This document shows, piece after piece, positions 1 to 64,000 of a DNA stretch of 64,000 bases. Both the position numbers and the translations under genes were made by a program. The stretch is taken from NCBI GenBank assembly GCA_018826295.1, contig JAHJZX010000021.1:1-64000 (forward strand). The letters are read 5' to 3'. The notes beneath the pieces are model-generated. The model worked only from the letters and a program-made list of their open reading frames with translations. It ran no database searches and was not told where the DNA came from. How positions within the stretch are numbered: position 1 is the stretch's first letter; each line of letters opens with the position of its first letter. Origin of the DNA: Gammaproteobacteria bacterium (GTDB taxonomy: Bacteria; Pseudomonadota; Gammaproteobacteria; Enterobacterales; Alteromonadaceae).

Positions 1-1
1 C

Positions 2-58
2 ATACTGTCGCAGGCCAATCAGCGGCCGCAAGCGGCTCTGAGCTTACTGCAAGGTTAA
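2..58 (+). CDS. Flagellin, 3' end only (partial)
   Basis: The first 58 bases read in one frame as the last 18 codons of a flagellin and end in TAA at 56-58. The residues SQANQRPQAALSLLQG are the canonical flagellin C-terminus, which packs in the D0 core of the filament. They are nearly identical to the end of the complete flagellin at 419-1414, which has a V for an A and lacks the Q before the last glycine. The window edge therefore cuts a tandem upstream flagellin gene. Only the tail is visible, so its length and central domain are unknown. Confidence 0.9.
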   Translation: MLSQANQRPQAALSLLQG

Positions 59-110
59 TAAGCTAATGCGCAATGCGCGGAGCCCACGAGTTTGACTGGG
101 GAAATAAGGT

Positions 111-143
111 GCCGGCAGCATGGGGTAATGCTGCCGGCTTTCT
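111..143 (+). terminator. Rho-independent terminator of upstream flagellin
   Basis: A perfect 10-bp stem (GCCGGCAGCA at 111-120 and TGCTGCCGGC at 129-138) closes an 8-base loop and is followed by TTTCT. It lies 53 bases after the stop codon of the upstream flagellin and before the promoter of the next one, so the two flagellins are probably separate transcription units. Confidence 0.85.
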
Positions 144-212
144 AAAGCGCGATAATAAATCTCTTCTGTAATTCCTTCCCAAAATATTGATTTAATTTAA
201 ATAAACCCTCTC

Positions 213-243
213 AAGAAAAAACTTAAAAAAAATTAAAAAAAGT
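213..243 (+). promoter_or_regulatory. Phased A-tracts upstream of flagellin promoter
   Basis: Three A-tracts (216-221, 225-232, 235-241) have centres about 10 bases apart, one helical turn, immediately upstream of the -35 element at 246. Such phasing bends DNA, and A-rich DNA here can contact the RNA polymerase alpha subunit as an UP element. The tracts are visible; the function is inferred. Within the 360-base stretch 59-418 this accompanies the terminator, the promoter and the leader. Nothing coding is visible there. Confidence 0.5.
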
Positions 244-245
244 CC

Positions 246-272
246 TAAAGCTTTAGTTAGTCACGCCGATAC
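246..272 (+). promoter_or_regulatory. FliA (sigma28) promoter of flagellin gene
   Basis: TAAA at 246-249, a 15-base spacer and GCCGATAC at 265-272 match the sigma28 consensus TAAA-N15-GCCGATAA at all but the last base. Transcription should begin near 279, giving a leader of about 140 bases before the flagellin start at 419. The matching sigma factor is encoded at 40693-41412. Confidence 0.9.
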
Positions 273-303
273 AGATTACAGGGGAACTGTATTAGTGACC
301 TTG

Positions 304-383
304 TTTTAACCGGATGGTGGGGACCGGAAGGTTAAAATCACAGTACGTACGCTGTTTAACCGCAGGGGTGGGGTAACCACTGC
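304..383 (+). promoter_or_regulatory. Structured flagellin mRNA leader with duplicated element
   Basis: The leader carries two copies of TTTAACCG followed 3-4 bases later by GGTGGGG, at 305-322 and 355-373, 50 bases apart. The first copy lies in an inverted repeat (TTTTAACC at 304-311, GGTTAAAA at 330-337). The second can form a hairpin between 362 and 383. GGA triplets occur at 312-314, 321-323, 326-328 and in the ribosome binding site GGAGG at 408-412. This layout fits post-transcriptional control, for example by a CsrA/RsmA-type protein, but that role is only a hypothesis. Confidence 0.45.
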
Positions 384-418
384 AGTCAAAGCAGTTCTGT
401 TAAATTTGGAGGCTACAT

Positions 419-1414
419 ATGGCTTTATATGTCAATACAAATATAAGCTCGTTAAACGGCCAGCGTCAGCTGATGAACAGTGGCAATGCGCTGGATACGT
501 CGTTTAAACGCTTATCATCCGGTTTACGGATCAACAGCGCCGCAGATGACTCTGCAGGTTTGCAAATCACTAACCGTTTATCAGGCCAGATCAATGGTCT
601 GAACCAGGGTATCCGTAACGCCAACGACGGTATTTCTTTAGCGCAGACTGCAGAAGGTGCGATGGAAGAAGTGACCGCGATGTTCCAGCGTGTACGTACT
701 CTGTCGCAACAGGCATCAAACGGTTCCAACACCGGTGAAGACCGCCTGGCAATTCAGGAAGAAATCCGTTCATTAATGACGGAAGTTAACCGGGTTGCTC
801 AGGATACAACGTTCGGTGGTCAGAACCTGTTAGATGGTACCTATTCTGCCAGCTTCCAGGTAGGTGCTGATGCGGTACAAACGATCAGCTTCTCAATGAA
901 GCAGGTTGGTGGTACGACAGGTAACTCACTTAATAGTTTAACAGCCAATGGCGGTTTCACGTTATCTGGTATGGCTGCTATTGCCAGCCAGGTAGTAGGT
1001 AATGCATTAACTGCTATTCTGGGTGCTGGTGGTGTTTCTGGCTTATCTGCACTGAACAGTGATATTGTTGCTGCTGACATCGCATTTAGTGCTGCCAGCC
1101 TACAGGCGACTGCGATATCTGTATCAACACAGCAAGCAGCTCAGTTAGTCATGGCTAGTATGGACTCGCTAATTGCGGTAGTAGATAAAAAGCGGGCAGA
1201 ATTGGGTGCGGTACAAAACCGGTTCCAGTCAACTATTCGTAACCAATCGAATATTGCTGAAAACCTGTCTGGCGCCCGTAGCCGGATCCAGGATGCGGAC
1301 TTTGCTGCTGAAACTGCGCAATTAACCCGTAACCAGATCTTGCAACAGGCCAGTACTACTATCCTGTCTCAGGCTAACCAGCGTCCGCAGGTTGCTCTGT
1401 CACTATTAGGATAA
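419..1414 (+). CDS. fliC: Flagellin (filament subunit)
   Basis: This is the structural subunit of the flagellar filament, 331 residues, exported by the flagellar type III apparatus. The conserved N-terminal D0/D1 helices fill about residues 1-165 (MALYVNTN, RLSSGLRINSAADDSAGLQI). The C-terminal D1/D0 helices fill about 255-331 (GARSRIQDADFAAETAQLTR). Between them is a short, hydrophobic, Ser/Ala/Gly-rich stretch that differs from usual surface domains and would carry any glycan. The start has GGAGG six bases upstream. The protein ends SLLG where the upstream copy ends SLLQG. The gene has a sigma28 promoter and is followed by flaG. Maf and the legionaminic acid genes nearby suggest the product is glycosylated on Ser/Thr. 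Confidence 0.96.
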   Translation: MALYVNTNISSLNGQRQLMNSGNALDTSFKRLSSGLRINSAADDSAGLQITNRLSGQINGLNQGIRNANDGISLAQTAEGAMEEVTAMFQRVRTLSQQASNGSNTGEDRLAIQEEIRSLMTEVNRVAQDTTFGGQNLLDGTYSASFQVGADAVQTISFSMKQVGGTTGNSLNSLTANGGFTLSGMAAIASQVVGNALTAILGAGGVSGLSALNSDIVAADIAFSAASLQATAISVSTQQAAQLVMASMDSLIAVVDKKRAELGAVQNRFQSTIRNQSNIAENLSGARSRIQDADFAAETAQLTRNQILQQASTTILSQANQRPQVALSLLG

Positions 1415-1424
1415 GCTATAGTTA

Positions 1425-1449
1425 GTTGGCCAGTATGCTGCTGGCCAAC
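1425..1449 (+). terminator. Intercistronic hairpin between flagellin and flaG
   Basis: A perfect 9-bp inverted repeat (GTTGGCCAG at 1425-1433, CTGGCCAAC at 1441-1449) surrounds a 7-base loop just after the flagellin stop. No run of T follows, so it is more likely an mRNA-stabilising or attenuating hairpin than a full terminator. It would keep flagellin mRNA more abundant than flaG mRNA. The same bases also contain a possible sigma54 promoter (GG at 1428-1429, GC at 1440-1441). Confidence 0.5.
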
Positions 1450-1470
1450 AGCTTTATTGCGGAGGTTGAT

Positions 1471-1935
1471 ATGTCTGTGGAATCATTATTTGCAAAAGAT
1501 AGCCGCATTGCAGACATGGTGGAAAGAACTGCGACAGCGAAATCTGTACAGTCTGAAATTTTAGCTAAACAAAATGAGCAGCCGGCTGCTGAAAAGCTAA
1601 GTGTGGTTGCACCATTGCAAACAAGTGTTGCGCCAAAAAGTGAGCAAGCCGAAGAGGAACAGGCAACGAAAGCCAGTTCTGCGGTATCATTTGACAGCGA
1701 ACAAATCCGGCAAACGTTGGAACAGATCAACAAGGTTATTCCTATCGCGAATACCCGGCTGGTGTTTGAATTTGATGAACTCGGTGATCCGCCGGTGATT
1801 AAAGTTATCGACAAAACCAGTAATGAACTTATCCGAGAGATCCCGTCTCAGGATTTAGTAAAAGTTGCTAAAGCTTTTAGCGAAATGGCCGATAATTTAA
1901 CTAAGGCAGGCGGATTGATTAACTTTCAGGCCTGA
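1471..1935 (+). CDS. flaG: FlaG family protein
   Basis: FlaG is a small protein linked to control of filament length and found next to flagellin and fliD in polar-flagellum clusters. The product has 154 residues. Its first 75 or so are low-complexity and charged, and the C-terminal half carries the family core (LEQINKVIPIANTRLVFEFD, then ELIREIPSQDLVKVAKAF). I chose ATG 1471 because GGAGG lies at 1461-1465. An in-frame start at 1426 falls inside the hairpin and has no ribosome binding site. The biochemical role of FlaG is poorly known. Confidence 0.9.
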   Translation: MSVESLFAKDSRIADMVERTATAKSVQSEILAKQNEQPAAEKLSVVAPLQTSVAPKSEQAEEEQATKASSAVSFDSEQIRQTLEQINKVIPIANTRLVFEFDELGDPPVIKVIDKTSNELIREIPSQDLVKVAKAFSEMADNLTKAGGLINFQA

Positions 1936-1959
1936 CACGAAACTCAGGAGCATGCTGTT

Positions 1960-3363
1960 ATGGCAATAATTACTTCAGCTGGTGTAGGTTCAGGCTTAGA
2001 TCTGGAAAGCATCATTCAGGCAACAGTTAATGCTGAAGATTTGCCGCGCGTTAAGCGGTTTCAGGATACTCAGAAACGCCTGACAGTGGAACTCTCCGGA
2101 CTTGGAGCGGTTAAGTCATCTTTGTCTGCTTTTCAGGATATTATCAAAAAGCTGGCCGACCCTGATAACTTCAGCAAGCGCACCAACACTATTACCCAAC
2201 CTGCTTCGGGTGATGTTATTTCAGTATCGTCAAATGCTACTGCGACACCAGGCAATTTTAATATCAAAGTAAATCAGCTGGCGTCAGGCAGTCGCGCTAC
2301 TACCAACGCGGCGTTCGCAGCACCGACAGATGTGGTAAGCGCGTCCGGAGGTAAGCTGACTGTCTCTGCTGGCAGCAAAACTTTTGATGTCGATATTGCA
2401 GCAGGGGCCACGTTGGAAGAAGTTCGTGCGGCAATAAATAATTCTGCAGATAACTTTGGTGTATCAGTCAATATCATTAATACCGGTGGTGCGACTCCAG
2501 AAGCCAAATTAGTTGTAACTTCAAATGTTACCGGTGCCGGTAATGATTTAACGATCACCAGTGATACTGCGGAATTGGACAGTGTATCAACAGCTGCTTT
2601 TGGTGGCGGTGCGGGCGGTTTAGCTATTGCAGTAGCTGATCAAGCTAAAGATGCCATTATTGAAGTTGACGGCATCGCTATTACAAATGCGACGAATGTG
2701 TTTAAAGATGCTGTGCAGGATTTAACCATTACCGCAACCAAAGTAAGTGAAGGCACTGAGACAGCCAAACTGACGGTAGATTACGACAAAACAGGTGTTG
2801 AAGACCTGATTGAAAGCTTTATAGAGGCCTACAATAACGCGGTCGGTACTATTGATTATCACACAAAGGTTGGCAGTTCATTATACGGTGACTCCGCAAT
2901 GCGCGGCTTGAAAAATCAGCTGACGAATACCTTGTCGACTTTGGTTTCTGGTGCAGGTGGTTTTGAAACCCTGTTTGATGTTGGTATCGGTTTAACAAAA
3001 GAGGGTACTTTAGAAAAGTCTTCTTTGGTTCGCAGTATCAACGAAGCCTTGACATCAAATTACGCTGATGTAGGCACATTGTTTTCCGGCGCCAACGGCG
3101 TGGCCAAAGCCTTTGAGAGTTTACTTGAGATCCAGCTTGAGTCTGAAGGTAGTTTCAAATTCCGCGAAGACTCATTGAACAAGTCGTTAAAGCAACTTGA
3201 AAATGATCAGGCATCGCATGACTATCGCATGACCCAGCTAGAAGCAGGGCTTAGAGCAAAATACGCCAATTTGGATGTGTTAATTGCACAATTGCAAAGC
3301 ACCGGCAGTTACATTACGCAACAACTGGCTTCACTGCCAGGTTTTGGCGGCGGCAAAAAATAA
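1960..3363 (+). CDS. fliD: Flagellar filament cap protein FliD
   Basis: FliD (HAP2) forms the cap at the filament tip and guides insertion of exported flagellin. The 467-residue protein opens with the family signature GVGSGLDLESIIQATVNAE and has N-terminal and C-terminal coiled-coil arms around a variable, Ala/Thr-rich middle. The C-terminal domain (about 260-467) includes the expected helices and ends LPGFGGGKK. AGGAG at 1946-1950 precedes the ATG. It sits between flaG and fliS, its usual place, and is probably cotranscribed with both. Confidence 0.95.
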   Translation: MAIITSAGVGSGLDLESIIQATVNAEDLPRVKRFQDTQKRLTVELSGLGAVKSSLSAFQDIIKKLADPDNFSKRTNTITQPASGDVISVSSNATATPGNFNIKVNQLASGSRATTNAAFAAPTDVVSASGGKLTVSAGSKTFDVDIAAGATLEEVRAAINNSADNFGVSVNIINTGGATPEAKLVVTSNVTGAGNDLTITSDTAELDSVSTAAFGGGAGGLAIAVADQAKDAIIEVDGIAITNATNVFKDAVQDLTITATKVSEGTETAKLTVDYDKTGVEDLIESFIEAYNNAVGTIDYHTKVGSSLYGDSAMRGLKNQLTNTLSTLVSGAGGFETLFDVGIGLTKEGTLEKSSLVRSINEALTSNYADVGTLFSGANGVAKAFESLLEIQLESEGSFKFREDSLNKSLKQLENDQASHDYRMTQLEAGLRAKYANLDVLIAQLQSTGSYITQQLASLPGFGGGKK

Positions 3364-3380
3364 TCTGAAGGAGTATTAAA

Positions 3381-3815
3381 ATGAGTAGCGCAAAATTAAA
3401 GTTTTATCAGAAAGAGGCGACAAAAACGCGGCTTGCTGATGCGTCTCCTTATCAGATCATTCAGATGCTGATGGCTGGTGTAATGGATAATCTGGCTTTG
3501 GCAAAAGGTGCTTTACAGCGTAAAGACTTTGAGCAAAAAGCCATCAGTTTATCTAAAGCTTCAGCTATCCTGGAATCATTGCGGTCTTGTTTGGATGAAG
3601 CTGTGGCACCTGAACTGGCAGGCAACTTATACGCCTTATACAGCTACATGATTGAACGTCTTATTGACGCCAGTGTTGAAAAGGACACTACCACCGCTAT
3701 TGATGAAGTGTCCAATTTATTTCGTGAAATAAAGTCAGCCTGGGATGAAATCCCACCAAGTGCACAGCAACATGCAGAATCACAGCGACAGGTTGCCCAT
3801 GCCAATGCCGGATAA
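3381..3815 (+). CDS. fliS: Flagellar export chaperone FliS
   Basis: FliS binds the C-terminal helices of newly made flagellin in the cytoplasm, prevents premature polymerisation and delivers it to the FlhA export gate. The 144-residue helical protein contains the family core: a tyrosine-containing N-terminus (DASPYQIIQMLMAGVMDNLA), followed by ALQRKDFEQKAISLSKASAI and a central YALYSYMIERLIDAS helix. The length is usual. AAGGAG precedes the start. Its last codons overlap the next gene. Confidence 0.94.
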   Translation: MSSAKLKFYQKEATKTRLADASPYQIIQMLMAGVMDNLALAKGALQRKDFEQKAISLSKASAILESLRSCLDEAVAPELAGNLYALYSYMIERLIDASVEKDTTTAIDEVSNLFREIKSAWDEIPPSAQQHAESQRQVAHANAG

Positions 3816-4107
3816 ACTGATTATTGCTGAGCAAAAGTTGCAAGGCTTGAACCAGTATATTGTTGAAGAGAACTATGCTGCGGCTATCGATTTATCGCAG
3901 CAATTGGACCAGGATCTTCAGCAATTGTTTGCTGAGCATTCTGAGATGCACAGCGAGCACATTGAGCGTTTGCAAAATATCACTTACAGCTTTTCTGCTG
4001 TAGTTTCAACATTATCAATTCAGCGGCAGCAAATTAAAGATAGCCTGGGCCAGATTGCTGCGGTAAAGTCTGCGAATAAGATTAGCAAAACATACAAGAT
4101 AGACTAA
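3799..4107 (+). CDS. FliT-like flagellar chaperone candidate
   Basis: This 102-residue helical protein lies directly after fliS, where polar-flagellum clusters often carry a FliT-type chaperone for FliD. Sequence similarity to enterobacterial FliT is too weak for me to assert by eye, so the name rests on position, size and helical character (for example AAIDLSQQLDQDLQQLFAEH). I prefer ATG 3799, six bases after the weak site ACAGG, giving a 17-base overlap with fliS. ATG 3805 is an alternative. More upstream starts would overlap fliS heavily. Confidence 0.6.
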   Translation: MPMPDKLIIAEQKLQGLNQYIVEENYAAAIDLSQQLDQDLQQLFAEHSEMHSEHIERLQNITYSFSAVVSTLSIQRQQIKDSLGQIAAVKSANKISKTYKID

Positions 4108-4111
4108 ATTC

Positions 4112-6187
4112 ATGACAGAGCTGGAACAACTGCTGCAACAAGCAGAGGAAACCTTTGCTGCGTTGATGAAAAAAAACGAGCGGGAACGTGTTTTTGCGGT
4201 TAAATCACGTCTGTGTTTTGAAAAAAATATCCGAGCGTTTGAAAAGTACTATCCTGACATTGCAAAAACAATTAAAGAATATACGCCCGACGATGATTTT
4301 GAGATTTTAGTTACAAGCAGTGGCGCGGGCAATTTTATTCCCAAACGTATTGGCGTACCAATTTATTCAGACGATCCTCTGCAACAAACTAGGCTGCAAC
4401 TGGAGAAAAACACTTCTAAAGGTTATTACAGCCTGACTAAGTACGGCTTTGGTGTATCCAGCAAGGATATGCGTATTCACAGCCGCTATATGGCTAAACT
4501 GGACAACAAAATTAAAAGCGTTGCGGACACTAATCCTGAGCCGCTTGCCGCATTGCCTACACATTTCCCTACCGCGATGATTTTTGGTGTTGGTCTTGGT
4601 TATGTAATCACCGAGCTGCTTTCAAAGCATACATTTGATTACATTTTTATTACTGAACCCGATTTGGAAATCTTTTATGCCAGTTTGTTCTGTACGGACT
4701 GGGCTGGCGTTATTGAAAAAGTGGACAGCGCTGGCAACACGTTATTTTTGCAAATTGGTTTAGATCTCAATGAGTTTTTCTCGTCGGTGTATCAAATATC
4801 GATGGATATAGGTGCCTACTCGTTAATCAGGGCATTTTGCTATCAACATTACCCATCAGAAGAGGTAAATCAACAGATAGCAGAATTTTTTAACCGCTAT
4901 TATGAAATTCAGGCCGGATATGGTTTTTACAATGACGCCATTACCGGTCTGGCCCACTGCTTAATGAATTATAAAAGCAAAGCTGAGTTTTTTACCTTGC
5001 CCTCAGTACGCAAGCATATTGATATGCCAGTGGTTGTTGTAGGTAATGGCCCGTCTTTAGATGACGGCGCCGAAGTGCTGCGTGAAATTCAGAATGATGT
5101 GATTATTTTTGCAGCCGGTACAGCACTTGGCTCACTGGCCAAACATGGTATAAAAGCTGATTTTCATGTGTTGGTTGAGCGCCCGAAAAGTACTTACGAT
5201 GCCTTGCTGGATAGCTTTGACCCGTCTTATTACGCCGATCTAAACCTGCTCGCCGTTGATGTGATGTACCCCGATGTCATTGATATGTATAAATGGGCAG
5301 GGCTGGCACTAAAAGGTCCTGAAGCATCAACGGTATTTACACAGTTTTTATTGTTGGCAGACGAAAAGAAACTTATCCCTTCTTTGCCATATTCAGGGCC
5401 ACTAGTCGCTAACACGGCTTTGTCGTATGCCATGTCGATGGGCTTTAACGAGATATACTTATTTGGTGTCGACAACGGCTATCTTGGTGATAAAACCCAC
5501 TCGGCAAACAGCATTTATGCCAGTAATGAAAACTATAAAAAAATCATCGATAAAGGTGCAATTTACAAACTGAAGGGCAACCTTACGCAAGACGTTATGT
5601 CGACTAACTTATTGAAGTTGGCGCATAAATTTATTGAAAGCCTGCTTAGAATGGACAAAAAGGTCTTTGTATATAACGTGGGTGAAGGTGCTTTTATCAA
5701 GGGAGCCTTACCGGTTAAAGAAGAAGATGTGTTTATCAGCAAACGACCGGTCAAAAAAGCGGACATTATTGAACAGGTGAAGCAAAAGTTTTTCGTCAAA
5801 CATCAATTCAATGTCACACCTGAACGTCTTGGTTTTGACCAGTTTGATGAATTATGTGACTTTTTGAATGCAATAGCGAATGAACCCTATGAAACGCGGC
5901 AGCAAGCCTCTGATTTGCTGAAACGCCAGGCGCGATGTGTTTATGCGTATCGCAGCTCTCACCACAGCCACCTGTTCCATATTATTAAAGGATCCTTATT
6001 ATACTTCCACAGCCCTATGCTTACCGTGTTGTATCAGTATCAGGATGATAAATTATCTCTGGACAGCTTCACTGAGCTGCTGGCTATCTGGCGAGATTAT
6101 GTTGATGAGATGAAACGGGACTATCGTCTGAGCTGGTATAAAAAATGTGACTGGGGCATGGACATGGAATTTTTAACCGCAGGGTAA
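4112..6187 (+). CDS. maf: Maf family flagellin glycosyltransferase (DUF115)
   Basis: Motility-associated factor (Maf) proteins are thought to transfer nonulosonic acids (pseudaminic or legionaminic) to Ser/Thr of flagellin in the cytoplasm before export. The 691-residue product has the MAF/DUF115 core at about 285-500. It includes VVVGNGPSLDDGAEVLREI (the nucleotide-sugar fold shared with 6-hydroxymethylpterin diphosphokinase-like enzymes), the segment HVLVERPKSTYD and NEIYLFGVDNGYLG. N- and C-terminal helical regions flank it, as is usual. It follows the fliT-like gene by four bases and precedes a sugar biosynthesis operon. This context makes CMP-legionaminic acid its likely donor and the flagellin at 419 its likely acceptor. 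Confidence 0.9.
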   Translation: MTELEQLLQQAEETFAALMKKNERERVFAVKSRLCFEKNIRAFEKYYPDIAKTIKEYTPDDDFEILVTSSGAGNFIPKRIGVPIYSDDPLQQTRLQLEKNTSKGYYSLTKYGFGVSSKDMRIHSRYMAKLDNKIKSVADTNPEPLAALPTHFPTAMIFGVGLGYVITELLSKHTFDYIFITEPDLEIFYASLFCTDWAGVIEKVDSAGNTLFLQIGLDLNEFFSSVYQISMDIGAYSLIRAFCYQHYPSEEVNQQIAEFFNRYYEIQAGYGFYNDAITGLAHCLMNYKSKAEFFTLPSVRKHIDMPVVVVGNGPSLDDGAEVLREIQNDVIIFAAGTALGSLAKHGIKADFHVLVERPKSTYDALLDSFDPSYYADLNLLAVDVMYPDVIDMYKWAGLALKGPEASTVFTQFLLLADEKKLIPSLPYSGPLVANTALSYAMSMGFNEIYLFGVDNGYLGDKTHSANSIYASNENYKKIIDKGAIYKLKGNLTQDVMSTNLLKLAHKFIESLLRMDKKVFVYNVGEGAFIKGALPVKEEDVFISKRPVKKADIIEQVKQKFFVKHQFNVTPERLGFDQFDELCDFLNAIANEPYETRQQASDLLKRQARCVYAYRSSHHSHLFHIIKGSLLYFHSPMLTVLYQYQDDKLSLDSFTELLAIWRDYVDEMKRDYRLSWYKKCDWGMDMEFLTAG

Positions 6188-6211
6188 AGTTTTCCGTTGT
6201 CTGACCGATAT
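6185..6211 (+). promoter_or_regulatory. Candidate FliA (sigma28) promoter of amidotransferase operon
   Basis: TAAA at 6185-6188 (overlapping the maf stop codon), a 15-base spacer and ACCGATAT at 6204-6211 match sigma28 at 10 of 12 consensus bases. It lies 40 bases before the next start codon. The exact 15-base spacing in a 64-base gap makes chance less likely, though read-through from upstream is also possible. Confidence 0.55.
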
Positions 6212-6251
6212 ATCTAATAACAGCTAATTTTTAAGCACCTGCGAGGATACT

Positions 6252-7571
6252 ATGGCACTTATTAACAGGCCTTCAGCGGTAGATCTGTCTCTGTTTGCAC
6301 CGGATGCACCGTTCCAGCCAACAAAATACGGACTGCCATCTCAGGTGTGCTTCTGTAAAAAATGCGTAATTTCCAACCAGAGGCCAAACTCGGCGGTTGA
6401 ATTTCGCCATACCAAAGATTCAGTTAAGAAAACCATTTTCTTTAATGAAGATGGCATTTGTGATGCTTGCCGCTTTGCCGAAAATAAACATCAGGGTATC
6501 GACTGGGAAAAGCGCGAGCATGAACTTTTAGCTTTATGCGAAAAATACCGTAGCCGCAATGGTAGCTATGACTGTCTGGTACCCGGTTCAGGCGGCAAAG
6601 ACAGTTTTTATACTGCTCATATGTTGAAGTATAAATACGGCATGAATCCGTTAACGGTTACCTGGGCGCCACACAAGTACACCGAGTGGGGCTGGCGCAA
6701 TATGCAGTCATGGATCCATGCCGGTTTTGACAACTACCTAATGACGCCAAATGGCCGTATTCACAGCTTATTGACCCGTCTGGCGGTTGAAAAACTGTTC
6801 CACCCGTTTCAGCCGTTTATATTAGGGCAGAAAAATCTGGCGCCTAAAATGTCTGCGCTTTTTAACATCCCGTTGGTGTTCTACGGAGAGAATGAAGCTG
6901 AGTACGGTAATCCTATTGCCGATGCTGATAAAGCTAAACGTGATATCAGCTATTTCTCTGAGCAGAATTACGACGATATTTATCTTGGCGGTGTGTCAGT
7001 GCGTGAATTAGAGCAGGATTTTGGCGTACGTCGCTCAGAATTGCTGCCTTATTTACCAATTCGTCCTGAAGAGATAGCAAACAGCAATATGGAAGTGCAC
7101 TATCTTGGTTACTACCTGAAATGGCACCCACAAAGCTGCTACTACTATGCGGTTGAACATGGTGGCTTTGAAGCTTCACCAGAGCGCACTCCAGGCACTT
7201 ATAGTAAGTACAACAGTATTGATGACAAAATTGATGATTTCCATTACTACACTACTGGCATTAAGTTTGGTATTGGCCGCGCTACCTATGATGCGGCGCA
7301 GGAAATTCGCTCTGGTGATATCAATCGTGAAGAAGGTGTGGCACTGGTGAAACGTTTTGATCTGGAGTTTCCTGATCGTTTCGCAGAGGAAATTTTCTCT
7401 TACTTGTCAATTCGAGAAAAAGAATTACCGCAGGCAGCGACTCAGTTTGAGCAGCCAATTCTGGACCGTGCCTATTTCGATACGCTGGCCAATACTTTCC
7501 GTTCGCCACACTTGTGGCAATATGAAAACGGTAAGTGGCAGCTGCGTCACACGGTGTGGAATGGCAAATGA
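6252..7571 (+). CDS. N-acetyl sugar amidotransferase (PseA/PtmG/WbpG family)
   Basis: Members of this ATP-dependent family turn an acetamido group on a sugar into an acetamidino group. PseA acts on pseudaminic acid, PtmG on legionaminic acid and WbpG on a mannuronic acid precursor. The 439-residue protein has two Cys pairs (C35/C38 in FCKKCV, C70/C73 in CDACRF), which probably bind zinc, and an ATP-pyrophosphatase loop SGGKDS at 113-118. GAGG precedes the ATG. It overlaps the HisF-like gene by four bases (ATGA). With HisF- and HisH-like partners it resembles the WbpG/HisF2/HisH2 trio of Pseudomonas aeruginosa. The substrate is probably a legionaminic acid derivative or precursor, inferred from the neighbouring operon. 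Confidence 0.85.
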   Translation: MALINRPSAVDLSLFAPDAPFQPTKYGLPSQVCFCKKCVISNQRPNSAVEFRHTKDSVKKTIFFNEDGICDACRFAENKHQGIDWEKREHELLALCEKYRSRNGSYDCLVPGSGGKDSFYTAHMLKYKYGMNPLTVTWAPHKYTEWGWRNMQSWIHAGFDNYLMTPNGRIHSLLTRLAVEKLFHPFQPFILGQKNLAPKMSALFNIPLVFYGENEAEYGNPIADADKAKRDISYFSEQNYDDIYLGGVSVRELEQDFGVRRSELLPYLPIRPEEIANSNMEVHYLGYYLKWHPQSCYYYAVEHGGFEASPERTPGTYSKYNSIDDKIDDFHYYTTGIKFGIGRATYDAAQEIRSGDINREEGVALVKRFDLEFPDRFAEEIFSYLSIREKELPQAATQFEQPILDRAYFDTLANTFRSPHLWQYENGKWQLRHTVWNGK

Positions 7572-8329
7572 GTAAACAGGTGCGGGTGATCAGTCGGCTG
7601 GATATTAAAGCGCCCAATCTGATAAAAGGTATAAGACTGGAAGGTTTAAGGGTGATGGGCGATCCGCAAACCTTTGTCTGCCAATACTATGCCCAGGGCA
7701 TTGACGAAATATTGTATATGGATGTCGTTGCCAGCCTGTATGAACGCAGCAGTTTGCATGATGTAATCCGCCATGCAGTTGAGCGGGTATTTGTTCCGAT
7801 CACGGTTGGTGGGGGTATTCGCTCGCTGCAGGATGCCACTGAAATCCTAAGCCTTGGTGCTGACAAAATTGCCATTAATACTGCAGCAGTAAAACAGCCA
7901 GAACTCATCGCTGAAATTGCTCGTCAGGCAGGCTCTCAGGCAGTTGTTTTATCCGTTGAATGCAAACGGGAGCAACAGGGCTGGCAAGTGTATACCGACA
8001 ATGGTCGTGAAAAGACCGGTAGAGATGTTATTGATTGGGTTAAGCAAGCCCAGCAACTGGGTGTTGGTGAGATACTGTTGACGTCGGTCGACCGGGAAGG
8101 GACCCGCAAAGGCTATGATCTGGAATTGCTGCAGGCGGTATCCGATGCTGTACAGTTACCCATTATTGCCAGTGGTGGTTTTGGCGAGCTGATACATGCC
8201 AGTCAGGCTGCTGCAGTGAAAAATGTCACTGCTGTCGCTGTTGCTGATGGCCTGCATTACAAGCGGTTTACTGTAAAACAAATAAAACAGCAGCTGTCGG
8301 CTGATGGCTTTGCGGTGAGGACAGTATGA
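7568..8329 (+). CDS. HisF-like subunit, sugar amidination
   Basis: This 253-residue TIM-barrel protein belongs to the HisF cyclase family, which receives ammonia through its barrel from HisH. Visible HisF features are RLDIK near residue 12 (catalytic Asp kept), ITVGGGIRS at 79-86, TSVDREGT and ASGGFGE. The position of the second catalytic Asp of histidine HisF (the segment IDAKR) reads SVECKR here, so Asp is replaced by Glu131. The loop after LDIK also lacks the usual KDGRVVKG. These changes and the context argue against imidazole-glycerol-phosphate synthesis and for channelling ammonia to the amidotransferase at 6252. ATG 7568 overlaps the previous stop, and an upstream in-frame start is inside that gene. 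Confidence 0.85.
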   Translation: MSKQVRVISRLDIKAPNLIKGIRLEGLRVMGDPQTFVCQYYAQGIDEILYMDVVASLYERSSLHDVIRHAVERVFVPITVGGGIRSLQDATEILSLGADKIAINTAAVKQPELIAEIARQAGSQAVVLSVECKREQQGWQVYTDNGREKTGRDVIDWVKQAQQLGVGEILLTSVDREGTRKGYDLELLQAVSDAVQLPIIASGGFGELIHASQAAAVKNVTAVAVADGLHYKRFTVKQIKQQLSADGFAVRTV

Positions 8330-8976
8330 TGATCCAGGTCATAGACACCAAGACCAATAATCTGAGCAACGTATTAAGAGCGCTCTCTGCCTGCAAGTTG
8401 GAATTTGAAGTTATTTATACCGCTGCAGAGCTACGCGGTGGCAGTGTAGTGGTATTACCAGGTGTGGGTGCTTTTGCCAGTTGCATGACATCGTTGAATG
8501 AAGCAGGCTTTAGTGCCGCATTAAAATCTCATCTGACGCGTGGTGGCAAACTTCTGGGCATTTGTGTCGGTATGCAGGCAATGGCACGTTTCTCGACTGA
8601 GTTTGGTCAGCATGCCGGCCTTGGTTTTTTTGATGCCAAAGTAGAGCATCTGGCTCACACCAGCAATGTCCCGGTTATTACACCTAACGTAAATTGGTTA
8701 CCTTTACAAAGTGAACACGGCCGCTTTGCCGAATTTAACGGTGCGCATGTGTATTTTGTGCACTCTTACCATATGTGCCAGTTCAAAGAGCCGGCACTGA
8801 TTGCCGGTACTGTCGACTACGCGGGTCAGTCGGTTTGCGCTATTGTTGATCAGGGCCCGGTGATTGGCTTTCAGTTTCATCCGGAAAAAAGCGGTGAAAT
8901 TGGTCTGCGTATTTTGGCACACAGCATTGCGCTGTTACAAAACACCGAGCCAATGCCGCTTAGCCACACAGCGTAA
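8326..8976 (+). CDS. HisH-like glutamine amidotransferase, sugar amidination
   Basis: This class I glutamine amidotransferase hydrolyses glutamine and passes ammonia to its partner barrel. The 216-residue protein has the full triad: nucleophile Cys80 in GICVGMQ, and His185 and Glu187 in GFQFHPEKSGEIG. LPGVGAF at 44-50 forms the oxyanion region. It overlaps the HisF-like gene by four bases, which suggests equimolar translation. No other histidine genes are near, so it most likely serves the PtmG/WbpG-like enzyme rather than histidine synthesis. Its last 17 bases overlap the end of the convergent ptmA-like gene. Confidence 0.88.
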   Translation: MMIQVIDTKTNNLSNVLRALSACKLEFEVIYTAAELRGGSVVVLPGVGAFASCMTSLNEAGFSAALKSHLTRGGKLLGICVGMQAMARFSTEFGQHAGLGFFDAKVEHLAHTSNVPVITPNVNWLPLQSEHGRFAEFNGAHVYFVHSYHMCQFKEPALIAGTVDYAGQSVCAIVDQGPVIGFQFHPEKSGEIGLRILAHSIALLQNTEPMPLSHTA

Positions 8977-9724
8977 AACCATCATCCACCACAATATTTT
9001 GCCCGTTGGTAAAACGGGCATGATCTGACAGTAAGAAAGCTATAGCGCCGGTTACATCTGCTGCATCTAGCATGCCTTTACCCAGTGTTTTGGCTTGATA
9101 CTTTTGCAAAAACGGCTCTGCCTGACCGTCAAGAATACCGCCCGGGCTGACCAGATTAACCCGAAAGCGGCTGTCGGCAACGTAGGCTGCTGTGTATTTA
9201 CTTAGGTGGATCAGCGCCGATTTAATGGCCACATATTCAACAGGCATTGTCATGCTGGTGTTAGCATAGACGTCAAATCTTGGCGCAACGACACCATATA
9301 CCGATGCCAGATTCACCAGTGAAAACTCGCGCGGCTGTTGTTTAAAGTAAGCGGCACATTGCTGCATAAACAAAAAGGCACTGCCAAGGTTAAGCGACAA
9401 ATTGTCATTAAAGCTTTGCAGGCTGACATCGAAAAAGTGCTTGCCGTAGCTTTTGTTACGCGGATAGCTGCAATTGACCGCGCCATCCGGCTGATATTTT
9501 AACAGCAGTGCCTGAATGGCATCGGCGTCTTGTATATTCAGTGTTGCCAGCGTTAGCTTTGAATTATCTGTCACTACGCCATCATCTTGCAGGCGCTTTT
9601 GCAGGTTCGCGATGTCTAAATCACTGGCTATTACAGCGGCACCCTGTGCAAGGCAGGTTTTTACTACTGAGCGGCCAATCAGCCCGCCCGCACCGGCTAT
9701 TAACACCGTTTTATTATTCAGCAT
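8960..9724 (-). CDS. ptmA: Short-chain dehydrogenase, PtmA-like
   Basis: This is a 254-residue classical SDR oxidoreductase. The nucleotide-binding motif is AGAGGLIGRSV near the N-terminus. The Ser is in NLASVYG and the YxxxK pair is in EYVAIKSAL. The C-terminus (VVDDGFTLCG) is typical of the family. In Campylobacter jejuni, PtmA acts with PtmF in forming glucosamine-6-phosphate for the GDP-linked legionaminic acid route. That role is transferred here from the gene context. I chose ATG 9724, nine bases after GAAGG; the in-frame TTG at 9733 abuts that site and is less likely. It is the last gene of the minus-strand operon. Confidence 0.8.
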   Translation of the reverse strand: MLNNKTVLIAGAGGLIGRSVVKTCLAQGAAVIASDLDIANLQKRLQDDGVVTDNSKLTLATLNIQDADAIQALLLKYQPDGAVNCSYPRNKSYGKHFFDVSLQSFNDNLSLNLGSAFLFMQQCAAYFKQQPREFSLVNLASVYGVVAPRFDVYANTSMTMPVEYVAIKSALIHLSKYTAAYVADSRFRVNLVSPGGILDGQAEPFLQKYQAKTLGKGMLDAADVTGAIAFLLSDHARFTNGQNIVVDDGFTLCG

Positions 9725-10412
9725 CTTGTTCAACCTTCAGAATGGCCTCTGCCAGCATAAAATCGTACATATCGTCGATGTCTACCGCACGTTGCTTTGG
9801 CACCTCAATACTGGTGATGCGGCCGCTAAACAGCGCATTGTGTTGCAGAATAAAGTCTGGCCTGGCGGCGTAAACCACAGTCGTTATATCGTAAACAGCC
9901 GGCGCATCCTGCCGGCGGTGTACGCCATTGGGTAGCTGGCTGACCAGTTGCACCATGCCATCATCGGTGCGTGTCACCATATTAAAATACGGGTTGCGGT
10001 TGGCCGGTGTTACCGCCAGGCATAAATCTGCATTGCTTTGCCGCAGTTGGTGAATAGCGTTGCTAACATCCTCAGCGCTTCGTAGCGGACTGGTTGCCGG
10101 CAGGCTGACGAAGCTATCAAAATTGCCATAGTGTTGCTGCACATAAGTAATGGCATGCTGCCAGGCTGCCCACTCGGGGGCCGTGTCGCTGGCAAGCTCT
10201 GCCGGGCGCGCTATTACTGTGACACCGGCCGCTAAAGCGCTTTTGGCAATGTCATTACAATCCGTTGAGACAAAAATCCTGGCTATGTCAGCAACCTGCT
10301 TTGCTACGTCAATGGAGTAGTGCAGTAGCGGTTTGCCAAGTAGCGGTTTTATATTTTTGCCGGGTAAACCTTTTGAACCACCCCTGGCAAAGATAAAGGC
10401 AACACAGGTCAT
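9714..10412 (-). CDS. legF: CMP-legionaminic acid synthetase (NeuA/LegF family)
   Basis: This enzyme activates the nonulosonic acid with CTP, giving the CMP-sugar used by Maf. The 232-residue protein starts with the cytidylyltransferase signature FIFARGGSKGLPGKNIKPL. It also has VSTDCNDIA and LPATSPLRSAEDV, the core of the acylneuraminate cytidylyltransferase fold. It corresponds to C. jejuni PtmB/LegF. Legionaminic rather than sialic acid specificity is inferred from legB and legC in the same operon. It overlaps the oxidoreductase gene upstream by four bases and ptmA downstream by eleven. Confidence 0.88.
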   Translation of the reverse strand: MTCVAFIFARGGSKGLPGKNIKPLLGKPLLHYSIDVAKQVADIARIFVSTDCNDIAKSALAAGVTVIARPAELASDTAPEWAAWQHAITYVQQHYGNFDSFVSLPATSPLRSAEDVSNAIHQLRQSNADLCLAVTPANRNPYFNMVTRTDDGMVQLVSQLPNGVHRRQDAPAVYDITTVVYAARPDFILQHNALFSGRITSIEVPKQRAVDIDDMYDFMLAEAILKVEQDAE

Positions 10413-11392
10413 AGTGTCTCCACTGGTGCGATGGTTTTTGCCTGCTCAATAAGCTTAATCAGCGATGCGGCGCTGTTCAGGGCTGCTTTGCAGCGATTTT
10501 TTTGCTGCACTTTTTGCCAAAAGGCTTTAAGCATATCGAGGTACATGCTGTTTTTGTCATAACTGTCGTCTTGATACAAGACTTGCTCTTTGTCATGTTG
10601 ATATAAGTGCAGAGTGTTAGCGACAAGATCCCACTCTAAGCGGCCGTGCTGGGCAATAATACTGCAGCGGCGAAATGCGCGTTGCTGCAAAAAATCCAGA
10701 TGCACAAATGCGCTGATATGGTCGGCCGTAGTTAAGAACAGCTCACTGATATCTTCAACATCGAGCTCAAGTAAGCCACTTGTTCGGTTGCGGGCATAGC
10801 GAAGCGTAAGAGAGCCAAATAACCATTGCAGGTAATCAAGCTCATGGCTTAGCTCCAGCAGGGCTCCGCCACCAAGCGCTTGCCTGGCAGACACTGAATA
10901 ACGGTAATCTTTACCCGGGCGCCAGTGTGGCAGGTACTGACCAACCTGAGCGATGACGCTAAAAATCCTGCCCAGATGTCCTGCTTCTACTATCGCTTTT
11001 AGTTGCTGGGCAGCTGGCAAAAAACGCAGACAGTAACCAACATCCACTATGCTATTGGGAAAGCGCTGAGCGGTTGCGAGCAGCTGATGAGTTTGCTCTG
11101 CTGTGGCGCTAAGCGGCTTTTCTACTAATACGGCAATGCCGGCAGCTAACAGCTGCTCGGTATGCTGTTGATGCAGACTGGCCGGAGATGCAACAATTAC
11201 AAACTCAGGCTGTGCACTTAATAACTGCAGCATACTGCTGGCAGTGACATAATCAGGCAACGTGTTACTGGAGGTTGCATTGGCTGCAGCACTGGCACTA
11301 ACAGCCAGCAAAGTGGCGTCAGGAAACAACAGATGCAGGTTTGCCAGATGGCGCAGGCCAATGCTGCCTAAACCAATTACCCCAAGTTGCAT
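10409..11392 (-). CDS. ptmF: Gfo/Idh/MocA family oxidoreductase, PtmF-like
   Basis: This is a 327-residue NAD(P)-dependent oxidoreductase. The N-terminal Rossmann motif is GVIGLGSIGLRH, the family catalytic segment VEKPLSAT is at about 91-98, and there is a C-terminal alpha/beta domain. Its place between the cytidylyltransferase and the nucleotidyltransferase matches ptmF in the Campylobacter legionaminic acid locus, where PtmF and PtmA lead from fructose-6-phosphate to glucosamine-6-phosphate. The substrate here is not shown by sequence. The start codon shares one base with the stop of the upstream gene (TAATG). Confidence 0.75.
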   Translation of the reverse strand: MQLGVIGLGSIGLRHLANLHLLFPDATLLAVSASAAANATSSNTLPDYVTASSMLQLLSAQPEFVIVASPASLHQQHTEQLLAAGIAVLVEKPLSATAEQTHQLLATAQRFPNSIVDVGYCLRFLPAAQQLKAIVEAGHLGRIFSVIAQVGQYLPHWRPGKDYRYSVSARQALGGGALLELSHELDYLQWLFGSLTLRYARNRTSGLLELDVEDISELFLTTADHISAFVHLDFLQQRAFRRCSIIAQHGRLEWDLVANTLHLYQHDKEQVLYQDDSYDKNSMYLDMLKAFWQKVQQKNRCKAALNSAASLIKLIEQAKTIAPVETL

Positions 11393-12450
11393 TAATGCAG
11401 CCCCAGATTGATCACGTCAATTTGCGCCCGCTGGTAATCGTCCATCCGGCCGATATCCAGCCAGTATTCGTGAATAGGGAACATCAGCACATTCTTGTCG
11501 TTGCCAATATTTTGCTCGAGCAAAGTCGGCATATCAATACGCTGATTGGCTTTCACCTGTTTGCGTACGGCTGGTGATACAACATAGATACCGGCATTAA
11601 CAAACAACCGTTGTATCGGTTTTTCCACCATGCCGGTAACCTTGTTGCCTTCACCGTTGATGACACCGAATGGGATTTGGTATTCGTAATCGCGCACACA
11701 CATGGTGGCATCAGCCTGCTGTTTATTATGAAATTGCAGCAATTGCTCAAAGTCTATTGTGGTGAGCAAGTCACCATTCATCAGGATCAGTGGTAAATCC
11801 GGTACTGAATCCGGCAGCAGTCCCAAAGCTCCGCCGGTACCGAGCGGTTCCTGCTCGTAGATGTAGGTAATGCTGACATTCCAGCGTGAACCATCACCAA
11901 AATAGGCCTGAATTTGCTCTGGCATATAGTGTAAAGAGATATAGAAATTGTGAAAGCCGGCGCGGATAAAGCTGTTTAAAGCGATCTCGAGGATCGGTTT
12001 ATCGCCTACTTTTAGCATGGGTTTAGGGCAGGCATCGGTAAGGGGTTTTAACCGGCTGCCAAAACCGCCTGCCATTAAAAATACCGGGTTGTCATACAAG
12101 ACAGCATCTTCAGCTGTTTGCAGTGTCTCCAGACCAACGACTTTACCGGCTTTAATCAGCGGAATTGACAGCAGTTTTTTCCGCGTCATCAGCTTTACCA
12201 GCTCACGACGGGGCGTACCAAACTCGGCGGTCAGCGGCGATGGGTTCATCACTTCGCTTACTGTGCTTTGCAAAGTACAGTTACGCAATAAGCCGCGGCG
12301 GATATCACCGTCGGTAAGAACACCGAGTAAGGTGTCAGTAGTGTCTACCACCAACGCGATACGCAGCGCTTCTTTATCCAGCAATAACAGCGCATCGCGG
12401 ATGCTACTGTCAGGAGCAATGGCAGTGTTTTTCCAGCTGGTACTCATCAT
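11392..12450 (-). CDS. ptmE: CBS-domain sugar nucleotidyltransferase (PtmE-like)
   Basis: The 352-residue protein joins two CBS repeats (about 1-118, including GVLTDGDIRRGLL and KLLSIPLIKAGKVVGLETL) to a nucleotidyltransferase domain (about 122-352) that begins FLMAGGFGSRLKPLTDACPK. This is the layout of C. jejuni PtmE, a glucosamine-1-phosphate guanylyltransferase making GDP-glucosamine for legionaminic acid. CBS repeats usually bind adenosine nucleotides and may tune activity. GDP specificity is inferred from family and operon, not from a diagnostic residue I can point to. It starts six bases after the acetyltransferase gene ends. Confidence 0.82.
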   Translation of the reverse strand: MMSTSWKNTAIAPDSSIRDALLLLDKEALRIALVVDTTDTLLGVLTDGDIRRGLLRNCTLQSTVSEVMNPSPLTAEFGTPRRELVKLMTRKKLLSIPLIKAGKVVGLETLQTAEDAVLYDNPVFLMAGGFGSRLKPLTDACPKPMLKVGDKPILEIALNSFIRAGFHNFYISLHYMPEQIQAYFGDGSRWNVSITYIYEQEPLGTGGALGLLPDSVPDLPLILMNGDLLTTIDFEQLLQFHNKQQADATMCVRDYEYQIPFGVINGEGNKVTGMVEKPIQRLFVNAGIYVVSPAVRKQVKANQRIDMPTLLEQNIGNDKNVLMFPIHEYWLDIGRMDDYQRAQIDVINLGLH

Positions 12451-12456
12451 GCAGCC

Positions 12457-13095
12457 TCATTCAATTTTAATGACCGACTTAGCGCCATAAATTTTCTGAT
12501 TATCTAGCAAGTTACGTACCACGGTACTGCCTGCAGCAACAGTGGTATTGCTACCAAGTGTCAACCCTTGTATCACAGTAGCACCGGCGCCAATGTAACT
12601 GTTTTCACCACAACAGACGCCGCCACATAAGATGGCGCCGGGGCTGACAATAGTATGACGCTCCAGTACACAGTCATGTTCAACTATGGCGCCGGTGTTG
12701 ATAATAACGTTATCGGCAATGTTGGCGTCAGCATTAATAATAACGCCAGGCATAATTTGTACGCCTTCACCCAGCGTACAATGAGGATCTATCAGCGCAT
12801 CACTGGAGATAACCGAAGCAAAGCGGTAGCCCAGGGCAGAAAAACGGTTAAAGATGTCGCGGCGGGCACTGCTGCCTGGCAAAGCGCCTACACCATTGAT
12901 CAGCAGTGTTTTCTCTGGTGGATACTGCAATACCGCACTGTCATCGCCGAGAAAGGGGATCAAAGCAAACATAGCTGATTGTGGTGGTTGCAAGGCACAG
13001 ACACCGGTAATCACAGTATGCTGCTTAACAAGAATGGACAGCAGCACTTTGGCATGACCTCCGGCGCCAAGCAGGATCAGATGCTTAGTCTGCAA
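12457..13095 (-). CDS. legH: Sugar N-acetyltransferase (NeuD/PglD/LegH-like)
   Basis: This trimeric left-handed beta-helix acetyltransferase would acetylate the 4-amino sugar made by LegC. The N-terminal Rossmann-like part starts LILLGAGGHAKVLLSIL. The C-terminal half has hexapeptide repeats with the probable catalytic His in IVEHDCVLERH, then GAGATVIQG. I chose the TTG at 13095 because AAGGAG lies six bases upstream and the protein then begins just before the conserved motif, as in NeuD proteins. ATG 13110 has no ribosome binding site. The gene overlaps legI by 11 bases. Confidence 0.8.
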   Translation of the reverse strand: MQTKHLILLGAGGHAKVLLSILVKQHTVITGVCALQPPQSAMFALIPFLGDDSAVLQYPPEKTLLINGVGALPGSSARRDIFNRFSALGYRFASVISSDALIDPHCTLGEGVQIMPGVIINADANIADNVIINTGAIVEHDCVLERHTIVSPGAILCGGVCCGENSYIGAGATVIQGLTLGSNTTVAAGSTVVRNLLDNQKIYGAKSVIKIE

Positions 13096-14158
13096 GCAAA
13101 TCTCCTTCATTAAAGTCACTTTTGGCAACAGTGCCTAACAGCTCCCAATAGCGCTGTGGGCTGATGCCACTGCCGGGTCTTTTACAGGCAATATGAGTGG
13201 CGGTCAGGGTTTCACCGGCGCGGATGGCACAAGCGGCTACCAGACTCTTGCGGGCAACGGCTTTATTGGCAAGCTCTGACGGCGCCGGCCGTTTAATGCC
13301 ATCACCCAGCGCCTGGTTAATGTCACGTATTGCACTCACCATAGCCGTTAGCTCGTCAGGCTCCAGCGAGGCCTTGTGATCAGGGCCAGGCAGGGTTTTA
13401 TCCAGCGTAAAATGTTTTTCTAATACTGTAGCACCGCGGGCAGCAGCGGCTATGGCAATATGTATACCCGCGCTATGATCTGAGTAGCCTACCGGCAGAC
13501 CAAAGGCCGCTGCCATTGTATCCATCGCTGTTAAATTAATATCGGTCGGTGGTGCAGGGTATTCTGTCGTGCAGTGCAGTAGAGTGACTTTCTGGCGCAG
13601 AGCGCGTTGGCCTTGCTCACTGGCATACGCCTGATTAAATGCCAATTGTGATGGTTTGGCATCGGCAGATGCCGTCAGGCCAAACGCAATAACACCCAGT
13701 GCAGCTTCAATTTCTGCCAGATTAGCCATACCGGTTGATACTATCAGTGGCAAGCCAGCTTTGGCATGTTGTAGCACAAAAGGTGCGTTGGTAATTTCAC
13801 CTGAGGGCAGTTTCAGCCGGTTTAGCTTAAGATGCCCGAGTAAAAACTGCAGGCTTTGCTCATCAAAAGCGGTAGATAAAAAGCCGATACCGCGGCTGGC
13901 ACAATATGCCTGCAGCCGTATATGGGCATCGTGACTTAGCTCCAGCCGGCGCAACATTTGCAATTGCGACTCGGCCTGGCCAGTGTTTTTGCGCTGATAG
14001 CTGGCTTGCTGTGCGCCGGCAGTGGCTAACGCATTAGCGTTAAAGGTTTGAAATTTAACAATGTCGGCCCCGGCAGCTACCGCTGCATCTACTAAGGCAA
14101 ACGCCAGCTTCTCTTCACCATTATGGTTAACGCCGGCTTCGGCAATAATCAATGTCAT
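13085..14158 (-). CDS. legI: Legionaminic acid synthase (NeuB/LegI family)
   Basis: It condenses 2,4-diacetamido-2,4,6-trideoxymannose with phosphoenolpyruvate to give legionaminic acid. The 357-residue protein has a NeuB TIM barrel at about 1-270 (IIAEAGVNHNG, VKFQTFNANAL, LPSGEITNAPF, STGMANLAEIEAAL, HCTTEYPAPPTDINL, GYSDHSAGI, KHFTLDKTLPGPDH). A C-terminal SAF (antifreeze-like) domain follows at about 290-357. It matches C. jejuni PtmC/LegI in length. The choice of legionaminic over N-acetylneuraminic or pseudaminic acid comes from legB, legC and legG in the operon. It overlaps legG by four bases. Confidence 0.9.
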   Translation of the reverse strand: MTLIIAEAGVNHNGEEKLAFALVDAAVAAGADIVKFQTFNANALATAGAQQASYQRKNTGQAESQLQMLRRLELSHDAHIRLQAYCASRGIGFLSTAFDEQSLQFLLGHLKLNRLKLPSGEITNAPFVLQHAKAGLPLIVSTGMANLAEIEAALGVIAFGLTASADAKPSQLAFNQAYASEQGQRALRQKVTLLHCTTEYPAPPTDINLTAMDTMAAAFGLPVGYSDHSAGIHIAIAAAARGATVLEKHFTLDKTLPGPDHKASLEPDELTAMVSAIRDINQALGDGIKRPAPSELANKAVARKSLVAACAIRAGETLTATHIACKRPGSGISPQRYWELLGTVAKSDFNEGDLLAD

Positions 14159-15309
14159 AAAGCGGCTCCGGGCAGCTCATAAAAGGGTTTTACCGGATCA
14201 AACTGCAGTTGTTTAATCAGCTGTATAATTTTGCCGCTGGTATTGCCCTGGCCATACGGATTGGAAGCAAAATCGGCAGTACTGTTAACAGCCGTTGCAA
14301 TACCGTGCTGAATAGCCGCAGTATCGGCCCGGCAATGCAGCACAGACGCCGCCGCCAGCCGGCCTTGTTGCCGGCTGCCAATGTTTACCGTGGGCACATT
14401 AAACGCCGGTACTTCAATAATTCCGCTGGACGAATTGCCAATAACGGCAGCGGCGTGTTTTACCGCACTCAGGTAGCGCTGTTGCCCCAGTGACTTTATC
14501 GCTAGCACCCGTGTTGGCTGCGCGGCAGCATAATGTTGCAGACGCTGAATAATTTGCCTGCCACCTTCATCGGCATTTGGGTAGGTCAGGATGATCTGGT
14601 GATCTTTAAACTGGTCCAGCGCGTTTAGCAGGGCATCGAAACTGGCCAGCGGTGGTTCATTTGCCAGCGTAACCGGGTGATAAGTGACGACAAAATAGGG
14701 CTGCTGCAGCTTAAAGCTCAGCGCTTCGGCTAACTGTGGCAGACTGAGCAATTTGCTGCGGCTCAGGTGGTCTAAACCTATAGCTCCTACGTTATGTACC
14801 CGCTCGGGCGCTTCGCCCAATTGGATCACCCGCCGGCGATATGTCTCAGTGGAGGTAGCATGCAAATAACTGAGTTTGGTAATGGCATGGCGGATAGCGT
14901 CATCGGTTGCGCCTTCAGTAATTTCGCCGCCGTGTATATGCAGCACAGGAATTTTCATTAACATAGCCGCCTGCGCCGCTGCCAACGTTTCAAAACGGTC
15001 ACCAAGCAGCACCAATACATCAGGCTTTAATCGTGACAAACTGTCCGCCAGACCAATCAGTGCCAGGCCCATACTTTTTACTGTGCCAACGCTGCTGTCA
15101 GATGACAGCAGCATTTCAATTTTCTCAGTGATGTCAAAACCATCTTTATCGATTTGCTGATAGGTGTTGCCAAACTCCGGCGATAAATGGCTGCCAGATA
15201 CGATAAGTTGCAACTGCAGTCCGGCATCGGCTTTTATGTCGTGCAGCAGCCAGTACAGCAGGCCGTATTCGGCCCGGGTGGCGGTAAATACGGCAACTTT
15301 TTTCGGCAT
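14155..15309 (-). CDS. legG: NDP-diacetylbacillosamine 2-epimerase, hydrolysing (NeuC/LegG family)
   Basis: This enzyme removes the nucleotide and inverts C2 to give 2,4-diacetamido-2,4,6-trideoxymannose for LegI. The 384-residue GT-B fold protein begins VAVFTATRAEYGLLYWLL. It contains VLLGDRFETLAAA, HIHGGEITEGATDDAIRHAI and a C-terminal site segment VIGNSSSGIIEVPAF, all hallmarks of NeuC-type UDP-GlcNAc 2-epimerases. The family corresponds to C. jejuni PtmD/LegG. It starts with a one-base overlap with legC (TAATG) and ends with a four-base overlap with legI. Confidence 0.9.
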   Translation of the reverse strand: MPKKVAVFTATRAEYGLLYWLLHDIKADAGLQLQLIVSGSHLSPEFGNTYQQIDKDGFDITEKIEMLLSSDSSVGTVKSMGLALIGLADSLSRLKPDVLVLLGDRFETLAAAQAAMLMKIPVLHIHGGEITEGATDDAIRHAITKLSYLHATSTETYRRRVIQLGEAPERVHNVGAIGLDHLSRSKLLSLPQLAEALSFKLQQPYFVVTYHPVTLANEPPLASFDALLNALDQFKDHQIILTYPNADEGGRQIIQRLQHYAAAQPTRVLAIKSLGQQRYLSAVKHAAAVIGNSSSGIIEVPAFNVPTVNIGSRQQGRLAAASVLHCRADTAAIQHGIATAVNSTADFASNPYGQGNTSGKIIQLIKQLQFDPVKPFYELPGAAL

Positions 15310-16454
15310 TACTGGGCCTCCGGTACACTGCTGGGTAAATTAATCAGCCGCAGTGCCAGCTCTTCAGCACATTGCAGCGGGCCGCGCACTGCATGTTTAA
15401 ACGCCGGTAGCTGGTGCATCAGTTGCCATACTGGCCGGGTCATTACACCGGCGTCATTACTGTGCTGCAGTAAGTCGTCGCGACGTTGTTGATCCGGACA
15501 AAGCACGGCGTTTAACCAGAAGTTGGAACTGCACTGTGCCGGTTCATCTATAAACTGGTAGTCGGACCCGGCAAAAAAAGCTTTGTATTGCATAGCAAGT
15601 TCACGTTTTTGCTGTAAAAAGTATTGCAGTGACTCCATTTGTGCACAACCAAGCGCTGCGTTTAAGTTCGGCAAGCGGTAATTAAAGCCGGGTTCATCAT
15701 GATAAAACTCCCAGCGGTGAGCCACTTTGGCCGTGGTGGTAAGATGTTTAGCGCGGCTGCCATCTGTTGCGCTGGCACACAGCAGCATACCACCACCGCC
15801 GGTGGTAATTATTTTATTGCCGTTAAAGCTAAGCGCGCCAAAGTGGCCCAAAGTGCCGGTATGCTGGCCTTTATAAAAGGAGCCCAGACTTTCAGCGGCG
15901 TCTTCGACCAGTATCAGTTGCCATTGTTGACAGATCTGCAGCAGTTCATCCAGTGCCGCCGGGTGGCCAAAGGTATGCATCGGCATGACGGCCTTAATAC
16001 GCTGGCCGTTGCTTTTCAGGTAGCAGCCTTGTGCATCAGTGGCGGCCTGTTGCTGTAGAAAATTCAGTAATGCTTGCGGGCACAGCGACAGGGTAGTGGC
16101 GCTGACATCAACAAATACCGGTTCTGCGCCCATATGGTACAAAGCATTGCAGGTAGCAACAAAGGTTAGTGGCTGGGTTATCACCAAATCGCCGGCTTGC
16201 ACGCCAGCCATATACAGTGCGCTATGCAGGGCTGCAGTGCCATTTACCGTTGCCACGGCTTTACTGCAGCCGGTAAAGTGTTCTATTTGCTGCTCAAATT
16301 GATCCACGTATTTGCCAACACTGGAGACAAAGGTGCTGGTAATGGTGTCGGCCAGATAGCGTTGTTCATTACCAACAAAACGGGGCGCATGCAGCGGAAT
16401 AGCGGCATTGGTTTGATAAAGCTGACGTACAAAGTGAATAATTTTAGCGTTCAT
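15309..16454 (-). CDS. legC: PLP-dependent 4-aminotransferase (LegC family)
   Basis: It adds the 4-amino group to the 4-keto-6-deoxy sugar nucleotide made by LegB, with pyridoxal phosphate and an amino donor. The protein is a DegT/DnrJ/EryC1 aminotransferase of 381 residues. The PLP lysine is Lys214 in SFNGNKIITTGGGGML, and Asp185 in VEDAAESLG binds the pyridine nitrogen. PRFVGNEQRYL near the start is typical of LegC. I use ATG 16454; an in-frame GTG at 16472 adds six residues that look unconserved. It follows legB by 20 bases. Confidence 0.88.
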   Translation of the reverse strand: MNAKIIHFVRQLYQTNAAIPLHAPRFVGNEQRYLADTITSTFVSSVGKYVDQFEQQIEHFTGCSKAVATVNGTAALHSALYMAGVQAGDLVITQPLTFVATCNALYHMGAEPVFVDVSATTLSLCPQALLNFLQQQAATDAQGCYLKSNGQRIKAVMPMHTFGHPAALDELLQICQQWQLILVEDAAESLGSFYKGQHTGTLGHFGALSFNGNKIITTGGGGMLLCASATDGSRAKHLTTTAKVAHRWEFYHDEPGFNYRLPNLNAALGCAQMESLQYFLQQKRELAMQYKAFFAGSDYQFIDEPAQCSSNFWLNAVLCPDQQRRDDLLQHSNDAGVMTRPVWQLMHQLPAFKHAVRGPLQCAEELALRLINLPSSVPEAQ

Positions 16455-16474
16455 TAACAGCTCAGGCTCCACGG

Positions 16475-17665
16475 TTACATTTTACTGTCCAGATAACGGC
16501 CGGTTTCTTTGTGGCCAAACTGTGGCAGCATCTGCTGAAACAACTCAACTAAATCCGTTTTTGTCCATTGCCTTGCCTGCCTCAGCGCGGCAATACGCTG
16601 TACAAAGTGTTGCAGAATGTCAGGCTGCGCCTGCGGCCGATTTTTAACAATACCTAACTGAGCAAAACGTTGCATATCTAAGCGCTCGTCGGCGGTGAAA
16701 AACTCTTCAAAGTCTTTTTCGCCGGTAGTGTCGCTGCTGCTAAATACACAAGGCCATTTGTTTGCTTTGCTTAGCTGCTGCACCTGCTCGCGCGCCTGCT
16801 GTTCGTTGTCACACACCACGGCACTATAGCCACGCTGCTGCAGGTATTTCAGTGCTATGTCTGCAAAAGTGATCAGGTGCAGTTTTTCACTCAGTTTAGG
16901 AAAGAAAATATCGCCGTTTTCGCCGAATATACATGACATAAGGCACAGTTCACCGGATTCTTGTGGCGTAACAAAATACCGTTTTATATCGTTAGGTGCT
17001 GCTATAGGTTGTTGTTTTTCCAAACGTTGATTAAAGCCATGCAGCAAAGAGCCATCAGAAAATGCCACATTGGCAAAACGTGCTGTTGAGATACACAATT
17101 CTGTGCTGTGGTGCTGCAAAAACAACTCCATGATGCGCTTGGAGGCACCCATCATGTTAACCGGATTCGCTGCTTTATCGGTCGACACACAAAAATACTT
17201 TTTACAGCCGTGTTGTTTAGCCAGCCTTATGGTTTTATCGGTATTGAGGATATTGACCTCTATCATCCGCATCAGGGTGTAGGGGTCTTTTTCACTACGC
17301 ACATGTTTTAGTGCAGACAGGTTCAGCACATAATCGTACTGACCGTCTGCCGCGTAAAAGGCATCAAATTCTACCGAGCCGATGTCCAGCGCGTAGGTCT
17401 GAAAATCGCCGTTGATATAGCCCAGGCCAGAGCGGATATCCCGCACCAGTTCAACCAGGTTATTTTCACTAATATCCACGACATGCAGTTTTTCCGGCTG
17501 GCGGCGGAAGATTTCTTTGCAAACGGCCTGACCAATAGAGCCGGCGCCACCTAATACCAGAAAACGGCTGTGCGACACGGCATGGCTCAGTCTGGCTTCG
17601 TGGCTGGCAATATCGTCAGTAAATAAAGGCTGGCTGCGGCCTATCAGCGCTAAAATATCTGTCAC
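16475..17665 (-). CDS. legB: NDP-GlcNAc 4,6-dehydratase (LegB)
   Basis: LegB makes the 4-keto-6-deoxy intermediate that starts the legionaminic acid branch. The 396-residue protein is an extended SDR of the CapD/PglF type. It has the NAD loop GGAGSIG at 39-45, SALKHVRSEKDPY, the active-site segment STDKA at 161-165 and MGASK at 172-176 with Met in place of the SDR Tyr, as in this dehydratase group. Whether the nucleotide is UDP or GDP cannot be read from sequence; PtmE downstream favours GDP. The start is GTG 17665, eight bases after GGAG. It is the first gene of a nine-gene operon with a FliA-type promoter. Confidence 0.87.
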   Translation of the reverse strand: MTDILALIGRSQPLFTDDIASHEARLSHAVSHSRFLVLGGAGSIGQAVCKEIFRRQPEKLHVVDISENNLVELVRDIRSGLGYINGDFQTYALDIGSVEFDAFYAADGQYDYVLNLSALKHVRSEKDPYTLMRMIEVNILNTDKTIRLAKQHGCKKYFCVSTDKAANPVNMMGASKRIMELFLQHHSTELCISTARFANVAFSDGSLLHGFNQRLEKQQPIAAPNDIKRYFVTPQESGELCLMSCIFGENGDIFFPKLSEKLHLITFADIALKYLQQRGYSAVVCDNEQQAREQVQQLSKANKWPCVFSSSDTTGEKDFEEFFTADERLDMQRFAQLGIVKNRPQAQPDILQHFVQRIAALRQARQWTKTDLVELFQQMLPQFGHKETGRYLDSKM

Positions 17666-17708
17666 CTATGGGTCTCCGCGAGGCGATAAAACGGTGTGCT
17701 TAGCCGTT

Positions 17709-17735
17709 GTATCGGCGCTACGGGCAAAAACTTAA
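17709..17735 (-). promoter_or_regulatory. Candidate FliA (sigma28) promoter of leg operon
   Basis: On the minus strand TTAA (17735-17732), a 15-base spacer and GCCGATAC (17716-17709) match the sigma28 consensus at 10 of 12 positions. The -10 octamer is identical to that of the flagellin promoter at 265-272. It lies 43 bases upstream of the legB GTG, giving a short leader with GGAG. This would couple sugar synthesis to flagellin expression. Confidence 0.65.
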
Positions 17736-17926
17736 CTGTTTTGCCCCGATTTACTCAGATGCTATATCAACTATATCAGGCATTTAAATAACATTCTGCT
17801 TTAAATCTGCCGCTATGGCTGAAAGGCTGGGGGCTAACAGCTATAATACAGAAACGCGATTAGGTATGGCTGGCTTAGTCATATCAACCGCCGTGTAGCA
17901 GATGAATTCACGTAGCGGAGCAGATG
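17736..17926 (+). promoter_or_regulatory. Upstream region of short flagellin-like gene
   Basis: This is the rest of the gap between the divergent legB and the flagellin-like gene. A TATAAT at 17842-17847 is the only clear -10 hexamer on the plus strand. The -35 position 17 bases upstream (CTGAAA) is poor. I found no FliA or sigma54 match in this orientation. GGAG at 17917-17920 is the ribosome binding site for ATG 17927. Confidence 0.3.
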
Positions 17927-18721
17927 ATGAAAATTGGCAATCAACCCCAGGGGCAGGAAAGGCTGAATAGCTTACTGCAAACCCAACAAAAGCAAGCCGA
18001 AAAGCTGGCCAGTGCCAAACGGATTAACAGCGCAGCAGACGATGCTGCCGGGCTGCAAATAGCCAACCGGCTAACCAGTACAGTAAATGAAGCGGTGCAA
18101 GGGCAACGCAATTTGTATGATGGCATAGGCCTGGCGCAGGTGTACGAGCAAAGCCTGCAAAACATAAATAATGATTTAACCGAAGTAAATACGCTGGCAG
18201 TAGCTGCTGGCAATGGTATTTACACTGACGCTGATCGACAGGCATTGCAGCAGCAGGCGCAGGGTTATCTTGATAACGCGCAAAATACGCTGCAAACCGC
18301 CAGTTTCGGCGGCGTGTCGCTGTTTAACGATAAAGATATTGCCTTTAACAGCGGCCAGAGCAATCTAAACCTGAAGGTTGAAGATGTTGGCGCAGCGCTG
18401 ACGTCGCAAAATGTGTTTAGCATTGATCTCACCACACAAGCCGGCGCTGCCGCCGCGAATACAACGCTGACGCAGGCCACAGAGTATGTCAGCGGCTTGC
18501 AAGCTAATGCCGGTGCCAGCATTAACAGCTTTGCGGCGCAGGCGCGTAACCTGAATAACCAGCAGATTAATCAGACGCAGGCCAGAAGCCGGATAGAAGA
18601 TGCCGATTTTGCCGATGCCAGCGCTAAAAAAGCCTCGGCCGATGTGCTGGCAAATGCCTCCATCGCTGTGCGCGCTCAGGCGCGGATCAGCCAGGAGCAG
18701 ACGCTGCAGTTATTGGCTTAA
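17927..18721 (+). CDS. Atypical short flagellin-like protein
   Basis: The 264-residue protein has both flagellin ends but lacks the usual first residues (MALxVNTNxxSL). It starts MKIGNQPQGQERLNSLLQTQ and then joins the D1 signature AKRINSAADDAAGLQIANRL. The C-terminal part has ARSRIEDADFADASAKKASA and ends QTLQLLA instead of SLLQG. It is rich in Gln and Ala and its central domain is almost absent. It may be a minor or specialised filament subunit, or a flagellin-like regulator next to flrA. I chose ATG 17927 (six bases after GGAG) over ATG 17924 (three bases). It is a lone gene ended by a terminator at 18732. Confidence 0.8.
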   Translation: MKIGNQPQGQERLNSLLQTQQKQAEKLASAKRINSAADDAAGLQIANRLTSTVNEAVQGQRNLYDGIGLAQVYEQSLQNINNDLTEVNTLAVAAGNGIYTDADRQALQQQAQGYLDNAQNTLQTASFGGVSLFNDKDIAFNSGQSNLNLKVEDVGAALTSQNVFSIDLTTQAGAAAANTTLTQATEYVSGLQANAGASINSFAAQARNLNNQQINQTQARSRIEDADFADASAKKASADVLANASIAVRAQARISQEQTLQLLA

Positions 18722-18731
18722 CACAAACTGC

Positions 18732-18772
18732 ACGCTATTTTTTTGACGCAGTGTCAAAAAAATAGCGTTTTT
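18732..18772 (+). terminator. Strong rho-independent terminator
   Basis: A perfect 16-bp inverted repeat (18732-18747 with 18753-18768) around a 5-base loop contains A/T tracts on both arms and is followed by TTTT. It can work in both directions. It insulates the flrA promoter from the flagellin-like gene. Confidence 0.9.
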
Positions 18773-18774
18773 CC

Positions 18775-18802
18775 TTGCAACAGCGCGCTTGGTTAGTACA
18801 AT
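18775..18802 (+). promoter_or_regulatory. Candidate sigma70 promoter of flrA
   Basis: TTGCAA at 18775-18780, a 16-base spacer and TACAAT at 18797-18802 give a reasonable housekeeping promoter 29 bases before the flrA ATG. A sigma70 promoter is expected because FlrA is the class I regulator that starts the cascade. Confidence 0.55.
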
Positions 18803-18831
18803 GCTGGTAAAACATAATAAAAAGCATTGGC

Positions 18832-20280
18832 ATGGCGCAAACACCGTTACTGTATATTGTTGATGAACTGTCAGAACGCAGCAGCCGCTTAAGCACGGTA
18901 CTGGGCTTTATTAATGAGCCGCACCAATGCATCAGTGCTGCGCAGCTGCAGCAGCGTTTAGCAGCAGCTGAGCCGGCAGTGGTCATGTTGGGAGCTTTGT
19001 CGCAGCATCAGGCTGACAGTTTGATCCAGGCTTATCCTGCCACAGCGTTTTTACTGCTGGGTGAAACACAAAAACCACTGTTGCAATATGCTAACGCCGT
19101 TGGTTTGCTGGCCGAACCCTTTGCATATACCTCTTTGACACAGCTGTTGCGTGATAGCCAGCAGTACCATCGTTTGTTGCCATTGCAACGCCAGGACCAC
19201 AATACAAAATTTGACGGCATGGTGGGTAATTCTGATGCCATGCAACAAGTGCGCTTTTTAATCACTCAGGTGGCAAAAACCGATGCCAACGTATTAGTGC
19301 TGGGGCCTTCCGGTACCGGTAAAGAAGTGGTTGCCCGCAATATTCATTTATTATCGCATCGTGCTAACGGACCGTTTGTACCCATTAATTGTGGTGCCAT
19401 ACCGGCAGAGCTGCTGGAAAGCGAGCTGTTTGGTCATGAAAAAGGCGCCTTTACCGGTGCTATTTCAACCCGCAAAGGCCGGTTTGAACTGGCGCAGGGC
19501 GGTACCCTGTTTTTGGACGAAATAGGCGATATGCCGCTTAACATGCAGGTGAAGTTGCTTAGGGTACTGCAGGAACGGACTTATGAACGTGTTGGCGGTA
19601 CCAGTGCTATAAAGGCCGATGTTCGCATAGTAGCGGCCACCCACCGTGACTTAGAGCAAATGATAGCCGCGGACAGTTTTCGCGAAGATTTGTACTACCG
19701 GTTAAATGTGTTTCCAATCGATACGCCGGCCCTGGCTCAGCGGCCGGAAGACTTACCGCTGCTGGTGCATGAACTGATGCGCCGGCTTAACAGCAGCCAC
19801 GAAGCCCAGGTGAAGTTTACCGAGCATGCGATGCAAAGCATGCAACTGCACAGCTGGCCGGGTAATGTGCGCGAGCTGGCGAATTTGCTGGAACGGATGG
19901 TAATAATGTATCCGGATCAGGTGGTGGATGTGGCTGAGTTGCCACAAAAATACCGTCATCTGGATGTCGACAGCTATGTGCCGCAGTACCCGGAAAGTTT
20001 GCAAGAACGCGATTTACTCAATGAAATGTTTCAGGGCGCGGATGATGATGCCGACGACGATAGCTATAGCGCAGACTATAGCGACGACGCCGGTATACAA
20101 TACTTACCGGAGCAGGGACTGGATTTAAAAGAGTATCTGGCTGAACTTGAAATTCGTTTTATTTCACAGGCATTGGAACGGCACGAGTTTGTCGTCGCCC
20201 GCGCTGCTGAAGTATTGGGATTGCGCCGCACAACCCTGGTGGAAAAAATGCGTAAGTATAACCTGGGTAAAGAAGAGTAA
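18832..20280 (+). CDS. flrA: Master flagellar regulator, sigma54 activator FlrA/FleQ
   Basis: FlrA activates sigma54 promoters of early flagellar operons. The 482-residue protein has a FleQ-type N-terminal domain (1-120) lacking the phospho-acceptor pattern of receivers. An AAA+ domain follows, with Walker A GPSGTGKE at 158-165, the sigma54 contact loop GAFTGA at 205-210 and Walker B in [10 protein letters not shown] Fis-type helix-turn-helix ([18 protein letters not shown]) closes the protein. An acidic linker (about 400-424) precedes the DNA-binding domain. FleQ homologues bind cyclic di-GMP, and FlhG/FleN (39818) usually restrains them. The ribosome binding site is weak, so translation may be modest. 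Confidence 0.95.
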
Positions 20281-20336
20281 TTGCCTCTGTCAGTGATTTG
20301 ACACATCTAATAGTTTGAAATAAAACAACTTTATCA

Positions 20337-20353
20337 TGGCATAAAGTCTGCAT
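20337..20353 (+). promoter_or_regulatory. Sigma54 promoter of flrBC
   Basis: TGGCATAAAGTCTGCAT has GG at 20338-20339, ten bases, then GC at 20350-20351, the essential -24/-12 pattern. Transcription would begin near 20363. This rules out the in-frame ATG at 20366 and supports the flrB start at 20387. FlrA is the expected activator. Confidence 0.75.
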
Positions 20354-20386
20354 TGTACGTCCAGGATGTTTTCCCCGGGGGTATGT

Positions 20387-21526
20387 ATGACAACGGCCAA
20401 TGCTTACGAGCTGTCGCCAGCTGGCCAGAGCCGTCAGCGACACTATACGACAATACAGGTTGAAGCTGCCGGCACACCGCGCAGCGCACTGCATTTAATT
20501 CATAGTGAATTACAAGATCCGGTACTTAATGCGCTGCCGGCGGCGGTGCTCCTGCTGGATCAGCGTGGTATGGTGTATCAGGCAAATCCTGCGGCACTTA
20601 GCATGCTGGGTGAACCTCTGGTGGGCCAATTGTGGTTTAATCTGATTAAACGATGTTTTCGCCCGCGCAGTGATGATGGCCTGGAAGTGTCACTACAAGA
20701 TGGCCGCAGAGTGAAGCTGGAAATCAGCGCTTTACTTAGTAAAACCGCCTATACCCAGCCGGGGCAGCTCATTATGTTGACGGATCTTACCCAAACCCGG
20801 CAACTGCAAAGCCGGCTTAGCCATATGCAGCGGTTGTCTGCGCTGGGTAAGATGATGGCATCGCTGGCTCATCAAATTCGTACACCGCTGTCTGCTGCCT
20901 TGCTATATGCGCAAAATCTGGCTAACCCGCGTATAACGCTGCAACAACAGCAGCAGTTCCAGCATAAGCTGCAATCGCGCTTACAGGATTTGGAACAGCA
21001 ATTAAATGATATGTTGCTGTTTGCCCGGCCTGACAGTGCTCAGGCTGTTAGTGTTGTTAGTACAACCGAGCTGGCCGCTGCGGTGCAGGCGGCTGCAGAA
21101 GCCTGCATTAGTGCTGCTGGGGCACGGCTAACGGTACAACTGCCAGAGCAGCCTTTGTACATTTTGGGAAACCAGAATGCGCTTTGCGGTGCTTTGATGA
21201 ACCTGATCCAGAATAGCTTACAGGCTGCAGGCGCAGCCGCGCAGATTGCATTGGGTATGGCAGCAGATAGCGATAAAGCCGGTTATCTCAGTATCAGTGT
21301 CAGTGACAATGGCCCGGGCGTACCTGCACAGTTGCAAGCTGATCTATTCGAGCCCTTTGTTACCGGCCGCGCCGATGGCAATGGCCTTGGCCTGGCGGTA
21401 GTGCAGGCTGTAGCCACGTCACATCAGGGCACGGTGCGTTATAGTGCTGCTGCTGACGGTGGTGCCTGTTTTCAGCTCACACTGCCGCAGCATCAGTTAA
21501 AGCAGACGCAGGGAGATGTGCTATGA
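20387..21526 (+). CDS. flrB: Flagellar sensor histidine kinase FlrB
   Basis: FlrB phosphorylates FlrC to turn on class III flagellar genes. The 379-residue protein has no membrane segment. A PAS domain lies at about 45-135 (LPAAVLLLDQRGMVYQANPA). A HisKA helix carries His162 in LAHQIRTPLSAAL, and the HATPase domain includes NLIQNSLQAA, VSDNGPGVP and GNGLGLAVVQA. I start at ATG 20387, five bases after GGGGG. It overlaps flrC by four bases (ATGA), so the pair is translated together. The signal it senses is unknown. Confidence 0.93.
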   Translation: MTTANAYELSPAGQSRQRHYTTIQVEAAGTPRSALHLIHSELQDPVLNALPAAVLLLDQRGMVYQANPAALSMLGEPLVGQLWFNLIKRCFRPRSDDGLEVSLQDGRRVKLEISALLSKTAYTQPGQLIMLTDLTQTRQLQSRLSHMQRLSALGKMMASLAHQIRTPLSAALLYAQNLANPRITLQQQQQFQHKLQSRLQDLEQQLNDMLLFARPDSAQAVSVVSTTELAAAVQAAAEACISAAGARLTVQLPEQPLYILGNQNALCGALMNLIQNSLQAAGAAAQIALGMAADSDKAGYLSISVSDNGPGVPAQLQADLFEPFVTGRADGNGLGLAVVQAVATSHQGTVRYSAAADGGACFQLTLPQHQLKQTQGDVL

Positions 21527-22917
21527 CACAGCAAATACTGTTGGTTGAAGACGATGCCGGTTTACGCGAGGCATTACAGGATACGCTGCAGCTGGCGCAA
21601 TATCAGGTGTTAAGCGCCTGCAGTGCGGAAGAGGCATTGTTACTGCTTAAACAGCATAAAGTACAGTTGGTTGTTAGTGATGTGCAGATGGCCGGTGTAT
21701 CGGGTTTAACGCTGCTGAAAACCCTGCGTGAGCATTATCCCAATCTGCCGGTATTAATGATGACGGCTTATGCCACAGTGCAGGCGGCGGTAGAAGCTAT
21801 CCGGCTTGGCGCTGTCGACTATCTGGCCAAGCCTTTCTCACCTGAAGTACTGCTAAGCATGGTGGGCCGTTATGTGATAGCAAATACCGCCTCTAATGTT
21901 GAACCTGTAGTTGCCGCACCGGCCAGCAAGCAGTTGCTTGCCCTTTGCGCCAGAGTCGCGAAAACCGATGCCAGCGTCATGATTAGCGGACCCAGTGGCT
22001 CAGGCAAAGAAGTACTGGCGCGTTATATTCACCAGCTATCAGGCCGCAGCAGTGGCCCTTTTGTTGCCATTAACTGTGCCGCGATACCGGAAAATATGCT
22101 GGAGTCTACCCTGTTTGGCTATGAAAAAGGCGCCTTTACCGGTGCTATAAATGCCTGCCCGGGTAAGTTTGAGCAAGCCCAGCAGGGCACCTTGCTGCTG
22201 GATGAAATTACCGAAATGGATTTAAACCTGCAGGCCAAATTGCTGCGGGTATTGCAGGAGCGGGAAGTCGAACGTTTAGGCGGTCGCAAAACCATTAAAC
22301 TGGACGTGCGCATTCTGGCAACCAGCAACCGCGACCTACGCCAGGCCGTAGCACAGGGCCGCATTCGCGAGGATCTGTTTTACCGGCTAAATGTATTTCC
22401 GCTGGCGTGGCCGGCACTGAGTGAACGGCCAGAAGACATTATTCCGCTGGCCCGGCATTTACTGGTGCGTCATGCTGCAGCATCTGGCCGGCCCGGTGCC
22501 CGCCTGACGGCTGAAGCCGGGCAATGTCTGGCACAATATCACTGGCCGGGCAATGTAAGGGAGCTGGACAACGTAATGCAGCGGGCGCTGATCATTGCCA
22601 GCAGTGACGACATCAGTGCTGCCGATATCATGTTGCAGCAACTGGATCTGGGCAGCGTTGCAAGCCAGGTAGCCGTTGTGCCGCAAGTGGAGGCACTGCC
22701 GGCAGCAGAGCCGGTACTGGAACCTGAGGCTGAGGAGTGCGATCAGGCCAGTTTTAAACAAAGCGTACACCAGCAAGAGCATCGTATTATTCTGGCGACG
22801 CTGCGCGAATGTGCGTACCGGCGTGCCGACGTGGCACGTAAGCTTGGTATTAGTGATCGCACTTTGCGCTATAAACTGGCACGCATGCGTGAATCGGGTA
22901 TCGATATTCCCGCCTGA
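21523..22917 (+). CDS. flrC: Sigma54 response regulator FlrC
   Basis: FlrC, once phosphorylated by FlrB, activates sigma54 promoters of hook and basal-body genes. The 464-residue protein has a receiver domain (1-120) with phospho-acceptor Asp53 in VSDVQMAG and Lys in LAKPFSPE. An AAA+ domain has Walker A GPSGSGKE and GAFTGA in [14 protein letters not shown]. The C-terminal helix-turn-helix is RRADVARKLGISDRTLRYKL. A terminator follows at 22936, ending the flrBC unit. Confidence 0.95.
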   Translation: MTQQILLVEDDAGLREALQDTLQLAQYQVLSACSAEEALLLLKQHKVQLVVSDVQMAGVSGLTLLKTLREHYPNLPVLMMTAYATVQAAVEAIRLGAVDYLAKPFSPEVLLSMVGRYVIANTASNVEPVVAAPASKQLLALCARVAKTDASVMISGPSGSGKEVLARYIHQLSGRSSGPFVAINCAAIPENMLESTLFGYEKGAFTGAINACPGKFEQAQQGTLLLDEITEMDLNLQAKLLRVLQEREVERLGGRKTIKLDVRILATSNRDLRQAVAQGRIREDLFYRLNVFPLAWPALSERPEDIIPLARHLLVRHAAASGRPGARLTAEAGQCLAQYHWPGNVRELDNVMQRALIIASSDDISAADIMLQQLDLGSVASQVAVVPQVEALPAAEPVLEPEAEECDQASFKQSVHQQEHRIILATLRECAYRRADVARKLGISDRTLRYKLARMRESGIDIPA

Positions 22918-22935
22918 TGCTAACTTCAGCCAATT

Positions 22936-22969
22936 AAAAGCCCTTAGCTTGTCAAAATAAGGGCTTTTT
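22936..22969 (+). terminator. Terminator after flrC
   Basis: AAAAGCCCTTA (22936-22946) and TAAGGGCTTTT (22958-22968) form a perfect 11-bp stem with an 11-base loop, ending in a T run. It separates flrBC from the fliE operon. Confidence 0.9.
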
Positions 22970-22993
22970 CATTTAAAATCATAGCTTTAAAAG

Positions 22994-23009
22994 TGGCACA
23001 ACTCCTGCT
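22994..23009 (+). promoter_or_regulatory. Sigma54 promoter of fliE operon
   Basis: TGGCACAACTCCTGCT has GG at 22995-22996, ten bases, then GC at 23007-23008, with a full TGGCAC -24 box. It lies 48 bases upstream of fliE and should drive the whole fliE-flhB block under FlrA control. Confidence 0.85.
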
Positions 23010-23056
23010 TTACCCTGTTTACTATTTGCTACAGCAAAATTTTGACAGGTGACGCT

Positions 23057-23392
23057 ATGAATATTAAAGGTCAGGCTCTTTACGCCGAAATGCAGTCGCT
23101 GGCCGGCCAGGCCAGAGCCGTGGGTAATGAGCTGAAACTGCAAAACAATGCTGAAGTTAACCCTAGTCAGTCTGATTTTGGCAGCATGTTTAAAGACGCA
23201 TTAAGCCATGTCAATGGCTTGCAGCAGCAAACCGGCAAAATGCGCACCGCCTTTGAAATGGGTGATCCGAACATGTCGTTGGCGCAGGTTATGATAGCCA
23301 GCCAAAAATCATCACTGGCATTTGAAGCGACCGTACAGGTACGCAACAAGCTGGTAGAAGCCTACAAAGACATTATGTCGATGCCGGTATAA
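23057..23392 (+). CDS. fliE: Flagellar hook-basal body protein FliE
   Basis: FliE joins the MS ring to the proximal rod and is the first protein exported. The product has 111 residues. The family C-terminus is clear (FKDALSHVNGLQQQT, then LAQVMIASQKSSLAFEATVQ, VRNKLVEAYKDIMSMPV). I chose ATG 23057 after the weak site AGGTG. An upstream in-frame TTG at 23042 would add five residues. It opens the operon behind the sigma54 promoter. Confidence 0.94.
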   Translation: MNIKGQALYAEMQSLAGQARAVGNELKLQNNAEVNPSQSDFGSMFKDALSHVNGLQQQTGKMRTAFEMGDPNMSLAQVMIASQKSSLAFEATVQVRNKLVEAYKDIMSMPV

Positions 23393-23406
23393 CGGAGGAT
23401 TAAGCA

Positions 23407-25104
23407 GTGGCTGACAATCAATCCACCGAGCTGACGCTAAGCGGCGACAACTTTAACAGCGGCAACAGCAGCGAGCAGCAGGAGCAAAAATCCGGCTTTA
23501 TCGGGTCTTTAGGCGGTACAGATCTGGTGCGGCAAATTACCATGATCGTCGCGCTGACGATCTGTCTGGCAATAGCGATACTGATAATCATGTGGGCACG
23601 CCAGCCAGAAATGCGTCCGCTGGGTACCTTTCAGACGCAGGAACTTATTCAAACGCTGGATCATCTGGATGCACAAAAGATCCCCTATTCATTAGAAGGC
23701 AATGTTATTTATATTGCTGAAGACCAATTTCAGACCGTGCGCTTGTCGTTATCGCGTGCCGGTTTAACCCAGGAGCCATCCAGTGGTACCGAGTTTTTGC
23801 TGCAGGATAGCGGCTTTGGTGTCAGCCAACGGTTGGAAATGGAGCGTTTAAAGCACAGCCGTGAACAGCAACTGGCGCGTACCATTGAAGAGCTGCAAAG
23901 CGTGTCCCGCGCCCGTGTGTTACTGGCGATCCCTAAAGAAAACGTATTTGCCCGGGCAGAAAAGCTACCCAGCGCTACCGTGTTGGTTACCGCGCGTGGC
24001 GGTACTGTGATCCGCGACAGTGAAGTTGACGCCATAGTTGATATTGTTGCCTCTGCGGTGCAGGGATTATCGCCGTCACGGGTAACGGTAACCGATCAGA
24101 ATGGCCGGCTGCTAAACAGCGGCTCGCAAGATGCCAGCTCGGCACGTTCGCGCAAAGAGTACGAATTGCAGCGCACCCGTGAAGAAGAATACCGGCAAAA
24201 AGTGGATTCTATTTTAATGCCGGTGCTCGGTTACGGAAACTATACCGCGCAAGTCGACTTACATATGGATTTTACCGCCACAGAGCAGACGCAAAAACGT
24301 TTTAACCCGGATTTGCCAGCCGTGCGCAGTGAAATGACCATTGAAGAAAACACCGTGGGCGGTTTAAGTGGCGGCATTCCCGGAGCGCTGTCTAACCAGC
24401 CGCCATTAAACTCTAATATTCCGGAGCAGGCCACCGGCAGCGGTGCGCAGCCGGTAATACCTGGTCGCAACAGCAAAGAAGCCACCCGCAATTACGAGCT
24501 GGACACCACGATCAGCCATATTTCGCAGCAAAGTGGCGTGATCCGTCGTTTAAGCGTATCTGTGGCAATCGACTACAAAGCCAATGCCAATGGCGAACCA
24601 GAAGCCCGCACCCAGGCCGAGCTGGCTAATATTCGCCGCTTGCTGCAAGGTGGCGTCGGTTTTGATGCCCAGCGCGGTGACATGATTGAAGTGATTTCAG
24701 TACCCTTTATGCGCGACGAGGTGGTAGAGCCACCACCGCCTAATTTCTATGAAGAAGAATGGTTTTTACGGGTAGTGCGCCTGGCGATTGGCGGTCTGAT
24801 AATCATAGTGCTGATCCTGGCCGTGATTAAACCAATGCTGAAAAAACTGATTTACCCAGAAGATACCAAAGATACTTATGATGATAATGCCCTCAGCAGC
24901 GGCTTGGATTTAGGCGACGATACTATCGATATGCTTAGCTCCAGCTTTGACGAAAACGCCGTAGGTTTTGCTGCAGATGGTACACTGATGTTACCGGACT
25001 TACATGGTGATGATGATTTATTACGCGCAGTGCGGGCTCTGGTTGCGAACGAGCCGGAACTGTCTTCCCTGGTAGTGAAAAACTGGTTGGCTGAAGATGA
25101 GTAG
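23407..25104 (+). CDS. fliF: Flagellar MS-ring protein FliF
   Basis: FliF builds the MS ring in the inner membrane, the base for rod and C-ring. The 565-residue protein has a first membrane helix near residues 45-66 (VALTICLAIAILIIMW). Periplasmic ring-building motifs follow (YSLEGNVIYIAEDQ, SRARVLLAIPKENVF). A second helix sits near 455-477, and a cytoplasmic tail binds FliG (VRALVANEPELSSLVVKNWL). The start is GTG with GGAGG eight bases upstream. The gene overlaps fliG by eight bases. Confidence 0.97.
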   Translation: MADNQSTELTLSGDNFNSGNSSEQQEQKSGFIGSLGGTDLVRQITMIVALTICLAIAILIIMWARQPEMRPLGTFQTQELIQTLDHLDAQKIPYSLEGNVIYIAEDQFQTVRLSLSRAGLTQEPSSGTEFLLQDSGFGVSQRLEMERLKHSREQQLARTIEELQSVSRARVLLAIPKENVFARAEKLPSATVLVTARGGTVIRDSEVDAIVDIVASAVQGLSPSRVTVTDQNGRLLNSGSQDASSARSRKEYELQRTREEEYRQKVDSILMPVLGYGNYTAQVDLHMDFTATEQTQKRFNPDLPAVRSEMTIEENTVGGLSGGIPGALSNQPPLNSNIPEQATGSGAQPVIPGRNSKEATRNYELDTTISHISQQSGVIRRLSVSVAIDYKANANGEPEARTQAELANIRRLLQGGVGFDAQRGDMIEVISVPFMRDEVVEPPPPNFYEEEWFLRVVRLAIGGLIIIVLILAVIKPMLKKLIYPEDTKDTYDDNALSSGLDLGDDTIDMLSSSFDENAVGFAADGTLMLPDLHGDDDLLRAVRALVANEPELSSLVVKNWLAEDE

Positions 25105-26131
25105 CATAGAAGCAACAAAGCCTGCGTTTGATGTAGGCAAACTGGACGGTGTTGAAAAGGCCGCGATCTTATTGCTGAGTTTGTCAGAAGAAGATGCTGC
25201 GCAGATTTTAAAGCACTTAGAGCCAAAGCAGGTGCAAAAAGTTGGTTTGGCGATGGCGCAGATGACCGATCTGAACCAGGCGAAAATCTCTGCCGTGCAT
25301 CGCTTGTTTATAGAGCAGATCCAGAATTTCAGCACCATCGGCTTCCAGAGTGAAGAGTTTATTAAACGGGCACTGACCGCTGCGCTGGGTGAAGAGAAAG
25401 CGGCAAATCTGATTGACCAGATAGTGCTGGGGGGCGGGGCCAAAGGTCTGGACTCGTTAAAATGGATGGACTCAAAGCAGGTTGCCAATATTATCCGCAA
25501 CGAGCACCCGCAGATCCAAACCATCGTATTGTCTTATCTGGAACCGGAGCAATCGGCAGAGATTTTATCGCAATTCCCGGAAAAGGTTCGGCTGGATTTA
25601 ACCATGCGTATCGCCAATCTGGAAGAAGTGCAGCCGGCGGCATTGCAGGAGTTAAACGAAATTATGGAGAAACAGTTTGCGGGTCAGGCTGGTACCCAGA
25701 CCGCGAAAATGGGCGGCTTAAAAGCGGCGGCCGATATTCTCAACTATATGGATACCAATATTGAAGGCCAGCTGATGGATTCGATCCGTGAGCATGACGA
25801 AGAAATGGCACAGCAAATTCAGGATCTGATGTTCGTATTCGAAAATCTGGTCGATGTGGACGATCGCGGTATTCAAACCTTGTTGCGTGAAATTCAGCAG
25901 GATGTGCTGATGAAAGCTCTGAAAGGCGCTGACGAAAATCTGAAAGAGAAAATCCTGAAAAACATGTCGAAACGGGCAGCCGAACTATTAACAGATGATC
26001 TGGAAGCGATGGGACCGGTGCGGGTTAGCGATGTTGAGGCCGCGCAGAAAGAAATTCTGTCGATTGCCCGCCGTCTGTCTGATGCCGGCGAGATTATGCT
26101 TGGCAGTGGCGGTGGCGATGACTTCCTGTAA
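25097..26131 (+). CDS. fliG: Flagellar motor switch protein FliG
   Basis: FliG couples the C-ring to the stator and is central to torque and switching. The 344-residue protein has the N-terminal FliF-binding domain (VEKAAILLLSLSEEDAAQIL) and the middle domain with EHPQIQ (the EHPQR-type motif). The C-terminal charged torque helix includes DDRGIQTLLREIQQDVLMKA. The length is typical. It is translationally coupled to fliF. Confidence 0.97.
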   Translation: MSSIEATKPAFDVGKLDGVEKAAILLLSLSEEDAAQILKHLEPKQVQKVGLAMAQMTDLNQAKISAVHRLFIEQIQNFSTIGFQSEEFIKRALTAALGEEKAANLIDQIVLGGGAKGLDSLKWMDSKQVANIIRNEHPQIQTIVLSYLEPEQSAEILSQFPEKVRLDLTMRIANLEEVQPAALQELNEIMEKQFAGQAGTQTAKMGGLKAAADILNYMDTNIEGQLMDSIREHDEEMAQQIQDLMFVFENLVDVDDRGIQTLLREIQQDVLMKALKGADENLKEKILKNMSKRAAELLTDDLEAMGPVRVSDVEAAQKEILSIARRLSDAGEIMLGSGGGDDFL

Positions 26132-26148
26132 GTTAAACTGAGGTAGCC

Positions 26149-27024
26149 ATGACAACAGATGGCTTTAAGTATAAGCGGCCGTTTTCGCCGGATGATGCCA
26201 CAGAGCAGCAGCTACAGCACTGGCATACGCCGGATCTGACCAATGAAAGCCGCCCCGACACCGGCCGTACTAATGCGCTTAACCTTACGCTGCCGCAAGC
26301 GCGTAAAGTCAGGCAAGAGCTGGAAGAGGAAGTCGTTGTCAAACCTTTGACAGCTGAGGATATTGAACAAATACGCCAGGCTGCTTACGACGAAGGCTTT
26401 GCACAAGGCAAAGAAGAAGGCTTCAGCAAAGGTTATAGCGAAGGCCGTGAGCAAGGCACGCAGGATGGGTTATTACAGGGGCAGGCTGAAGGCAAAAAGC
26501 AAGGTCTGGCCCAGGGCGAACAAGAACTGACCGAGCGTTTGGCGCAGTTAACCGGCTTGATTGAACAAATGCAAAAGCCGTTGGCCAGCGTCGATCGCAA
26601 AGTAGAACAACAATTGCTGCAACTGAGCCTGGCAATGGCGCAGGCAGTTATTGCGGTAGAAGTGCAAACTAACCCCAAAGTTATATTGCAGGCGGTAACA
26701 GAAGCCACCTCGGCCTTGCCGCTGGATGCCGCCCAGATCCGGATTAGATTACACCCGGATGATATGGCCGTAATCGAGCAATTTTACCCGACAACACAGC
26801 TGGCTGAACGTGGCTGGCAGTTACAGACCGATGCAACCGTCGCGCAGGGCGGCTGCCTGGTTGAAACCGCGCGCTCAAGTGTCGATCGCAGCCTGTCGCA
26901 GCGGTTGCAAAGCAGTCTGGAACATTTTATTCAATTACAAGACAGTACTGAGCCTGCAGAGCAAAGCAGTGCTGTGCCAACTGCAGCCACTGACGGGCAA
27001 GAGGTTGACGATGGCCAGCAGTGA
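26149..27024 (+). CDS. fliH: Flagellar export ATPase regulator FliH
   Basis: FliH is the stator-like partner of the FliI ATPase and links it to the C-ring through FliN. The product has 291 residues. Its middle (about 75-125) has a long run of GxxxG-type repeats ([20 protein letters not shown]), a known trait of FliH. The C-terminal domain resembles vacuolar ATPase E subunits. The C-terminal 25 residues are low-complexity. It overlaps the fliI start by 14 bases. Confidence 0.93.
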
Positions 27025-28357
27025 AACACTTAGCCGCTTTTTGCAATTGCAGCAGCAGTATGTGCATCCGTCCAGGCCAGCTGTCGCTGGTCATCTGGTA
27101 CGGGTTGTCGGCCTGACGCTGGAAGCCACCGGCTGTAGCGCGGCCATTGGCCAGCCTTGCAGTGTCGAGACGGCGCGCGGTGATATCATGGCCGAAGTGG
27201 TTGGCTTTGCCAATGACCGTATTTTTTTGATGCCCAAAGACGATGTTTCTGGTGTGGTGCCTGGAGCTAAAGTCACGCCGATGCTGAATTACAAAGGTGT
27301 TCCACTGAGCATGAACCTGCTGGGACGGGTGATAGACGGTGTCGGCAGCCCGCTGGACGGCAAAGGGCCGATAGCGGCTAAACAGTTCGGCGGTATTAAG
27401 GCTAAGCCGATAAACCCGCTAAACCGTCGGCCCATTAAACAACCGCTGGATGTCGGTGTCAGGGCGATCAACAGCATACTTACTGTTGGCAAAGGCCAGC
27501 GTATGGGCTTATTTGCCGGCTCAGGCGTCGGTAAAAGTGTGTTACTGGGTATGATGACGCGGGGGACCTCGGCAGATGTGATTGTCGTTGGATTGGTGGG
27601 TGAGCGCGGCCGCGAAGTTAAAGAATTTATTGATGAAATACTCGGCGATGAAGGCAAGCAGCGTTCGGTGGTGATTGCGGCGCCGGCTGATGTATCACCA
27701 CTGATGCGGCTTAAAGGCTGTGAGACCGCAGTGCAGGTGGCTGAGTACTTTCGGGATCAGGGACTGGACGTATTGTTGCTGATTGACTCTATTACCCGCT
27801 ATGCCCAGGCGCAGCGTGAAATAGCACTGGCCGTTGGTGAGCCGCCGGCGACCAAAGGTTACCCGCCGTCGGTGTTTGCCAAATTGCCGGCCCTGGTAGA
27901 GCGGGCCGGCAATGGCAGCGGCAACCAGGGTTCCATCACGGCTTTTTACACCGTGCTGTCTGAAGGTGATGATTTACAAGACCCTATTGCAGATGCATCG
28001 CGCGCCATTTTAGACGGCCATATAGTGTTGTCGCGCGCGCTGGCCGATGCCGGGCATTTTCCTGCTGTCGATGTCGAAAAATCTATCAGTCGGGTGATGC
28101 CGGCGGTGACCAGCCTTGAACACCAACACATGGCGCGTGGTATTAAACAGCTGTATTCCAGTTACCAGCAAAGTAAAGATCTGATCGCTATTGGCGCTTA
28201 TGTGCGCGGCAGCGATCCGCAACTGGATAAAGCCATAGCGATGATGCCAAGAATTAACGCTTTTTTGCAGCAGGGTATGCATGATGTTGTAGCCTACGAT
28301 GACAGCCTGCAAGGGCTGTTTCAGTTGCAGCCGCAGGCGAAAGGAAACGGCGTATGA
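27011..28357 (+). CDS. fliI: Flagellum-specific export ATPase FliI
   Basis: FliI hydrolyses ATP to aid unfolding and entry of export substrates. The 448-residue protein is an F1-beta-like ATPase. It has Walker A in [14 protein letters not shown] (about 168-181), the DELSEED-equivalent region and [20 protein letters not shown], and [20 protein letters not shown] start at ATG 27011; an open frame continues upstream to 26810 but lies within fliH and is not conserved. It overlaps fliJ by four bases. Confidence 0.96.
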
Positions 28358-28803
28358 TTAACCACCGCTTTAGCATGCTCATTACTATACAACAACAACG
28401 AGAAGAGAAGTTGCAGGCGCAATTTGTTGCCGCGCAGCAGTTTTATCAGCAAGCTGAGCAAAAGTATCAGGGGCTGGCAAATTATCGTACTGACTATATT
28501 CGGCAAAGCCAGCAACAGGGCGCTGCTGGTTTGCAAAGCCGGCAGTACAGTCAGTTTGTTAATTTTATCGCCAAACTAGACCAGGCAATATTGCAGCAGG
28601 GCCGGGCCGTGCATCAGGCCAGAGCCGCAGCCGAGCAACGTAAACAAAGCTGGCTGGCGATGCAAAAAAAGCGTAAAGCACTGGAGTTATTGGTACAACG
28701 TGGGGAGCAGGCTGAGTTACTGCGTCAGTTAAAAGAAGAGCAAAAAAACGCCGATGAATATGCCAGCCAGTTGTATAGCCGCGCACAGGCTGTACAGCTT
28801 TAG
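28354..28803 (+). CDS. fliJ: Flagellar export protein FliJ
   Basis: FliJ is a coiled-coil stalk protein that connects FliI to the FlhA gate, like the gamma subunit of F1. The 149-residue product is almost wholly helical and very rich in Gln, Ala and Lys ([40 protein letters not shown]). Primary sequence is weakly conserved in this family. The call rests on coiled-coil character, size and position after fliI, with ATGA coupling. Confidence 0.9.
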
Positions 28804-28907
28804 CGCAGTTTGAGTAAATACTGGCCCGAAACTTGAATAAGCAAATGGTAAAGTAGACGAAAGCGGAATTATGGCAGCGCTGGACGCCGGCCAAAGTGGG
28901 GTAACAC

Positions 28908-30659
28908 ATGACGCAAGCGTTATCGATTTCAATGCTGATGTTAGGCGCAGACATTACGCTAACTTCAGATACTAAAGCGGCCAATGCTCAGACAGCCGAT
29001 AATCAGCTGCCACAGACTGATGAGGGTAATGTAGAGCAGGGCAGTGGTTTTAGTGCGTTGTTGCAAGGCATGGTGCAACCGGCAAACAGCGGCAAGGCAG
29101 GCTTAGGCCAGCGGCAGATCCCTGCCGCTGGCAGTGAATTATCGGCGCTTAGCGCGGCTATGTTGCAGGCAACAAACCCCGATGCCGATGCAGCCAGTAG
29201 CGATGATCCTGCCTTAGCGAACAGCTTGTTGCTACAAATAGCGCTAAAAAACCAACCCGCTGATAAAGCTGCGGCAGACAACGAGGTTGCTACTGCCGAA
29301 GGCGAAGCGACAGTTGAGCTAGCTCTTGCCCAAACCGATACTGAAGCTGATAGCGAAACTGATGCGGAAGCTGACAGCAGCCAGTTAGGAAAACAACAGC
29401 CTGCGCTGGCAACGCAGGCTGCCGATACCAAATCAACCACAGTAGACACTAAGCTGGCCGCTGATACCGCCGCGGCAGAAGATGCCGCAACAGAAGATGC
29501 CGCAACAGCCAATTCTGGTACTAGCCAGACGAAACAGCCGGCTAATGCCGCTGCAATAGCTGCAACACCAGGTACTGCTCAAGTCGCAGATGGTCTTGCA
29601 GCCGGCGTGTCGTCTGATGCAAAACCAACTGCGGGGCAAAGCCAGACAACACTTTCTGAAGGCGGGGCAGCGCCTGAGAGTGCTGTATCTCCTGACGCTG
29701 AGCTGGCGCAACAACACCATCAACATGGTGATGCCGCCAAGCTAAGCCCTGTGGCGGCCAGTACCGGCCCGGGTAAGGCTGAACCGGCTAAAAACCGCAC
29801 TGCGTCAGCCGCTGCCGGCATCACTAAGCCAACTGAAACGGTAACAGAAGCCGCCACCCAGGCCAGCCCGGCGTTAACGGCAGAACCTGTAGCGGCAGTG
29901 AGCAGCCAGATCAAAGCAAAAAACGATGGCAAAGCGGACGACAAGTCAGCGCTTAGCAACTCCGGCAGTGAAAAACTCAGCCCTAAAGCTGACTCGGCCA
30001 ATTTAAGTAAAAGCGCTGCCGCTGAACAGGGTACTCAGCAGCAACAGCAAGGTCAGGCGCAGTCTGAGCGCCAGTTTGCCGCGCTGGCAAGCCACAACAG
30101 CAGCACAAAACCCGTTGCAGAGCCAACGCGGGCTGAAACCAGTTTTGCCAGCAGTTTGCACAGCGCTGAAAGCCGGCAGCAAACACACAGCAGCAAAGTC
30201 GTTGCTAAATCGGCGACTGAGCAATTAAAGCAAAGCCTTAATTTGCAACAACATGATGCCGCCGGCCAGTTACAGCAGCGGGTAAGCATTATGTTGCGAC
30301 AAAATATTCAGGTAGCTGAAATCCGGCTTGATCCGGCCGGCCTGGGCCAGATGCAGATAAAAATTGATGTGCAACAAGAGCAAACCAATGTGCAGTTTGT
30401 CGTGCAACAACCTCAGGCTAAAGAGTTACTGGAACAACAATTACCGCGCTTACGCGAATTGTTGCAGCAGCAAGGTATTGTCCTGGGAGAAGGCAGTGTG
30501 CAGCAGCAATCGCAGCAAGAACGCCAATTATCTGAGCGCCAGCAGCACAATGGCCAGGGGCGGCAACAGGGTACAGCTGACGATGGCTTAGGCGAAGACA
30601 GCATACAAACTCAGCTAAAGGTTGCGCCATCCGACAGGCTGGTTGATTATTATGCATAG
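28908..30659 (+). CDS. fliK: Hook-length control protein FliK
   Basis: FliK is exported to measure hook length and then switches FlhB specificity. The 583-residue product has a long Ala/Gln/Ser/Thr-rich N-terminal ruler region (about 1-440). The conserved C-terminal domain (about 450-540) includes LRQNIQVAEIRLDPAGLGQM and VQQPQAKELLEQQLPRLREL. The tail is Gln-rich. A 15-base tandem duplication lies at 29478-29507 in the ruler part. GGGG six bases upstream serves as ribosome binding site. A 104-base gap separates it from fliJ. Confidence 0.93.
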   Translation: MTQALSISMLMLGADITLTSDTKAANAQTADNQLPQTDEGNVEQGSGFSALLQGMVQPANSGKAGLGQRQIPAAGSELSALSAAMLQATNPDADAASSDDPALANSLLLQIALKNQPADKAAADNEVATAEGEATVELALAQTDTEADSETDAEADSSQLGKQQPALATQAADTKSTTVDTKLAADTAAAEDAATEDAATANSGTSQTKQPANAAAIAATPGTAQVADGLAAGVSSDAKPTAGQSQTTLSEGGAAPESAVSPDAELAQQHHQHGDAAKLSPVAASTGPGKAEPAKNRTASAAAGITKPTETVTEAATQASPALTAEPVAAVSSQIKAKNDGKADDKSALSNSGSEKLSPKADSANLSKSAAAEQGTQQQQQGQAQSERQFAALASHNSSTKPVAEPTRAETSFASSLHSAESRQQTHSSKVVAKSATEQLKQSLNLQQHDAAGQLQQRVSIMLRQNIQVAEIRLDPAGLGQMQIKIDVQQEQTNVQFVVQQPQAKELLEQQLPRLRELLQQQGIVLGEGSVQQQSQQERQLSERQQHNGQGRQQGTADDGLGEDSIQTQLKVAPSDRLVDYYA

Positions 30660-30678
30660 CAGTATGTTACTGCAGCAA

Positions 30679-30716
30679 TCAGAGCAGGCTTGATTTACTT
30701 TAGCGTCAGGCTCTGA
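30679..30716 (+). repeat. Inverted repeat between fliK and fliL
   Basis: TCAGAGC at 30679-30685 and GCTCTGA at 30710-30716 form a 7-bp inverted repeat with a 24-base loop in the 91-base gap. No T run follows, so it is probably not a terminator. It could affect mRNA stability. Confidence 0.3.
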
Positions 30717-30750
30717 GCATAATGGTTAACGGCGCAATTAAGGGGCAGGT

Positions 30751-31272
30751 ATGGCAGCGGAAAAAGATTTAGTGATCGCCGAAGGTGGCGGCAAGAAAAA
30801 GTGGATAATTATTGGTGCCGCCGTATTGGTTGTGGTGCTGGGTGTCGGAGGCTTTTTTATGTTTTCTGGCGGTAGCAGTACAGCAGAGGCAGACGGCGCA
30901 GGTCAAACGAGCGCCGGCTCAGATCAGGCTGCAGGTGCTGCTGAAGCGAAAGGCAGTGCGCTCTATGTGCCGTTGCCCAAGCCTTTTGTGTTTAACGTAC
31001 CGGGTGCATCGCGTGACAGAATGGTACAGATTAAAGTGCAATTGCTGGTTAGAGGCGACAATAACCACACACTGGCGATGCGGCATATACCTTTGATTGA
31101 AGGGGCGCTGTTGGAAACGTTCAGCTCGTCCAATGCGGATGAACTGGTGACTGTGGCCGGCCGTGATGCACTAAAAAATAAAGCCTTAAGCGATTTGCAA
31201 CAGGCGATGATAGAAGTAGTAGGTTCAGTGGTGGTGGACGAGGTGTTGTTCACCGGTTTTGTTATGCAATAA
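30751..31272 (+). CDS. fliL: Flagellar basal body-associated protein FliL
   Basis: FliL is a single-pass inner-membrane protein that surrounds stator units and supports motor output. The 173-residue protein has a short cytoplasmic N-terminus (AEGGGKKK), one membrane helix at about 18-38 (WIIIGAAVLVVVLGVGGFFM), a low-complexity linker and a periplasmic domain (about 70-173). That domain contains LPKPFVFNV and RHIPLIEGALLETFS. It leads the C-ring and export genes. Confidence 0.94.
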   Translation: MAAEKDLVIAEGGGKKKWIIIGAAVLVVVLGVGGFFMFSGGSSTAEADGAGQTSAGSDQAAGAAEAKGSALYVPLPKPFVFNVPGASRDRMVQIKVQLLVRGDNNHTLAMRHIPLIEGALLETFSSSNADELVTVAGRDALKNKALSDLQQAMIEVVGSVVVDEVLFTGFVMQ

Positions 31273-31284
31273 GAGTGAGCAGCC

Positions 31285-32373
31285 GTGACCGATTTACTGT
31301 CACAAGACGAAATTGATGCGCTGTTACATGGTGTTGATGACGTCGAAGAAGAAGAAATAGACGAGTCCGGCGAAGGCAGGGGCCGTTCCGCGATGGAATA
31401 CGATTTCTCCTCACAGGATCGTATTGTGCGCGGCCGTATGCCCACTCTGGAAATGGTTAACGAGCGTTTCGCCCGTCATATGCGCATCAGTTTATTTAAT
31501 ATGATGCGCCGTACCGCCGAAGTGTCGATTAACGGCGTGCAAATGATCAAGTTTGGCGAATATGTGCATACCCTGTTTGTACCTACCAGTTTAAATATGG
31601 TGCGGTTCAGGCCGTTGAAAGGCACTGGCCTGATCACCATGGAAGCGCGGTTAGTGTTTATTTTGGTAGATAACTTCTTCGGCGGTGATGGCCGCTACCA
31701 CGCCAAAATTGAAGGCCGTGAATTTACGCCAACCGAACGGCGTATTATTCAGATGTTGTTAAAACTGATTTTTGAAGACTACAAAGAAGCCTGGGCACCG
31801 GTGATGGACGTGTCGTTTGAATATCTCGACTCTGAAGTTAACCCGGCAATGGCCAATATTGTCAGCCCGACCGAGGTGGTGGTTATCAGTTCATTCCATA
31901 TTGAGCTGGATGGCGGTGGTGGTGATTTCCACGTCGCCCTGCCTTACTCCATGCTGGAACCGATCCGCGAATTGCTTGATGCCGGTGTGCAAAGCGATAA
32001 AGAAGACACCGATCTGCGCTGGAGTAAGGCGCTGCGCGATGAAATTATGGACGTTAAAGTTGATCTGACCACCAAAATGATGGATGTCGATCTGACGCTG
32101 CGGGAGATTATGGAGCTGAAAGCTGGCGATATTATTCCGATAGAAATACCGGAACATATTACTGTGCTGATTGAGGATTTGCCGTCCTATCGTGCCAAGC
32201 TCGGCCGTTCACGCGAAAGTGTCGCGCTGAAAATCATAGAGAAAATAAAACGGCCTGAGTCGGTAAAATCTGAAATGCATGTATTTACCAAGGGTGGGCG
32301 CCGGCTGGACAGCGACGCTGATATTTCTGAATTAGAAGCCGATCTGAATCTGTCAGATCGTGATAGAAGGTAA
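31285..32373 (+). CDS. fliM: Flagellar motor switch protein FliM
   Basis: FliM forms the middle of the C-ring and receives phospho-CheY. The 362-residue protein carries the CheY-binding peptide LLSQDEIDALLHGV at its N-terminus. The GGXG-type middle domain includes FFGGDGRYHAKIEGREFTPT, and a SpoA-type C-terminal domain follows. The start is GTG 31285. It is followed five bases later by fliN. Confidence 0.97.
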   Translation: MTDLLSQDEIDALLHGVDDVEEEEIDESGEGRGRSAMEYDFSSQDRIVRGRMPTLEMVNERFARHMRISLFNMMRRTAEVSINGVQMIKFGEYVHTLFVPTSLNMVRFRPLKGTGLITMEARLVFILVDNFFGGDGRYHAKIEGREFTPTERRIIQMLLKLIFEDYKEAWAPVMDVSFEYLDSEVNPAMANIVSPTEVVVISSFHIELDGGGGDFHVALPYSMLEPIRELLDAGVQSDKEDTDLRWSKALRDEIMDVKVDLTTKMMDVDLTLREIMELKAGDIIPIEIPEHITVLIEDLPSYRAKLGRSRESVALKIIEKIKRPESVKSEMHVFTKGGRRLDSDADISELEADLNLSDRDRR

Positions 32374-32378
32374 TTAAA

Positions 32379-32771
32379 ATGGCTGATGATAAAGACACCA
32401 TGGACGAATGGGCCGCTGCGATGGCAGAGGCCGAAGGCGCTGGAAATGGCGCTGAACCGGTTGAGCTGGAAGAGCTACGTGATGAAAAAGCTGACATTAC
32501 CGTAGACGAAAAACGCAAACTAGACACCATTCTTGATATTCCGGTTACCATTTCAATGGAAGTCGGCCGGGCGAAAATAAGCATTCGTAACCTGTTACAA
32601 CTGAATCAGGGCTCAGTGGTGGAACTGGAGCGGGTGGCCGGTGAACCGCTGGACGTCTTGGTCAATGGTACTCTGATTGCCCATGGCGAAGTGGTTGTTG
32701 TTAACGATAAATTTGGTATCCGCTTAACTGATGTTATTAGTCAGATCGAGCGGATTAAGAAGCTGCGTTAA
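32379..32771 (+). CDS. fliN: Flagellar motor switch protein FliN
   Basis: FliN forms the base of the C-ring and docks FliH. The 130-residue protein has an acidic N-terminal tail (about 1-45) and a SpoA domain (about 50-130) with LDIPVTISMEVGRAKISIRN and GTLIAHGEVVVVNDKFGIRL, which are strongly conserved. Its stop shares a base with the fliO start (TAATG). Confidence 0.97.
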   Translation: MADDKDTMDEWAAAMAEAEGAGNGAEPVELEELRDEKADITVDEKRKLDTILDIPVTISMEVGRAKISIRNLLQLNQGSVVELERVAGEPLDVLVNGTLIAHGEVVVVNDKFGIRLTDVISQIERIKKLR

Positions 32772-33301
32772 TGCGTTGTGCCTTAGTTATTATGGCGCTT
32801 TGGTTAAGCCTGCCACTAAGTGTTACCGCGCAGCAAGCCGACGACGCCGCAAAAGAAACGATACAGCAAGCACCGCCAGCTCACGCCGCACCGGCAGGCG
32901 CAGAGCCTGAAACGTCGCCCGCTGTTGCTCCTGCTCCCACTAATGCAGAGCCGGTAAAACCCAAAGCCTTGCAAAGCACGGCCGAGCGGCCGGCAACCGG
33001 GGTTGGCTTGGGTAAAATGGCGCTGTCATTGCTGATTGTGGTGGCGATAGTGATTGCACTTGGCTGGACATTCAAAAAATTGACGCTGCGCTTACCTGGC
33101 AGCCGGCATATAAAAATTATTTCGTCTATGCCACTTGGGCCAAAAGAGCGTCTGTTAGTTATTGAAATGCAAGGAAAACAGCGTGTTTTGGGTGTCACCG
33201 CACACAACATAAACTTGCTGTTTGAGTTAGAAAATCCACTACCTGAAGAAAAGTTGGCATCAGACTTTCATACACAGTTGCAATCTTTACTGAAAAAATA
33301 G
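32771..33301 (+). CDS. fliO: Flagellar biosynthetic protein FliO
   Basis: FliO helps assemble the FliP ring of the export gate. The 176-residue product starts with a signal-like hydrophobic stretch (LVIMALWLSLPLSVTA). A Pro/Ala-rich periplasmic linker, one membrane helix at about 80-98 (MALSLLIVVAIVIALGWTF) and a cytoplasmic domain (RLPGSRHIKIISSMPLGPKE) follow. The family is variable; position before fliP and topology support the call. Confidence 0.92.
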   Translation: MRCALVIMALWLSLPLSVTAQQADDAAKETIQQAPPAHAAPAGAEPETSPAVAPAPTNAEPVKPKALQSTAERPATGVGLGKMALSLLIVVAIVIALGWTFKKLTLRLPGSRHIKIISSMPLGPKERLLVIEMQGKQRVLGVTAHNINLLFELENPLPEEKLASDFHTQLQSLLKK

Positions 33302-33309
33302 TGTGAGCT

Positions 33310-34056
33310 ATGTTGCGATTGTTGTTCGTGGTGCTGTTAGCCGTGCTAAGCCCCGATGTCTTTGCCGATAACGGGGCCTTGTCAGCTGTTACTGTCACCA
33401 CAGGTGCAGATGGTAGCCAGCAGTACAGCGTAACGCTGCAAGTGCTGGCGCTGATGACGGCGCTAAGTTTTATACCCGCCATGGTCATTATGATGACCAG
33501 TTTTACCCGCATTATCGTCGTGCTGGCCATTTTGCGTCAGGCCATAGGTCTGCAACAATCCCCGTCAAATCAGGTATTAATAGGCATTACGCTGTTTTTA
33601 ACCTTTTTTATAATGGCGCCGGTATTTAACAACATAAATGACACGGCTATTCAGCCCTATCTAGCCGAGCAAATTACGCCGGTGCAGGCGCTGGATGCGG
33701 CAATAACGCCAATCAAAGCCTTTATGCTGCATCAAACCCGCACTAAAGATCTGGACACCTTTGCTCAGATAGCCGGGTTGGAAGTTGCAGCTCAGCCACA
33801 GGATTACCCGATCACTGTGGTAATACCGGCCTTTATTACCAGTGAGCTTAAAACCGCGTTCCAAATTGGTTTTATGTTGTTTATTCCTTTTTTAATCATA
33901 GATTTAGTTGTTGCCAGTGTGCTGATGGCAATGGGCATGATGATGCTGTCACCAATGATTATTTCACTGCCGTTTAAACTGATGATGTTTGTGTTGGTAG
34001 ACGGCTGGATTTTAGTAATGGGCACGCTGGCCACCAGCTACGGAGTTGGCACATGA
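33310..34056 (+). CDS. fliP: Flagellar export gate protein FliP
   Basis: FliP is a pore-forming core subunit of the type III export gate. The 248-residue protein has a cleavable signal ([16 protein letters not shown]) and the family motifs [37 protein letters not shown] and [17 protein letters not shown]. Four membrane helices are visible. It overlaps fliQ by four bases. Confidence 0.97.
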
Positions 34057-34322
34057 GCCCGGAAATGTTTGTTGATGTACTGCGCGATGCGTTGTTTATC
34101 GTGATTTTGCTGGTTAGCGCCATTATTTTGCCGTCGCTGTTTGTCGGCTTAATTGTGGCGGTATTTCAGGCTGCAACATCAATAAACGAGCAAACACTGA
34201 GCTTTTTACCGCGCTTAATTGTTACCTTGCTGGCATTGATGTTTGGCGGCCACTGGTTTACCCAGGTTATTATGGAATACACCCATGAGTTGTTCCTGAG
34301 TATCCCAACAGTGGTGGGCTAA
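34053..34322 (+). CDS. fliQ: Flagellar export gate protein FliQ
   Basis: FliQ is a small gate subunit that packs around FliP and FliR. The 89-residue protein has two membrane helices (about 14-40 and 52-75). The conserved link [20 protein letters not shown] lies between them. Length and position are standard. Confidence 0.96.
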
Positions 34323-34326
34323 ACAG

Positions 34327-35100
34327 ATGGAGTTTCCGCTGTCGGTATTAATGCAGGCATTGGCAGATTATTTACTGCCAATGTGTCGTGTAACCGGTAT
34401 GTTTTTAATTATGGCCGGTATTGGCGTGCGCAATGTACCAACACGGATTAAAACCGGCCTGGTGGTGTTTATCAGTCTGATTATTATGCCGACCCTGCCG
34501 CCGGTAACAAACCCGGATTTAATGTCTGGTCATATGATCCTCGAAGTATTGCTGCAGCTGCTGATAGGTTTTGCGCTGGGTTTTATTTCGCTAATGTTTA
34601 TCAACACCTTTGTATTGGCTGGCCAGTTGCTTGCCACCCAAACCGGTCTGGGGTTTGCTTCAATGGTTGACCCGGCCAGCGGCGTAAGTGTGCCGGCGAT
34701 AGGCCAGTTTTATCTTATTTTGGCGACCTTATTGTTTTGGATCCTGGATGGCCACCTGATAATGATCCAGATGCTGGTATTCAGCTTTAACGCACTACCA
34801 ATTAATGGCCAGTGGTGGGACGTCAGCAGTTACTGGACTGTGGTCGAGTTTGCCGGCTGGATGTTTGCTACTGCGCTGGCAATAGCGCTGGCACCGGTGG
34901 TGTCGATGCTGGTAGTGAATTTATCCTTTGGCATTATGACCCGGGCCGCTCCACAGCTTAATATCTTCTCGATTGGTTTTCCTATTACGATGCTGGCCGG
35001 CTTAATCATTCTGTGGTTAACGCTGGACACCTTTTTATTTCATTACGACAAACAGTGGCAGCACGCAATAGATTACAGCTGCCGGCTGATTGGTTGTTAA
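34327..35100 (+). CDS. fliR: Flagellar export gate protein FliR
   Basis: FliR completes the FliP5-FliQ4-FliR1 gate. The 257-residue protein has six or so hydrophobic helices. The motifs include FISLMFINTFVLAGQLLATQ and GLGFASMVDPASGVSVPAIG. It follows fliQ by four bases and precedes flhB. Confidence 0.96.
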   Translation: MEFPLSVLMQALADYLLPMCRVTGMFLIMAGIGVRNVPTRIKTGLVVFISLIIMPTLPPVTNPDLMSGHMILEVLLQLLIGFALGFISLMFINTFVLAGQLLATQTGLGFASMVDPASGVSVPAIGQFYLILATLLFWILDGHLIMIQMLVFSFNALPINGQWWDVSSYWTVVEFAGWMFATALAIALAPVVSMLVVNLSFGIMTRAAPQLNIFSIGFPITMLAGLIILWLTLDTFLFHYDKQWQHAIDYSCRLIGC

Positions 35101-35115
35101 GCGGAGGGCTCTGCA

Positions 35116-36243
35116 ATGGCAGATGAAAGCGCCGAAAAGACCGAACAGCCCACGCCCAAGAAGCTGCAAGACGCAGCTGAAAAGGGCCAAATCGCCCGTT
35201 CCAAAGATCTCGGCACCGCCTTTGTCCTGATTGGCACAGCCACCGCACTACTGATATTTGGTAAGATGCTGGCTATTGCCATTCTGGATATTGGCCAGCG
35301 TATGATGCGCCTGACGCCTAAAGATATTTTTGAGCCAAACTCTATGTTTACCGCCTGGGGCGCTGTTGTCGAGCGGTTGGCTATACCTATGGGCGGTGTG
35401 TTTGCCATAGTGCTGCTGGCAGCCTTTATTGGCAACACTCTGCTGGGTGGTTTTAACTTTAGCTGGCAGGCTGCCGGCCCTAAGCTAAGTAAAATGAGCC
35501 CGCTAAAAGGCTTTAAACGCATGTTTGGCATGCAGGCGGCGGTCGAACTATTAAAAAGCATTCTGAAAGTCGTGGTAGTAGTGGGTATTGCCTACTTACT
35601 GCTAAAGCTGTTTTTTGACGATATTATGGCGCTGTCGCTGATGAGCGAGCCGAACAACATAGAATCGGCCATGTATTTTCTGGCCTGGTTGTTTTTAGGC
35701 CTTTGTGCCAGTGTGTCAGTGATCGCGATAGTGGATGCGCCTTACCAAAAATGGAACCACATCCGTCAGCTAAAAATGAGCCTGCAGGAAATTAAAGACG
35801 AATATAAAAACAGCGAAGGTGATCCGCATATCAAAGCCCGCATTCGTCGTACTCAAATGCAAATGTCAATGAAGCGTATGATGCAGGAAGTACCCAAAGC
35901 TGATGTTATCGTAACCAACCCGACCCATTACGCGGTGGCGTTAAAGTACGATCAGGGCAAATTCCGTGCTCCTTTAGTGGTGGCAAAAGGGCTGGATGAG
36001 GTAGCGCTGCACATCCGTAAAATTGCTGCTGAGCATAAAATACCCATTATCGAGTCACCTATGCTGGCGCGCTCGGTGTACCACACGACAGAGCTGGACC
36101 ATCCGATCCCTGAGCAGCTGTTTGCAGCTGTCGCACAGGTGCTGGCTTACGTTTACCAGCTAAACATGTACAAGAAAGGCAAAGGCAGCCGGCCGAAAGC
36201 TCTGGCCAAAGAGTTACCCATCCCGGAAGACTATCGCCACTAA
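35116..36243 (+). CDS. flhB: Flagellar export switch protein FlhB
   Basis: FlhB controls the switch from rod/hook to filament export by self-cleavage. The 375-residue protein begins ESAEKTEQPTPKKLQDAAEK. It has four membrane helices and a cytoplasmic domain with the cleavage site NPTH at 268-271, followed by the cleaved C-terminal fragment. It ends the fliE block. A paralogue of the cleaved part is encoded at 50314-50619. Confidence 0.97.
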   Translation: MADESAEKTEQPTPKKLQDAAEKGQIARSKDLGTAFVLIGTATALLIFGKMLAIAILDIGQRMMRLTPKDIFEPNSMFTAWGAVVERLAIPMGGVFAIVLLAAFIGNTLLGGFNFSWQAAGPKLSKMSPLKGFKRMFGMQAAVELLKSILKVVVVVGIAYLLLKLFFDDIMALSLMSEPNNIESAMYFLAWLFLGLCASVSVIAIVDAPYQKWNHIRQLKMSLQEIKDEYKNSEGDPHIKARIRRTQMQMSMKRMMQEVPKADVIVTNPTHYAVALKYDQGKFRAPLVVAKGLDEVALHIRKIAAEHKIPIIESPMLARSVYHTTELDHPIPEQLFAAVAQVLAYVYQLNMYKKGKGSRPKALAKELPIPEDYRH

Positions 36244-36266
36244 GACTTTCCCAGTTGTAAGAGTGT

Positions 36267-36282
36267 TGGAACGTTTTTTGCT
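36267..36282 (+). promoter_or_regulatory. Candidate sigma54 promoter of flhA operon
   Basis: TGGAACGTTTTTTGCT has GG at 36268-36269, ten bases, then GC at 36280-36281, with a good TTTTGC -12 box. It lies in the 77-base gap before flhA, where related polar-flagellum clusters start a new sigma54-dependent unit. Confidence 0.7.
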
Positions 36283-36320
36283 GAGCAGCTATATAGCGCC
36301 AAATTACTGTCAGGGTTGTT

Positions 36321-38423
36321 ATGCAGTTAGCCAGTTATCTTACTAAGTTTGACCGTTCAAAATTAGCTCATGTCAAAGGCCTGGGCACACCTATTCTCAT
36401 TCTTGCTGCGTTGGCGATGGTGGTATTGCCGCTGCCGCCGACGCTGTTAGATATTCTGTTTTCTTTTAATATTGCACTGGCGTTGGTGGTGCTGCTGGTG
36501 ACGATTTACACCCAGCGGCCGCTGGATTTTGGCATTTTTCCGGCGGTGTTGCTGGTAGCAACTATCATGCGGCTGGCGCTAAACGTAGCCAGTACCAGGG
36601 TGGTGTTGCTGGAAGGTCATAATGGCCCCGATGCGGCCGGTAAAGTTATCGAGGCTTTTGGCTCAGTGGTGATCGGCGGTAACTATGCCGTTGGTATAGT
36701 GGTATTTTTAATCCTGATCATTATCAACTTTGTGGTGGTAACCAAAGGTGCCGGCCGGATTGCCGAAGTAACAGCCCGTTTTACGCTGGATGCTATGCCG
36801 GGCAAGCAAATGGCGATAGATGCTGATTTAAACTCTGGCCTTATCACGCAGGAAGAGGCGCGGGTGCGCCGTGAAGAGGTAACCAGTGAAGCCGATTTTT
36901 ACGGCTCGATGGACGGTGCCAGTAAGTTTGTAAAAGGTGACGCCATTGCCGGCATAGTGATTTTAGTGATTAACCTGGTTGGCGGTATCTTTATCGGTAT
37001 GATGCAGCATGATTTGAGCTTTTCTGCTGCCATTGAAGTCTATACGCTGCTGACTATCGGTGACGGCCTGGTGGCGCAAATACCAGGTCTGTTACTGTCC
37101 ATTGGCACCGCTATTATTGTTACCCGGCAAAACAAATCAGAAAATATGGGCGAGCAGATGAGTGCTCAGCTGGGCAACACCCGGGTGTTATTTGTTGCTG
37201 CCGCCGTCCTGACATTAATGGGCATAGTGCCGGGTATGCCACATTTTGCCTTCTTGTCGCTGGCGGCGTTGGTAGGTGGGGCAGCTTATTTACTGAATAA
37301 ACGCGCCCAACAAACAGCCGCTGAGCTGGTAAACCGCAATACTAAAGACGTGGCGCCGGTTGAGAATAATGCCGTGAAGGAAATTGGCTGGGACGATGTG
37401 CAGGGTGTTGACACCATAGGGCTGGAAGTGGGTTACCGCCTCATTCCACTGGTAGATAAAACCCAGGGCGGTGAGCTGTTAAGCCGGATTAAAGGTGTAC
37501 GGAAAAAGCTATCGCAAGAGCTTGGCTTTCTGATCCCGGCAGTACATATCCGTGACAATCTGGACTTAGAACCCAACAGCTACCGCATGACATTGATGGG
37601 CGTAACCTCAGGTGAAGGCGAGCTACGCCACGATAATGAGTTGGCCATCAACCCTGGCCAGGTATTTGGCACGGTGAAAGGCATCGCTACTAAAGATCCG
37701 GCATTTGGGCTGGATGCGGTATGGATTAACAAAGATCAGCGAGAACATGCGCAAACCTTAGGTTATACCGTGGTGGATGCTGCAACTGTGGTCGCCACCC
37801 ATTTAAGTCAGATCCTTACCAACCATGCTGCCAGCTTGCTGGGGCATGAAGAAGTGCAAAACCTGCTGGATATGCTGGCTAAGCATTCGCCCAAGCTGGT
37901 AGAAGGCCTGGTGCCTGACACCTTGCCGCTGACAGCTGTTGTTAAAGTATTGCAAAATCTGCTAAACGAAGGTGTGCCAATCCGCGATATGCGTACCATA
38001 GTGCAAACGCTGGTGGAATATGGCGCTAAGAGCCAGGACGTAGATGTACTTACAGCGGCTTGCCGTATCGCACTGCGGCGTTTGATTGTGCAGGAAGTCG
38101 GCGGTAGCCGGCAGGAGATCCCGGTTATTACTTTTGCGCCGGAACTTGAGCAAATGCTACACCAGTCGATGCAGGCTGCCGGCAATGATGGTGCCGGCAT
38201 TGAACCGGGGCTGGCAGATCGTATTCAGCAATCACTGCAACAGGCGCATCAGGAGCAGGAACTCAATGGCGACAGCGCTATTCTGTTAACGTCAGGAATA
38301 TTGCGCTCAGTTATGGCACGATTTGTGAAATACACCATTCCAGGGCTGCGTGTATTGTCTTATCAGGAAATTCCGGATGACAAACAAATTCGCATTGTCA
38401 GCGTAATAGGTCAGGCAGGATAG
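36321..38423 (+). CDS. flhA: Flagellar export gate protein FlhA
   Basis: FlhA forms the nonameric export gate, uses the proton motive force and docks chaperone-substrate complexes. The 700-residue protein has about eight N-terminal membrane helices. The family signature PLDFGIFPAVLLVATIMRLA is followed by the FHIPEP-type loop region TRFTLDAMPGKQMAIDADLN (with Ala before the first Arg in this protein). A large cytoplasmic domain from about 330 follows. The length is typical. It starts the second large operon. Confidence 0.97.
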   Translation: MQLASYLTKFDRSKLAHVKGLGTPILILAALAMVVLPLPPTLLDILFSFNIALALVVLLVTIYTQRPLDFGIFPAVLLVATIMRLALNVASTRVVLLEGHNGPDAAGKVIEAFGSVVIGGNYAVGIVVFLILIIINFVVVTKGAGRIAEVTARFTLDAMPGKQMAIDADLNSGLITQEEARVRREEVTSEADFYGSMDGASKFVKGDAIAGIVILVINLVGGIFIGMMQHDLSFSAAIEVYTLLTIGDGLVAQIPGLLLSIGTAIIVTRQNKSENMGEQMSAQLGNTRVLFVAAAVLTLMGIVPGMPHFAFLSLAALVGGAAYLLNKRAQQTAAELVNRNTKDVAPVENNAVKEIGWDDVQGVDTIGLEVGYRLIPLVDKTQGGELLSRIKGVRKKLSQELGFLIPAVHIRDNLDLEPNSYRMTLMGVTSGEGELRHDNELAINPGQVFGTVKGIATKDPAFGLDAVWINKDQREHAQTLGYTVVDAATVVATHLSQILTNHAASLLGHEEVQNLLDMLAKHSPKLVEGLVPDTLPLTAVVKVLQNLLNEGVPIRDMRTIVQTLVEYGAKSQDVDVLTAACRIALRRLIVQEVGGSRQEIPVITFAPELEQMLHQSMQAAGNDGAGIEPGLADRIQQSLQQAHQEQELNGDSAILLTSGILRSVMARFVKYTIPGLRVLSYQEIPDDKQIRIVSVIGQAG

Positions 38424-38433
38424 GAATTAAACT

Positions 38434-39825
38434 ATGAAAATCAAACGCTTTGTAGCAAAAGATATGCGGACTGCACTGCAGGAAGTTAAAGAGTTTCTTG
38501 GGCCTGACGCCATTATTTTGTCAAATAAGAAAGTTGCTGAAGGTGTGGAAATTGTCGCCGCTATCGATCAGGAAGCCGTAACAGCTGATAAAGTGCCCGC
38601 GCCAGTGCCAGCGCAACCGGCAGCGGCAAAGTTTAGCGCCAGGGTTGATGATAGCGACAACGCTGATGCGCCGGCCGATTCGTTAAAAGCATTGCTGGCC
38701 CGGCAAATGATCAAGCAGCAGGTTGCTAATCCACAAAAGCAGCACGCCGCGCCAGTCAAAGCGCGTCAGCCAGAGCCTGAAGCAAGTGCATTGCAATTTC
38801 AGCGTCAAACTTCTGGCGTGCCTTCAGCGGTTAGCTCTGTACAGCTGACTGAAATCAGCCGGCAGCAGGAACAACAGGCTAAGTTACTGCAGCAACAAAT
38901 GGATGCAATGCGTAACGAAATGTTGTCAATGCGTCAGCTATTACAGCATCAGGTGTCAGGTTTGATGTGGCAGGATTTGGCACGACGTGAGCCGGTACGG
39001 GCGCTGGTGATTGATAACCTGCGTCAGTTAGGCTTGTCTGAACAAATGGCGGACCAGCTGGCCTGTTTTATGCCGGAAGATCTAAACAGCAGTGATGCCT
39101 GGCAGGCAGCCTTGGAGCTACTGGCTGGACAACTTAGTACCACTAACGATGATATACTGCGTCGTGGCGGCATTATTGCGCTGGTGGGGCCAACCGGAGT
39201 CGGTAAAACCACCACAGTAGCAAAGTTGGCGGCAGAGTTTGCAAAGCGTCATGGTGCGGATCAGGTGGCACTTATCACCACCGACAGTTTTCGTATAGGT
39301 GCTTTTGAACAACTGGCCACCTTTGGCCGTATTATCGGCTGTCCGGTTAAGCAGGCAAAAGACAGCACTGAGTTGTCTGTTATCCTGACGCAAATGCAGC
39401 AACGCAAATTAATCCTGATAGATACTGCTGGTATGAGCCAACGAGATGTGCGCCTGGCAGAAAAACTTGCTACGCTGGTTCATAATAGTCGTGTCAAAAT
39501 AAAAAGTTATCTGGTATTGTCTGCGACTGCGCAGGCAAGAGTTATGCAGGAAAGCGTGGCACATTTTAAACGCATTCCGTTGTCTGGTTGTATTTTCACC
39601 AAACTTGACGAATGCTTAAGCTTAGGTGAAGTTATTAACGTTGCAGTGCAGAACGCGTTGCCGCTCAGTTACTTGACTAATGGCCAGCGCGTACCTGAAG
39701 ATATAGCAGTTGCAGAGGCTCAAAGTCTGGTGCAGCAAGCAGAACAATTACGAATCGCACAAAGTAGTACGGCTCATCAATGGTATCAATATGACGAGAG
39801 CCGGGCGGACGGAACCTATGCATAG
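38434..39825 (+). CDS. flhF: Flagellar placement GTPase FlhF
   Basis: FlhF is an SRP-type GTPase that marks the cell pole for flagellar assembly. The 463-residue protein has a basic N-terminal domain (IKRFVAKDMRTALQEVKEFL) and a Gln-rich linker. The NG domain carries the P-loop GPTGVGKTTTVAKLAA (near residue 251), TTDSFRIGAFEQLATFG, LIDTAGMSQRD and TKLDECLSLG. Presence of FlhF with FlhG implies a polar flagellum. It overlaps flhG by eight bases. Confidence 0.96.
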   Translation: MKIKRFVAKDMRTALQEVKEFLGPDAIILSNKKVAEGVEIVAAIDQEAVTADKVPAPVPAQPAAAKFSARVDDSDNADAPADSLKALLARQMIKQQVANPQKQHAAPVKARQPEPEASALQFQRQTSGVPSAVSSVQLTEISRQQEQQAKLLQQQMDAMRNEMLSMRQLLQHQVSGLMWQDLARREPVRALVIDNLRQLGLSEQMADQLACFMPEDLNSSDAWQAALELLAGQLSTTNDDILRRGGIIALVGPTGVGKTTTVAKLAAEFAKRHGADQVALITTDSFRIGAFEQLATFGRIIGCPVKQAKDSTELSVILTQMQQRKLILIDTAGMSQRDVRLAEKLATLVHNSRVKIKSYLVLSATAQARVMQESVAHFKRIPLSGCIFTKLDECLSLGEVINVAVQNALPLSYLTNGQRVPEDIAVAEAQSLVQQAEQLRIAQSSTAHQWYQYDESRADGTYA

Positions 39826-40696
39826 TCATGACAATATTGACGATCAAGCCAATGGCCTGAGAAAAATGAATAAGCAGATGGTAAAAGTAATATCAGTTAC
39901 CGGAGGTAAAGGCGGCGTGGGTAAAACCAACGTTACGCTAAACTTTGCCATGGCGCTGTCGCAATTAGGAAAACGGGTGCTGGTACTGGATGCTGATCTG
40001 GGACTGGCCAATTGCGATGTAATGTTAGGCCTGAGGGTCGAGAAAAATTTATCCCATGTGTTGTCCGGCGAAGCTGAGTTGGATGACATCATCATTGACG
40101 GCCCTTTGGGCATTAAAATTATTCCTGCCACTTCCGGTTCGCAAAACATGACCGAGCTTACTCCGGCTGAGCATGCCGGGCTAATAAGAGCATTCAGTGA
40201 GCTGAAAACGCCGGTAGATGTTATGCTGGTTGACACCGCGGCAGGCATCTCCGATATGGTTCTGAGTTTTTCCCGTGCGTCGCAGGATGTGATGGTAGTT
40301 GTTTGTGACGAGCCTTCTTCTATCACAGATGCGTATGCCTTGATGAAAATTCTCAGTCGTGACCATGGCGTAGAAAAATTTAAAATTGTCGCCAATATGG
40401 TGCGTAGCCTGAAAGAGGGCCAAGAGCTGTTTAGTAAGCTGACGCGGGTGACAGATCGTTTTTTAGATGTAAGCCTCGAACTGGTGGCAACCATTCCTTA
40501 TGACGAAAATGTACGCAAAGCAGCGCGTAAGCAAAAAGCCTTTATTGATGCTTTTCCGCGTACTGCTGCCAGTATGGCAATAAAGTCGTTAGCTTTAAAA
40601 GCGGTTAAATGGCCGTTACCAGCTACTGCGTCAGGTCATCTGGAATTTTTCCTTGAACAACTGGTACTGCCGCAAACTGACAGAGGTATTGCGTGA
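39818..40696 (+). CDS. flhG: Flagellar number regulator FlhG/FleN
   Basis: FlhG is a MinD-like ATPase that limits flagellar number, partly by restraining FlrA/FleQ. The 292-residue protein has the deviant Walker A motif VTGGKGGVGKTNVTLN near residue 27, LVLDADLGLANCDVMLGL and VDTAAGISDMVLSF. I start at ATG 39818, overlapping flhF by eight bases. Earlier in-frame starts lie deep inside flhF. The fliA start overlaps its stop. Confidence 0.95.
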   Translation: MHSHDNIDDQANGLRKMNKQMVKVISVTGGKGGVGKTNVTLNFAMALSQLGKRVLVLDADLGLANCDVMLGLRVEKNLSHVLSGEAELDDIIIDGPLGIKIIPATSGSQNMTELTPAEHAGLIRAFSELKTPVDVMLVDTAAGISDMVLSFSRASQDVMVVVCDEPSSITDAYALMKILSRDHGVEKFKIVANMVRSLKEGQELFSKLTRVTDRFLDVSLELVATIPYDENVRKAARKQKAFIDAFPRTAASMAIKSLALKAVKWPLPATASGHLEFFLEQLVLPQTDRGIA

Positions 40697-41412
40697 ACAG
40701 CAGGATTGCAGCTTATGGTGGGGTCGACCATATGCAGCAGTTGGTCGAGCGGCACGCGCCTTTGGTTAAACGCATTGCTTATCACCTGCTGGCCAGATTA
40801 CCTGCCAGTGTACAGGCCGACGATCTTATTCAATCTGGCATGATTGGGTTAATTGAAGCTGCGAAAAATTTCGATGGTAGCAAAGGCGCCAGTTTTGAAA
40901 CCTTTGCCGGCATCCGCATTCGTGGTGCTATGCTGGACGAAATGCGCCGTGGCGACTGGACACCGCGCTCGGTGCACCGCAACGCCAGATTGATAGCTGA
41001 AACCATCGCCGAGCTTGAGGGTATACTGGGCCGTGATGTAAAAGATACAGAAGTTGCTGAAAAACTTGATATATCTCTAGATGAATACCATCATATGTTA
41101 AGTGATATCAGCAGTGGTCGTATAATTGGTATCGAAGATCTGGGGGTGTCACAGGATGTGTTGGTGACGTCTGATGATACGGATGCCGATCACTTATATG
41201 AAAGTCAGGCAAATGAGGCGTTTCAGCAGGCTCTTGTCAGAACTATCAGTAATTTACCAGAGCGTGAAGCATTAGTGCTCTCGCTGTATTATAATGACGA
41301 ACTGAATTTGAAAGAGATAGGGGCAGTGCTGAATGTCAGTGAATCCCGCATCAGTCAGATTCATAGTCAGGCCTTGGTCAGATTGAAAGCCAGAATGCAG
41401 GATTGGTTGTAA
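40693..41412 (+). CDS. fliA: Flagellar sigma factor FliA (sigma28)
   Basis: FliA directs late genes including flagellin and probably the legionaminic acid operons seen here. The 239-residue protein has region 2 ([57 protein letters not shown]). Region 3 and region 4 follow ([40 protein letters not shown]). The start is GTG 40693, coupled to flhG (GTGA). No anti-sigma flgM lies in this window. Confidence 0.97.
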
Positions 41413-41453
41413 CCTATTCTGAGATAAAAAGTTATATCTCGTCGGAGGGGATT

Positions 41454-41837
41454 TTGGATAAAAACATGAAAATTCTTGTGGTTGATGATTTTTCGACCAT
41501 GAGACGGATAATAAAGAATCTGTTACGTGATCTTGGCTTTACTAATGTATCTGAAGCAGATGACGGCAGTACTGCTTTACCAATGCTGCAGAACGGTGAC
41601 TTCGATTTTGTCGTTACTGACTGGAACATGCCAGGGATGCAGGGTATCGACTTGCTGCGTGCGATCCGTGCTGATGCCAAACTAAAGCACATTCCGGTAT
41701 TGATGGTGACCGCTGAAGCGAAAAAAGAACAAATCATTGCCGCGGCTCAGGCCGGTGTAAATGGCTATATTGTTAAACCTTTTACCGCAGCCACCCTGCA
41801 AGAGAAGTTAGCTAAAGTATTTGAACGCATCGGCTAA
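41454..41837 (+). CDS. cheY: Chemotaxis response regulator CheY
   Basis: CheY, when phosphorylated by CheA, binds FliM and changes rotation. The product is a single receiver domain with the acidic pair in [12 protein letters not shown], phospho-acceptor Asp in [11 protein letters not shown], Thr in MVTAEAK and Lys in VKPFTAA. I chose TTG 41454 (127 residues, [13 protein letters not shown]), five bases after the GGAGG at 41444-41448, because related polar CheY proteins begin this way. ATG 41466 is 17 bases from that site. An upstream start inside fliA is unlikely. Confidence 0.93.
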
Positions 41838-41862
41838 CCGTAACTGACAAAGGAGCGTTGCT

Positions 41863-42624
41863 ATGTCTGCAATTACGGCGCCGTTGATTTCACTGGAGCA
41901 AGCCCGGGAGCTGGTGCAGTTGCTGGAGATGGAGCAGCATGATGCCGCTAATCAACTGGTACAGCAACTTGCTGTGCCAGGCTCTTCTGAATTATTTGCT
42001 GAGGTTGGTAAACTGACCCGTCAGCTGCACGATTCGCTGAAAAATTTCCAGATTGACCCTTCACTGAATAATTTGCTGGAAGAAGATATTCCGGATGCTA
42101 AAAAGCGGCTTAATCATGTAATTGACATGACTGAGCAAGCGGCTAATCGCACCATGGATGCAGTCGAATCTTGTTTACCTATTGCCGATCAGTTAACCCA
42201 GGGCCTAAATGGTATTGCACCACAATGGCAAAAATTAATGCAACGTCAGTTGCAACTCACTGAATTTAAAGCCCTGTGTCACAACCTTGATGGCTTTTTA
42301 AATCAGGCTGGTACAGATACTGCTACGCTTAATTCACTACTGACTGACGTATTAATGGCGCAGGATTATCAGGATTTAACCGGCCAGATCTTACGTCGGG
42401 TTATTGAGCTGGTACGGGAAGTAGAAGAAAGTCTGATTGGTCTGCTTACGGCTTTTGGCCAGTCGAGCATTATGATGGCCGCTGAGGCCAAGCCAGCTAA
42501 ACCAGCCAAAAGTAAGCCCAAAGCACATGAAGCTGAAGGCCCGATTATTGATGCAGCTGAGCGGGACGATGTGGTTAGCGGTCAGGACGACGTTGATGAT
42601 TTATTGTCCAGTTTAGGTTTTTAA
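41863..42624 (+). CDS. cheZ: Protein phosphatase CheZ
   Basis: CheZ removes phosphate from CheY. The 253-residue protein is mostly helical, with a long central coiled-coil hairpin and the catalytic Gln in MAQDYQDLTGQILRRVIELV. The C-terminal CheY-binding peptide ends DDLLSSLGF, like other CheZ proteins. A Lys/Ala/Pro-rich linker (about 208-228) ties it to the body. GGAG lies upstream. Confidence 0.95.
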   Translation: MSAITAPLISLEQARELVQLLEMEQHDAANQLVQQLAVPGSSELFAEVGKLTRQLHDSLKNFQIDPSLNNLLEEDIPDAKKRLNHVIDMTEQAANRTMDAVESCLPIADQLTQGLNGIAPQWQKLMQRQLQLTEFKALCHNLDGFLNQAGTDTATLNSLLTDVLMAQDYQDLTGQILRRVIELVREVEESLIGLLTAFGQSSIMMAAEAKPAKPAKSKPKAHEAEGPIIDAAERDDVVSGQDDVDDLLSSLGF

Positions 42625-42639
42625 CAGAGGTGTCTTTGC

Positions 42640-44829
42640 ATGAGCTTTGATATGGATGAGGATATACTGCAGGACTTCCTGGTTGAAGCCGGTGAAATTC
42701 TGGAGTTACTGCAGGAACAGCTGGTAGAGCTGGAAAATAATCCGGACGATGCAAATTTGCTTAATGCCATTTTCCGCGGCTTTCATACCGTCAAAGGCGG
42801 TGCCGGCTTTTTGTCACTGGGTGAGCTGGTTGATGCCTGCCACGGTGCTGAAAACGTGTTCGACATTCTGCGCACAGGTAAGCGCCGGGTTACACCAGAG
42901 TTGATGGATGTAATTTTGCAGTCGTTGGACAGTATCAACGCCATGTTTGTAGAAGTGCAAAACCGTCAGCCATTAACGCCTGCAGCGGCTGAATTATTAG
43001 ACGCCTTACATCACTATAGTGAGCCGGACACCGGTGAAGCGCCACCATCTGCAGCCAAGGCTGCGCCAGCCCCAGAGCCTGCACCTGTAGCGGCGCCCGT
43101 TGCGGCGACGCCCGAACCGGCAGCTGGATCGGGTGGTATAGATGAAATAACTGATGATGAGTTCGATCAGTTAATGGATGAACTCCACGGTAAAAAAGGC
43201 GGCCCCACTGCTTCAGCTGCGCCGGCCGTTGTCACACCTGCTGCCAGTGCCGGTGGTGACGATATTACTGATGATGAATTTGAAGCCATTTTAGATCAAT
43301 TGCACGGCAAAGGCTCTTTTGTGCCGGAACAGGTTAATGCCCCCAGTACTGCAGCGCCGGCCAAAGCAGCCGCGCCAGCGAGCGCAAAGGCCGACGATGA
43401 AATTGATGATGCAGAATTTGAAGCCTTGTTGGATCAGTTGCATGGTAAAGGCAAAGCGCCGGTAGAGGCCGCCAAGGCGGCACCGGCTGCGCCAGCACCA
43501 GCGGCTAAGCCTGCGGCATCGACACCGGCTGCACCTAAAGCCGCACCAGCACCTGCACCAACACCAGCTGCGGCACCCGCGGCTGCAGCTGACAAAGCTG
43601 CGGCGGCACAACAAGCTGCGCAAGCTGAAACCACAGTGCGGGTTGATACTAAGCGGCTTGATCAAATTATGAACATGGTGGGTGAGCTGGTATTAGTGCG
43701 TAACCGGCTGGTCAGCTTATCCGGCACAGTTCAAAGCGAAGAAATGAGCAAAGCCATATCTAATCTGGATGTGGTGACTGCTGACATTCAGGGCGCGGTA
43801 ATGAAAACCCGCATGCAGCCTATTAAAAAGGTTTTTGGTCGTTTCCCCCGCGTGGTACGCGATCTGGCGCGTTCGCTGCAAAAAGATATTGAACTGGTGC
43901 TGGAAGGCGAAGAAACCGATTTAGACAAAAACTTGGTTGAAGCCTTGGCTGATCCTTTGGTGCATTTGGTGCGCAACTCGGTTGACCACGGTATCGAAAT
44001 GCCGGAGATCAGGCAAAAAGCAGGTAAAAAACGTACCGGTACGGTAAAGCTGGCTGCTGCCCAGGCCGGCGATCATATTTTACTGACTATCCATGATGAT
44101 GGTGCCGGTATGGATCCGGAAAAGCTAAAAGGTATTGCCATCAAACGCGGCATTTTAGATACCGATGCCGCCGCCAGAATGTCAGACACTGAAGCATTTA
44201 ACCTGATTTTTGCACCGGGTTTTTCTACTAAGGAGCAAATTTCGGATATCTCAGGCCGTGGTGTCGGCATGGATGTGGTAAAAACCAAGATCACTCAGTT
44301 AAATGGTACTGTGCATATTCACTCAAAAATGGGTGAAGGCACCTTGCTGGAAATTAAAGTACCGTTGACCTTAGCCATACTGCCAACCTTAATGGTTGTG
44401 GTTGGTCAGCAAACCTTCGCCTTGCCGCTGGCCGGTGTCAGTGAAATCTTCCATCTGGACTTAGATAAAACCAATGTCGTCGACGGTCAGCTAACGGTAA
44501 TAGTGCGCGAAAAAGCCATACCCCTGTTTTTCCTGGAGCACTGGCTGGTTAAAGGGTCGGATAAACAGCGCCGCCGAGGTCAGGGCCATGTGGTTATTGT
44601 ACAAATTGGTACCCAGCAGGTTGGTTTTGTAGTTGATTCACTGATAGGTCAGGAAGAAGTCGTAATAAAACCTCTGGATGCATTACTGCAAGGCACTCCG
44701 GGTATGGCCGGCGCAACGATCACCTCCGATGGTGGCATTGCACTGATCCTTGATGTACCAAACCTGCTGAAACACTACGCGAAGAAATCAAAAATTAAAT
44801 TTGATCGCTTCAACAAAATAAACGCCTAA
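42640..44829 (+). CDS. cheA: Chemotaxis histidine kinase CheA
   Basis: CheA is the kinase of the chemotaxis array. The 729-residue protein has an HPt domain (1-125) with His49 in FRGFHTVKGGAGFL. A long Ala/Pro-rich linker (about 130-330) follows, then the dimerisation domain (TKRLDQIMNMVGELVLVRNR), the ATPase domain (LVRNSVDHGIE, DDGAGMDPEKL, GRGVGMDVVK) and a CheW-like domain. The linker holds three copies of a motif like DDEFEALLDQLHGKG (43141-43449). In Vibrio, a region between these domains binds ParP, so the repeats are candidates for that contact. I do not see a typical P2 CheY-binding domain. Confidence 0.95.
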   Translation: MSFDMDEDILQDFLVEAGEILELLQEQLVELENNPDDANLLNAIFRGFHTVKGGAGFLSLGELVDACHGAENVFDILRTGKRRVTPELMDVILQSLDSINAMFVEVQNRQPLTPAAAELLDALHHYSEPDTGEAPPSAAKAAPAPEPAPVAAPVAATPEPAAGSGGIDEITDDEFDQLMDELHGKKGGPTASAAPAVVTPAASAGGDDITDDEFEAILDQLHGKGSFVPEQVNAPSTAAPAKAAAPASAKADDEIDDAEFEALLDQLHGKGKAPVEAAKAAPAAPAPAAKPAASTPAAPKAAPAPAPTPAAAPAAAADKAAAAQQAAQAETTVRVDTKRLDQIMNMVGELVLVRNRLVSLSGTVQSEEMSKAISNLDVVTADIQGAVMKTRMQPIKKVFGRFPRVVRDLARSLQKDIELVLEGEETDLDKNLVEALADPLVHLVRNSVDHGIEMPEIRQKAGKKRTGTVKLAAAQAGDHILLTIHDDGAGMDPEKLKGIAIKRGILDTDAAARMSDTEAFNLIFAPGFSTKEQISDISGRGVGMDVVKTKITQLNGTVHIHSKMGEGTLLEIKVPLTLAILPTLMVVVGQQTFALPLAGVSEIFHLDLDKTNVVDGQLTVIVREKAIPLFFLEHWLVKGSDKQRRRGQGHVVIVQIGTQQVGFVVDSLIGQEEVVIKPLDALLQGTPGMAGATITSDGGIALILDVPNLLKHYAKKSKIKFDRFNKINA
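43141..43449 (+). repeat. Triplicated acidic motif in CheA linker
   Basis: Three in-frame copies of a motif reading about DDEFxxLLDxLHGKG occur at 43141-43194, 43258-43311 and 43393-43449. Ala/Pro-rich spacers of about 63-81 bases separate them. Protein identity is high while the DNA differs at many third positions, which points to selection on the peptide rather than recent duplication. Confidence 0.8.
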
Positions 44830-44841
44830 AGAGAGAATTAT

Positions 44842-45981
44842 ATGGCGATTAAGGTGTTAGTGGTTGACGATTCGAGCTTTTTTCGCCGCCGCCTGACAGA
44901 AATTCTGACTAAAGATGGCGATATTGAGTTAGTCGATACCGCGGTAAATGGCCAAGAGGCTGTCGACAAAGCTCTGGCGTTAAAGCCGGATGTGATTACC
45001 ATGGACGTTGAGATGCCGGTGTTAGATGGCATCTCAGCTGTGCGGCAAATCATGCAGCAGCAGCGCATCCCCATTTTGATGTTTTCATCGCTGACGCATG
45101 AAGGTGCCAAAGCCACCCTTGATGCGCTGGAAGCCGGCGCAGTAGATTTTTTGCCGAAAAAATTCGAAGATATCGCCCGCGATAAAGATGAAGCCGGACA
45201 GCTGTTACGTGACCGGGTTAGGGCCGTGGCGCGTAAACGCCAGCTTGGCCGGCCTACGTTTAGCAGTACACTTGGCAATCGTACCGAAAGCCTTACCGCT
45301 AAACTGGCTGAGCGGCCAGCTCTGACCCGCAGCAGCTTTGAACGGCCCAAATTAAGCGAACGGGTTGCACCTGGTACCAGCCGTTTTCAGCCCAGCGGCA
45401 AGCAGTACAAACTGGTTGCCATAGGCACATCTACCGGTGGCCCGGTGGCACTGCAACGCATTATTACCGCCTTACCAGCCAATTTTCCGCTGCCGATTGT
45501 TTTGATCCAACACATGCCGGCTGCTTTTACCGGGGCCTTTGCCCAACGGCTAAATTCGCTGGCAAAAGTAGAAGTGCGTGAAGCTCAGGATAATGATGTA
45601 CTGCGCCCCGGCGTGGCTTATCTGGCACCTGGCGGTAAGCAGATGTTGATTGAAGGCAGCGAGCGTGAGGCCAGGCTGCGGATAAAAGAAGATGATTCAG
45701 CCCGCATCACTTTTAAACCCAGTGTCGATATAACCTTTGCTACCGCGGCCAAAGTCTATGCTGACAAAGTGCTGGCAATAGTATTAACCGGCATGGGCGC
45801 CGACGGCCGGGAAGGTGCGCGGCTGCTAAAACAACTGGGCGCACGGATTTGGGCGCAGGACGAAGCAAGCTGTGTAGTGTACGGCATGCCGCAGGCAATA
45901 GCTGCGGCAGGTTTAATGGATGTGGAAGTTAGCCTTAACGATGTTGCCACTAAACTCGTTGCGGAAGTGACACATGGATAA
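44842..45981 (+). CDS. cheB: Chemotaxis methylesterase/deamidase CheB
   Basis: CheB demethylates and deamidates chemoreceptors after phosphorylation by CheA. The 379-residue protein has a receiver domain with Asp55 in [13 protein letters not shown] linker and a C-terminal esterase domain follow, with Ser in [11 protein letters not shown], His in [17 protein letters not shown] and Asp in [12 protein letters not shown]. The partner methyltransferase cheR is not in this window. The gene overlaps motC by eight bases. Confidence 0.96.
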
Positions 45982-46717
45982 ACTAGCCATCAGTGGCTTC
46001 GTGCTGGCAGTGGTTGCTGTCGCCGGTGGTTTTATGATGGAAGGCGGTGCGCTGTCTACCTTGTTGCATTTTCCAGCTTTTTTAATTGTTGCCGGCGGCA
46101 CTGTCGGTGCCGTTATGCTGCAAACACCGCTTAATCAATTTGTATTGGGTATGAAAATGCTGCCCTGGGTAGTACGGCCGGCGCAGTTACCCTTGCAACA
46201 TACAGTAGAACGCATAGTGCACTGGGGTAGCGCAGCGCGCAGCACCGGTTTTTTAGCACTGGAAAACGATGCGCTGGCTGAGCAGGATCCTTTTTTACAT
46301 CGCGGGTTAAATTTGTTGGTCGATGGTGTAGAACCTAAAGTTTTGCAGGACACACTGGACGCCGAGTTAACACTGGAGCGTGAGCGTTTATTGCGCGGTG
46401 CACGAATTTTTGAAGCTATGGGCGGCTATAGCCCAACTATTGGTATCGTCGGCGCGGTTTTGGGCCTTATTCAGGCTATGGCAAATATTTCAGAGCCGGA
46501 ATTACTCGGGCTGGGCATAGCGACGGCATTTGTCGCCACTATTTACGGCGTAGGCTTTGCAAATCTGCTATTTATTCCCGTTGGTAACAAGCTGCAAAGT
46601 CTGGTACACCAACGCACTTTGTATCATGAGTTAATAGTCGAAGGTTTGGTATCAATAGCGCATGGTGAAAACCCGCGCAATATTGAACGTAAGCTGGCAG
46701 CTTACCATTCGGGGTAG
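45974..46717 (+). CDS. motC: Flagellar stator protein MotC (MotA family)
   Basis: MotC forms the ion-driven stator with MotD. The 247-residue MotA-family protein has four membrane segments (about 5-22, 30-50, 150-172, 182-205). It has the conserved cytoplasmic charged loop ([20 protein letters not shown]) and the segment [16 protein letters not shown]. This placement after cheB is the MotCD set of Pseudomonas-type clusters, as distinct from MotAB. A second stator is probably encoded elsewhere. Confidence 0.93.
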
Positions 46718-46720
46718 CCA

Positions 46721-47710
46721 ATGTACCGGCATAAGCAGCGACATAAGCATGTAGAACACGAGCAGCTGGACCGCTGGTTGGTATCTTATGCTGACTACAT
46801 GACGCTGATGTTTGCCTTGTTTGTCGTGTTGTATGCCATGGCAATGATTAAAGAAGAACAATACAGCGTTCTGGCTAACAGCCTGACCAAAATTTTCGAT
46901 AAACCCGCAGAAGCAGACAGCGGTGTGTCTGGCCAGTCTGTGCTGGTTGAAGCAACAGTACAAAGTGAATTTGATTTACACGGCAGCTCGTTAGAGCAGG
47001 CTAAAGGCCCTGAGCTGGTTGCCGACGCCCGTCAGTTATCTGAAATTGCTGCAAAAAAGCTGGGCAGCCCCCTGCAATCAATAGAGCAACAACTTACTCA
47101 GGCATTAGCCAATTTGTTACAGCAAGGCGTGGCAAAGCTGCAACAGGATGAAAACTGGCTAACAATAGAATTAAACAGTGGTTTGTTGTTTGCCAGCGGC
47201 AGCGCAACAACAACGCCGTCAGCCAGCGTGTTGCTGGCAGAGATAAGCCGTATTATTGCACCCATCAGCAATTTTATCCGGGTGCGGGGTTACACCGATA
47301 ATCAACCGATTAATAACGAGCTGTTTGCTTCAAACTGGGAGTTGTCGGTTAGCCGGGCGACCTCAGTATTGCGCTTATTAGAACAGCTAAATGTAGCGCC
47401 AGCGCGTCTGGCCATTGAAGGTTATGGCCAATATTATCCTTTTGCAGCGAATGACACTGTCCGCGGCCGTGCTGAAAATCGCAAAGTGGTGATCGCCATT
47501 TCCCGTTATGGCTATCAGCAGGAAGCTAGTGCAACGGCAGAGCCTAGTGCTGCAGATATTGAGCAAACAGAGGCACTGCAGCAACAGTTAGAGCAGGTCT
47601 CACAGCAAGATGGTACTATCAGAGTAATTGCCTTACCCGGAGGTGGTATCCGTATTACCACCCGTGAAGACAATCCGGATGCTGAAACATCGCAACAACA
47701 GGATCGCTAA
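46721..47710 (+). CDS. motD: Flagellar stator protein MotD (MotB family)
   Basis: MotD anchors the stator to peptidoglycan and carries the ion-binding Asp. The 329-residue protein has a basic N-terminus, a single membrane helix whose start has the key Asp (RWLVSYADYMTLMFALFVVL), a linker and an OmpA-like domain at about 150-265 (NFIRVRGYTDNQPINNE, NWELSVSRATSVLRLLEQ). It follows motC by three bases. Ion type (proton or sodium) cannot be decided here. Confidence 0.93.
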   Translation: MYRHKQRHKHVEHEQLDRWLVSYADYMTLMFALFVVLYAMAMIKEEQYSVLANSLTKIFDKPAEADSGVSGQSVLVEATVQSEFDLHGSSLEQAKGPELVADARQLSEIAAKKLGSPLQSIEQQLTQALANLLQQGVAKLQQDENWLTIELNSGLLFASGSATTTPSASVLLAEISRIIAPISNFIRVRGYTDNQPINNELFASNWELSVSRATSVLRLLEQLNVAPARLAIEGYGQYYPFAANDTVRGRAENRKVVIAISRYGYQQEASATAEPSAADIEQTEALQQQLEQVSQQDGTIRVIALPGGGIRITTREDNPDAETSQQQDR

Positions 47711-48487
47711 GTGGTTATTTGGACAGTGGCAAATCAAAAAGGTGGCGTAGGTAAAACCACCACTACAGTGACGCTGGGCGGCTTATTGACGCAGCGGGGC
47801 TATAAAGTCTTGTTAGTTGATACCGATCCGCACGCGTCACTGACTTACTATTTTGGTATTGATGCTGAAGAGCTGGAAGTCAGTGTGTATGATATTTTTA
47901 TCCGTGGTAAAGATATCAGCAGTGAAGAGATCCTGCAGTCGTTGTGTCCAAGTGGAATGAAAAATCTGGATATTTTGCCTTCATCGATGGCGCTGGCAAC
48001 ACTGGATAGGTCGCTGGGCACTAAAGGCGGCATGGGGCTAATGCTAAAAAAAGCCCTGCTTAAAATCAAAAATGAATATGATTATGTGCTGATTGACTGT
48101 CCTCCGGTAATGGGGGTGTTAATGGTTAACGCTATTGCTGCCTGTGATCGCATTCTGATCCCGGTGCAAACCGAGTTTCTGGCATTAAAAGGCCTGGAGC
48201 GGATGATAGCGACGATGGCATTAATGCGCACCTCGCAGCAAAAAGACTATGCGTTCACCATTATCCCGACGATGTATGATAAGCGCACCCGGGCTTCGTT
48301 AGAGGCCTATAAAGAGCTAAAAGCCAAATACCAGGACAAAGTCTGGTCGGCGGTGATCCCGGTTGATACCAAGTTTCGTGATGCCAGCCTGGCGCAAACG
48401 CCACCGAGTGAGTTTGCCTCTGCTTCGCGTGGAGTTTTTGCTTACAACACGCTGCTGACCTATTTACTGCAACTGGCACCGGAGTAA
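47711..48487 (+). CDS. parC: ParA-like ATPase ParC, polar chemotaxis array
   Basis: ParC is a ParA/Soj-type ATPase that places chemotaxis arrays at the pole and ensures inheritance after division in vibrios. The 258-residue protein has the deviant Walker A NQKGGVGKTTTTVTLG at 8-23, LLVDTDPHASLTYYFG and LIDCPPVMGVLMVNAI. The start is GTG 47711, directly after the motD stop. The partner ParP follows by three bases. Its place among che genes excludes a plasmid partition role. Confidence 0.92.
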   Translation: MVIWTVANQKGGVGKTTTTVTLGGLLTQRGYKVLLVDTDPHASLTYYFGIDAEELEVSVYDIFIRGKDISSEEILQSLCPSGMKNLDILPSSMALATLDRSLGTKGGMGLMLKKALLKIKNEYDYVLIDCPPVMGVLMVNAIAACDRILIPVQTEFLALKGLERMIATMALMRTSQQKDYAFTIIPTMYDKRTRASLEAYKELKAKYQDKVWSAVIPVDTKFRDASLAQTPPSEFASASRGVFAYNTLLTYLLQLAPE

Positions 48488-48490
48488 GTT

Positions 48491-49309
48491 ATGAGTAATC
48501 TGATTGCCAGTCAGAAGGTTATGCAGCATTATCTCGCTGCCCTGCTGACAGAAGAGGAACCGCAGCAACAGGTCGCACTGCAGCAACAAAAGCAGCAGCT
48601 GAACGAATTGCTGGCGCAGGCGGTTGTAACGACCACCGAGCCGGCTGTCAGTACACAAACAGTTAGCAAAGCCAGCAGTAAGCAGGCCAGCACAACTCAG
48701 ACTGAACAAGCATTGGCCGGGCTAAAACAAAAATTTGTCCAGGCCGAACAGGCAATGCAACTGACACAGCGTGAAGTGCCGGTAGCGCAGCGGTTGGCTG
48801 TAGACACGCCGGCGCCGGTTGCTGAGCCGGCAGTCGTAGCAGCAGCGCCGGTAAAAGACTACCGCCAGGGCAGGTTTCAGGCATTGTTTTTCGATGTGGC
48901 CGGCTTAAAGGTCGCAGTGCCACTGAAAGAGCTCGGCGGCATTCATCAGATGGCAGCAGTTAACAGCCTGTTTGGCAAACCGGACTGGTTTAAAGGTGTT
49001 ATGCTGTACCGAGAGCAGAAAATTAATACGGTGGACACCGCACGCTGGGTAATGCCGGAAAAATATGATCAATCTTTACAGCAAAAGCTAAACTATCAAT
49101 ATGTTATTATGCTGGGCAACAGCAATTGGGGTTTATGCTGTGAGTCACTGATTAACACTTACATGCTGGAACAGGATGACGTTAAGTGGCGTGAAGCTGA
49201 AGGCAAGCGGCCCTGGATGGCAGGCCTGATTAAAAAACATATGTGTGTACTGGTAGATGTAGACGCTATGATAGATTTATTAAACCGTGGTCTGGATATT
49301 ACTGCCTGA
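48491..49309 (+). CDS. parP: ParP, CheW-domain array integrity protein
   Basis: ParP binds ParC and CheA and keeps the signalling array at the pole. The 272-residue product has a Gln-rich N-terminal part (about 1-125) of low conservation. A C-terminal CheW-like (AIF) domain follows at about 130-272 (FQALFFDVAGLKVAVPLKEL, WGLCCESLINTYMLEQDDVK, CVLVDVDAMIDLLNRG). Position between parC and cheW matches Vibrio. ATG with a short gap follows parC. Confidence 0.9.
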   Translation: MSNLIASQKVMQHYLAALLTEEEPQQQVALQQQKQQLNELLAQAVVTTTEPAVSTQTVSKASSKQASTTQTEQALAGLKQKFVQAEQAMQLTQREVPVAQRLAVDTPAPVAEPAVVAAAPVKDYRQGRFQALFFDVAGLKVAVPLKELGGIHQMAAVNSLFGKPDWFKGVMLYREQKINTVDTARWVMPEKYDQSLQQKLNYQYVIMLGNSNWGLCCESLINTYMLEQDDVKWREAEGKRPWMAGLIKKHMCVLVDVDAMIDLLNRGLDITA

Positions 49310-49339
49310 TCAGACAAGGTATTGTAACAGGAGCTGTGC

Positions 49340-49834
49340 ATGAGCAATTTAACCAAGCAGTCTGCCAATAAAAACGAAGCAGCTGATGTTGTCCTGCAAT
49401 GGGTAACCTTTAAGCTGCAGGAAGAAACCTATGGTATTAACGTAATGCAGGTGCAAGAAGTATTACGCTACACCGAAATCGCTCCGGTTCCCGGTTCGCC
49501 AGATTATGTCACAGGTATTATTAACCTGCGCGGTAACGTTGTTACCGTTATTGACACCCGTTCGCGCTTTGGCCTGGCGCCGGGCGATGTTACCGACAAT
49601 AGCCGGATTGTGATCATCGAAGCCGAAAAACAAGTACTCGGCATTATGGTTGATAGTGTCGCTGAAGTGGTTTACCTGAAAGGCTCTGAAATTGATACCG
49701 CGCCAAACGTCGGTACCGATGAGAGCGCCCGCTTTATTCAGGGTGTATCTAACCGCGATGGCGAGTTACTGATCCTGGTTGATTTAAACAAATTGCTCAG
49801 TGACGAAGAGTGGGAAGAGATCCGGTCTATCTGA
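49340..49834 (+). CDS. cheW: Chemotaxis coupling protein CheW
   Basis: CheW links chemoreceptors to CheA. The 164-residue protein is a full CheW domain with an N-terminal extension of about 18 residues. Motifs include WVTFKLQEETYGINVMQVQE, YVTGIINLRGNVVTVIDTR and ILVDLNKLLSDEEW. AGGAG precedes the ATG. Confidence 0.97.
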   Translation: MSNLTKQSANKNEAADVVLQWVTFKLQEETYGINVMQVQEVLRYTEIAPVPGSPDYVTGIINLRGNVVTVIDTRSRFGLAPGDVTDNSRIVIIEAEKQVLGIMVDSVAEVVYLKGSEIDTAPNVGTDESARFIQGVSNRDGELLILVDLNKLLSDEEWEEIRSI

Positions 49835-49835
49835 T

Positions 49836-50276
49836 ATGACACTATGGTTGACTGTGTTAATACAGGCAGGTTTATTGGCGCTGAGCACGGTCGTGCTGTG
49901 GTGGTGGTTTAAACGGCATCAGAGCCAGGATAATCAATATACTGAGCTCGAGCGCCGTCTGGACTACACCAGCCGGCAGTGGCAACAAAGCCAGCTTGAG
50001 GTTGAAGAGCTAAGAGCCGGCATTATTGGTGTCGGTCAACGCGTATTACAACTTGAAACCGCATTACAGCAATTTAGCAGCCAGACTGAGCAGCAACTCA
50101 GCAGCCTGACAGAGCAGCAACAGGCTATAGCGTTGACGGATCCGGAATCTAAAATATACAGCCGGGCGATGAAAATGGTACAGCTGGGGGCTGATCTGGA
50201 AGAGATCATGCGTGAATGCGAACTGCCGCGGGCAGAAGCCGAGCTACTGTATAATTTACATCAAGCCAAACAATAA
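49836..50276 (+). CDS. DUF2802 membrane-anchored coiled-coil protein
   Basis: This 146-residue protein of unknown function has one N-terminal membrane helix (about 3-22, LWLTVLIQAGLLALSTVVLW). A coiled-coil region follows (about 35-95). The C-terminal segment SRAMKMVQLGADLEEIMREC plus LPRAEAELL is typical of the DUF2802 family seen at the end of polar che operons. It may attach something in the chemotaxis array to the membrane, but that is speculation. ATG 49836 follows the cheW stop by one base; longer frames overlap cheW. Confidence 0.85.
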   Translation: MTLWLTVLIQAGLLALSTVVLWWWFKRHQSQDNQYTELERRLDYTSRQWQQSQLEVEELRAGIIGVGQRVLQLETALQQFSSQTEQQLSSLTEQQQAIALTDPESKIYSRAMKMVQLGADLEEIMRECELPRAEAELLYNLHQAKQ

Positions 50277-50313
50277 CCGACACGTTCAATTGTGCAGCCC
50301 CTTTGAAACCTGT

Positions 50314-50619
50314 CTAGGTTTTGATGTCGATACGCTGATGAATATTATGCCAATTTTCCGGAAATTTACCCTGTAACACGTAGGAAAAGGCGATAAGCTC
50401 GGCGATAACAATATACAGCTGCTGCGGGATTTGCTCGCCAAGTTGCAATTGACTTAACAACTTACTTAATTCTTCATCCTGATGAATTAACACCCCGTGC
50501 TCTTTTGCCAGTGCCACTATCTCATCGGCCAGCTCGCCATGGCCTTTGGCCGTTACCGTAGGCGCATTTTTGCCTTCATATTGCAGGGCTGTAGCACTGT
50601 GATAAGTTTTTTTGCTCAT
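50314..50619 (-). CDS. fhlB: FlhB C-terminal-domain paralogue (FhlB-like)
   Basis: This 101-residue protein resembles only the part of FlhB after the NPTH cleavage site (compare ALQYEGKNAPTVTAKGHGEL with FlhB ALKYDQGKFRAPLVVAKGLD). It has no membrane domain and no NPTH. FhlB-type proteins can substitute for the cleaved FlhB tail in export switching in some bacteria. It follows the FliK-like gene by three bases. Since FliK acts on FlhB, the pair probably works together. Function here is inferred. Confidence 0.88.
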   Translation of the reverse strand: MSKKTYHSATALQYEGKNAPTVTAKGHGELADEIVALAKEHGVLIHQDEELSKLLSQLQLGEQIPQQLYIVIAELIAFSYVLQGKFPENWHNIHQRIDIKT

Positions 50620-50622
50620 GTT

Positions 50623-52428
50623 TCAGGCCTTGATTGCTAACAGGCTATTGGCCCGGGGGACCAGGGTGTCGGGGATCTTACCCAGTACGCATTCGGCCTG
50701 TTCAACTTTGATACCTTGCATTTTGCAGCGATCTTTTAAAATAGGTAAAAAGCGTTCAGCTTGCTGTTTGGCGGCAAGTTGCTCGGTATAAAACTGCAAT
50801 TGTAATTGCTGCTCTGCCAGCTTGGCCACCACCAACATGCTACCGTATTGGTGTAAATCAAACCTCATTGTCAGTTGCCACAAACTACGTTTTTCGCCCT
50901 GCTGTTTGCCGTCGGCTTCGCGCTGCTCCAACGTCAATTGGCAAAATTGTGTTTGCTGCCCCAGCTGCAGCGGTAATTGCAAAATAAGCTGCTGGTTATT
51001 ACCGCTGTCCAGTGTTGCCAACTGGCTCTGCTGCAAGGTACTGCTGTGGCTGGCCAGTTGGCGCAGGGCCGTACCGGCCTGAGCCGGGTCAAGCTGGCTG
51101 ACAAAACGTGCCATTTGTGCTGTGGTTTGCGGCGCGGCAACTGGTTTTTGCAGTAATTGACCCAACAGCAGCTGAATTGCAACGGCAAGGCTGCCGCTGC
51201 TGCTGGTTGGGTTGACGTTAGTTTGCATGGGCTGAAAGGCCAGGGCTGCCGCTAACTGGCTTTGTAGCTGAGGCGCCGGCCACACTTTGCTGCCATTAAC
51301 CTGACTTTGACGTATCAGGGCAAAAATTTGCTGTAGCGGTGCTGGCAATTCGGGCTGGTTGTCCAACGGGGCGGGCGACACCGGTAATAAAGGCAGAAGT
51401 TGACGCCAGGCTTGTTGCAGCGCGGCTTGTGGCGCGGCGGGCACCTGCAGGCCAAGGCTAGTTGTTGGTGGTGCCTCCGGTGCTACCAGGCTGCTCGCAG
51501 CCACAGGCAGGCTAAGTTGCACCGGCCGGTTAAACTGCTGCGGGCTCACAACCAGCTCTGCCGTTATGTTTGGCCTGATAATCTGAAGCTGAGGCAATGT
51601 GCTGCCTGTTGCAGGCCAGTGCAGTTGCACGCTGTGGCCGGGCGCAACTGTATTTAATTTGGCGTCGCCGCTGAGTAAAGGCGCAACAGCCTGAGCCGTT
51701 AGCTGTTGCTGATTAACCAGCCGCACCAACTGCTGCACTATAGCCTGCTGGCTTGCCGGCTTTAACACTACCGGCATGGCTGCCGGTGTTGCACTGTGCG
51801 ATGGTAAGGTCACTTGCAGGCTGAGTTTGTCGCCGCCGCCAGGCAGCTGTAATAACAGCTGCACCGCTGTTTTATTCTGGCCATGGCTTAACAAGCGCGT
51901 TAATTGTTGTTGCTCAGCGCTCGTTGGTGTCAGGCTGGGCAAATTGGCAATATGCAATGTTAGCCCGGCAGGTTGTTTTTGCAGTGTGGCCGCTATGCTG
52001 AGGGGCGAGCCAGCGAGATCCGCTCTTGCAGCAGGCGCTGTCAGTAACTGCGGTAAAGCTGTCAGCAGTAACTGACGCAAAGATAAGCTGTTTAACGGCA
52101 CGCTCACACTGGCATTATTGTTGTGTAAAGTCAGTTGTATACGTCCGTCAGCCAGCGGCTGAAACTGCAGTAACATGGCTGTTGTCGCCTTGGCGGATTG
52201 CGCCGGCTGTGCTAAAGCCAATAATGGCTGAATTTGCGCGGCGGCTTCTGCTGCCAGCGTTATCTGCAAAGGCCCGCCAGGTTGTGGCAGCTGTAAGCGC
52301 ACACTACCATCTGACAGTTGTTGCACCTGTGCCTGATAAACCTGTGCCACCAGCAATTTTAAACTTCCGGCATCAACTTTGCCGCTTTGGCTTTGGATTA
52401 ACAGTTTTTCCAGATTGATCTGGTTCAT
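50623..52428 (-). CDS. Second FliK-like hook-length control protein
   Basis: The 601-residue protein is rich in Gln, Leu, Ala and Pro (a ruler-like composition). Its C-terminal region (about 500-590) resembles the FliK C-terminal domain (LWQLTMRFDLHQYGSMLVVA, LQLQFYTEQLAAKQQAERFL). It lies with the FlhB-tail paralogue on the minus strand, opposite to the che operon. It may be a length-control factor for the flagellum or a regulator of export switching. The canonical fliK is at 28908-30659, so this is an additional member with unknown division of labour. Confidence 0.8.
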   Translation of the reverse strand: MNQINLEKLLIQSQSGKVDAGSLKLLVAQVYQAQVQQLSDGSVRLQLPQPGGPLQITLAAEAAAQIQPLLALAQPAQSAKATTAMLLQFQPLADGRIQLTLHNNNASVSVPLNSLSLRQLLLTALPQLLTAPAARADLAGSPLSIAATLQKQPAGLTLHIANLPSLTPTSAEQQQLTRLLSHGQNKTAVQLLLQLPGGGDKLSLQVTLPSHSATPAAMPVVLKPASQQAIVQQLVRLVNQQQLTAQAVAPLLSGDAKLNTVAPGHSVQLHWPATGSTLPQLQIIRPNITAELVVSPQQFNRPVQLSLPVAASSLVAPEAPPTTSLGLQVPAAPQAALQQAWRQLLPLLPVSPAPLDNQPELPAPLQQIFALIRQSQVNGSKVWPAPQLQSQLAAALAFQPMQTNVNPTSSSGSLAVAIQLLLGQLLQKPVAAPQTTAQMARFVSQLDPAQAGTALRQLASHSSTLQQSQLATLDSGNNQQLILQLPLQLGQQTQFCQLTLEQREADGKQQGEKRSLWQLTMRFDLHQYGSMLVVAKLAEQQLQLQFYTEQLAAKQQAERFLPILKDRCKMQGIKVEQAECVLGKIPDTLVPRANSLLAIKA

Positions 52429-52613
52429 GTTTTTACCTGTTTTCTGCTGGTCTGAAGTCTGGCCGCCTTCGTATTATGACGGCATTATGCTAATATGCGC
52501 GCAATTTTTACTGTTATTAACCGAGGTCTGCGATAAAAGCTGCATTATTTCCCGTACCTGGTGGTGAGACTGTATTAAGCGCCCGTCAACTCAGCTGTAT
52601 CCGCCAGGATAGG

Positions 52614-53192
52614 GTGCTGTTTGAGCAATTAGATCTTAGCGTTGCCGCCGGACAGCTGCTGCAAATAGCAGGCAAGAATGGTGCCGGAAAGAGCTCTTTG
52701 TTGCGTATTTTGGCCGGACTTGCTCAACCTGAACAGGGGCAATTGTATTTTGGCACGACACCGCTGCGTCAGGTTATGCCGGAATTTGCTGCCAATTTGT
52801 GCTATATCGGCCATCAAAGTGGCGTGCACGAGCAGCTTACTGCGCGGGAAAACATCCGCTTTTGGCATGCAGCAACCGCCGAGCCACAAGCGATTGATGA
52901 TTATGCTTTATTAGGGCAGCTCGGTTTAGCCGGGTTGGAGGATATTCCCTGTCGTATGTTGTCGGCCGGGCAACAACGGCGTGTATCTTTGGCCAGACTG
53001 TGGTTTACCAGACGTCAGTTGTGGATCCTGGATGAACCTTTTACCGCCTTGGATCAAGCGGCCATAACTATGCTACAGCAACATTTTTTGCTGCATTTGC
53101 AACAAGGTGGTGCCATAGTGCTGACCACGCATCAGAAGTTAACCCTGGTGTTTGAACAACTGATTAGTCTGGAGTTGGCGTACCGATGGTAA
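52614..53192 (+). CDS. ccmA: Haem exporter ATP-binding protein CcmA
   Basis: CcmA is the ATPase of the CcmABCD complex that releases haem-loaded CcmE. The frame has Walker A in IAGKNGAGKSSLLRIL, signature LSAGQQRRVSLARLW and Walker B LWILDEPFTALD. GTG 52614 gives 192 residues, shorter than the usual 205 or so. The frame stays open upstream to 52521 and encodes LSARQLSCIRQDRVLF, which looks like the normal CcmA N-terminus. No ATG, GTG or TTG occurs there. ATA 52533, six bases after GAGG, is a possible non-standard start. The true start is therefore uncertain while the product is not. Confidence 0.9.
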   Translation: MLFEQLDLSVAAGQLLQIAGKNGAGKSSLLRILAGLAQPEQGQLYFGTTPLRQVMPEFAANLCYIGHQSGVHEQLTARENIRFWHAATAEPQAIDDYALLGQLGLAGLEDIPCRMLSAGQQRRVSLARLWFTRRQLWILDEPFTALDQAAITMLQQHFLLHLQQGGAIVLTTHQKLTLVFEQLISLELAYRW

Positions 53193-53851
53193 CTTTAGGC
53201 TGTTTTATTAAACGCGAACTGCGCCTGCTGGCCAGGCAAAAAGCTGACTGGCTAAATCCGGTACTGTTTTTTGTTATAGTGTTAACCTTGTTTCCACTTG
53301 GCGTTGGGCCAGAGCCGAATTTATTACGTTTAATGGCACCGGGCGTAGTGTGGATTGCCGCCTTACTCAGCGTGCTATTAGCGGCTGAGCGCTTATTTAA
53401 AGATGATTATCGCAATGGCGTGATAGAGCAACTGGTAGCGGCACGCCAGCCATTGCTTAGCTTTGTGCTGGCCAAGCTTATTACAAACTGGCTAAGTACC
53501 GGTTTACCCCTGGTATTATTGTCACCTTTGGTGGCGTTGTTGCTAAATGTAGACAGTGCTGCCTTTGCTGCCTTAGCCCTGACATTATTACTTGGTACGC
53601 CGCTGTTAAGTTTGCTGAGTGTGCTCGGGGCGGCACTTACCGTATCGGCTGATAAGGGCGGTATTTTACTGGCGTTGCTGATCCTGCCGCTGTATATTCC
53701 GCTACTAATTTTTGCCAGTGCCGCAGTTGAAGCCGCCAGTATGGCAATGCCTTATCAGGGACAGTTAGCAATTATGCTGGCTATGTTGTTATTTGCGTTA
53801 GCACTGGTGCCTATGGCGGTGCAAAGTGCATTAAAACTGAATGTGAGCTGA
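53186..53851 (+). CDS. ccmB: Haem exporter membrane protein CcmB
   Basis: CcmB is the permease subunit of the CcmABCD complex. The 221-residue protein has six hydrophobic helices. Its conserved start FIKRELRLLARQKADWLNPV and DDYRNGVIEQLVAARQPL are characteristic. It overlaps ccmA by seven bases. Confidence 0.96.
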   Translation: MVTLGCFIKRELRLLARQKADWLNPVLFFVIVLTLFPLGVGPEPNLLRLMAPGVVWIAALLSVLLAAERLFKDDYRNGVIEQLVAARQPLLSFVLAKLITNWLSTGLPLVLLSPLVALLLNVDSAAFAALALTLLLGTPLLSLLSVLGAALTVSADKGGILLALLILPLYIPLLIFASAAVEAASMAMPYQGQLAIMLAMLLFALALVPMAVQSALKLNVS

Positions 53852-53852
53852 T

Positions 53853-54590
53853 ATGTTTAAGTGGTTACATCCATTAGCTAAACCTGAAACCTTATACCAT
53901 TTTTGCCGGCTGTGTTATCCCTGGTTGATGGCGGCCGCGTTATTGTTATTGGCGCTGGGAAACATTTGGGGGCTGGCCTTTACGCCACCGGATTATCAGC
54001 AGGGTGACAGCTACCGCATTATTCATTTGCATGTACCATCCGCCATTATGTCGATGGGCACCTATTCTGCTATGGCAATAGCCGCTTTTACCGCTTTGGT
54101 CTGGCAGGTCAAAACGGCGCAGTGGGCAGCCTTAGCGTTGGCACCGATTGGTGCTGTGTATACCGCCATAGCGTTGCTAACCGGCATGGCCTGGGGCAAA
54201 CCGATGTGGGGCACCTGGTGGGTTTGGGATGCCCGGTTAACGTCTGAACTTATTTTATTGTTTTTATACTTAGGTGTGATTGCCTTAAGTGGTGCTTTTT
54301 CTGACCGGCAAACCGGTGCTAAAGCAGCCAGTTTACTGGCGGTAGTAGGCGTTATTAACCTGCCGATTATTCATTTTTCGGTTGAGTGGTGGAACACTTT
54401 GCATCAGGGCGCGTCTATAACCAAGTTTGCCAGACCGTCTATCGATGCCAGTATGTTGTGGCCATTGTTAATCAGTATACTGGCTTTTAAAGTGTTGATG
54501 CTGGCACTGTTATGTTTGCGCCTGCGCACAGCAATTCTGGTTAACGAACAGCACAGGCCCTGGGTTAAAGCACTGGCAGGAGAACGCTAA
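53853..54590 (+). CDS. ccmC: Haem handling protein CcmC
   Basis: CcmC loads haem onto CcmE in the periplasm. The 245-residue protein has six membrane helices. The tryptophan-rich WWD motif WGKPMWGTWWVWDARLTSE is flanked by periplasmic His residues (IHLHVPSA; IIHFSVEWWNTLHQ). It follows ccmB by one base. Confidence 0.97.
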   Translation: MFKWLHPLAKPETLYHFCRLCYPWLMAAALLLLALGNIWGLAFTPPDYQQGDSYRIIHLHVPSAIMSMGTYSAMAIAAFTALVWQVKTAQWAALALAPIGAVYTAIALLTGMAWGKPMWGTWWVWDARLTSELILLFLYLGVIALSGAFSDRQTGAKAASLLAVVGVINLPIIHFSVEWWNTLHQGASITKFARPSIDASMLWPLLISILAFKVLMLALLCLRLRTAILVNEQHRPWVKALAGER

Positions 54591-54791
54591 ATGTATTTTC
54601 AGTCCTGGAGCGATTTCTGGGCGATGGGCGGTTATGGCTTGTTCGTCTGGTTGTCATTTGGTTTAACCTATGTGTTGCTTGCCGGTTTAATCGGCTACAG
54701 CCACTATCAGCAACGCGCCTTTAGCCGCCAACTGGCCGAGCGTCTGGCCCGTGAGCAGCGTATTAAGCAGTATCAGGAGCAGTCAGAGTAA
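54591..54791 (+). CDS. ccmD: Haem exporter protein CcmD
   Basis: CcmD is a small membrane protein that stabilises the CcmC-CcmE-haem complex. The 66-residue product has one membrane helix (about 12-36, [20 protein letters not shown]) and a charged cytoplasmic tail rich in Arg, Gln and Glu. It directly follows ccmC and shares one base with the ccmE start (TAATG). Confidence 0.93.
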
Positions 54792-55276
54792 TGCTATCAA
54801 GACGTCAGAAGCGTTTATCCGCTGTAGTGCTGGTGCTGACCTTGCTGGGCGGTGCCGTAGCGGCGATGTTATATGCGCTGCAGCAAAATATTGATTTATT
54901 TTATACGCCGTCACAACTGGTCGAGGGCCTGGGCAAAGATAAAATAAAGCCGGTGGTGGGCCAGCGTTTACGGATTGGCGGTATGGTAGTTGAAGGCTCT
55001 GTGAAACGTGATCCTAATTCATTAAAGGTCAGTTTTGATCTTATCGATACCGGCCCCATAGTCACTGTTACCTATAATGGTATCCTGCCGGACCTGTTCC
55101 GCGAGGGCCAGGGCATAGTTGCTCAGGGGGTGTTACTGGATCCGGTCACCATAGCCGCCTCTGAAGTACTGGCCAAGCATGATGAAGAATATATGCCGCC
55201 GGAAGTGGCCGAAGCGTTAAAGGGCATCCGTCATGTACCACCGTCGCAGCAACAAAAAGCTGACGGAGGCTACTGA
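54791..55276 (+). CDS. ccmE: Haem chaperone CcmE
   Basis: CcmE binds haem covalently and carries it to CcmF-CcmH. The 161-residue protein has a membrane anchor (about 10-30) and a periplasmic OB-fold domain. The haem-binding His130 and axial Tyr134 lie in [13 protein letters not shown]. It shares one base with ccmF. Confidence 0.97.
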
Positions 55277-57246
55277 TGATAGTTGAAGCTGGTCAGCTGG
55301 CGCTGACTTTCGCCTTTGCATTGTCGGTGCTGTTGGCGCTGGTGCCGTTGTACGGTAGTTATCGTGCCAGTCAGCCGCTGCTGCTGATGGCCAAGCCGCT
55401 GGCAATTGCCCAGTTTGTTAGCTGTCTGCTGGCGATGCTGGCGCTGATTTATGCCTTTCGCAGCAGTGACTTTACTGTAATCAATGTGGCGCAAAACTCC
55501 AGTTCAACCTTACCCTGGTATTATCAGATCACCGCCAGCTTTGGCTCGCATGAGGGCTCAATGCTGCTGTGGGTACTGATGCTGGCCGGCTGGACTGCAC
55601 TGGTGGCGATATTCTCTAAAGCGTTACCGCTGCTGTTGCAGGGCCGCATTCTGGCTATTTTGGGGCTGATCAATGCCGGTTTTATCGCCTTTTCGTTATT
55701 TATGTCTAATCCGTTTGCCCGTAGTTTGCCGTTTTTTCCGGTAGAAGGGCGTGACCTTAATCCGCTGTTGCAGGATTTTGGCATGATTTTACACCCGCCT
55801 ACCTTGTATATGGGCTATGTCGGTTTTGCGGTGGCTTTTGCTTTTGCTATTGCGGCGTTAATGGGCGGACGTTTTGACAGCGTCTGGGCGCGCTGGGTAA
55901 GACCCTGGGCGCTAGCGGCCTGGTTGTTTTTAACGCTGGGCATCATGCTGGGTAGCTGGTGGGCGTACAACGAATTGGGTTGGGGCGGCTGGTGGTTCTG
56001 GGACCCGGTCGAAAACGCGTCTTTTATGCCCTGGCTGGCTGGCACAGCGTTAATTCACAGCCTGGCGGTGACGGAAAAGCGCGGCACTTTTAAATCCTGG
56101 ACTGTGTTGCTGGCCTTAGCGGCTTTTGCACTTAGCTTAGTCGGTGCATTTTTAGTTCGCTCCGGTGTACTGGTGTCAGTGCACTCTTTTGCTACCGATC
56201 CTGGCCGCGGCTTGTATTTGCTGGTGTTTCTGCTGCTTGTTATTGGCGGTTCACTGCTGCTGTATGGCAGTCGTATGCATGCGGTTCGCTCTCAGGCACG
56301 CTACAAACTGTTTTCGCGCGAAATGTTGCTGTGGGGCAATAATATATTTCTGCTTACCGCCTGCTTTATTGTGTTTCTTGGCACCTTGTTTCCGCTGTTC
56401 CATAAAGAATTAGGCCTGGGCTCGGTATCTATAGGAGCGCCATTTTTCGATCAGATGTTTTACTACCTGAGTATACCTTTCGCGCTATTGCTGGGGCTGG
56501 GCCCCTGGGTGCGCTGGAAACAGCAACAGCTAAGCCCCCTGCTGTCGCCTTTGGCATTGGTGGCGGTAGCGGCGTTGGTGTTGGCCCTGGGCGTGATGGC
56601 CACGCTGCAAAGTGTGCAGGCTAACCTGGCATTAATGGGCTTATTGCTGGGAGCCTGGGTCGGCATGTCGGCGCTGGCCGAGGTGATGCAGCGCGCACGT
56701 CAACTGGGTTCAGTTAAACAAGGGCTGGGCAAGCTAAATGCCAGCCACTATGGTATGACACTGGCGCATATAGGTTTTGCCGTTCTGGTTATTGGTGTTG
56801 CGATGACGAAAACCTACACCGAAGAGCGTGATGTGCGGATGCAGGCCGGCGATAGCGTACAGCTGGCTGGCTATCAGTTTACGCTGACTGAAGTGTATCC
56901 GCTAAACGGTGCCAATTATGGTGGCCAGGCGGCTGAGCTGGACGTTAGCAAGGATGGCCACTACGTTACTCACCTGCATGCCGAAAAGCGCTTTTACCGT
57001 ATTCAGCGCACTATTATGACGGAAGCGGCAGTGCATGCCCGTTTAAGCCGTGATTTATATGTATCGCTGGGTGAAGAGTTACCCGGCAATGCCTGGGCTT
57101 TGCGTATTCAGGTTAAGCCATTTGTACGCTGGATTTGGCTCGGTGGCTTACTGATGACAGCAGGTGCTTTGTTATCGTTGCTGGATAAACGCTACCGGCG
57201 CAAACAGCTAGCAGGGGCCGCGCAGGCAGGAGAGCAATATGCGTAA
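55276..57246 (+). CDS. ccmF: Cytochrome c haem lyase subunit CcmF
   Basis: CcmF joins haem to apocytochrome c with CcmH/CcmI. The 656-residue protein has about 14 membrane helices and the WWD signature NELGWGGWWFWDPVENASF (near 235-253). Conserved periplasmic His residues flank it (FGSHEGSMLLWVL; LHPPTLYMGYVG). The periplasmic C-terminal domain ends before a last membrane helix. It overlaps ccmG by eight bases. Confidence 0.97.
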   Translation: MIVEAGQLALTFAFALSVLLALVPLYGSYRASQPLLLMAKPLAIAQFVSCLLAMLALIYAFRSSDFTVINVAQNSSSTLPWYYQITASFGSHEGSMLLWVLMLAGWTALVAIFSKALPLLLQGRILAILGLINAGFIAFSLFMSNPFARSLPFFPVEGRDLNPLLQDFGMILHPPTLYMGYVGFAVAFAFAIAALMGGRFDSVWARWVRPWALAAWLFLTLGIMLGSWWAYNELGWGGWWFWDPVENASFMPWLAGTALIHSLAVTEKRGTFKSWTVLLALAAFALSLVGAFLVRSGVLVSVHSFATDPGRGLYLLVFLLLVIGGSLLLYGSRMHAVRSQARYKLFSREMLLWGNNIFLLTACFIVFLGTLFPLFHKELGLGSVSIGAPFFDQMFYYLSIPFALLLGLGPWVRWKQQQLSPLLSPLALVAVAALVLALGVMATLQSVQANLALMGLLLGAWVGMSALAEVMQRARQLGSVKQGLGKLNASHYGMTLAHIGFAVLVIGVAMTKTYTEERDVRMQAGDSVQLAGYQFTLTEVYPLNGANYGGQAAELDVSKDGHYVTHLHAEKRFYRIQRTIMTEAAVHARLSRDLYVSLGEELPGNAWALRIQVKPFVRWIWLGGLLMTAGALLSLLDKRYRRKQLAGAAQAGEQYA

Positions 57247-57811
57247 AGTATTGTTTTATATTCCGCTTAGCCTGTTTTTACTGCTGACGTTATTTTTACT
57301 CAGTGGCTTGTTTTCTGATCCCCGTGAGCGCGACTCTGCTGTTATTAACAAGCCTTTGCCTGCTTTTGCGCTGGCCGATTTAATGCAGCCAGAGCACATC
57401 TGGACACCTGAAAAATTAGCCGGCGAAGTGTTTTTACTCAATGTCTGGGGTACCTGGTGTCCCACCTGCAATGCCGAGCTGGCTTATCTGGCAGAGCTAC
57501 GCGCCCAGGGAGTAAAAATTGTTGGCCTGTATTACGAGTTACCGCGCGATCCGACGTTTGATGCTCCTTTTGATCTGGCAACTCTGCAACAAGACGTAAC
57601 ACAAAAACTGGCGCAACAGGGTGACCCTTATCAGTTTAATATCCTCGATTTGCAGCGTACCTTGTCGCTAGACCTTGGTGTCAGCGGCGCGCCGGAAACC
57701 TTTATTATCGACGCCAACGGCATAGTGCGGGCCCATCATATTGGCGATATTAACCCCATGGTCTGGCGTGGCAAACTGGCAGCGGTATACCAGCAATGGA
57801 GTAAGCCATGA
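57239..57811 (+). CDS. ccmG: Thiol-disulfide oxidoreductase CcmG/DsbE
   Basis: CcmG keeps the apocytochrome haem-binding cysteines reduced. The 190-residue membrane-anchored thioredoxin-like protein has an N-terminal helix (about 5-24). The active-site pair Cys74/Cys77 is in NVWGTWCPTCNAEL. The cis-Pro region is GVSGAPETFIIDANGIVRAH. It overlaps ccmH by four bases. Confidence 0.96.
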   Translation: MRKVLFYIPLSLFLLLTLFLLSGLFSDPRERDSAVINKPLPAFALADLMQPEHIWTPEKLAGEVFLLNVWGTWCPTCNAELAYLAELRAQGVKIVGLYYELPRDPTFDAPFDLATLQQDVTQKLAQQGDPYQFNILDLQRTLSLDLGVSGAPETFIIDANGIVRAHHIGDINPMVWRGKLAAVYQQWSKP

Positions 57812-58269
57812 AAGCCATCATAACCGTATTAATGCTGTTTTGTGCCGCGCTGTCAGCTGAAGAGATGCTGCAATTTCGTTCTGACGCTGAGCGGCAATTG
57901 TTTCATCAGTTGACGGCAGAGCTGCGTTGTCCGCAGTGTCAAAACCAGAATATTGCTGACTCCAATGCCATAGTGGCAGTGGATATGCGGCAAAAAACCT
58001 ATGAACTGGTGCGCCAGGGCCAGGACCGGCAACAAGTACTGGATTATATGATTAACCGCTACGGTGATTTTGTGCATTATCAGCCACCACTGAATCGTTA
58101 CACTGTCTGGCTTTGGCTGACGCCGGTGTTGCTGCTGCTGTTATTGCTGGGTATTGGCGTTTATCGGCGTGCCAGCCAGCAGGCTAATGCCAATACAGCT
58201 GCAGATGACGGTAGCGACAGCGCTGAGCTGGATAAGCTGATAGCGCGTTACCGGAGTAAAAAACCATGA
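57808..58269 (+). CDS. ccmH: Cytochrome c maturation thiol reductase CcmH
   Basis: CcmH exchanges disulfides with apocytochrome c. The 153-residue protein has a signal peptide (ITVLMLFCAALSA). The redox pair Cys41/Cys44 is in LRCPQCQNQNIADSNA, and a membrane helix follows at about 103-122. It is the short form that lacks the TPR part of E. coli CcmH; that part is a separate gene, ccmI, next to it. Confidence 0.96.
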   Translation: MKAIITVLMLFCAALSAEEMLQFRSDAERQLFHQLTAELRCPQCQNQNIADSNAIVAVDMRQKTYELVRQGQDRQQVLDYMINRYGDFVHYQPPLNRYTVWLWLTPVLLLLLLLGIGVYRRASQQANANTAADDGSDSAELDKLIARYRSKKP

Positions 58270-59459
58270 TCGGCGAGATAATTATTAGTGTATTGCTGTT
58301 GTTGATACTGACGGCAATGTGTTTGTTCTGGCCTCGCCGGGTAACGCCACAGGCGGGTCAAACTGCCGTGCAGCTATTTGAAGAGCGCTTGCAATTGCTG
58401 GCGTTAGCGCGTGACAGCGGCGAGCTTGCCGAGCAGGATTTTGATAACGCTGCCGCCGAGTTAAAAAGTCAGTTTTTACATAAACCTCAGCCTCAGGCGG
58501 TAACGGGGCGACTGAACTGGCGTTTGCCAGTTAGTTTGCTGGCGGCAACCTTGCTGATAGTTGTGGCTATTTATGCCATTAACGGTCATTACCGCCAACT
58601 GGCAGAATGGCAATATGCCCGGCAAAACCTGCAAAGTTTTGGTGAGCGCGCCTTACTCGGTCAAGGCGAACCGTTATCTGAGCAGCAAATCGAATTGTTT
58701 GCGCTGGCACTGCGTACCAAGTTAGCCCGCGAAGGGGATGATGCTGTTGCCTGGATGCTGCTGGGGCGTATTCGTATGTCGCAGGGCGCAATGCAGGAGG
58801 CGGTGGCGGCCTTTGAGCGTGCACTAAGCATGACACCTAATCGCACACCTTTGCTGCTAAGTTACAGCCAGGCGCTGATTGTGCTGGGTGATGAAAATAG
58901 TCTTGCAACGGCAGCCCACGCTGTAGCACGGGTGTTGACCGCCGAACCGGACAACTCAGATGCATTGTCGCTGATGGCCCTGATTGCCTACGAGCGTGGT
59001 GATTTTGCCGAAGCAACTACCGCCTGGCAATTGTTGTTAAAACAGCTACCGGCAGAAGACCTCCGTTACGCGGCCGTGCAGCAACGCCTGCAACAGCTGG
59101 GGGCTGACATAGCCGCCAGCGGTCGGCAAATTAAAGTCAGCTTAACGGTGTCACCGGCGCTGCGTCAGGCACATCCTGATGCCACGCTATTTTTGTTTGC
59201 CCGTGCCGTTGATGGTGCTGCCTTGCCGCTGGCAGTGCAGCGTGTAGCGCTGCCGCAAGGCCAGGTTGAATTGCTGCTAACCGAGCAAATGGCTATGCAA
59301 AGTGGCTGGAGTCTGGCCAATGCTGAGCAGGTGCAGGTTGTAGCGAGAATGTCTTTAGCCGGTACGGTAGTACAACGGGCCGGAGATGTGCAGGTAGAGT
59401 CTGAGATCCTGCAGTTTAATCAGCCGGTGTTATCGGTATCATTGCAACTGGAACCCTGA
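58266..59459 (+). CDS. ccmI: Cytochrome c biogenesis TPR protein CcmI
   Basis: CcmI binds the C-terminal helix of apocytochrome c. The 397-residue protein has two membrane helices (about 2-20 and 90-108). Periplasmic TPR repeats follow at about 155-280 (AWMLLGRIRMSQGAMQEAVA, PLLLSYSQALIVLGDE, DALSLMALIAYERGDFAEAT). A beta-rich C-terminal domain closes it. It overlaps ccmH by four bases and ends the ccm operon, one base before mlaA. Confidence 0.93.
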   Translation: MIGEIIISVLLLLILTAMCLFWPRRVTPQAGQTAVQLFEERLQLLALARDSGELAEQDFDNAAAELKSQFLHKPQPQAVTGRLNWRLPVSLLAATLLIVVAIYAINGHYRQLAEWQYARQNLQSFGERALLGQGEPLSEQQIELFALALRTKLAREGDDAVAWMLLGRIRMSQGAMQEAVAAFERALSMTPNRTPLLLSYSQALIVLGDENSLATAAHAVARVLTAEPDNSDALSLMALIAYERGDFAEATTAWQLLLKQLPAEDLRYAAVQQRLQQLGADIAASGRQIKVSLTVSPALRQAHPDATLFLFARAVDGAALPLAVQRVALPQGQVELLLTEQMAMQSGWSLANAEQVQVVARMSLAGTVVQRAGDVQVESEILQFNQPVLSVSLQLEP

Positions 59460-59460
59460 T

Positions 59461-60237
59461 ATGCGTTTTTATTTTTCCTTGATGTTACCTGTAGCAGCGC
59501 TGGCTTTGCTATCGGGTTGTGCCAACAAAGCTGCGCCGCAGCAGCAAGCTGCAGCGCCAGTGTATCAGGACGTGCGCGACCCGCTGGAAACCCTCAACCG
59601 GCCATTGTGGGATTTTAACTACGATATTCTGGATAAATACCTGCTACGCCCGGCTACAGTAGGTTATATGACAGTAGTACCCAAACCAGCCCGCAAAGGT
59701 TTGGTTAATGCGGTAAATAACCTGGGCGAGCCAGCCAGTTTTGTTAATGCCAGCCTGCAAGCTAAACCATCTTCAGCTGCAGTGAGTGCCGGCCGCTTTC
59801 TGGTAAACAGTACTCTGGGTATTTTTGGCTTGTTTGACGTGGCCAGCAAAATTGGCCTGGCCGAGCAGCAGGAAGACTTTAATCAGACAATGGCGGTGTG
59901 GGGCCTGGGGCATGGTGCCTTTTTGATGTTGCCGGCACTTGGCCCAAGCACAGTGCGTGGTACAGCCGGCGGTGTAGTGGATAATCTGTATTTTCCACTG
60001 GGACTGCTCAATACTCCGCTGTCGCTGACCCGGGCCGCTATCGGTGCTTTGGACGCACGCGAGCAATTAATGTCGCTGGAGCAAATGCTGGACGAGTCAC
60101 TCGACCCTTATGCCTTTGTTAAAGAGTCTTACTTTCAGCGTGAATTGTTCAAAATTCATGACGGCAATCCGCCACAGCAACAAGAGCCGGAAGTTGATGA
60201 AGATTTACTGGAAGACTTATTCGATGAGCTGGAATAA
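59461..60237 (+). CDS. mlaA: Phospholipid transport lipoprotein MlaA (VacJ)
   Basis: MlaA removes mislocalised phospholipids from the outer leaflet of the outer membrane and passes them to MlaC. The 258-residue lipoprotein has a signal peptide with lipobox LLSGC (Cys20). The VacJ domain includes RDPLETLNRPLWDFNYDILD, GRFLVNSTLGIFGLFDVASK and FLMLPALGPSTVRGTAGG. The acidic tail is extended. It may be cotranscribed with ccmI, being one base away, although the pathways are unrelated. The other mla genes are not in the window. Confidence 0.95.
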   Translation: MRFYFSLMLPVAALALLSGCANKAAPQQQAAAPVYQDVRDPLETLNRPLWDFNYDILDKYLLRPATVGYMTVVPKPARKGLVNAVNNLGEPASFVNASLQAKPSSAAVSAGRFLVNSTLGIFGLFDVASKIGLAEQQEDFNQTMAVWGLGHGAFLMLPALGPSTVRGTAGGVVDNLYFPLGLLNTPLSLTRAAIGALDAREQLMSLEQMLDESLDPYAFVKESYFQRELFKIHDGNPPQQQEPEVDEDLLEDLFDELE

Positions 60238-60255
60238 GCCCGCCGCCTGATGTAA

Positions 60256-60302
60256 AACCCGCTGCAACCTGAGCCAGCCTGTCCTGGTCCGGTTTAGCGG
60301 GT
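60256..60302. terminator. Nested inverted repeats between mlaA and chemoreceptor
   Basis: ACCCGCT (60257-60263) pairs with AGCGGGT (60296-60302). Inside lie AACC/GGTT and CCAG/CTGG. The stem reaches into the last codon of the convergent chemoreceptor gene. It is placed like a shared terminator for mlaA and the chemoreceptor, but no clear T run flanks it, so the call is weak. Confidence 0.35.
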
Positions 60303-61835
60303 AAAGCCTATTCGAAAACCACCCCAGTGCCGGCCATTAACATAAATTGGCACGGACAAATCATGCAATATTTCACCTGTGTCTCGTTTGTAGGTTTGCA
60401 GCAGCATTGATTCGGTGTGGCTGCCGCAGCGGCTGCCAGTGCGGTCATTAAAAATACGTTTGGTGCGGTTTTGCAATAAGTCTTTGGCGTAATTACCCGT
60501 CAGTGGCTGGCTGAACTTTTTGTTGTGGGTGGGAAAATAACCTTTGCGATCGACAGCACCGGCATACAGCACCTTGCTATGACGGCTTAATATTGGCTCC
60601 TGCACCGCCGGAAACTGCTGATCGGAAAAACTGTCATAGCCGGTATGATATTTAGCCGGATTAGTACCGCTGATTTGCTGGTACTTTTCAGCAAATACTG
60701 CATCAGCACTGAGTTTACCGCTGCTGATTGCCTGTGCCAGTAAACGGCCGATGGCGTCGGCTGCTGCCATGGCTTCTTGCAGTATAGGTTGGTAAAAGCT
60801 GTGTTGACTTAAGCTGTTAAGCTCGCGGTAGATGCTTTCAGTTTGCTCTGACAACGCCACCGCCTGCTCTGCCACGCTATGGCCCTTCTGGCTGATATTC
60901 TGCAAGGCACTGCCAATGCTGGTTGCCGATTGTGCCAATTGAGCACTGGTATGCTGTAAGTCGGCGCTTACACTCTGTAGCTGATTTAGCGTGCTCGACG
61001 AGCTGCCAATCTGCTGATTTATATCAGTAAAGCCGGCGGTTACCTGGGTAAGTTCCTGTTGCACCTGTTCACCGGCCTGTTGCAGTAGTGCCATACGCTC
61101 GGCGGTATGCTGGCTTTGTGCGCGTATACTGCCAAGCATGCCGGCAATGTCTTTAGTCGCGGTAGCGGTTTTGCCGGCCAGTGCTCTGACTTCCTCAGCC
61201 ACCACAGCAAAACCACGGCCTTGCTCGCCGGCGCGGGCGGCTTCAATAGCCGCGTTTAATGCCAGTAAGTTTGTTTGCTCTGCCACCGTGTTGATAACAT
61301 CGGTAATGCGCTGAATATCGTCGCTGCTGCTGCGCAGCTGCTCCAGTGCGGTGGCATTGCTGCGCACATCCGCCACCAAAGCGCTGATATTTTGCATAGC
61401 ATTATCTAAGCGCTGATCTGCCTGGCCCGATGCATCGGCTGTGTGCTGTAAGTTGGTGTTTATTTGCTGCAAAGACGCTGTCAACTGGCCTCCGGTTGCG
61501 GCAAGTTGCTGGCTGACATCGCTGATATCGCGGCTGTCGTTGCTGCTTAACTGAATATCTTTAATTAAACCATCTATGTAGAACGACACTTCTGCTGCAC
61601 CTATCGCCATGCTTGATGTTGCCGCCGTAATGTTATCTGCAGTGTTTGCCAGGCTGTCATCCTGCTCTGCGCTGTTATCCGCCACCGGCGGTCGCACCCG
61701 GCTGGCATAGGCAGTAAATACTACGCAGCCAACCAGCAAAGCAGCAATAGCAGAATTGAATAACAGGTAGAGGCTTAATTGTGCCGCTATAAACACCAGT
61801 AAAACCACGGCAAATCTGGGTGAGGGCAGAGACAT
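60294..61835 (-). CDS. Methyl-accepting chemotaxis protein with C-terminal sensor domain
   Basis: This chemoreceptor has 513 residues. Two close hydrophobic segments at about 8-45 anchor it, with almost no periplasmic part. A signalling domain follows at about 60-350, with the conserved hairpin tip near 190-235 ([40 protein letters not shown]). The C-terminal 130 residues (from about 385) form a PAS/Cache-like domain ([38 protein letters not shown]). The ligand domain is therefore cytoplasmic and C-terminal, the reverse of classical receptors. GGAG lies five bases before the ATG. No clear CheR-tether pentapeptide ends it. The ligand is unknown. Confidence 0.93.
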
Positions 61836-61855
61836 AGCAACTCCGGTTACAGCAA

Positions 61856-61884
61856 AAAATAAATACCAATTTAGCAGTGTTCAA
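61856..61884 (-). promoter_or_regulatory. Candidate sigma70 promoter of chemoreceptor
   Basis: On the minus strand TTGAAC (61884-61879), a 17-base spacer and TATTTT (61861-61856) form a moderate housekeeping promoter, 20 bases before the ATG. I found no FliA match in this region. Confidence 0.35.
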
Positions 61885-61964
61885 ACTTTCAGTAAGACTG
61901 TCAATGGGTTAATCACAGCCTGAGACTAAAGTCGTAGCCTGTAATTTAACCGTCAGCCGGCAAT

Positions 61965-61979
61965 ATTTAGCCGCTAAAT
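61965..61979. promoter_or_regulatory. Palindrome in tonB/chemoreceptor divergent region
   Basis: ATTTAGCCGCTAAAT is a perfect 7-bp inverted repeat with a one-base centre in the 258-base gap between the divergent genes. It looks like a dimeric repressor site. No cognate regulator can be named. Confidence 0.35.
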
Positions 61980-62093
61980 TTGCCACAATAACCTCACGGA
62001 AACAGTTGGCAAAAATACTGAAAAAAAAATTAACCCCTTTTATCCGGCCCGCACGTCTGAATTGATAACAACAAAAAGTACGGGAGTCACACT

Positions 62094-62732
62094 ATGCTAG
62101 CAATACCACAATACAACACTAACACTAAGCGTAGCGCCGCTGTGCTGATGGCCGGTGCCGGTGCTTTGACGATGACACTGGCATTATTTGCGGCGATGCA
62201 ACAGCTGATAGCTGTAAAAGCCAGCGGGCCAAGACCAGTTGCAACCTTGCCGGTAGTGGGGCTATATGAGCCGGTAAAAGACAGCGAAACGCTGGTAAAG
62301 CAGCCGCTGCCAAAGCAACCTGAGCTTAAACCGCGTGATTTACCTGTTGTAACGCCAGATCCTGCCACCACAGTGCAGCTTGAGCCGAATGGTTTTAACT
62401 TTACGGCACCGCCGCTGCCCAGAAACTCCGGGCCGGGTACTATGGTTCAGGCAGAGCGCGGCGCTGCACCATTGGTGCGTATTGAACCGCGGTATCCGGT
62501 TGCTGCCGCACGTGACGGTATTACCGGTTGGGTGAAACTGGGCTTTAGTATCGATGAAACCGGTGCTGTTACCGATATAGAGGTACTGGCGGCAGAACCG
62601 GCCAGAACCTTCAACAAAGAAGCGGTGGCGGCATTAAAGCGCTGGAAATATCAGCCAAAACGCCAGGATGGGGTAGCAATAAAACAAACTGGTTTACAGG
62701 TTCAGCTCGATTTTAGTCTGGACAACAACTAG
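62094..62732 (+). CDS. TonB family energy transducer
   Basis: This 212-residue protein has an N-terminal membrane helix (about 17-38). A Pro/Lys-rich periplasmic linker follows (about 45-115), then a TonB C-terminal domain (about 125-212). That domain includes RIEPRYPVAAARDGITGWVK, LGFSIDETGAVTDIEVLAAE and ALKRWKYQPKRQDG. It would couple ExbBD to outer-membrane receptors, but exbB and exbD are not adjacent. It may instead serve another TonB-like role. GGGAG precedes the ATG. Confidence 0.88.
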   Translation: MLAIPQYNTNTKRSAAVLMAGAGALTMTLALFAAMQQLIAVKASGPRPVATLPVVGLYEPVKDSETLVKQPLPKQPELKPRDLPVVTPDPATTVQLEPNGFNFTAPPLPRNSGPGTMVQAERGAAPLVRIEPRYPVAAARDGITGWVKLGFSIDETGAVTDIEVLAAEPARTFNKEAVAALKRWKYQPKRQDGVAIKQTGLQVQLDFSLDNN

Positions 62733-62768
62733 TCTGATCAGTAACAACGGCAGTAAAAGGAGCTTTGT

Positions 62769-63344
62769 ATGGCATTATCCTTTTTTTGGCAGGGCAGTAT
62801 TGCGCCGGATCTGAGCGCAGAGCAACTGTATAGCCGTTATGTTCATCATGCTGACGTCAGCGCACTGGAGCAGCTGGTTAGCTTGTACGGTGATGCGCTG
62901 TATCATTTTTTGCAGCGCCAGTCTGATCGGGCGCTGGCTGAAGATATCAGCCAGCAATGTTGGTTAAAATTGGTCGATCATAAAGCTGTTTTTGCCGGCC
63001 AAAGCAGTTTTAAGACCTGGCTGTTTAGCATGGCGCGGCATTGTCTGATAGATGAGCTGCGCCGGTTAAAACGCTGGCAAAGCCAGCAGTTGGCCGATGA
63101 TATCGCGCTGCAGCAATCTTGTCTGGCCGAGCAATTACAGCAATGCCGGCAAAATCAGCAGTTTGCTACGCTGATCTCGGCGCTGCCTTTTGCCCAGCGT
63201 GAAGCCTTAATGCTACAGCTGGAAGGGTTTTCATTAACAGAAATTAGCCAGATAACTGCGCAGCCGCCAGAGACGGTTAAAAGTCGGCTGCGCTACGCCC
63301 GGCAGTTTATGCAACAGCATAATGCTGTGTCTGGGCAGGAGTAA
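62769..63344 (+). CDS. ECF-type RNA polymerase sigma factor
   Basis: The 191-residue protein has sigma region 2 (about 22-95; LAEDISQQCWLKLVDHK, FKTWLFSMARHCLIDELRRL) and region 4 (about 135-185; LPFAQREALMLQLEGFSLTE, PETVKSRLRYARQFM). A strong AAGGAG precedes the ATG. It is four bases upstream of a membrane protein that may be its anti-sigma partner. It lies after a tonB-like gene. Its target genes are not known. Confidence 0.92.
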   Translation: MALSFFWQGSIAPDLSAEQLYSRYVHHADVSALEQLVSLYGDALYHFLQRQSDRALAEDISQQCWLKLVDHKAVFAGQSSFKTWLFSMARHCLIDELRRLKRWQSQQLADDIALQQSCLAEQLQQCRQNQQFATLISALPFAQREALMLQLEGFSLTEISQITAQPPETVKSRLRYARQFMQQHNAVSGQE

Positions 63345-63347
63345 GCT

Positions 63348-63950
63348 ATGTCAACACCTGAGCAATTTGACCGCGAACTGCGCCAGCAGTATCAGCATGA
63401 TAAAGCGCTGCATCCGCTGCCGCAGCAGGTACACCGGGCAATACGTCAGGCAACAGCACGCCAGCGTGCCGCCGGCAAAGCCCGCAATTGGCGCTTTAGC
63501 TGGCGTAGCGCACAGCTGGCTGTTTGCAGTGCCTTGTTGTTAGTAATGGCTTACTTGTTGCAGCTGCCGCAGCCGGTCACCACGCAGTATTATCAAGTGC
63601 TGCTAAGTCATAATGAGCAGTATCGCCAGGTGCAGCAACATAGTGTCAGTACTCAGGTGGCAGCCGATACCAATGCAACTGAGTATCAGCACTATATAGC
63701 CTCAACACAGCATACTGAGCAGTTTCATCGCCAAATCGGTCTGTTACGCCAGCAGCAGCAAGAATGGCAAATCAGCGTATGTAATGACTTACTGCTAACT
63801 ATCGACACGCAATTGCTGGCTCAGCTGGCTATGCCAAAAGCCGTGCGTCAGCCGCAGCCACCGCAATGGGTTGAATTTATCAGTAATTCGCGCGGGCAAT
63901 TAGTGGCAATACAACCGGCGACACAGGCTTTGTTGTGCCCGCATAGCTAA
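63348..63950 (+). CDS. Putative anti-sigma factor, single-pass membrane protein
   Basis: I do not recognise a family for this 200-residue protein. It has a cytoplasmic N-terminal part (about 1-55) rich in Gln, Arg and His and one membrane helix (about 57-73, AVCSALLLVMAYLLQL). A Gln-rich periplasmic part (about 75-200) follows. Its start lies three bases after the ECF sigma gene stop, with GGAG nearby. That layout is typical of membrane-bound anti-sigma factors, so this role is likely but inferred. No zinc-binding HxxxCxxC motif is visible. Confidence 0.7.
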   Translation: MSTPEQFDRELRQQYQHDKALHPLPQQVHRAIRQATARQRAAGKARNWRFSWRSAQLAVCSALLLVMAYLLQLPQPVTTQYYQVLLSHNEQYRQVQQHSVSTQVAADTNATEYQHYIASTQHTEQFHRQIGLLRQQQQEWQISVCNDLLLTIDTQLLAQLAMPKAVRQPQPPQWVEFISNSRGQLVAIQPATQALLCPHS

Positions 63951-64000
63951 AAAAGATTGCTCTTTTTGCCAGGTAATACCGTACTATTAACAGTATTAAG

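Follow-up and report, generated by a model that had tools for sequence, protein, structure and literature searches.

Predicted FliA (sigma28) promoters precede a legionaminic acid operon and an amidotransferase operon in an Alteromonadaceae flagellar locus

Introduction

In several bacteria, flagellin that lacks its sugar is not properly assembled, and therefore the cell must match the supply of sugar to the supply of flagellin. The flagellar locus analyzed here lies in a 64,000-nucleotide stretch of the genome of a Rheinheimera-type gammaproteobacterium (contig JAHJZX010000021.1; hereafter the window). The first-pass annotation proposed that both of its glycan operons are read by the flagellar sigma factor FliA.

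Results and discussion

Sugar genes and a Maf gene within a flagellar locus

On the plus strand, the flagellin gene (419..1414; NCBIfam flagellin models) is followed by genes for the filament cap FliD (1960..3363; NCBIfam FliD, below cut-off), the flagellin chaperone FliS (3381..3815; TIGR00208, above cut-off) and a Maf/PseD-type motility accessory factor (4112..6187; NF050051 PseD, E 8.7e-22, below the curated cut-off), the presumed flagellin nonulosonic-acid transferase. Judging from gene order, maf likely belongs to the fliD-fliS operon. The amidotransferase operon then encodes a WbuX N-acetyl sugar amidotransferase (6252..7571, +; TIGR03573, E 1.5e-110, above cut-off), a HisF2/WbuZ-like partner (7535..8329, +, as the listed open reading frame, whose true start is probably slightly further in; TIGR03572, E 3.8e-80, slightly below cut-off) and a HisH2 glutaminase partner (8326..8976, +; TIGR01855, above cut-off).

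The leg operon lies on the minus strand. Its first gene encodes a UDP-sugar 4,6-dehydratase (16475..17665; Pfam PF02719), which we take to be LegB based on the first-pass annotation and pathway knowledge, backed by the content of the cluster. It is followed by genes for the LegC aminotransferase (15309..16472; TIGR04181), the NeuC/LegG UDP-GlcNAc 2-epimerase (14155..15309; TIGR03568), the NeuB/LegI nonulosonic acid synthase (13085..14158; TIGR03569) and a NeuD/LegH-type acetyltransferase (12457..13128; TIGR03570), all four above the curated cut-offs. Further downstream are genes for a sugar-1-phosphate nucleotidyltransferase, presumably of PtmE type (11392..12450; NCBIfam nucleotidyltransferase matches, those listed being below cut-off), an oxidoreductase, presumably of Gfo/Idh type (10409..11392; NCBIfam matches, all below cut-off), a LegF/PseF-type CMP-nonulosonate synthetase (9714..10412; TIGR03584, below cut-off) and, last, a PtmA-type oxidoreductase (8960..9733; NF006619 above cut-off, NF050062 PtmA below cut-off). 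A single gene run thus holds the dehydratase, LegC, NeuC, NeuB, acetyltransferase, CMP-sugar synthetase and nucleotidyltransferase of a legionaminic acid cluster. A flagellin-like paralogue, fla2 (17924..18721, +; Pfam Flagellin_N and Flagellin_C), is divergent from legB, and the sugar genes together with maf lie between fliS and fla2-flrABC, as a putative flagellin glycosylation island. This gene content suggests that the sugar is a legionaminic acid, probably amidinated, which would be moved onto flagellin.

The genome encodes both the cognate sigma factor, FliA (40693..41412, +; NF005413, E 1.2e-92, above cut-off), and the anti-sigma factor FlgM, whose gene on contig C35 has a 15/16 sigma28 site. 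No known RNA was found in the window at Rfam gathering scores, and the flagellin leader folds barely better than its shuffles (z -1.46; 21 of 200 shuffles equally good).

Predicted sigma28 sites in the window

Sites were scored against TAAAGTTT-N11-GCCGATAA (16 positions), which we take to be the FliA consensus. The site of the amidotransferase operon (6185..6211, +) reads TAAAGTTT-TCCGTTGTCTG-ACCGATAT and that of the leg operon (17735-17709, i.e. 17709..17735 on the minus strand) reads TTAAGTTT-TTGCCCGTAGC-GCCGATAC; both score 14/16. Their -10 elements end 40 nt before the wbuX start codon (ATG 6252) and 43 nt before that of legB (GTG 17665), respectively, and the wbuX site opens with the three bases of the Maf stop codon. 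Since the consensus equals TAAA-N15-octamer, the 15-base spacer given for both sites in the first-pass annotation is correct. The flagellin gene has its own predicted site (246..272, +; TAAAGCTT-N11-GCCGATAC, 14/16), and its -10 octamer, GCCGATAC, is indeed the one found before legB, as had been noted. A fourth site (1869..1895, +; 15/16), inside flaG, precedes fliD-fliS-(ORF 3745)-maf. At loci L163-L167 and L169, the sites upstream of the flagellin gene score 13-15/16 and those of the fliD-fliS-maf operon 14-15/16.

Scanning the window with at most 3 mismatches gave 6 matches against 0.45 expected, a number reached by none of 100 shuffles. When the 250 bases upstream of each gene were dinucleotide-shuffled, the score of the wbuX site was equalled in 1 and that of the legB site in 4 of 20,000 shuffles. 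Genome-wide, there are 19 matches at no more than 2 mismatches and 9 for the reversed control pattern. The motif alone is therefore no proof, and position and conservation carry the case.

Conservation within the genus

The scan of related genomes suggested in the first-pass annotation found both sites kept within the genus. All four genus genomes whose flagellar locus carries a leg cassette (G000, G004, G008 and G021) retain the legB site, 43-45 nt from the legB start, and 14 of the 16 motif columns are invariant compared with only 1 of the 11 spacer columns. The wbuX site is present in both genus genomes that have the amidotransferase operon (15/16 motif columns kept versus 3/11 spacer bases) and scores 15/16 in G004. 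Of the two sites, R. pleomorphica has just the one at legB. The hexamers are thus kept while the spacer drifts at every legB (4/4) and wbuX (2/2) site in the flagellar loci of the genus.

The four flagellar copies form a clade in a quick legC tree (support 97) and fall on one side of a 31-row quick legB tree (support 82); on these two results, the replacement of LegB genes under a fixed promoter was dropped as an explanation. In a larger legB tree (87 rows) this clade is absent, and the G004 and Arsukibacterium legB genes group with two non-flagellar Rheinheimera copies. The four conserved loci probably represent one cassette lineage and should therefore be counted as about one acquisition rather than four.

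legB loci in other contexts and other genera

In a first survey, 80 named legB loci were scored for a sigma28 site and grouped by their flagellar neighbours. Scores of 13-14 were found at the two loci whose set of flagellar neighbours is complete, the one with a flagellin match only scores 9, and the remaining 77, including two that have only flrB/flrC-type matches, which are not flagella-specific, top out at 12, none reaching 13. In a second survey of 54 loci, of which 15 duplicate loci of the first, scores of at least 13 were found at 3 of 11 loci in flagellar context versus 0 of 43 outside. Correspondingly low scores are found at three legB copies of Rheinheimera that lie elsewhere than in a flagellar locus (R. 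hassiensis, 10; Rheinheimera sp. C24, 11; R. faecalis, 9).

Beyond the genus, none of eight flagellar leg loci has a site scoring at least 13 within 250 nt of legB, and the idea that such a site is general to flagellar leg cassettes was rejected on this count. Inspection of the upstream regions of these eight loci yielded no assignable promoter. At one locus from another genus (L182), a 13/16 site precedes a fliS-like open reading frame, 907 nt upstream of legB. Matches of 13-14/16 also fall inside neuC or neuB at several loci, and one falls inside neuD in the window, showing that such matches arise in coding DNA too. The wbuX genes of four other genomes reach at best 9-10 (in G085, one of two copies was scored). 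The predicted FliA site at legB is lineage-specific, and the coupling that it implies is not general.

A probable shared late flagellar class

With sites conserved across drifting spacers, genes for both FliA and FlgM in the genome, no score of at least 13 at the scored non-flagellar legB loci, and neither a terminator-like nor a sigma70-like match between maf and wbuX, the proposal that FliA reads both glycan operons holds up at the level of sequence. We consider it very likely that the two sites are FliA promoters. The genes for making the sugar (legB to ptmA) and for amidinating it (wbuX-hisF2-hisH2) would then count among the late flagellar genes. This late class would also take in flagellin and the fliD-fliS-maf operon, each with its own predicted site. 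Upon completion of the hook, FlgM would leave the cell and FliA would be freed, so that the acceptor (flagellin), the transferase (Maf) and the sugar donor would be switched on together. Transcription from both sites, operons of the extent given here, gating by FlgM and a benefit from co-timing are all expected from this reading. These loci predict that sugar and flagellin supply are matched at the level of transcription, through a shared FlgM-FliA checkpoint, and that the solution shifts with the sugar cassette.

The most conserved stretch of the legB intergenic region is a 30-bp box (TTTAAATGCCTGATATAGTTGANATAGCAT; 17759..17788, -), located 23 bp upstream of the legB -35 element, with 29 of 30 columns invariant in the four genomes. 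Allowing at most 3 mismatches, it turned up in 4 of the 31 genomes of the genus, as a single copy in each, and within the genus it is confined to loci with the flagellar leg cassette. This pattern points to another input, or another promoter, at legB. A service to fla2 cannot be its sole role, as fla2 is present but the box absent at three non-leg loci (L166, L167 and L169), and the box was rejected as a sigma54 site because it contains no GG-N10-GC in the legB direction. At L165, a GG-N10-GC pair spans the edge of the box on the other strand.

The leg operon could accordingly be driven mainly by an activator or another promoter at the box, such as a weak housekeeping promoter of the extended -10 type, to which the FliA site adds little. 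The conservation of the box and its restriction to the leg cassette fit this view, as does the fact that the best sigma70-type pair in the 150 bases upstream of legB in the window (TTTAAA-N16-TATAGC, its -10 preceded by TG) falls entirely within the box. However, this pair scores only 8 of 12, a stricter scan of the strand reading toward legB found no sigma70-like promoter, and the single variable position of the box alters the sigma70-type -10 in G004 and G021. Moreover, the box alone does not account for sigma28 hexamers kept amid a drifting spacer, and we regard this alternative as unlikely.

Somewhat less probable still is that FliA binds at both sites with little productive transcription, wbuX being reached by run-through from the fliD-fliS-maf operon. 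The wbuX gene starts only 64 bases past the Maf stop codon, which the site overlaps, the fliD-fliS-maf operon has a predicted FliA promoter as well, and the sole terminator-like match in 5900-6400 sits inside maf (6078-6093), leaving none between maf and wbuX. Yet the wbuX -35 and -10 are kept while their spacer drifts, and run-through fails to explain legB because this gene is on the other strand. Chance matches, which the 9 genome-wide matches of the reversed control pattern (no more than 2 mismatches) might suggest, are highly improbable given the rarity of equal scores in shuffles (1 and 4 of 20,000), the scores below 13 at legB loci lacking flagellar neighbours, and the conservation in four genomes, which brings this reading close to refutation.

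Different sugar cassettes in one flagellar slot

In 23 other genomes of the genus, the same flagellar slot holds a pseudaminic acid (pse) cassette. Scored against what we take to be the sigma54 consensus (TGGCACG-N4-TTGCW, with a GG-N10-GC core), 20 of the 23 pseB loci have a sigma54-like promoter (at least 8 of 12), the exceptions being G011, G016 and G023. Across all 24 non-leg loci there are 21 with such a match versus 2.8 expected from shuffles. The Fisher p values (2.4e-4 for sigma28 and 1.7e-3 for sigma54) count related genomes as independent and are no strict probabilities. The swap of the sugar therefore seems to be coupled to a swap of the sigma factor. We give about even weight to a broader model, in which exchangeable sugar cassettes occupy one flagellar slot, each with its own flagellar sigma factor: pse with sigma54 and the hook class, leg with sigma28 and flagellin, plus a further input at the 30-bp box. 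If so, swapping the sugar would also reset the stage of assembly at which it is made. The genus offers a natural comparison, with a single slot, similar flagellar neighbours, two sugars and two predicted sigma factors.

Comparison with known systems

No description of FliA control of Leg genes was found in the open-licence literature searched, and the retrieved parts of PMC4875605, PMC11187230 and PMC8306008 add nothing further on it. The remark on novelty in the first-pass annotation is thus borne out in part: it stands for Leg genes within these papers, but flagellin-glycan genes under a late sigma factor are already known, by measurement in Clostridioides difficile (PMC3865298) and by prediction in Shewanella (PMC3765264). 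In a C. difficile sigD mutant, late flagellar and glycosylation genes together fall 11- to 50-fold, and the flagellin-glycan genes CD0241-CD0244 depend on the sigma28-class factor SigD; unlike the operons of the window, these genes make a different glycan and were not found to have their own promoter, the authors suggesting co-transcription from the fliC promoter (PMC3865298). Closer to the window, the flagellin-modification operon sfmABCDE of Shewanella oneidensis adjoins a MAF gene, with which RT-PCR indicates no co-transcription, includes a NeuB-domain gene and is preceded, at a distance of 57 bp, by a predicted FliA site (PMC3765264). It is, however, a single operon of sfm rather than leg genes, whereas in the window both a leg and an amidotransferase operon are concerned, and comparative data are available. 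FliA sites are also listed in S. oneidensis for motY, flaB, flgM and pomA (PMC3120886).

In Plesiomonas shigelloides, Leg genes likewise lie between polar flagellar regions and the flagellins carry Leg, but the portion of that report consulted describes no sigma28 promoter for them (PMC4481668); the main text of a fliA-mutant transcriptome of this species names legionaminic acid only in its reference list (PMC11242183). A primary-transcriptome study of Alteromonas located transcription start sites and refers to an island for flagellum glycosylation, with no mention of FliA sites there in the sections retrieved (PMC5864184). The Leg gene ptmG in the flagellin glycosylation island of Campylobacter jejuni is regulated too, but post-transcriptionally, by the sRNA CJnc190, and the sigma28 flaA promoter is called unrelated to the native ptmG promoter (PMC8687705). 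In Helicobacter pylori, the Maf-like flagellin-glycosylation gene jhp0106 is, as predicted for the window, read by a flagellar sigma factor; this factor is instead RpoN (sigma54), acting via the flaB promoter of a flagellin operon (PMC5368276), a situation closer to that of the pse cassettes in the related genomes than to that of the window.

Predicted FliA sites before the two glycan operons

The window opens contig C48 of a 4.57-Mb genome, and the closest named relative of its legB in our search was that of Rheinheimera pleomorphica (87%). The plus strand carries flagellin, flaG, fliD, fliS, an ORF, a Maf/PseD-type gene and wbuX-hisF2-hisH2, the last three encoding an N-acetyl sugar amidotransferase and its presumed partners in ammonia supply. 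The minus strand carries, from the operon's end, ptmA, legF, an oxidoreductase gene, a nucleotidyltransferase gene, neuD, neuB, neuC, legC and legB, after which come the divergent flagellin paralogue fla2 and flrA-flrB-flrC; FliA is encoded at 40693-41412. The glycan operons are convergent; their terminal genes, hisH2 and ptmA, share 17 bases (8960-8976), so the transcripts would be antisense there.

Scored against the sigma28 consensus, TAAAGTTT-N11-GCCGATAA, the sites before wbuX (6185-6211, plus strand) and legB (17735-17709, minus strand) each matched at 14 of 16 positions and lay where the first-pass annotation had placed them. As also claimed there, the -10 octamer of the legB site is that of the flagellin site (246-272), GCCGATAC. 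Further matches were located at 1869-1895 before fliD and inside flaG (15/16), at 3397-3423 inside fliS (14/16) and, on the minus strand, at 12710-12736 inside neuD (13/16). The whole window thus holds six matches against 0.45 expected, a number reached by none of 100 shuffles, and an equal score arose in 4 of 20,000 shuffles of the legB upstream region and in 1 of 20,000 for wbuX. Genome-wide, 19 places carried the motif with at most two mismatches, including those before fliC, fliD, flgM, a DUF5610 gene, wbuX and legB, versus 9 with the reversed pattern. Because several of the 19 sit within genes or far from them, the motif alone is weak evidence; position and conservation decide. The two sites are likely to be FliA promoters of the glycan operons.

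The sole perfect match (16/16) in this genome lies on the minus strand at C48:208847-208873, 29 nt before the DUF5610 gene, which is a candidate late flagellar gene. In addition, the flagellin leader from the FliA -10 element to the ATG (279-418) spans about 140 nt, with a predicted fold only slightly better than shuffles (z -1.46).

Conservation of both sites in the genus

The first-pass annotation had proposed scanning related genomes for both sites, and among the 31 genomes of the genus (group g1) the legB site is kept in all four that have a leg cassette in the flagellar locus and the wbuX site in both that have the wbuX operon. Genome G004 has both operons and both sites (wbuX 15/16, legB 13/16), and G021 and G008 keep the legB site (14/16 and 13/16) and lack the wbuX operon. 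The four legB sites read TTAAG(T/A)TT-N11-GCCGATA(C/T), 43-45 nt from the start, with 14 of 16 motif columns invariant versus 1 of 11 spacer columns; for the two wbuX sites the figures are 15 of 16 versus 3 of 11. Across 118 relatives' genomes wbuX was found in 6, two in the genus and four outside, and the upstream regions of the latter reached 9-10 at most (one of the two copies in G085 being scored).

Upstream of the legB site lies a 30-bp box, TTTAAATGCCTGATATAGTTGANATAGCAT (17759-17788, minus strand), with 29 of 30 columns invariant across the four leg loci. It is partly palindromic (ATGC...GCAT), occurs once in each of the four leg genomes and was not found in the other 27 at up to three mismatches. 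A weak sigma70-type pair (8/12) falls wholly within the box, and a stricter sigma70 scan reported none in the legB direction. The box could serve as an operator or as an additional promoter. In the fla2 direction, a sigma70-like match (CTGAAA-N17-TATAAT, 10/12) lies at 17819-17847 on the plus strand, its TATAAT-like part largely conserved across the four leg loci.

The legB site in flagellar and non-flagellar contexts

We scored up to 250 upstream bases at each of 80 named legB loci. Scores of at least 13 occurred at two, in R. pleomorphica and Arsukibacterium, which are the two with full flagellar neighbours. The Marinobacter persicus locus, with a flagellin match as its only flagellar neighbour, scored 9, and the remaining 77, two of them with flrB/flrC-type matches only, reached at best 12. 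A second set of 54 loci comprised 47 newly fetched from the order and 7 earlier ones, 15 of the 54 being identical in legB to first-set loci. Here, 3 of 11 loci in flagellar context scored at least 13, all three in the genus, versus 0 of 43 without flagellar context (best 12). Since the eight flagellar leg loci of other genera had no site within 250 nt of legB, the legB FliA site appears, as far as seen, confined to one lineage. In L182 the 13/16 site is found 907 nt upstream of legB, before a fliS-like ORF, and L168, L182, L252 and L260 have 13-14/16 matches within neuC or neuB. The four flagellar copies group in the legC tree (support 97); legB trees are mixed, grouping them with support 82 in one and not in another.

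The fliS-like ORF of L182 (genome G085, 12748-13279) stands between the 13/16 site and legB, and that of L247 between flrA and legB; a dedicated chaperone is possible.

Proposed timing and precedents

The FlgM-FliA checkpoint, the chemistry of Leg and of WbuX/HisF/HisH, and the cytoplasm as the place of Maf transfer underlie the mechanism proposed here. Completion of the hook would allow FlgM export and activate FliA-RNA polymerase, which would read flagellin, fliD-fliS-maf, wbuX-hisF2-hisH2 and legB-ptmA together. With these four units co-read, CMP-Leg, amidination, the transferase and the acceptor would therefore coincide in time.

Glycosylation genes of C. difficile are SigD-dependent (PMC3865298), and in Shewanella a FliA site is predicted upstream of sfm, which a MAF gene adjoins (PMC3765264). 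The coupling of sigma28, flagellin and glycan is therefore already known, and the predicted FliA promoters on the leg and wbuX operons are a variation on it. A Maf-like gene of H. pylori is under sigma54 control (PMC5368276), P. shigelloides has Leg genes within its polar flagellar locus (PMC4481668), and a transcriptome of its fliA mutant exists (PMC11242183). The first-pass annotation knew of no such regulation of legionaminic acid genes; no description of FliA promoters on Leg genes was found in the open-licence literature searched, so any novelty would lie there and does not extend to the coupling itself.

An apparent sigma-factor swap beside fla2

fla2 (17924-18721) is flagellin-like with an unusual N-terminus. 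At a match threshold of E up to 1e-35, 28 genomes of the genus, out of 31 searched, have a homologue (loci L184-L211). A sugar gene lies divergent from it every time: legB (4 genomes), pseB (23) or a legC-like gene (1). PseB, PseC and PseI all exceeded curated cut-offs in L167 (G015), the one locus in which pseB identity was profile-tested; the other pseB products matched the N-terminal 250 residues of the L167 protein at 86-94%.

At the four leg loci the sigma28 score is 13-14, and a sigma54-like site (GG-N10-GC, at least 8/12, within 200 nt) is absent. Such sites occur in 21 of the 24 non-leg loci (14 at 9 or more) versus 2.8 predicted by shuffles, and in 20 of the 23 pseB loci, those of G011, G016 and G023 giving none at this threshold. 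The exact string CGGCACAGTTTATGCT is present in 9 of the 28 loci, 51-53 nt before pseB; sites lacking it are mostly 33-88 nt from the start, with two more distant. One non-leg locus, that of G016, reaches 14 for sigma28, with the match 138 nt before the start. In other genera, sigma54-like sites were found in L172 (9/12), L174 (10/12) and L175 (11/12), labelled pse-type by weak LegB similarity only. The simplest reading of these motif calls in related genomes would place pse cassettes in the sigma54 class and the leg cassette in the sigma28 class. This apparent swap of sigma factor with sugar is more surprising than the sigma28-glycan coupling itself. In the three non-leg genus loci mapped whole (L166, L167 and L169), the flagellin and fliD sites are still sigma28-like.
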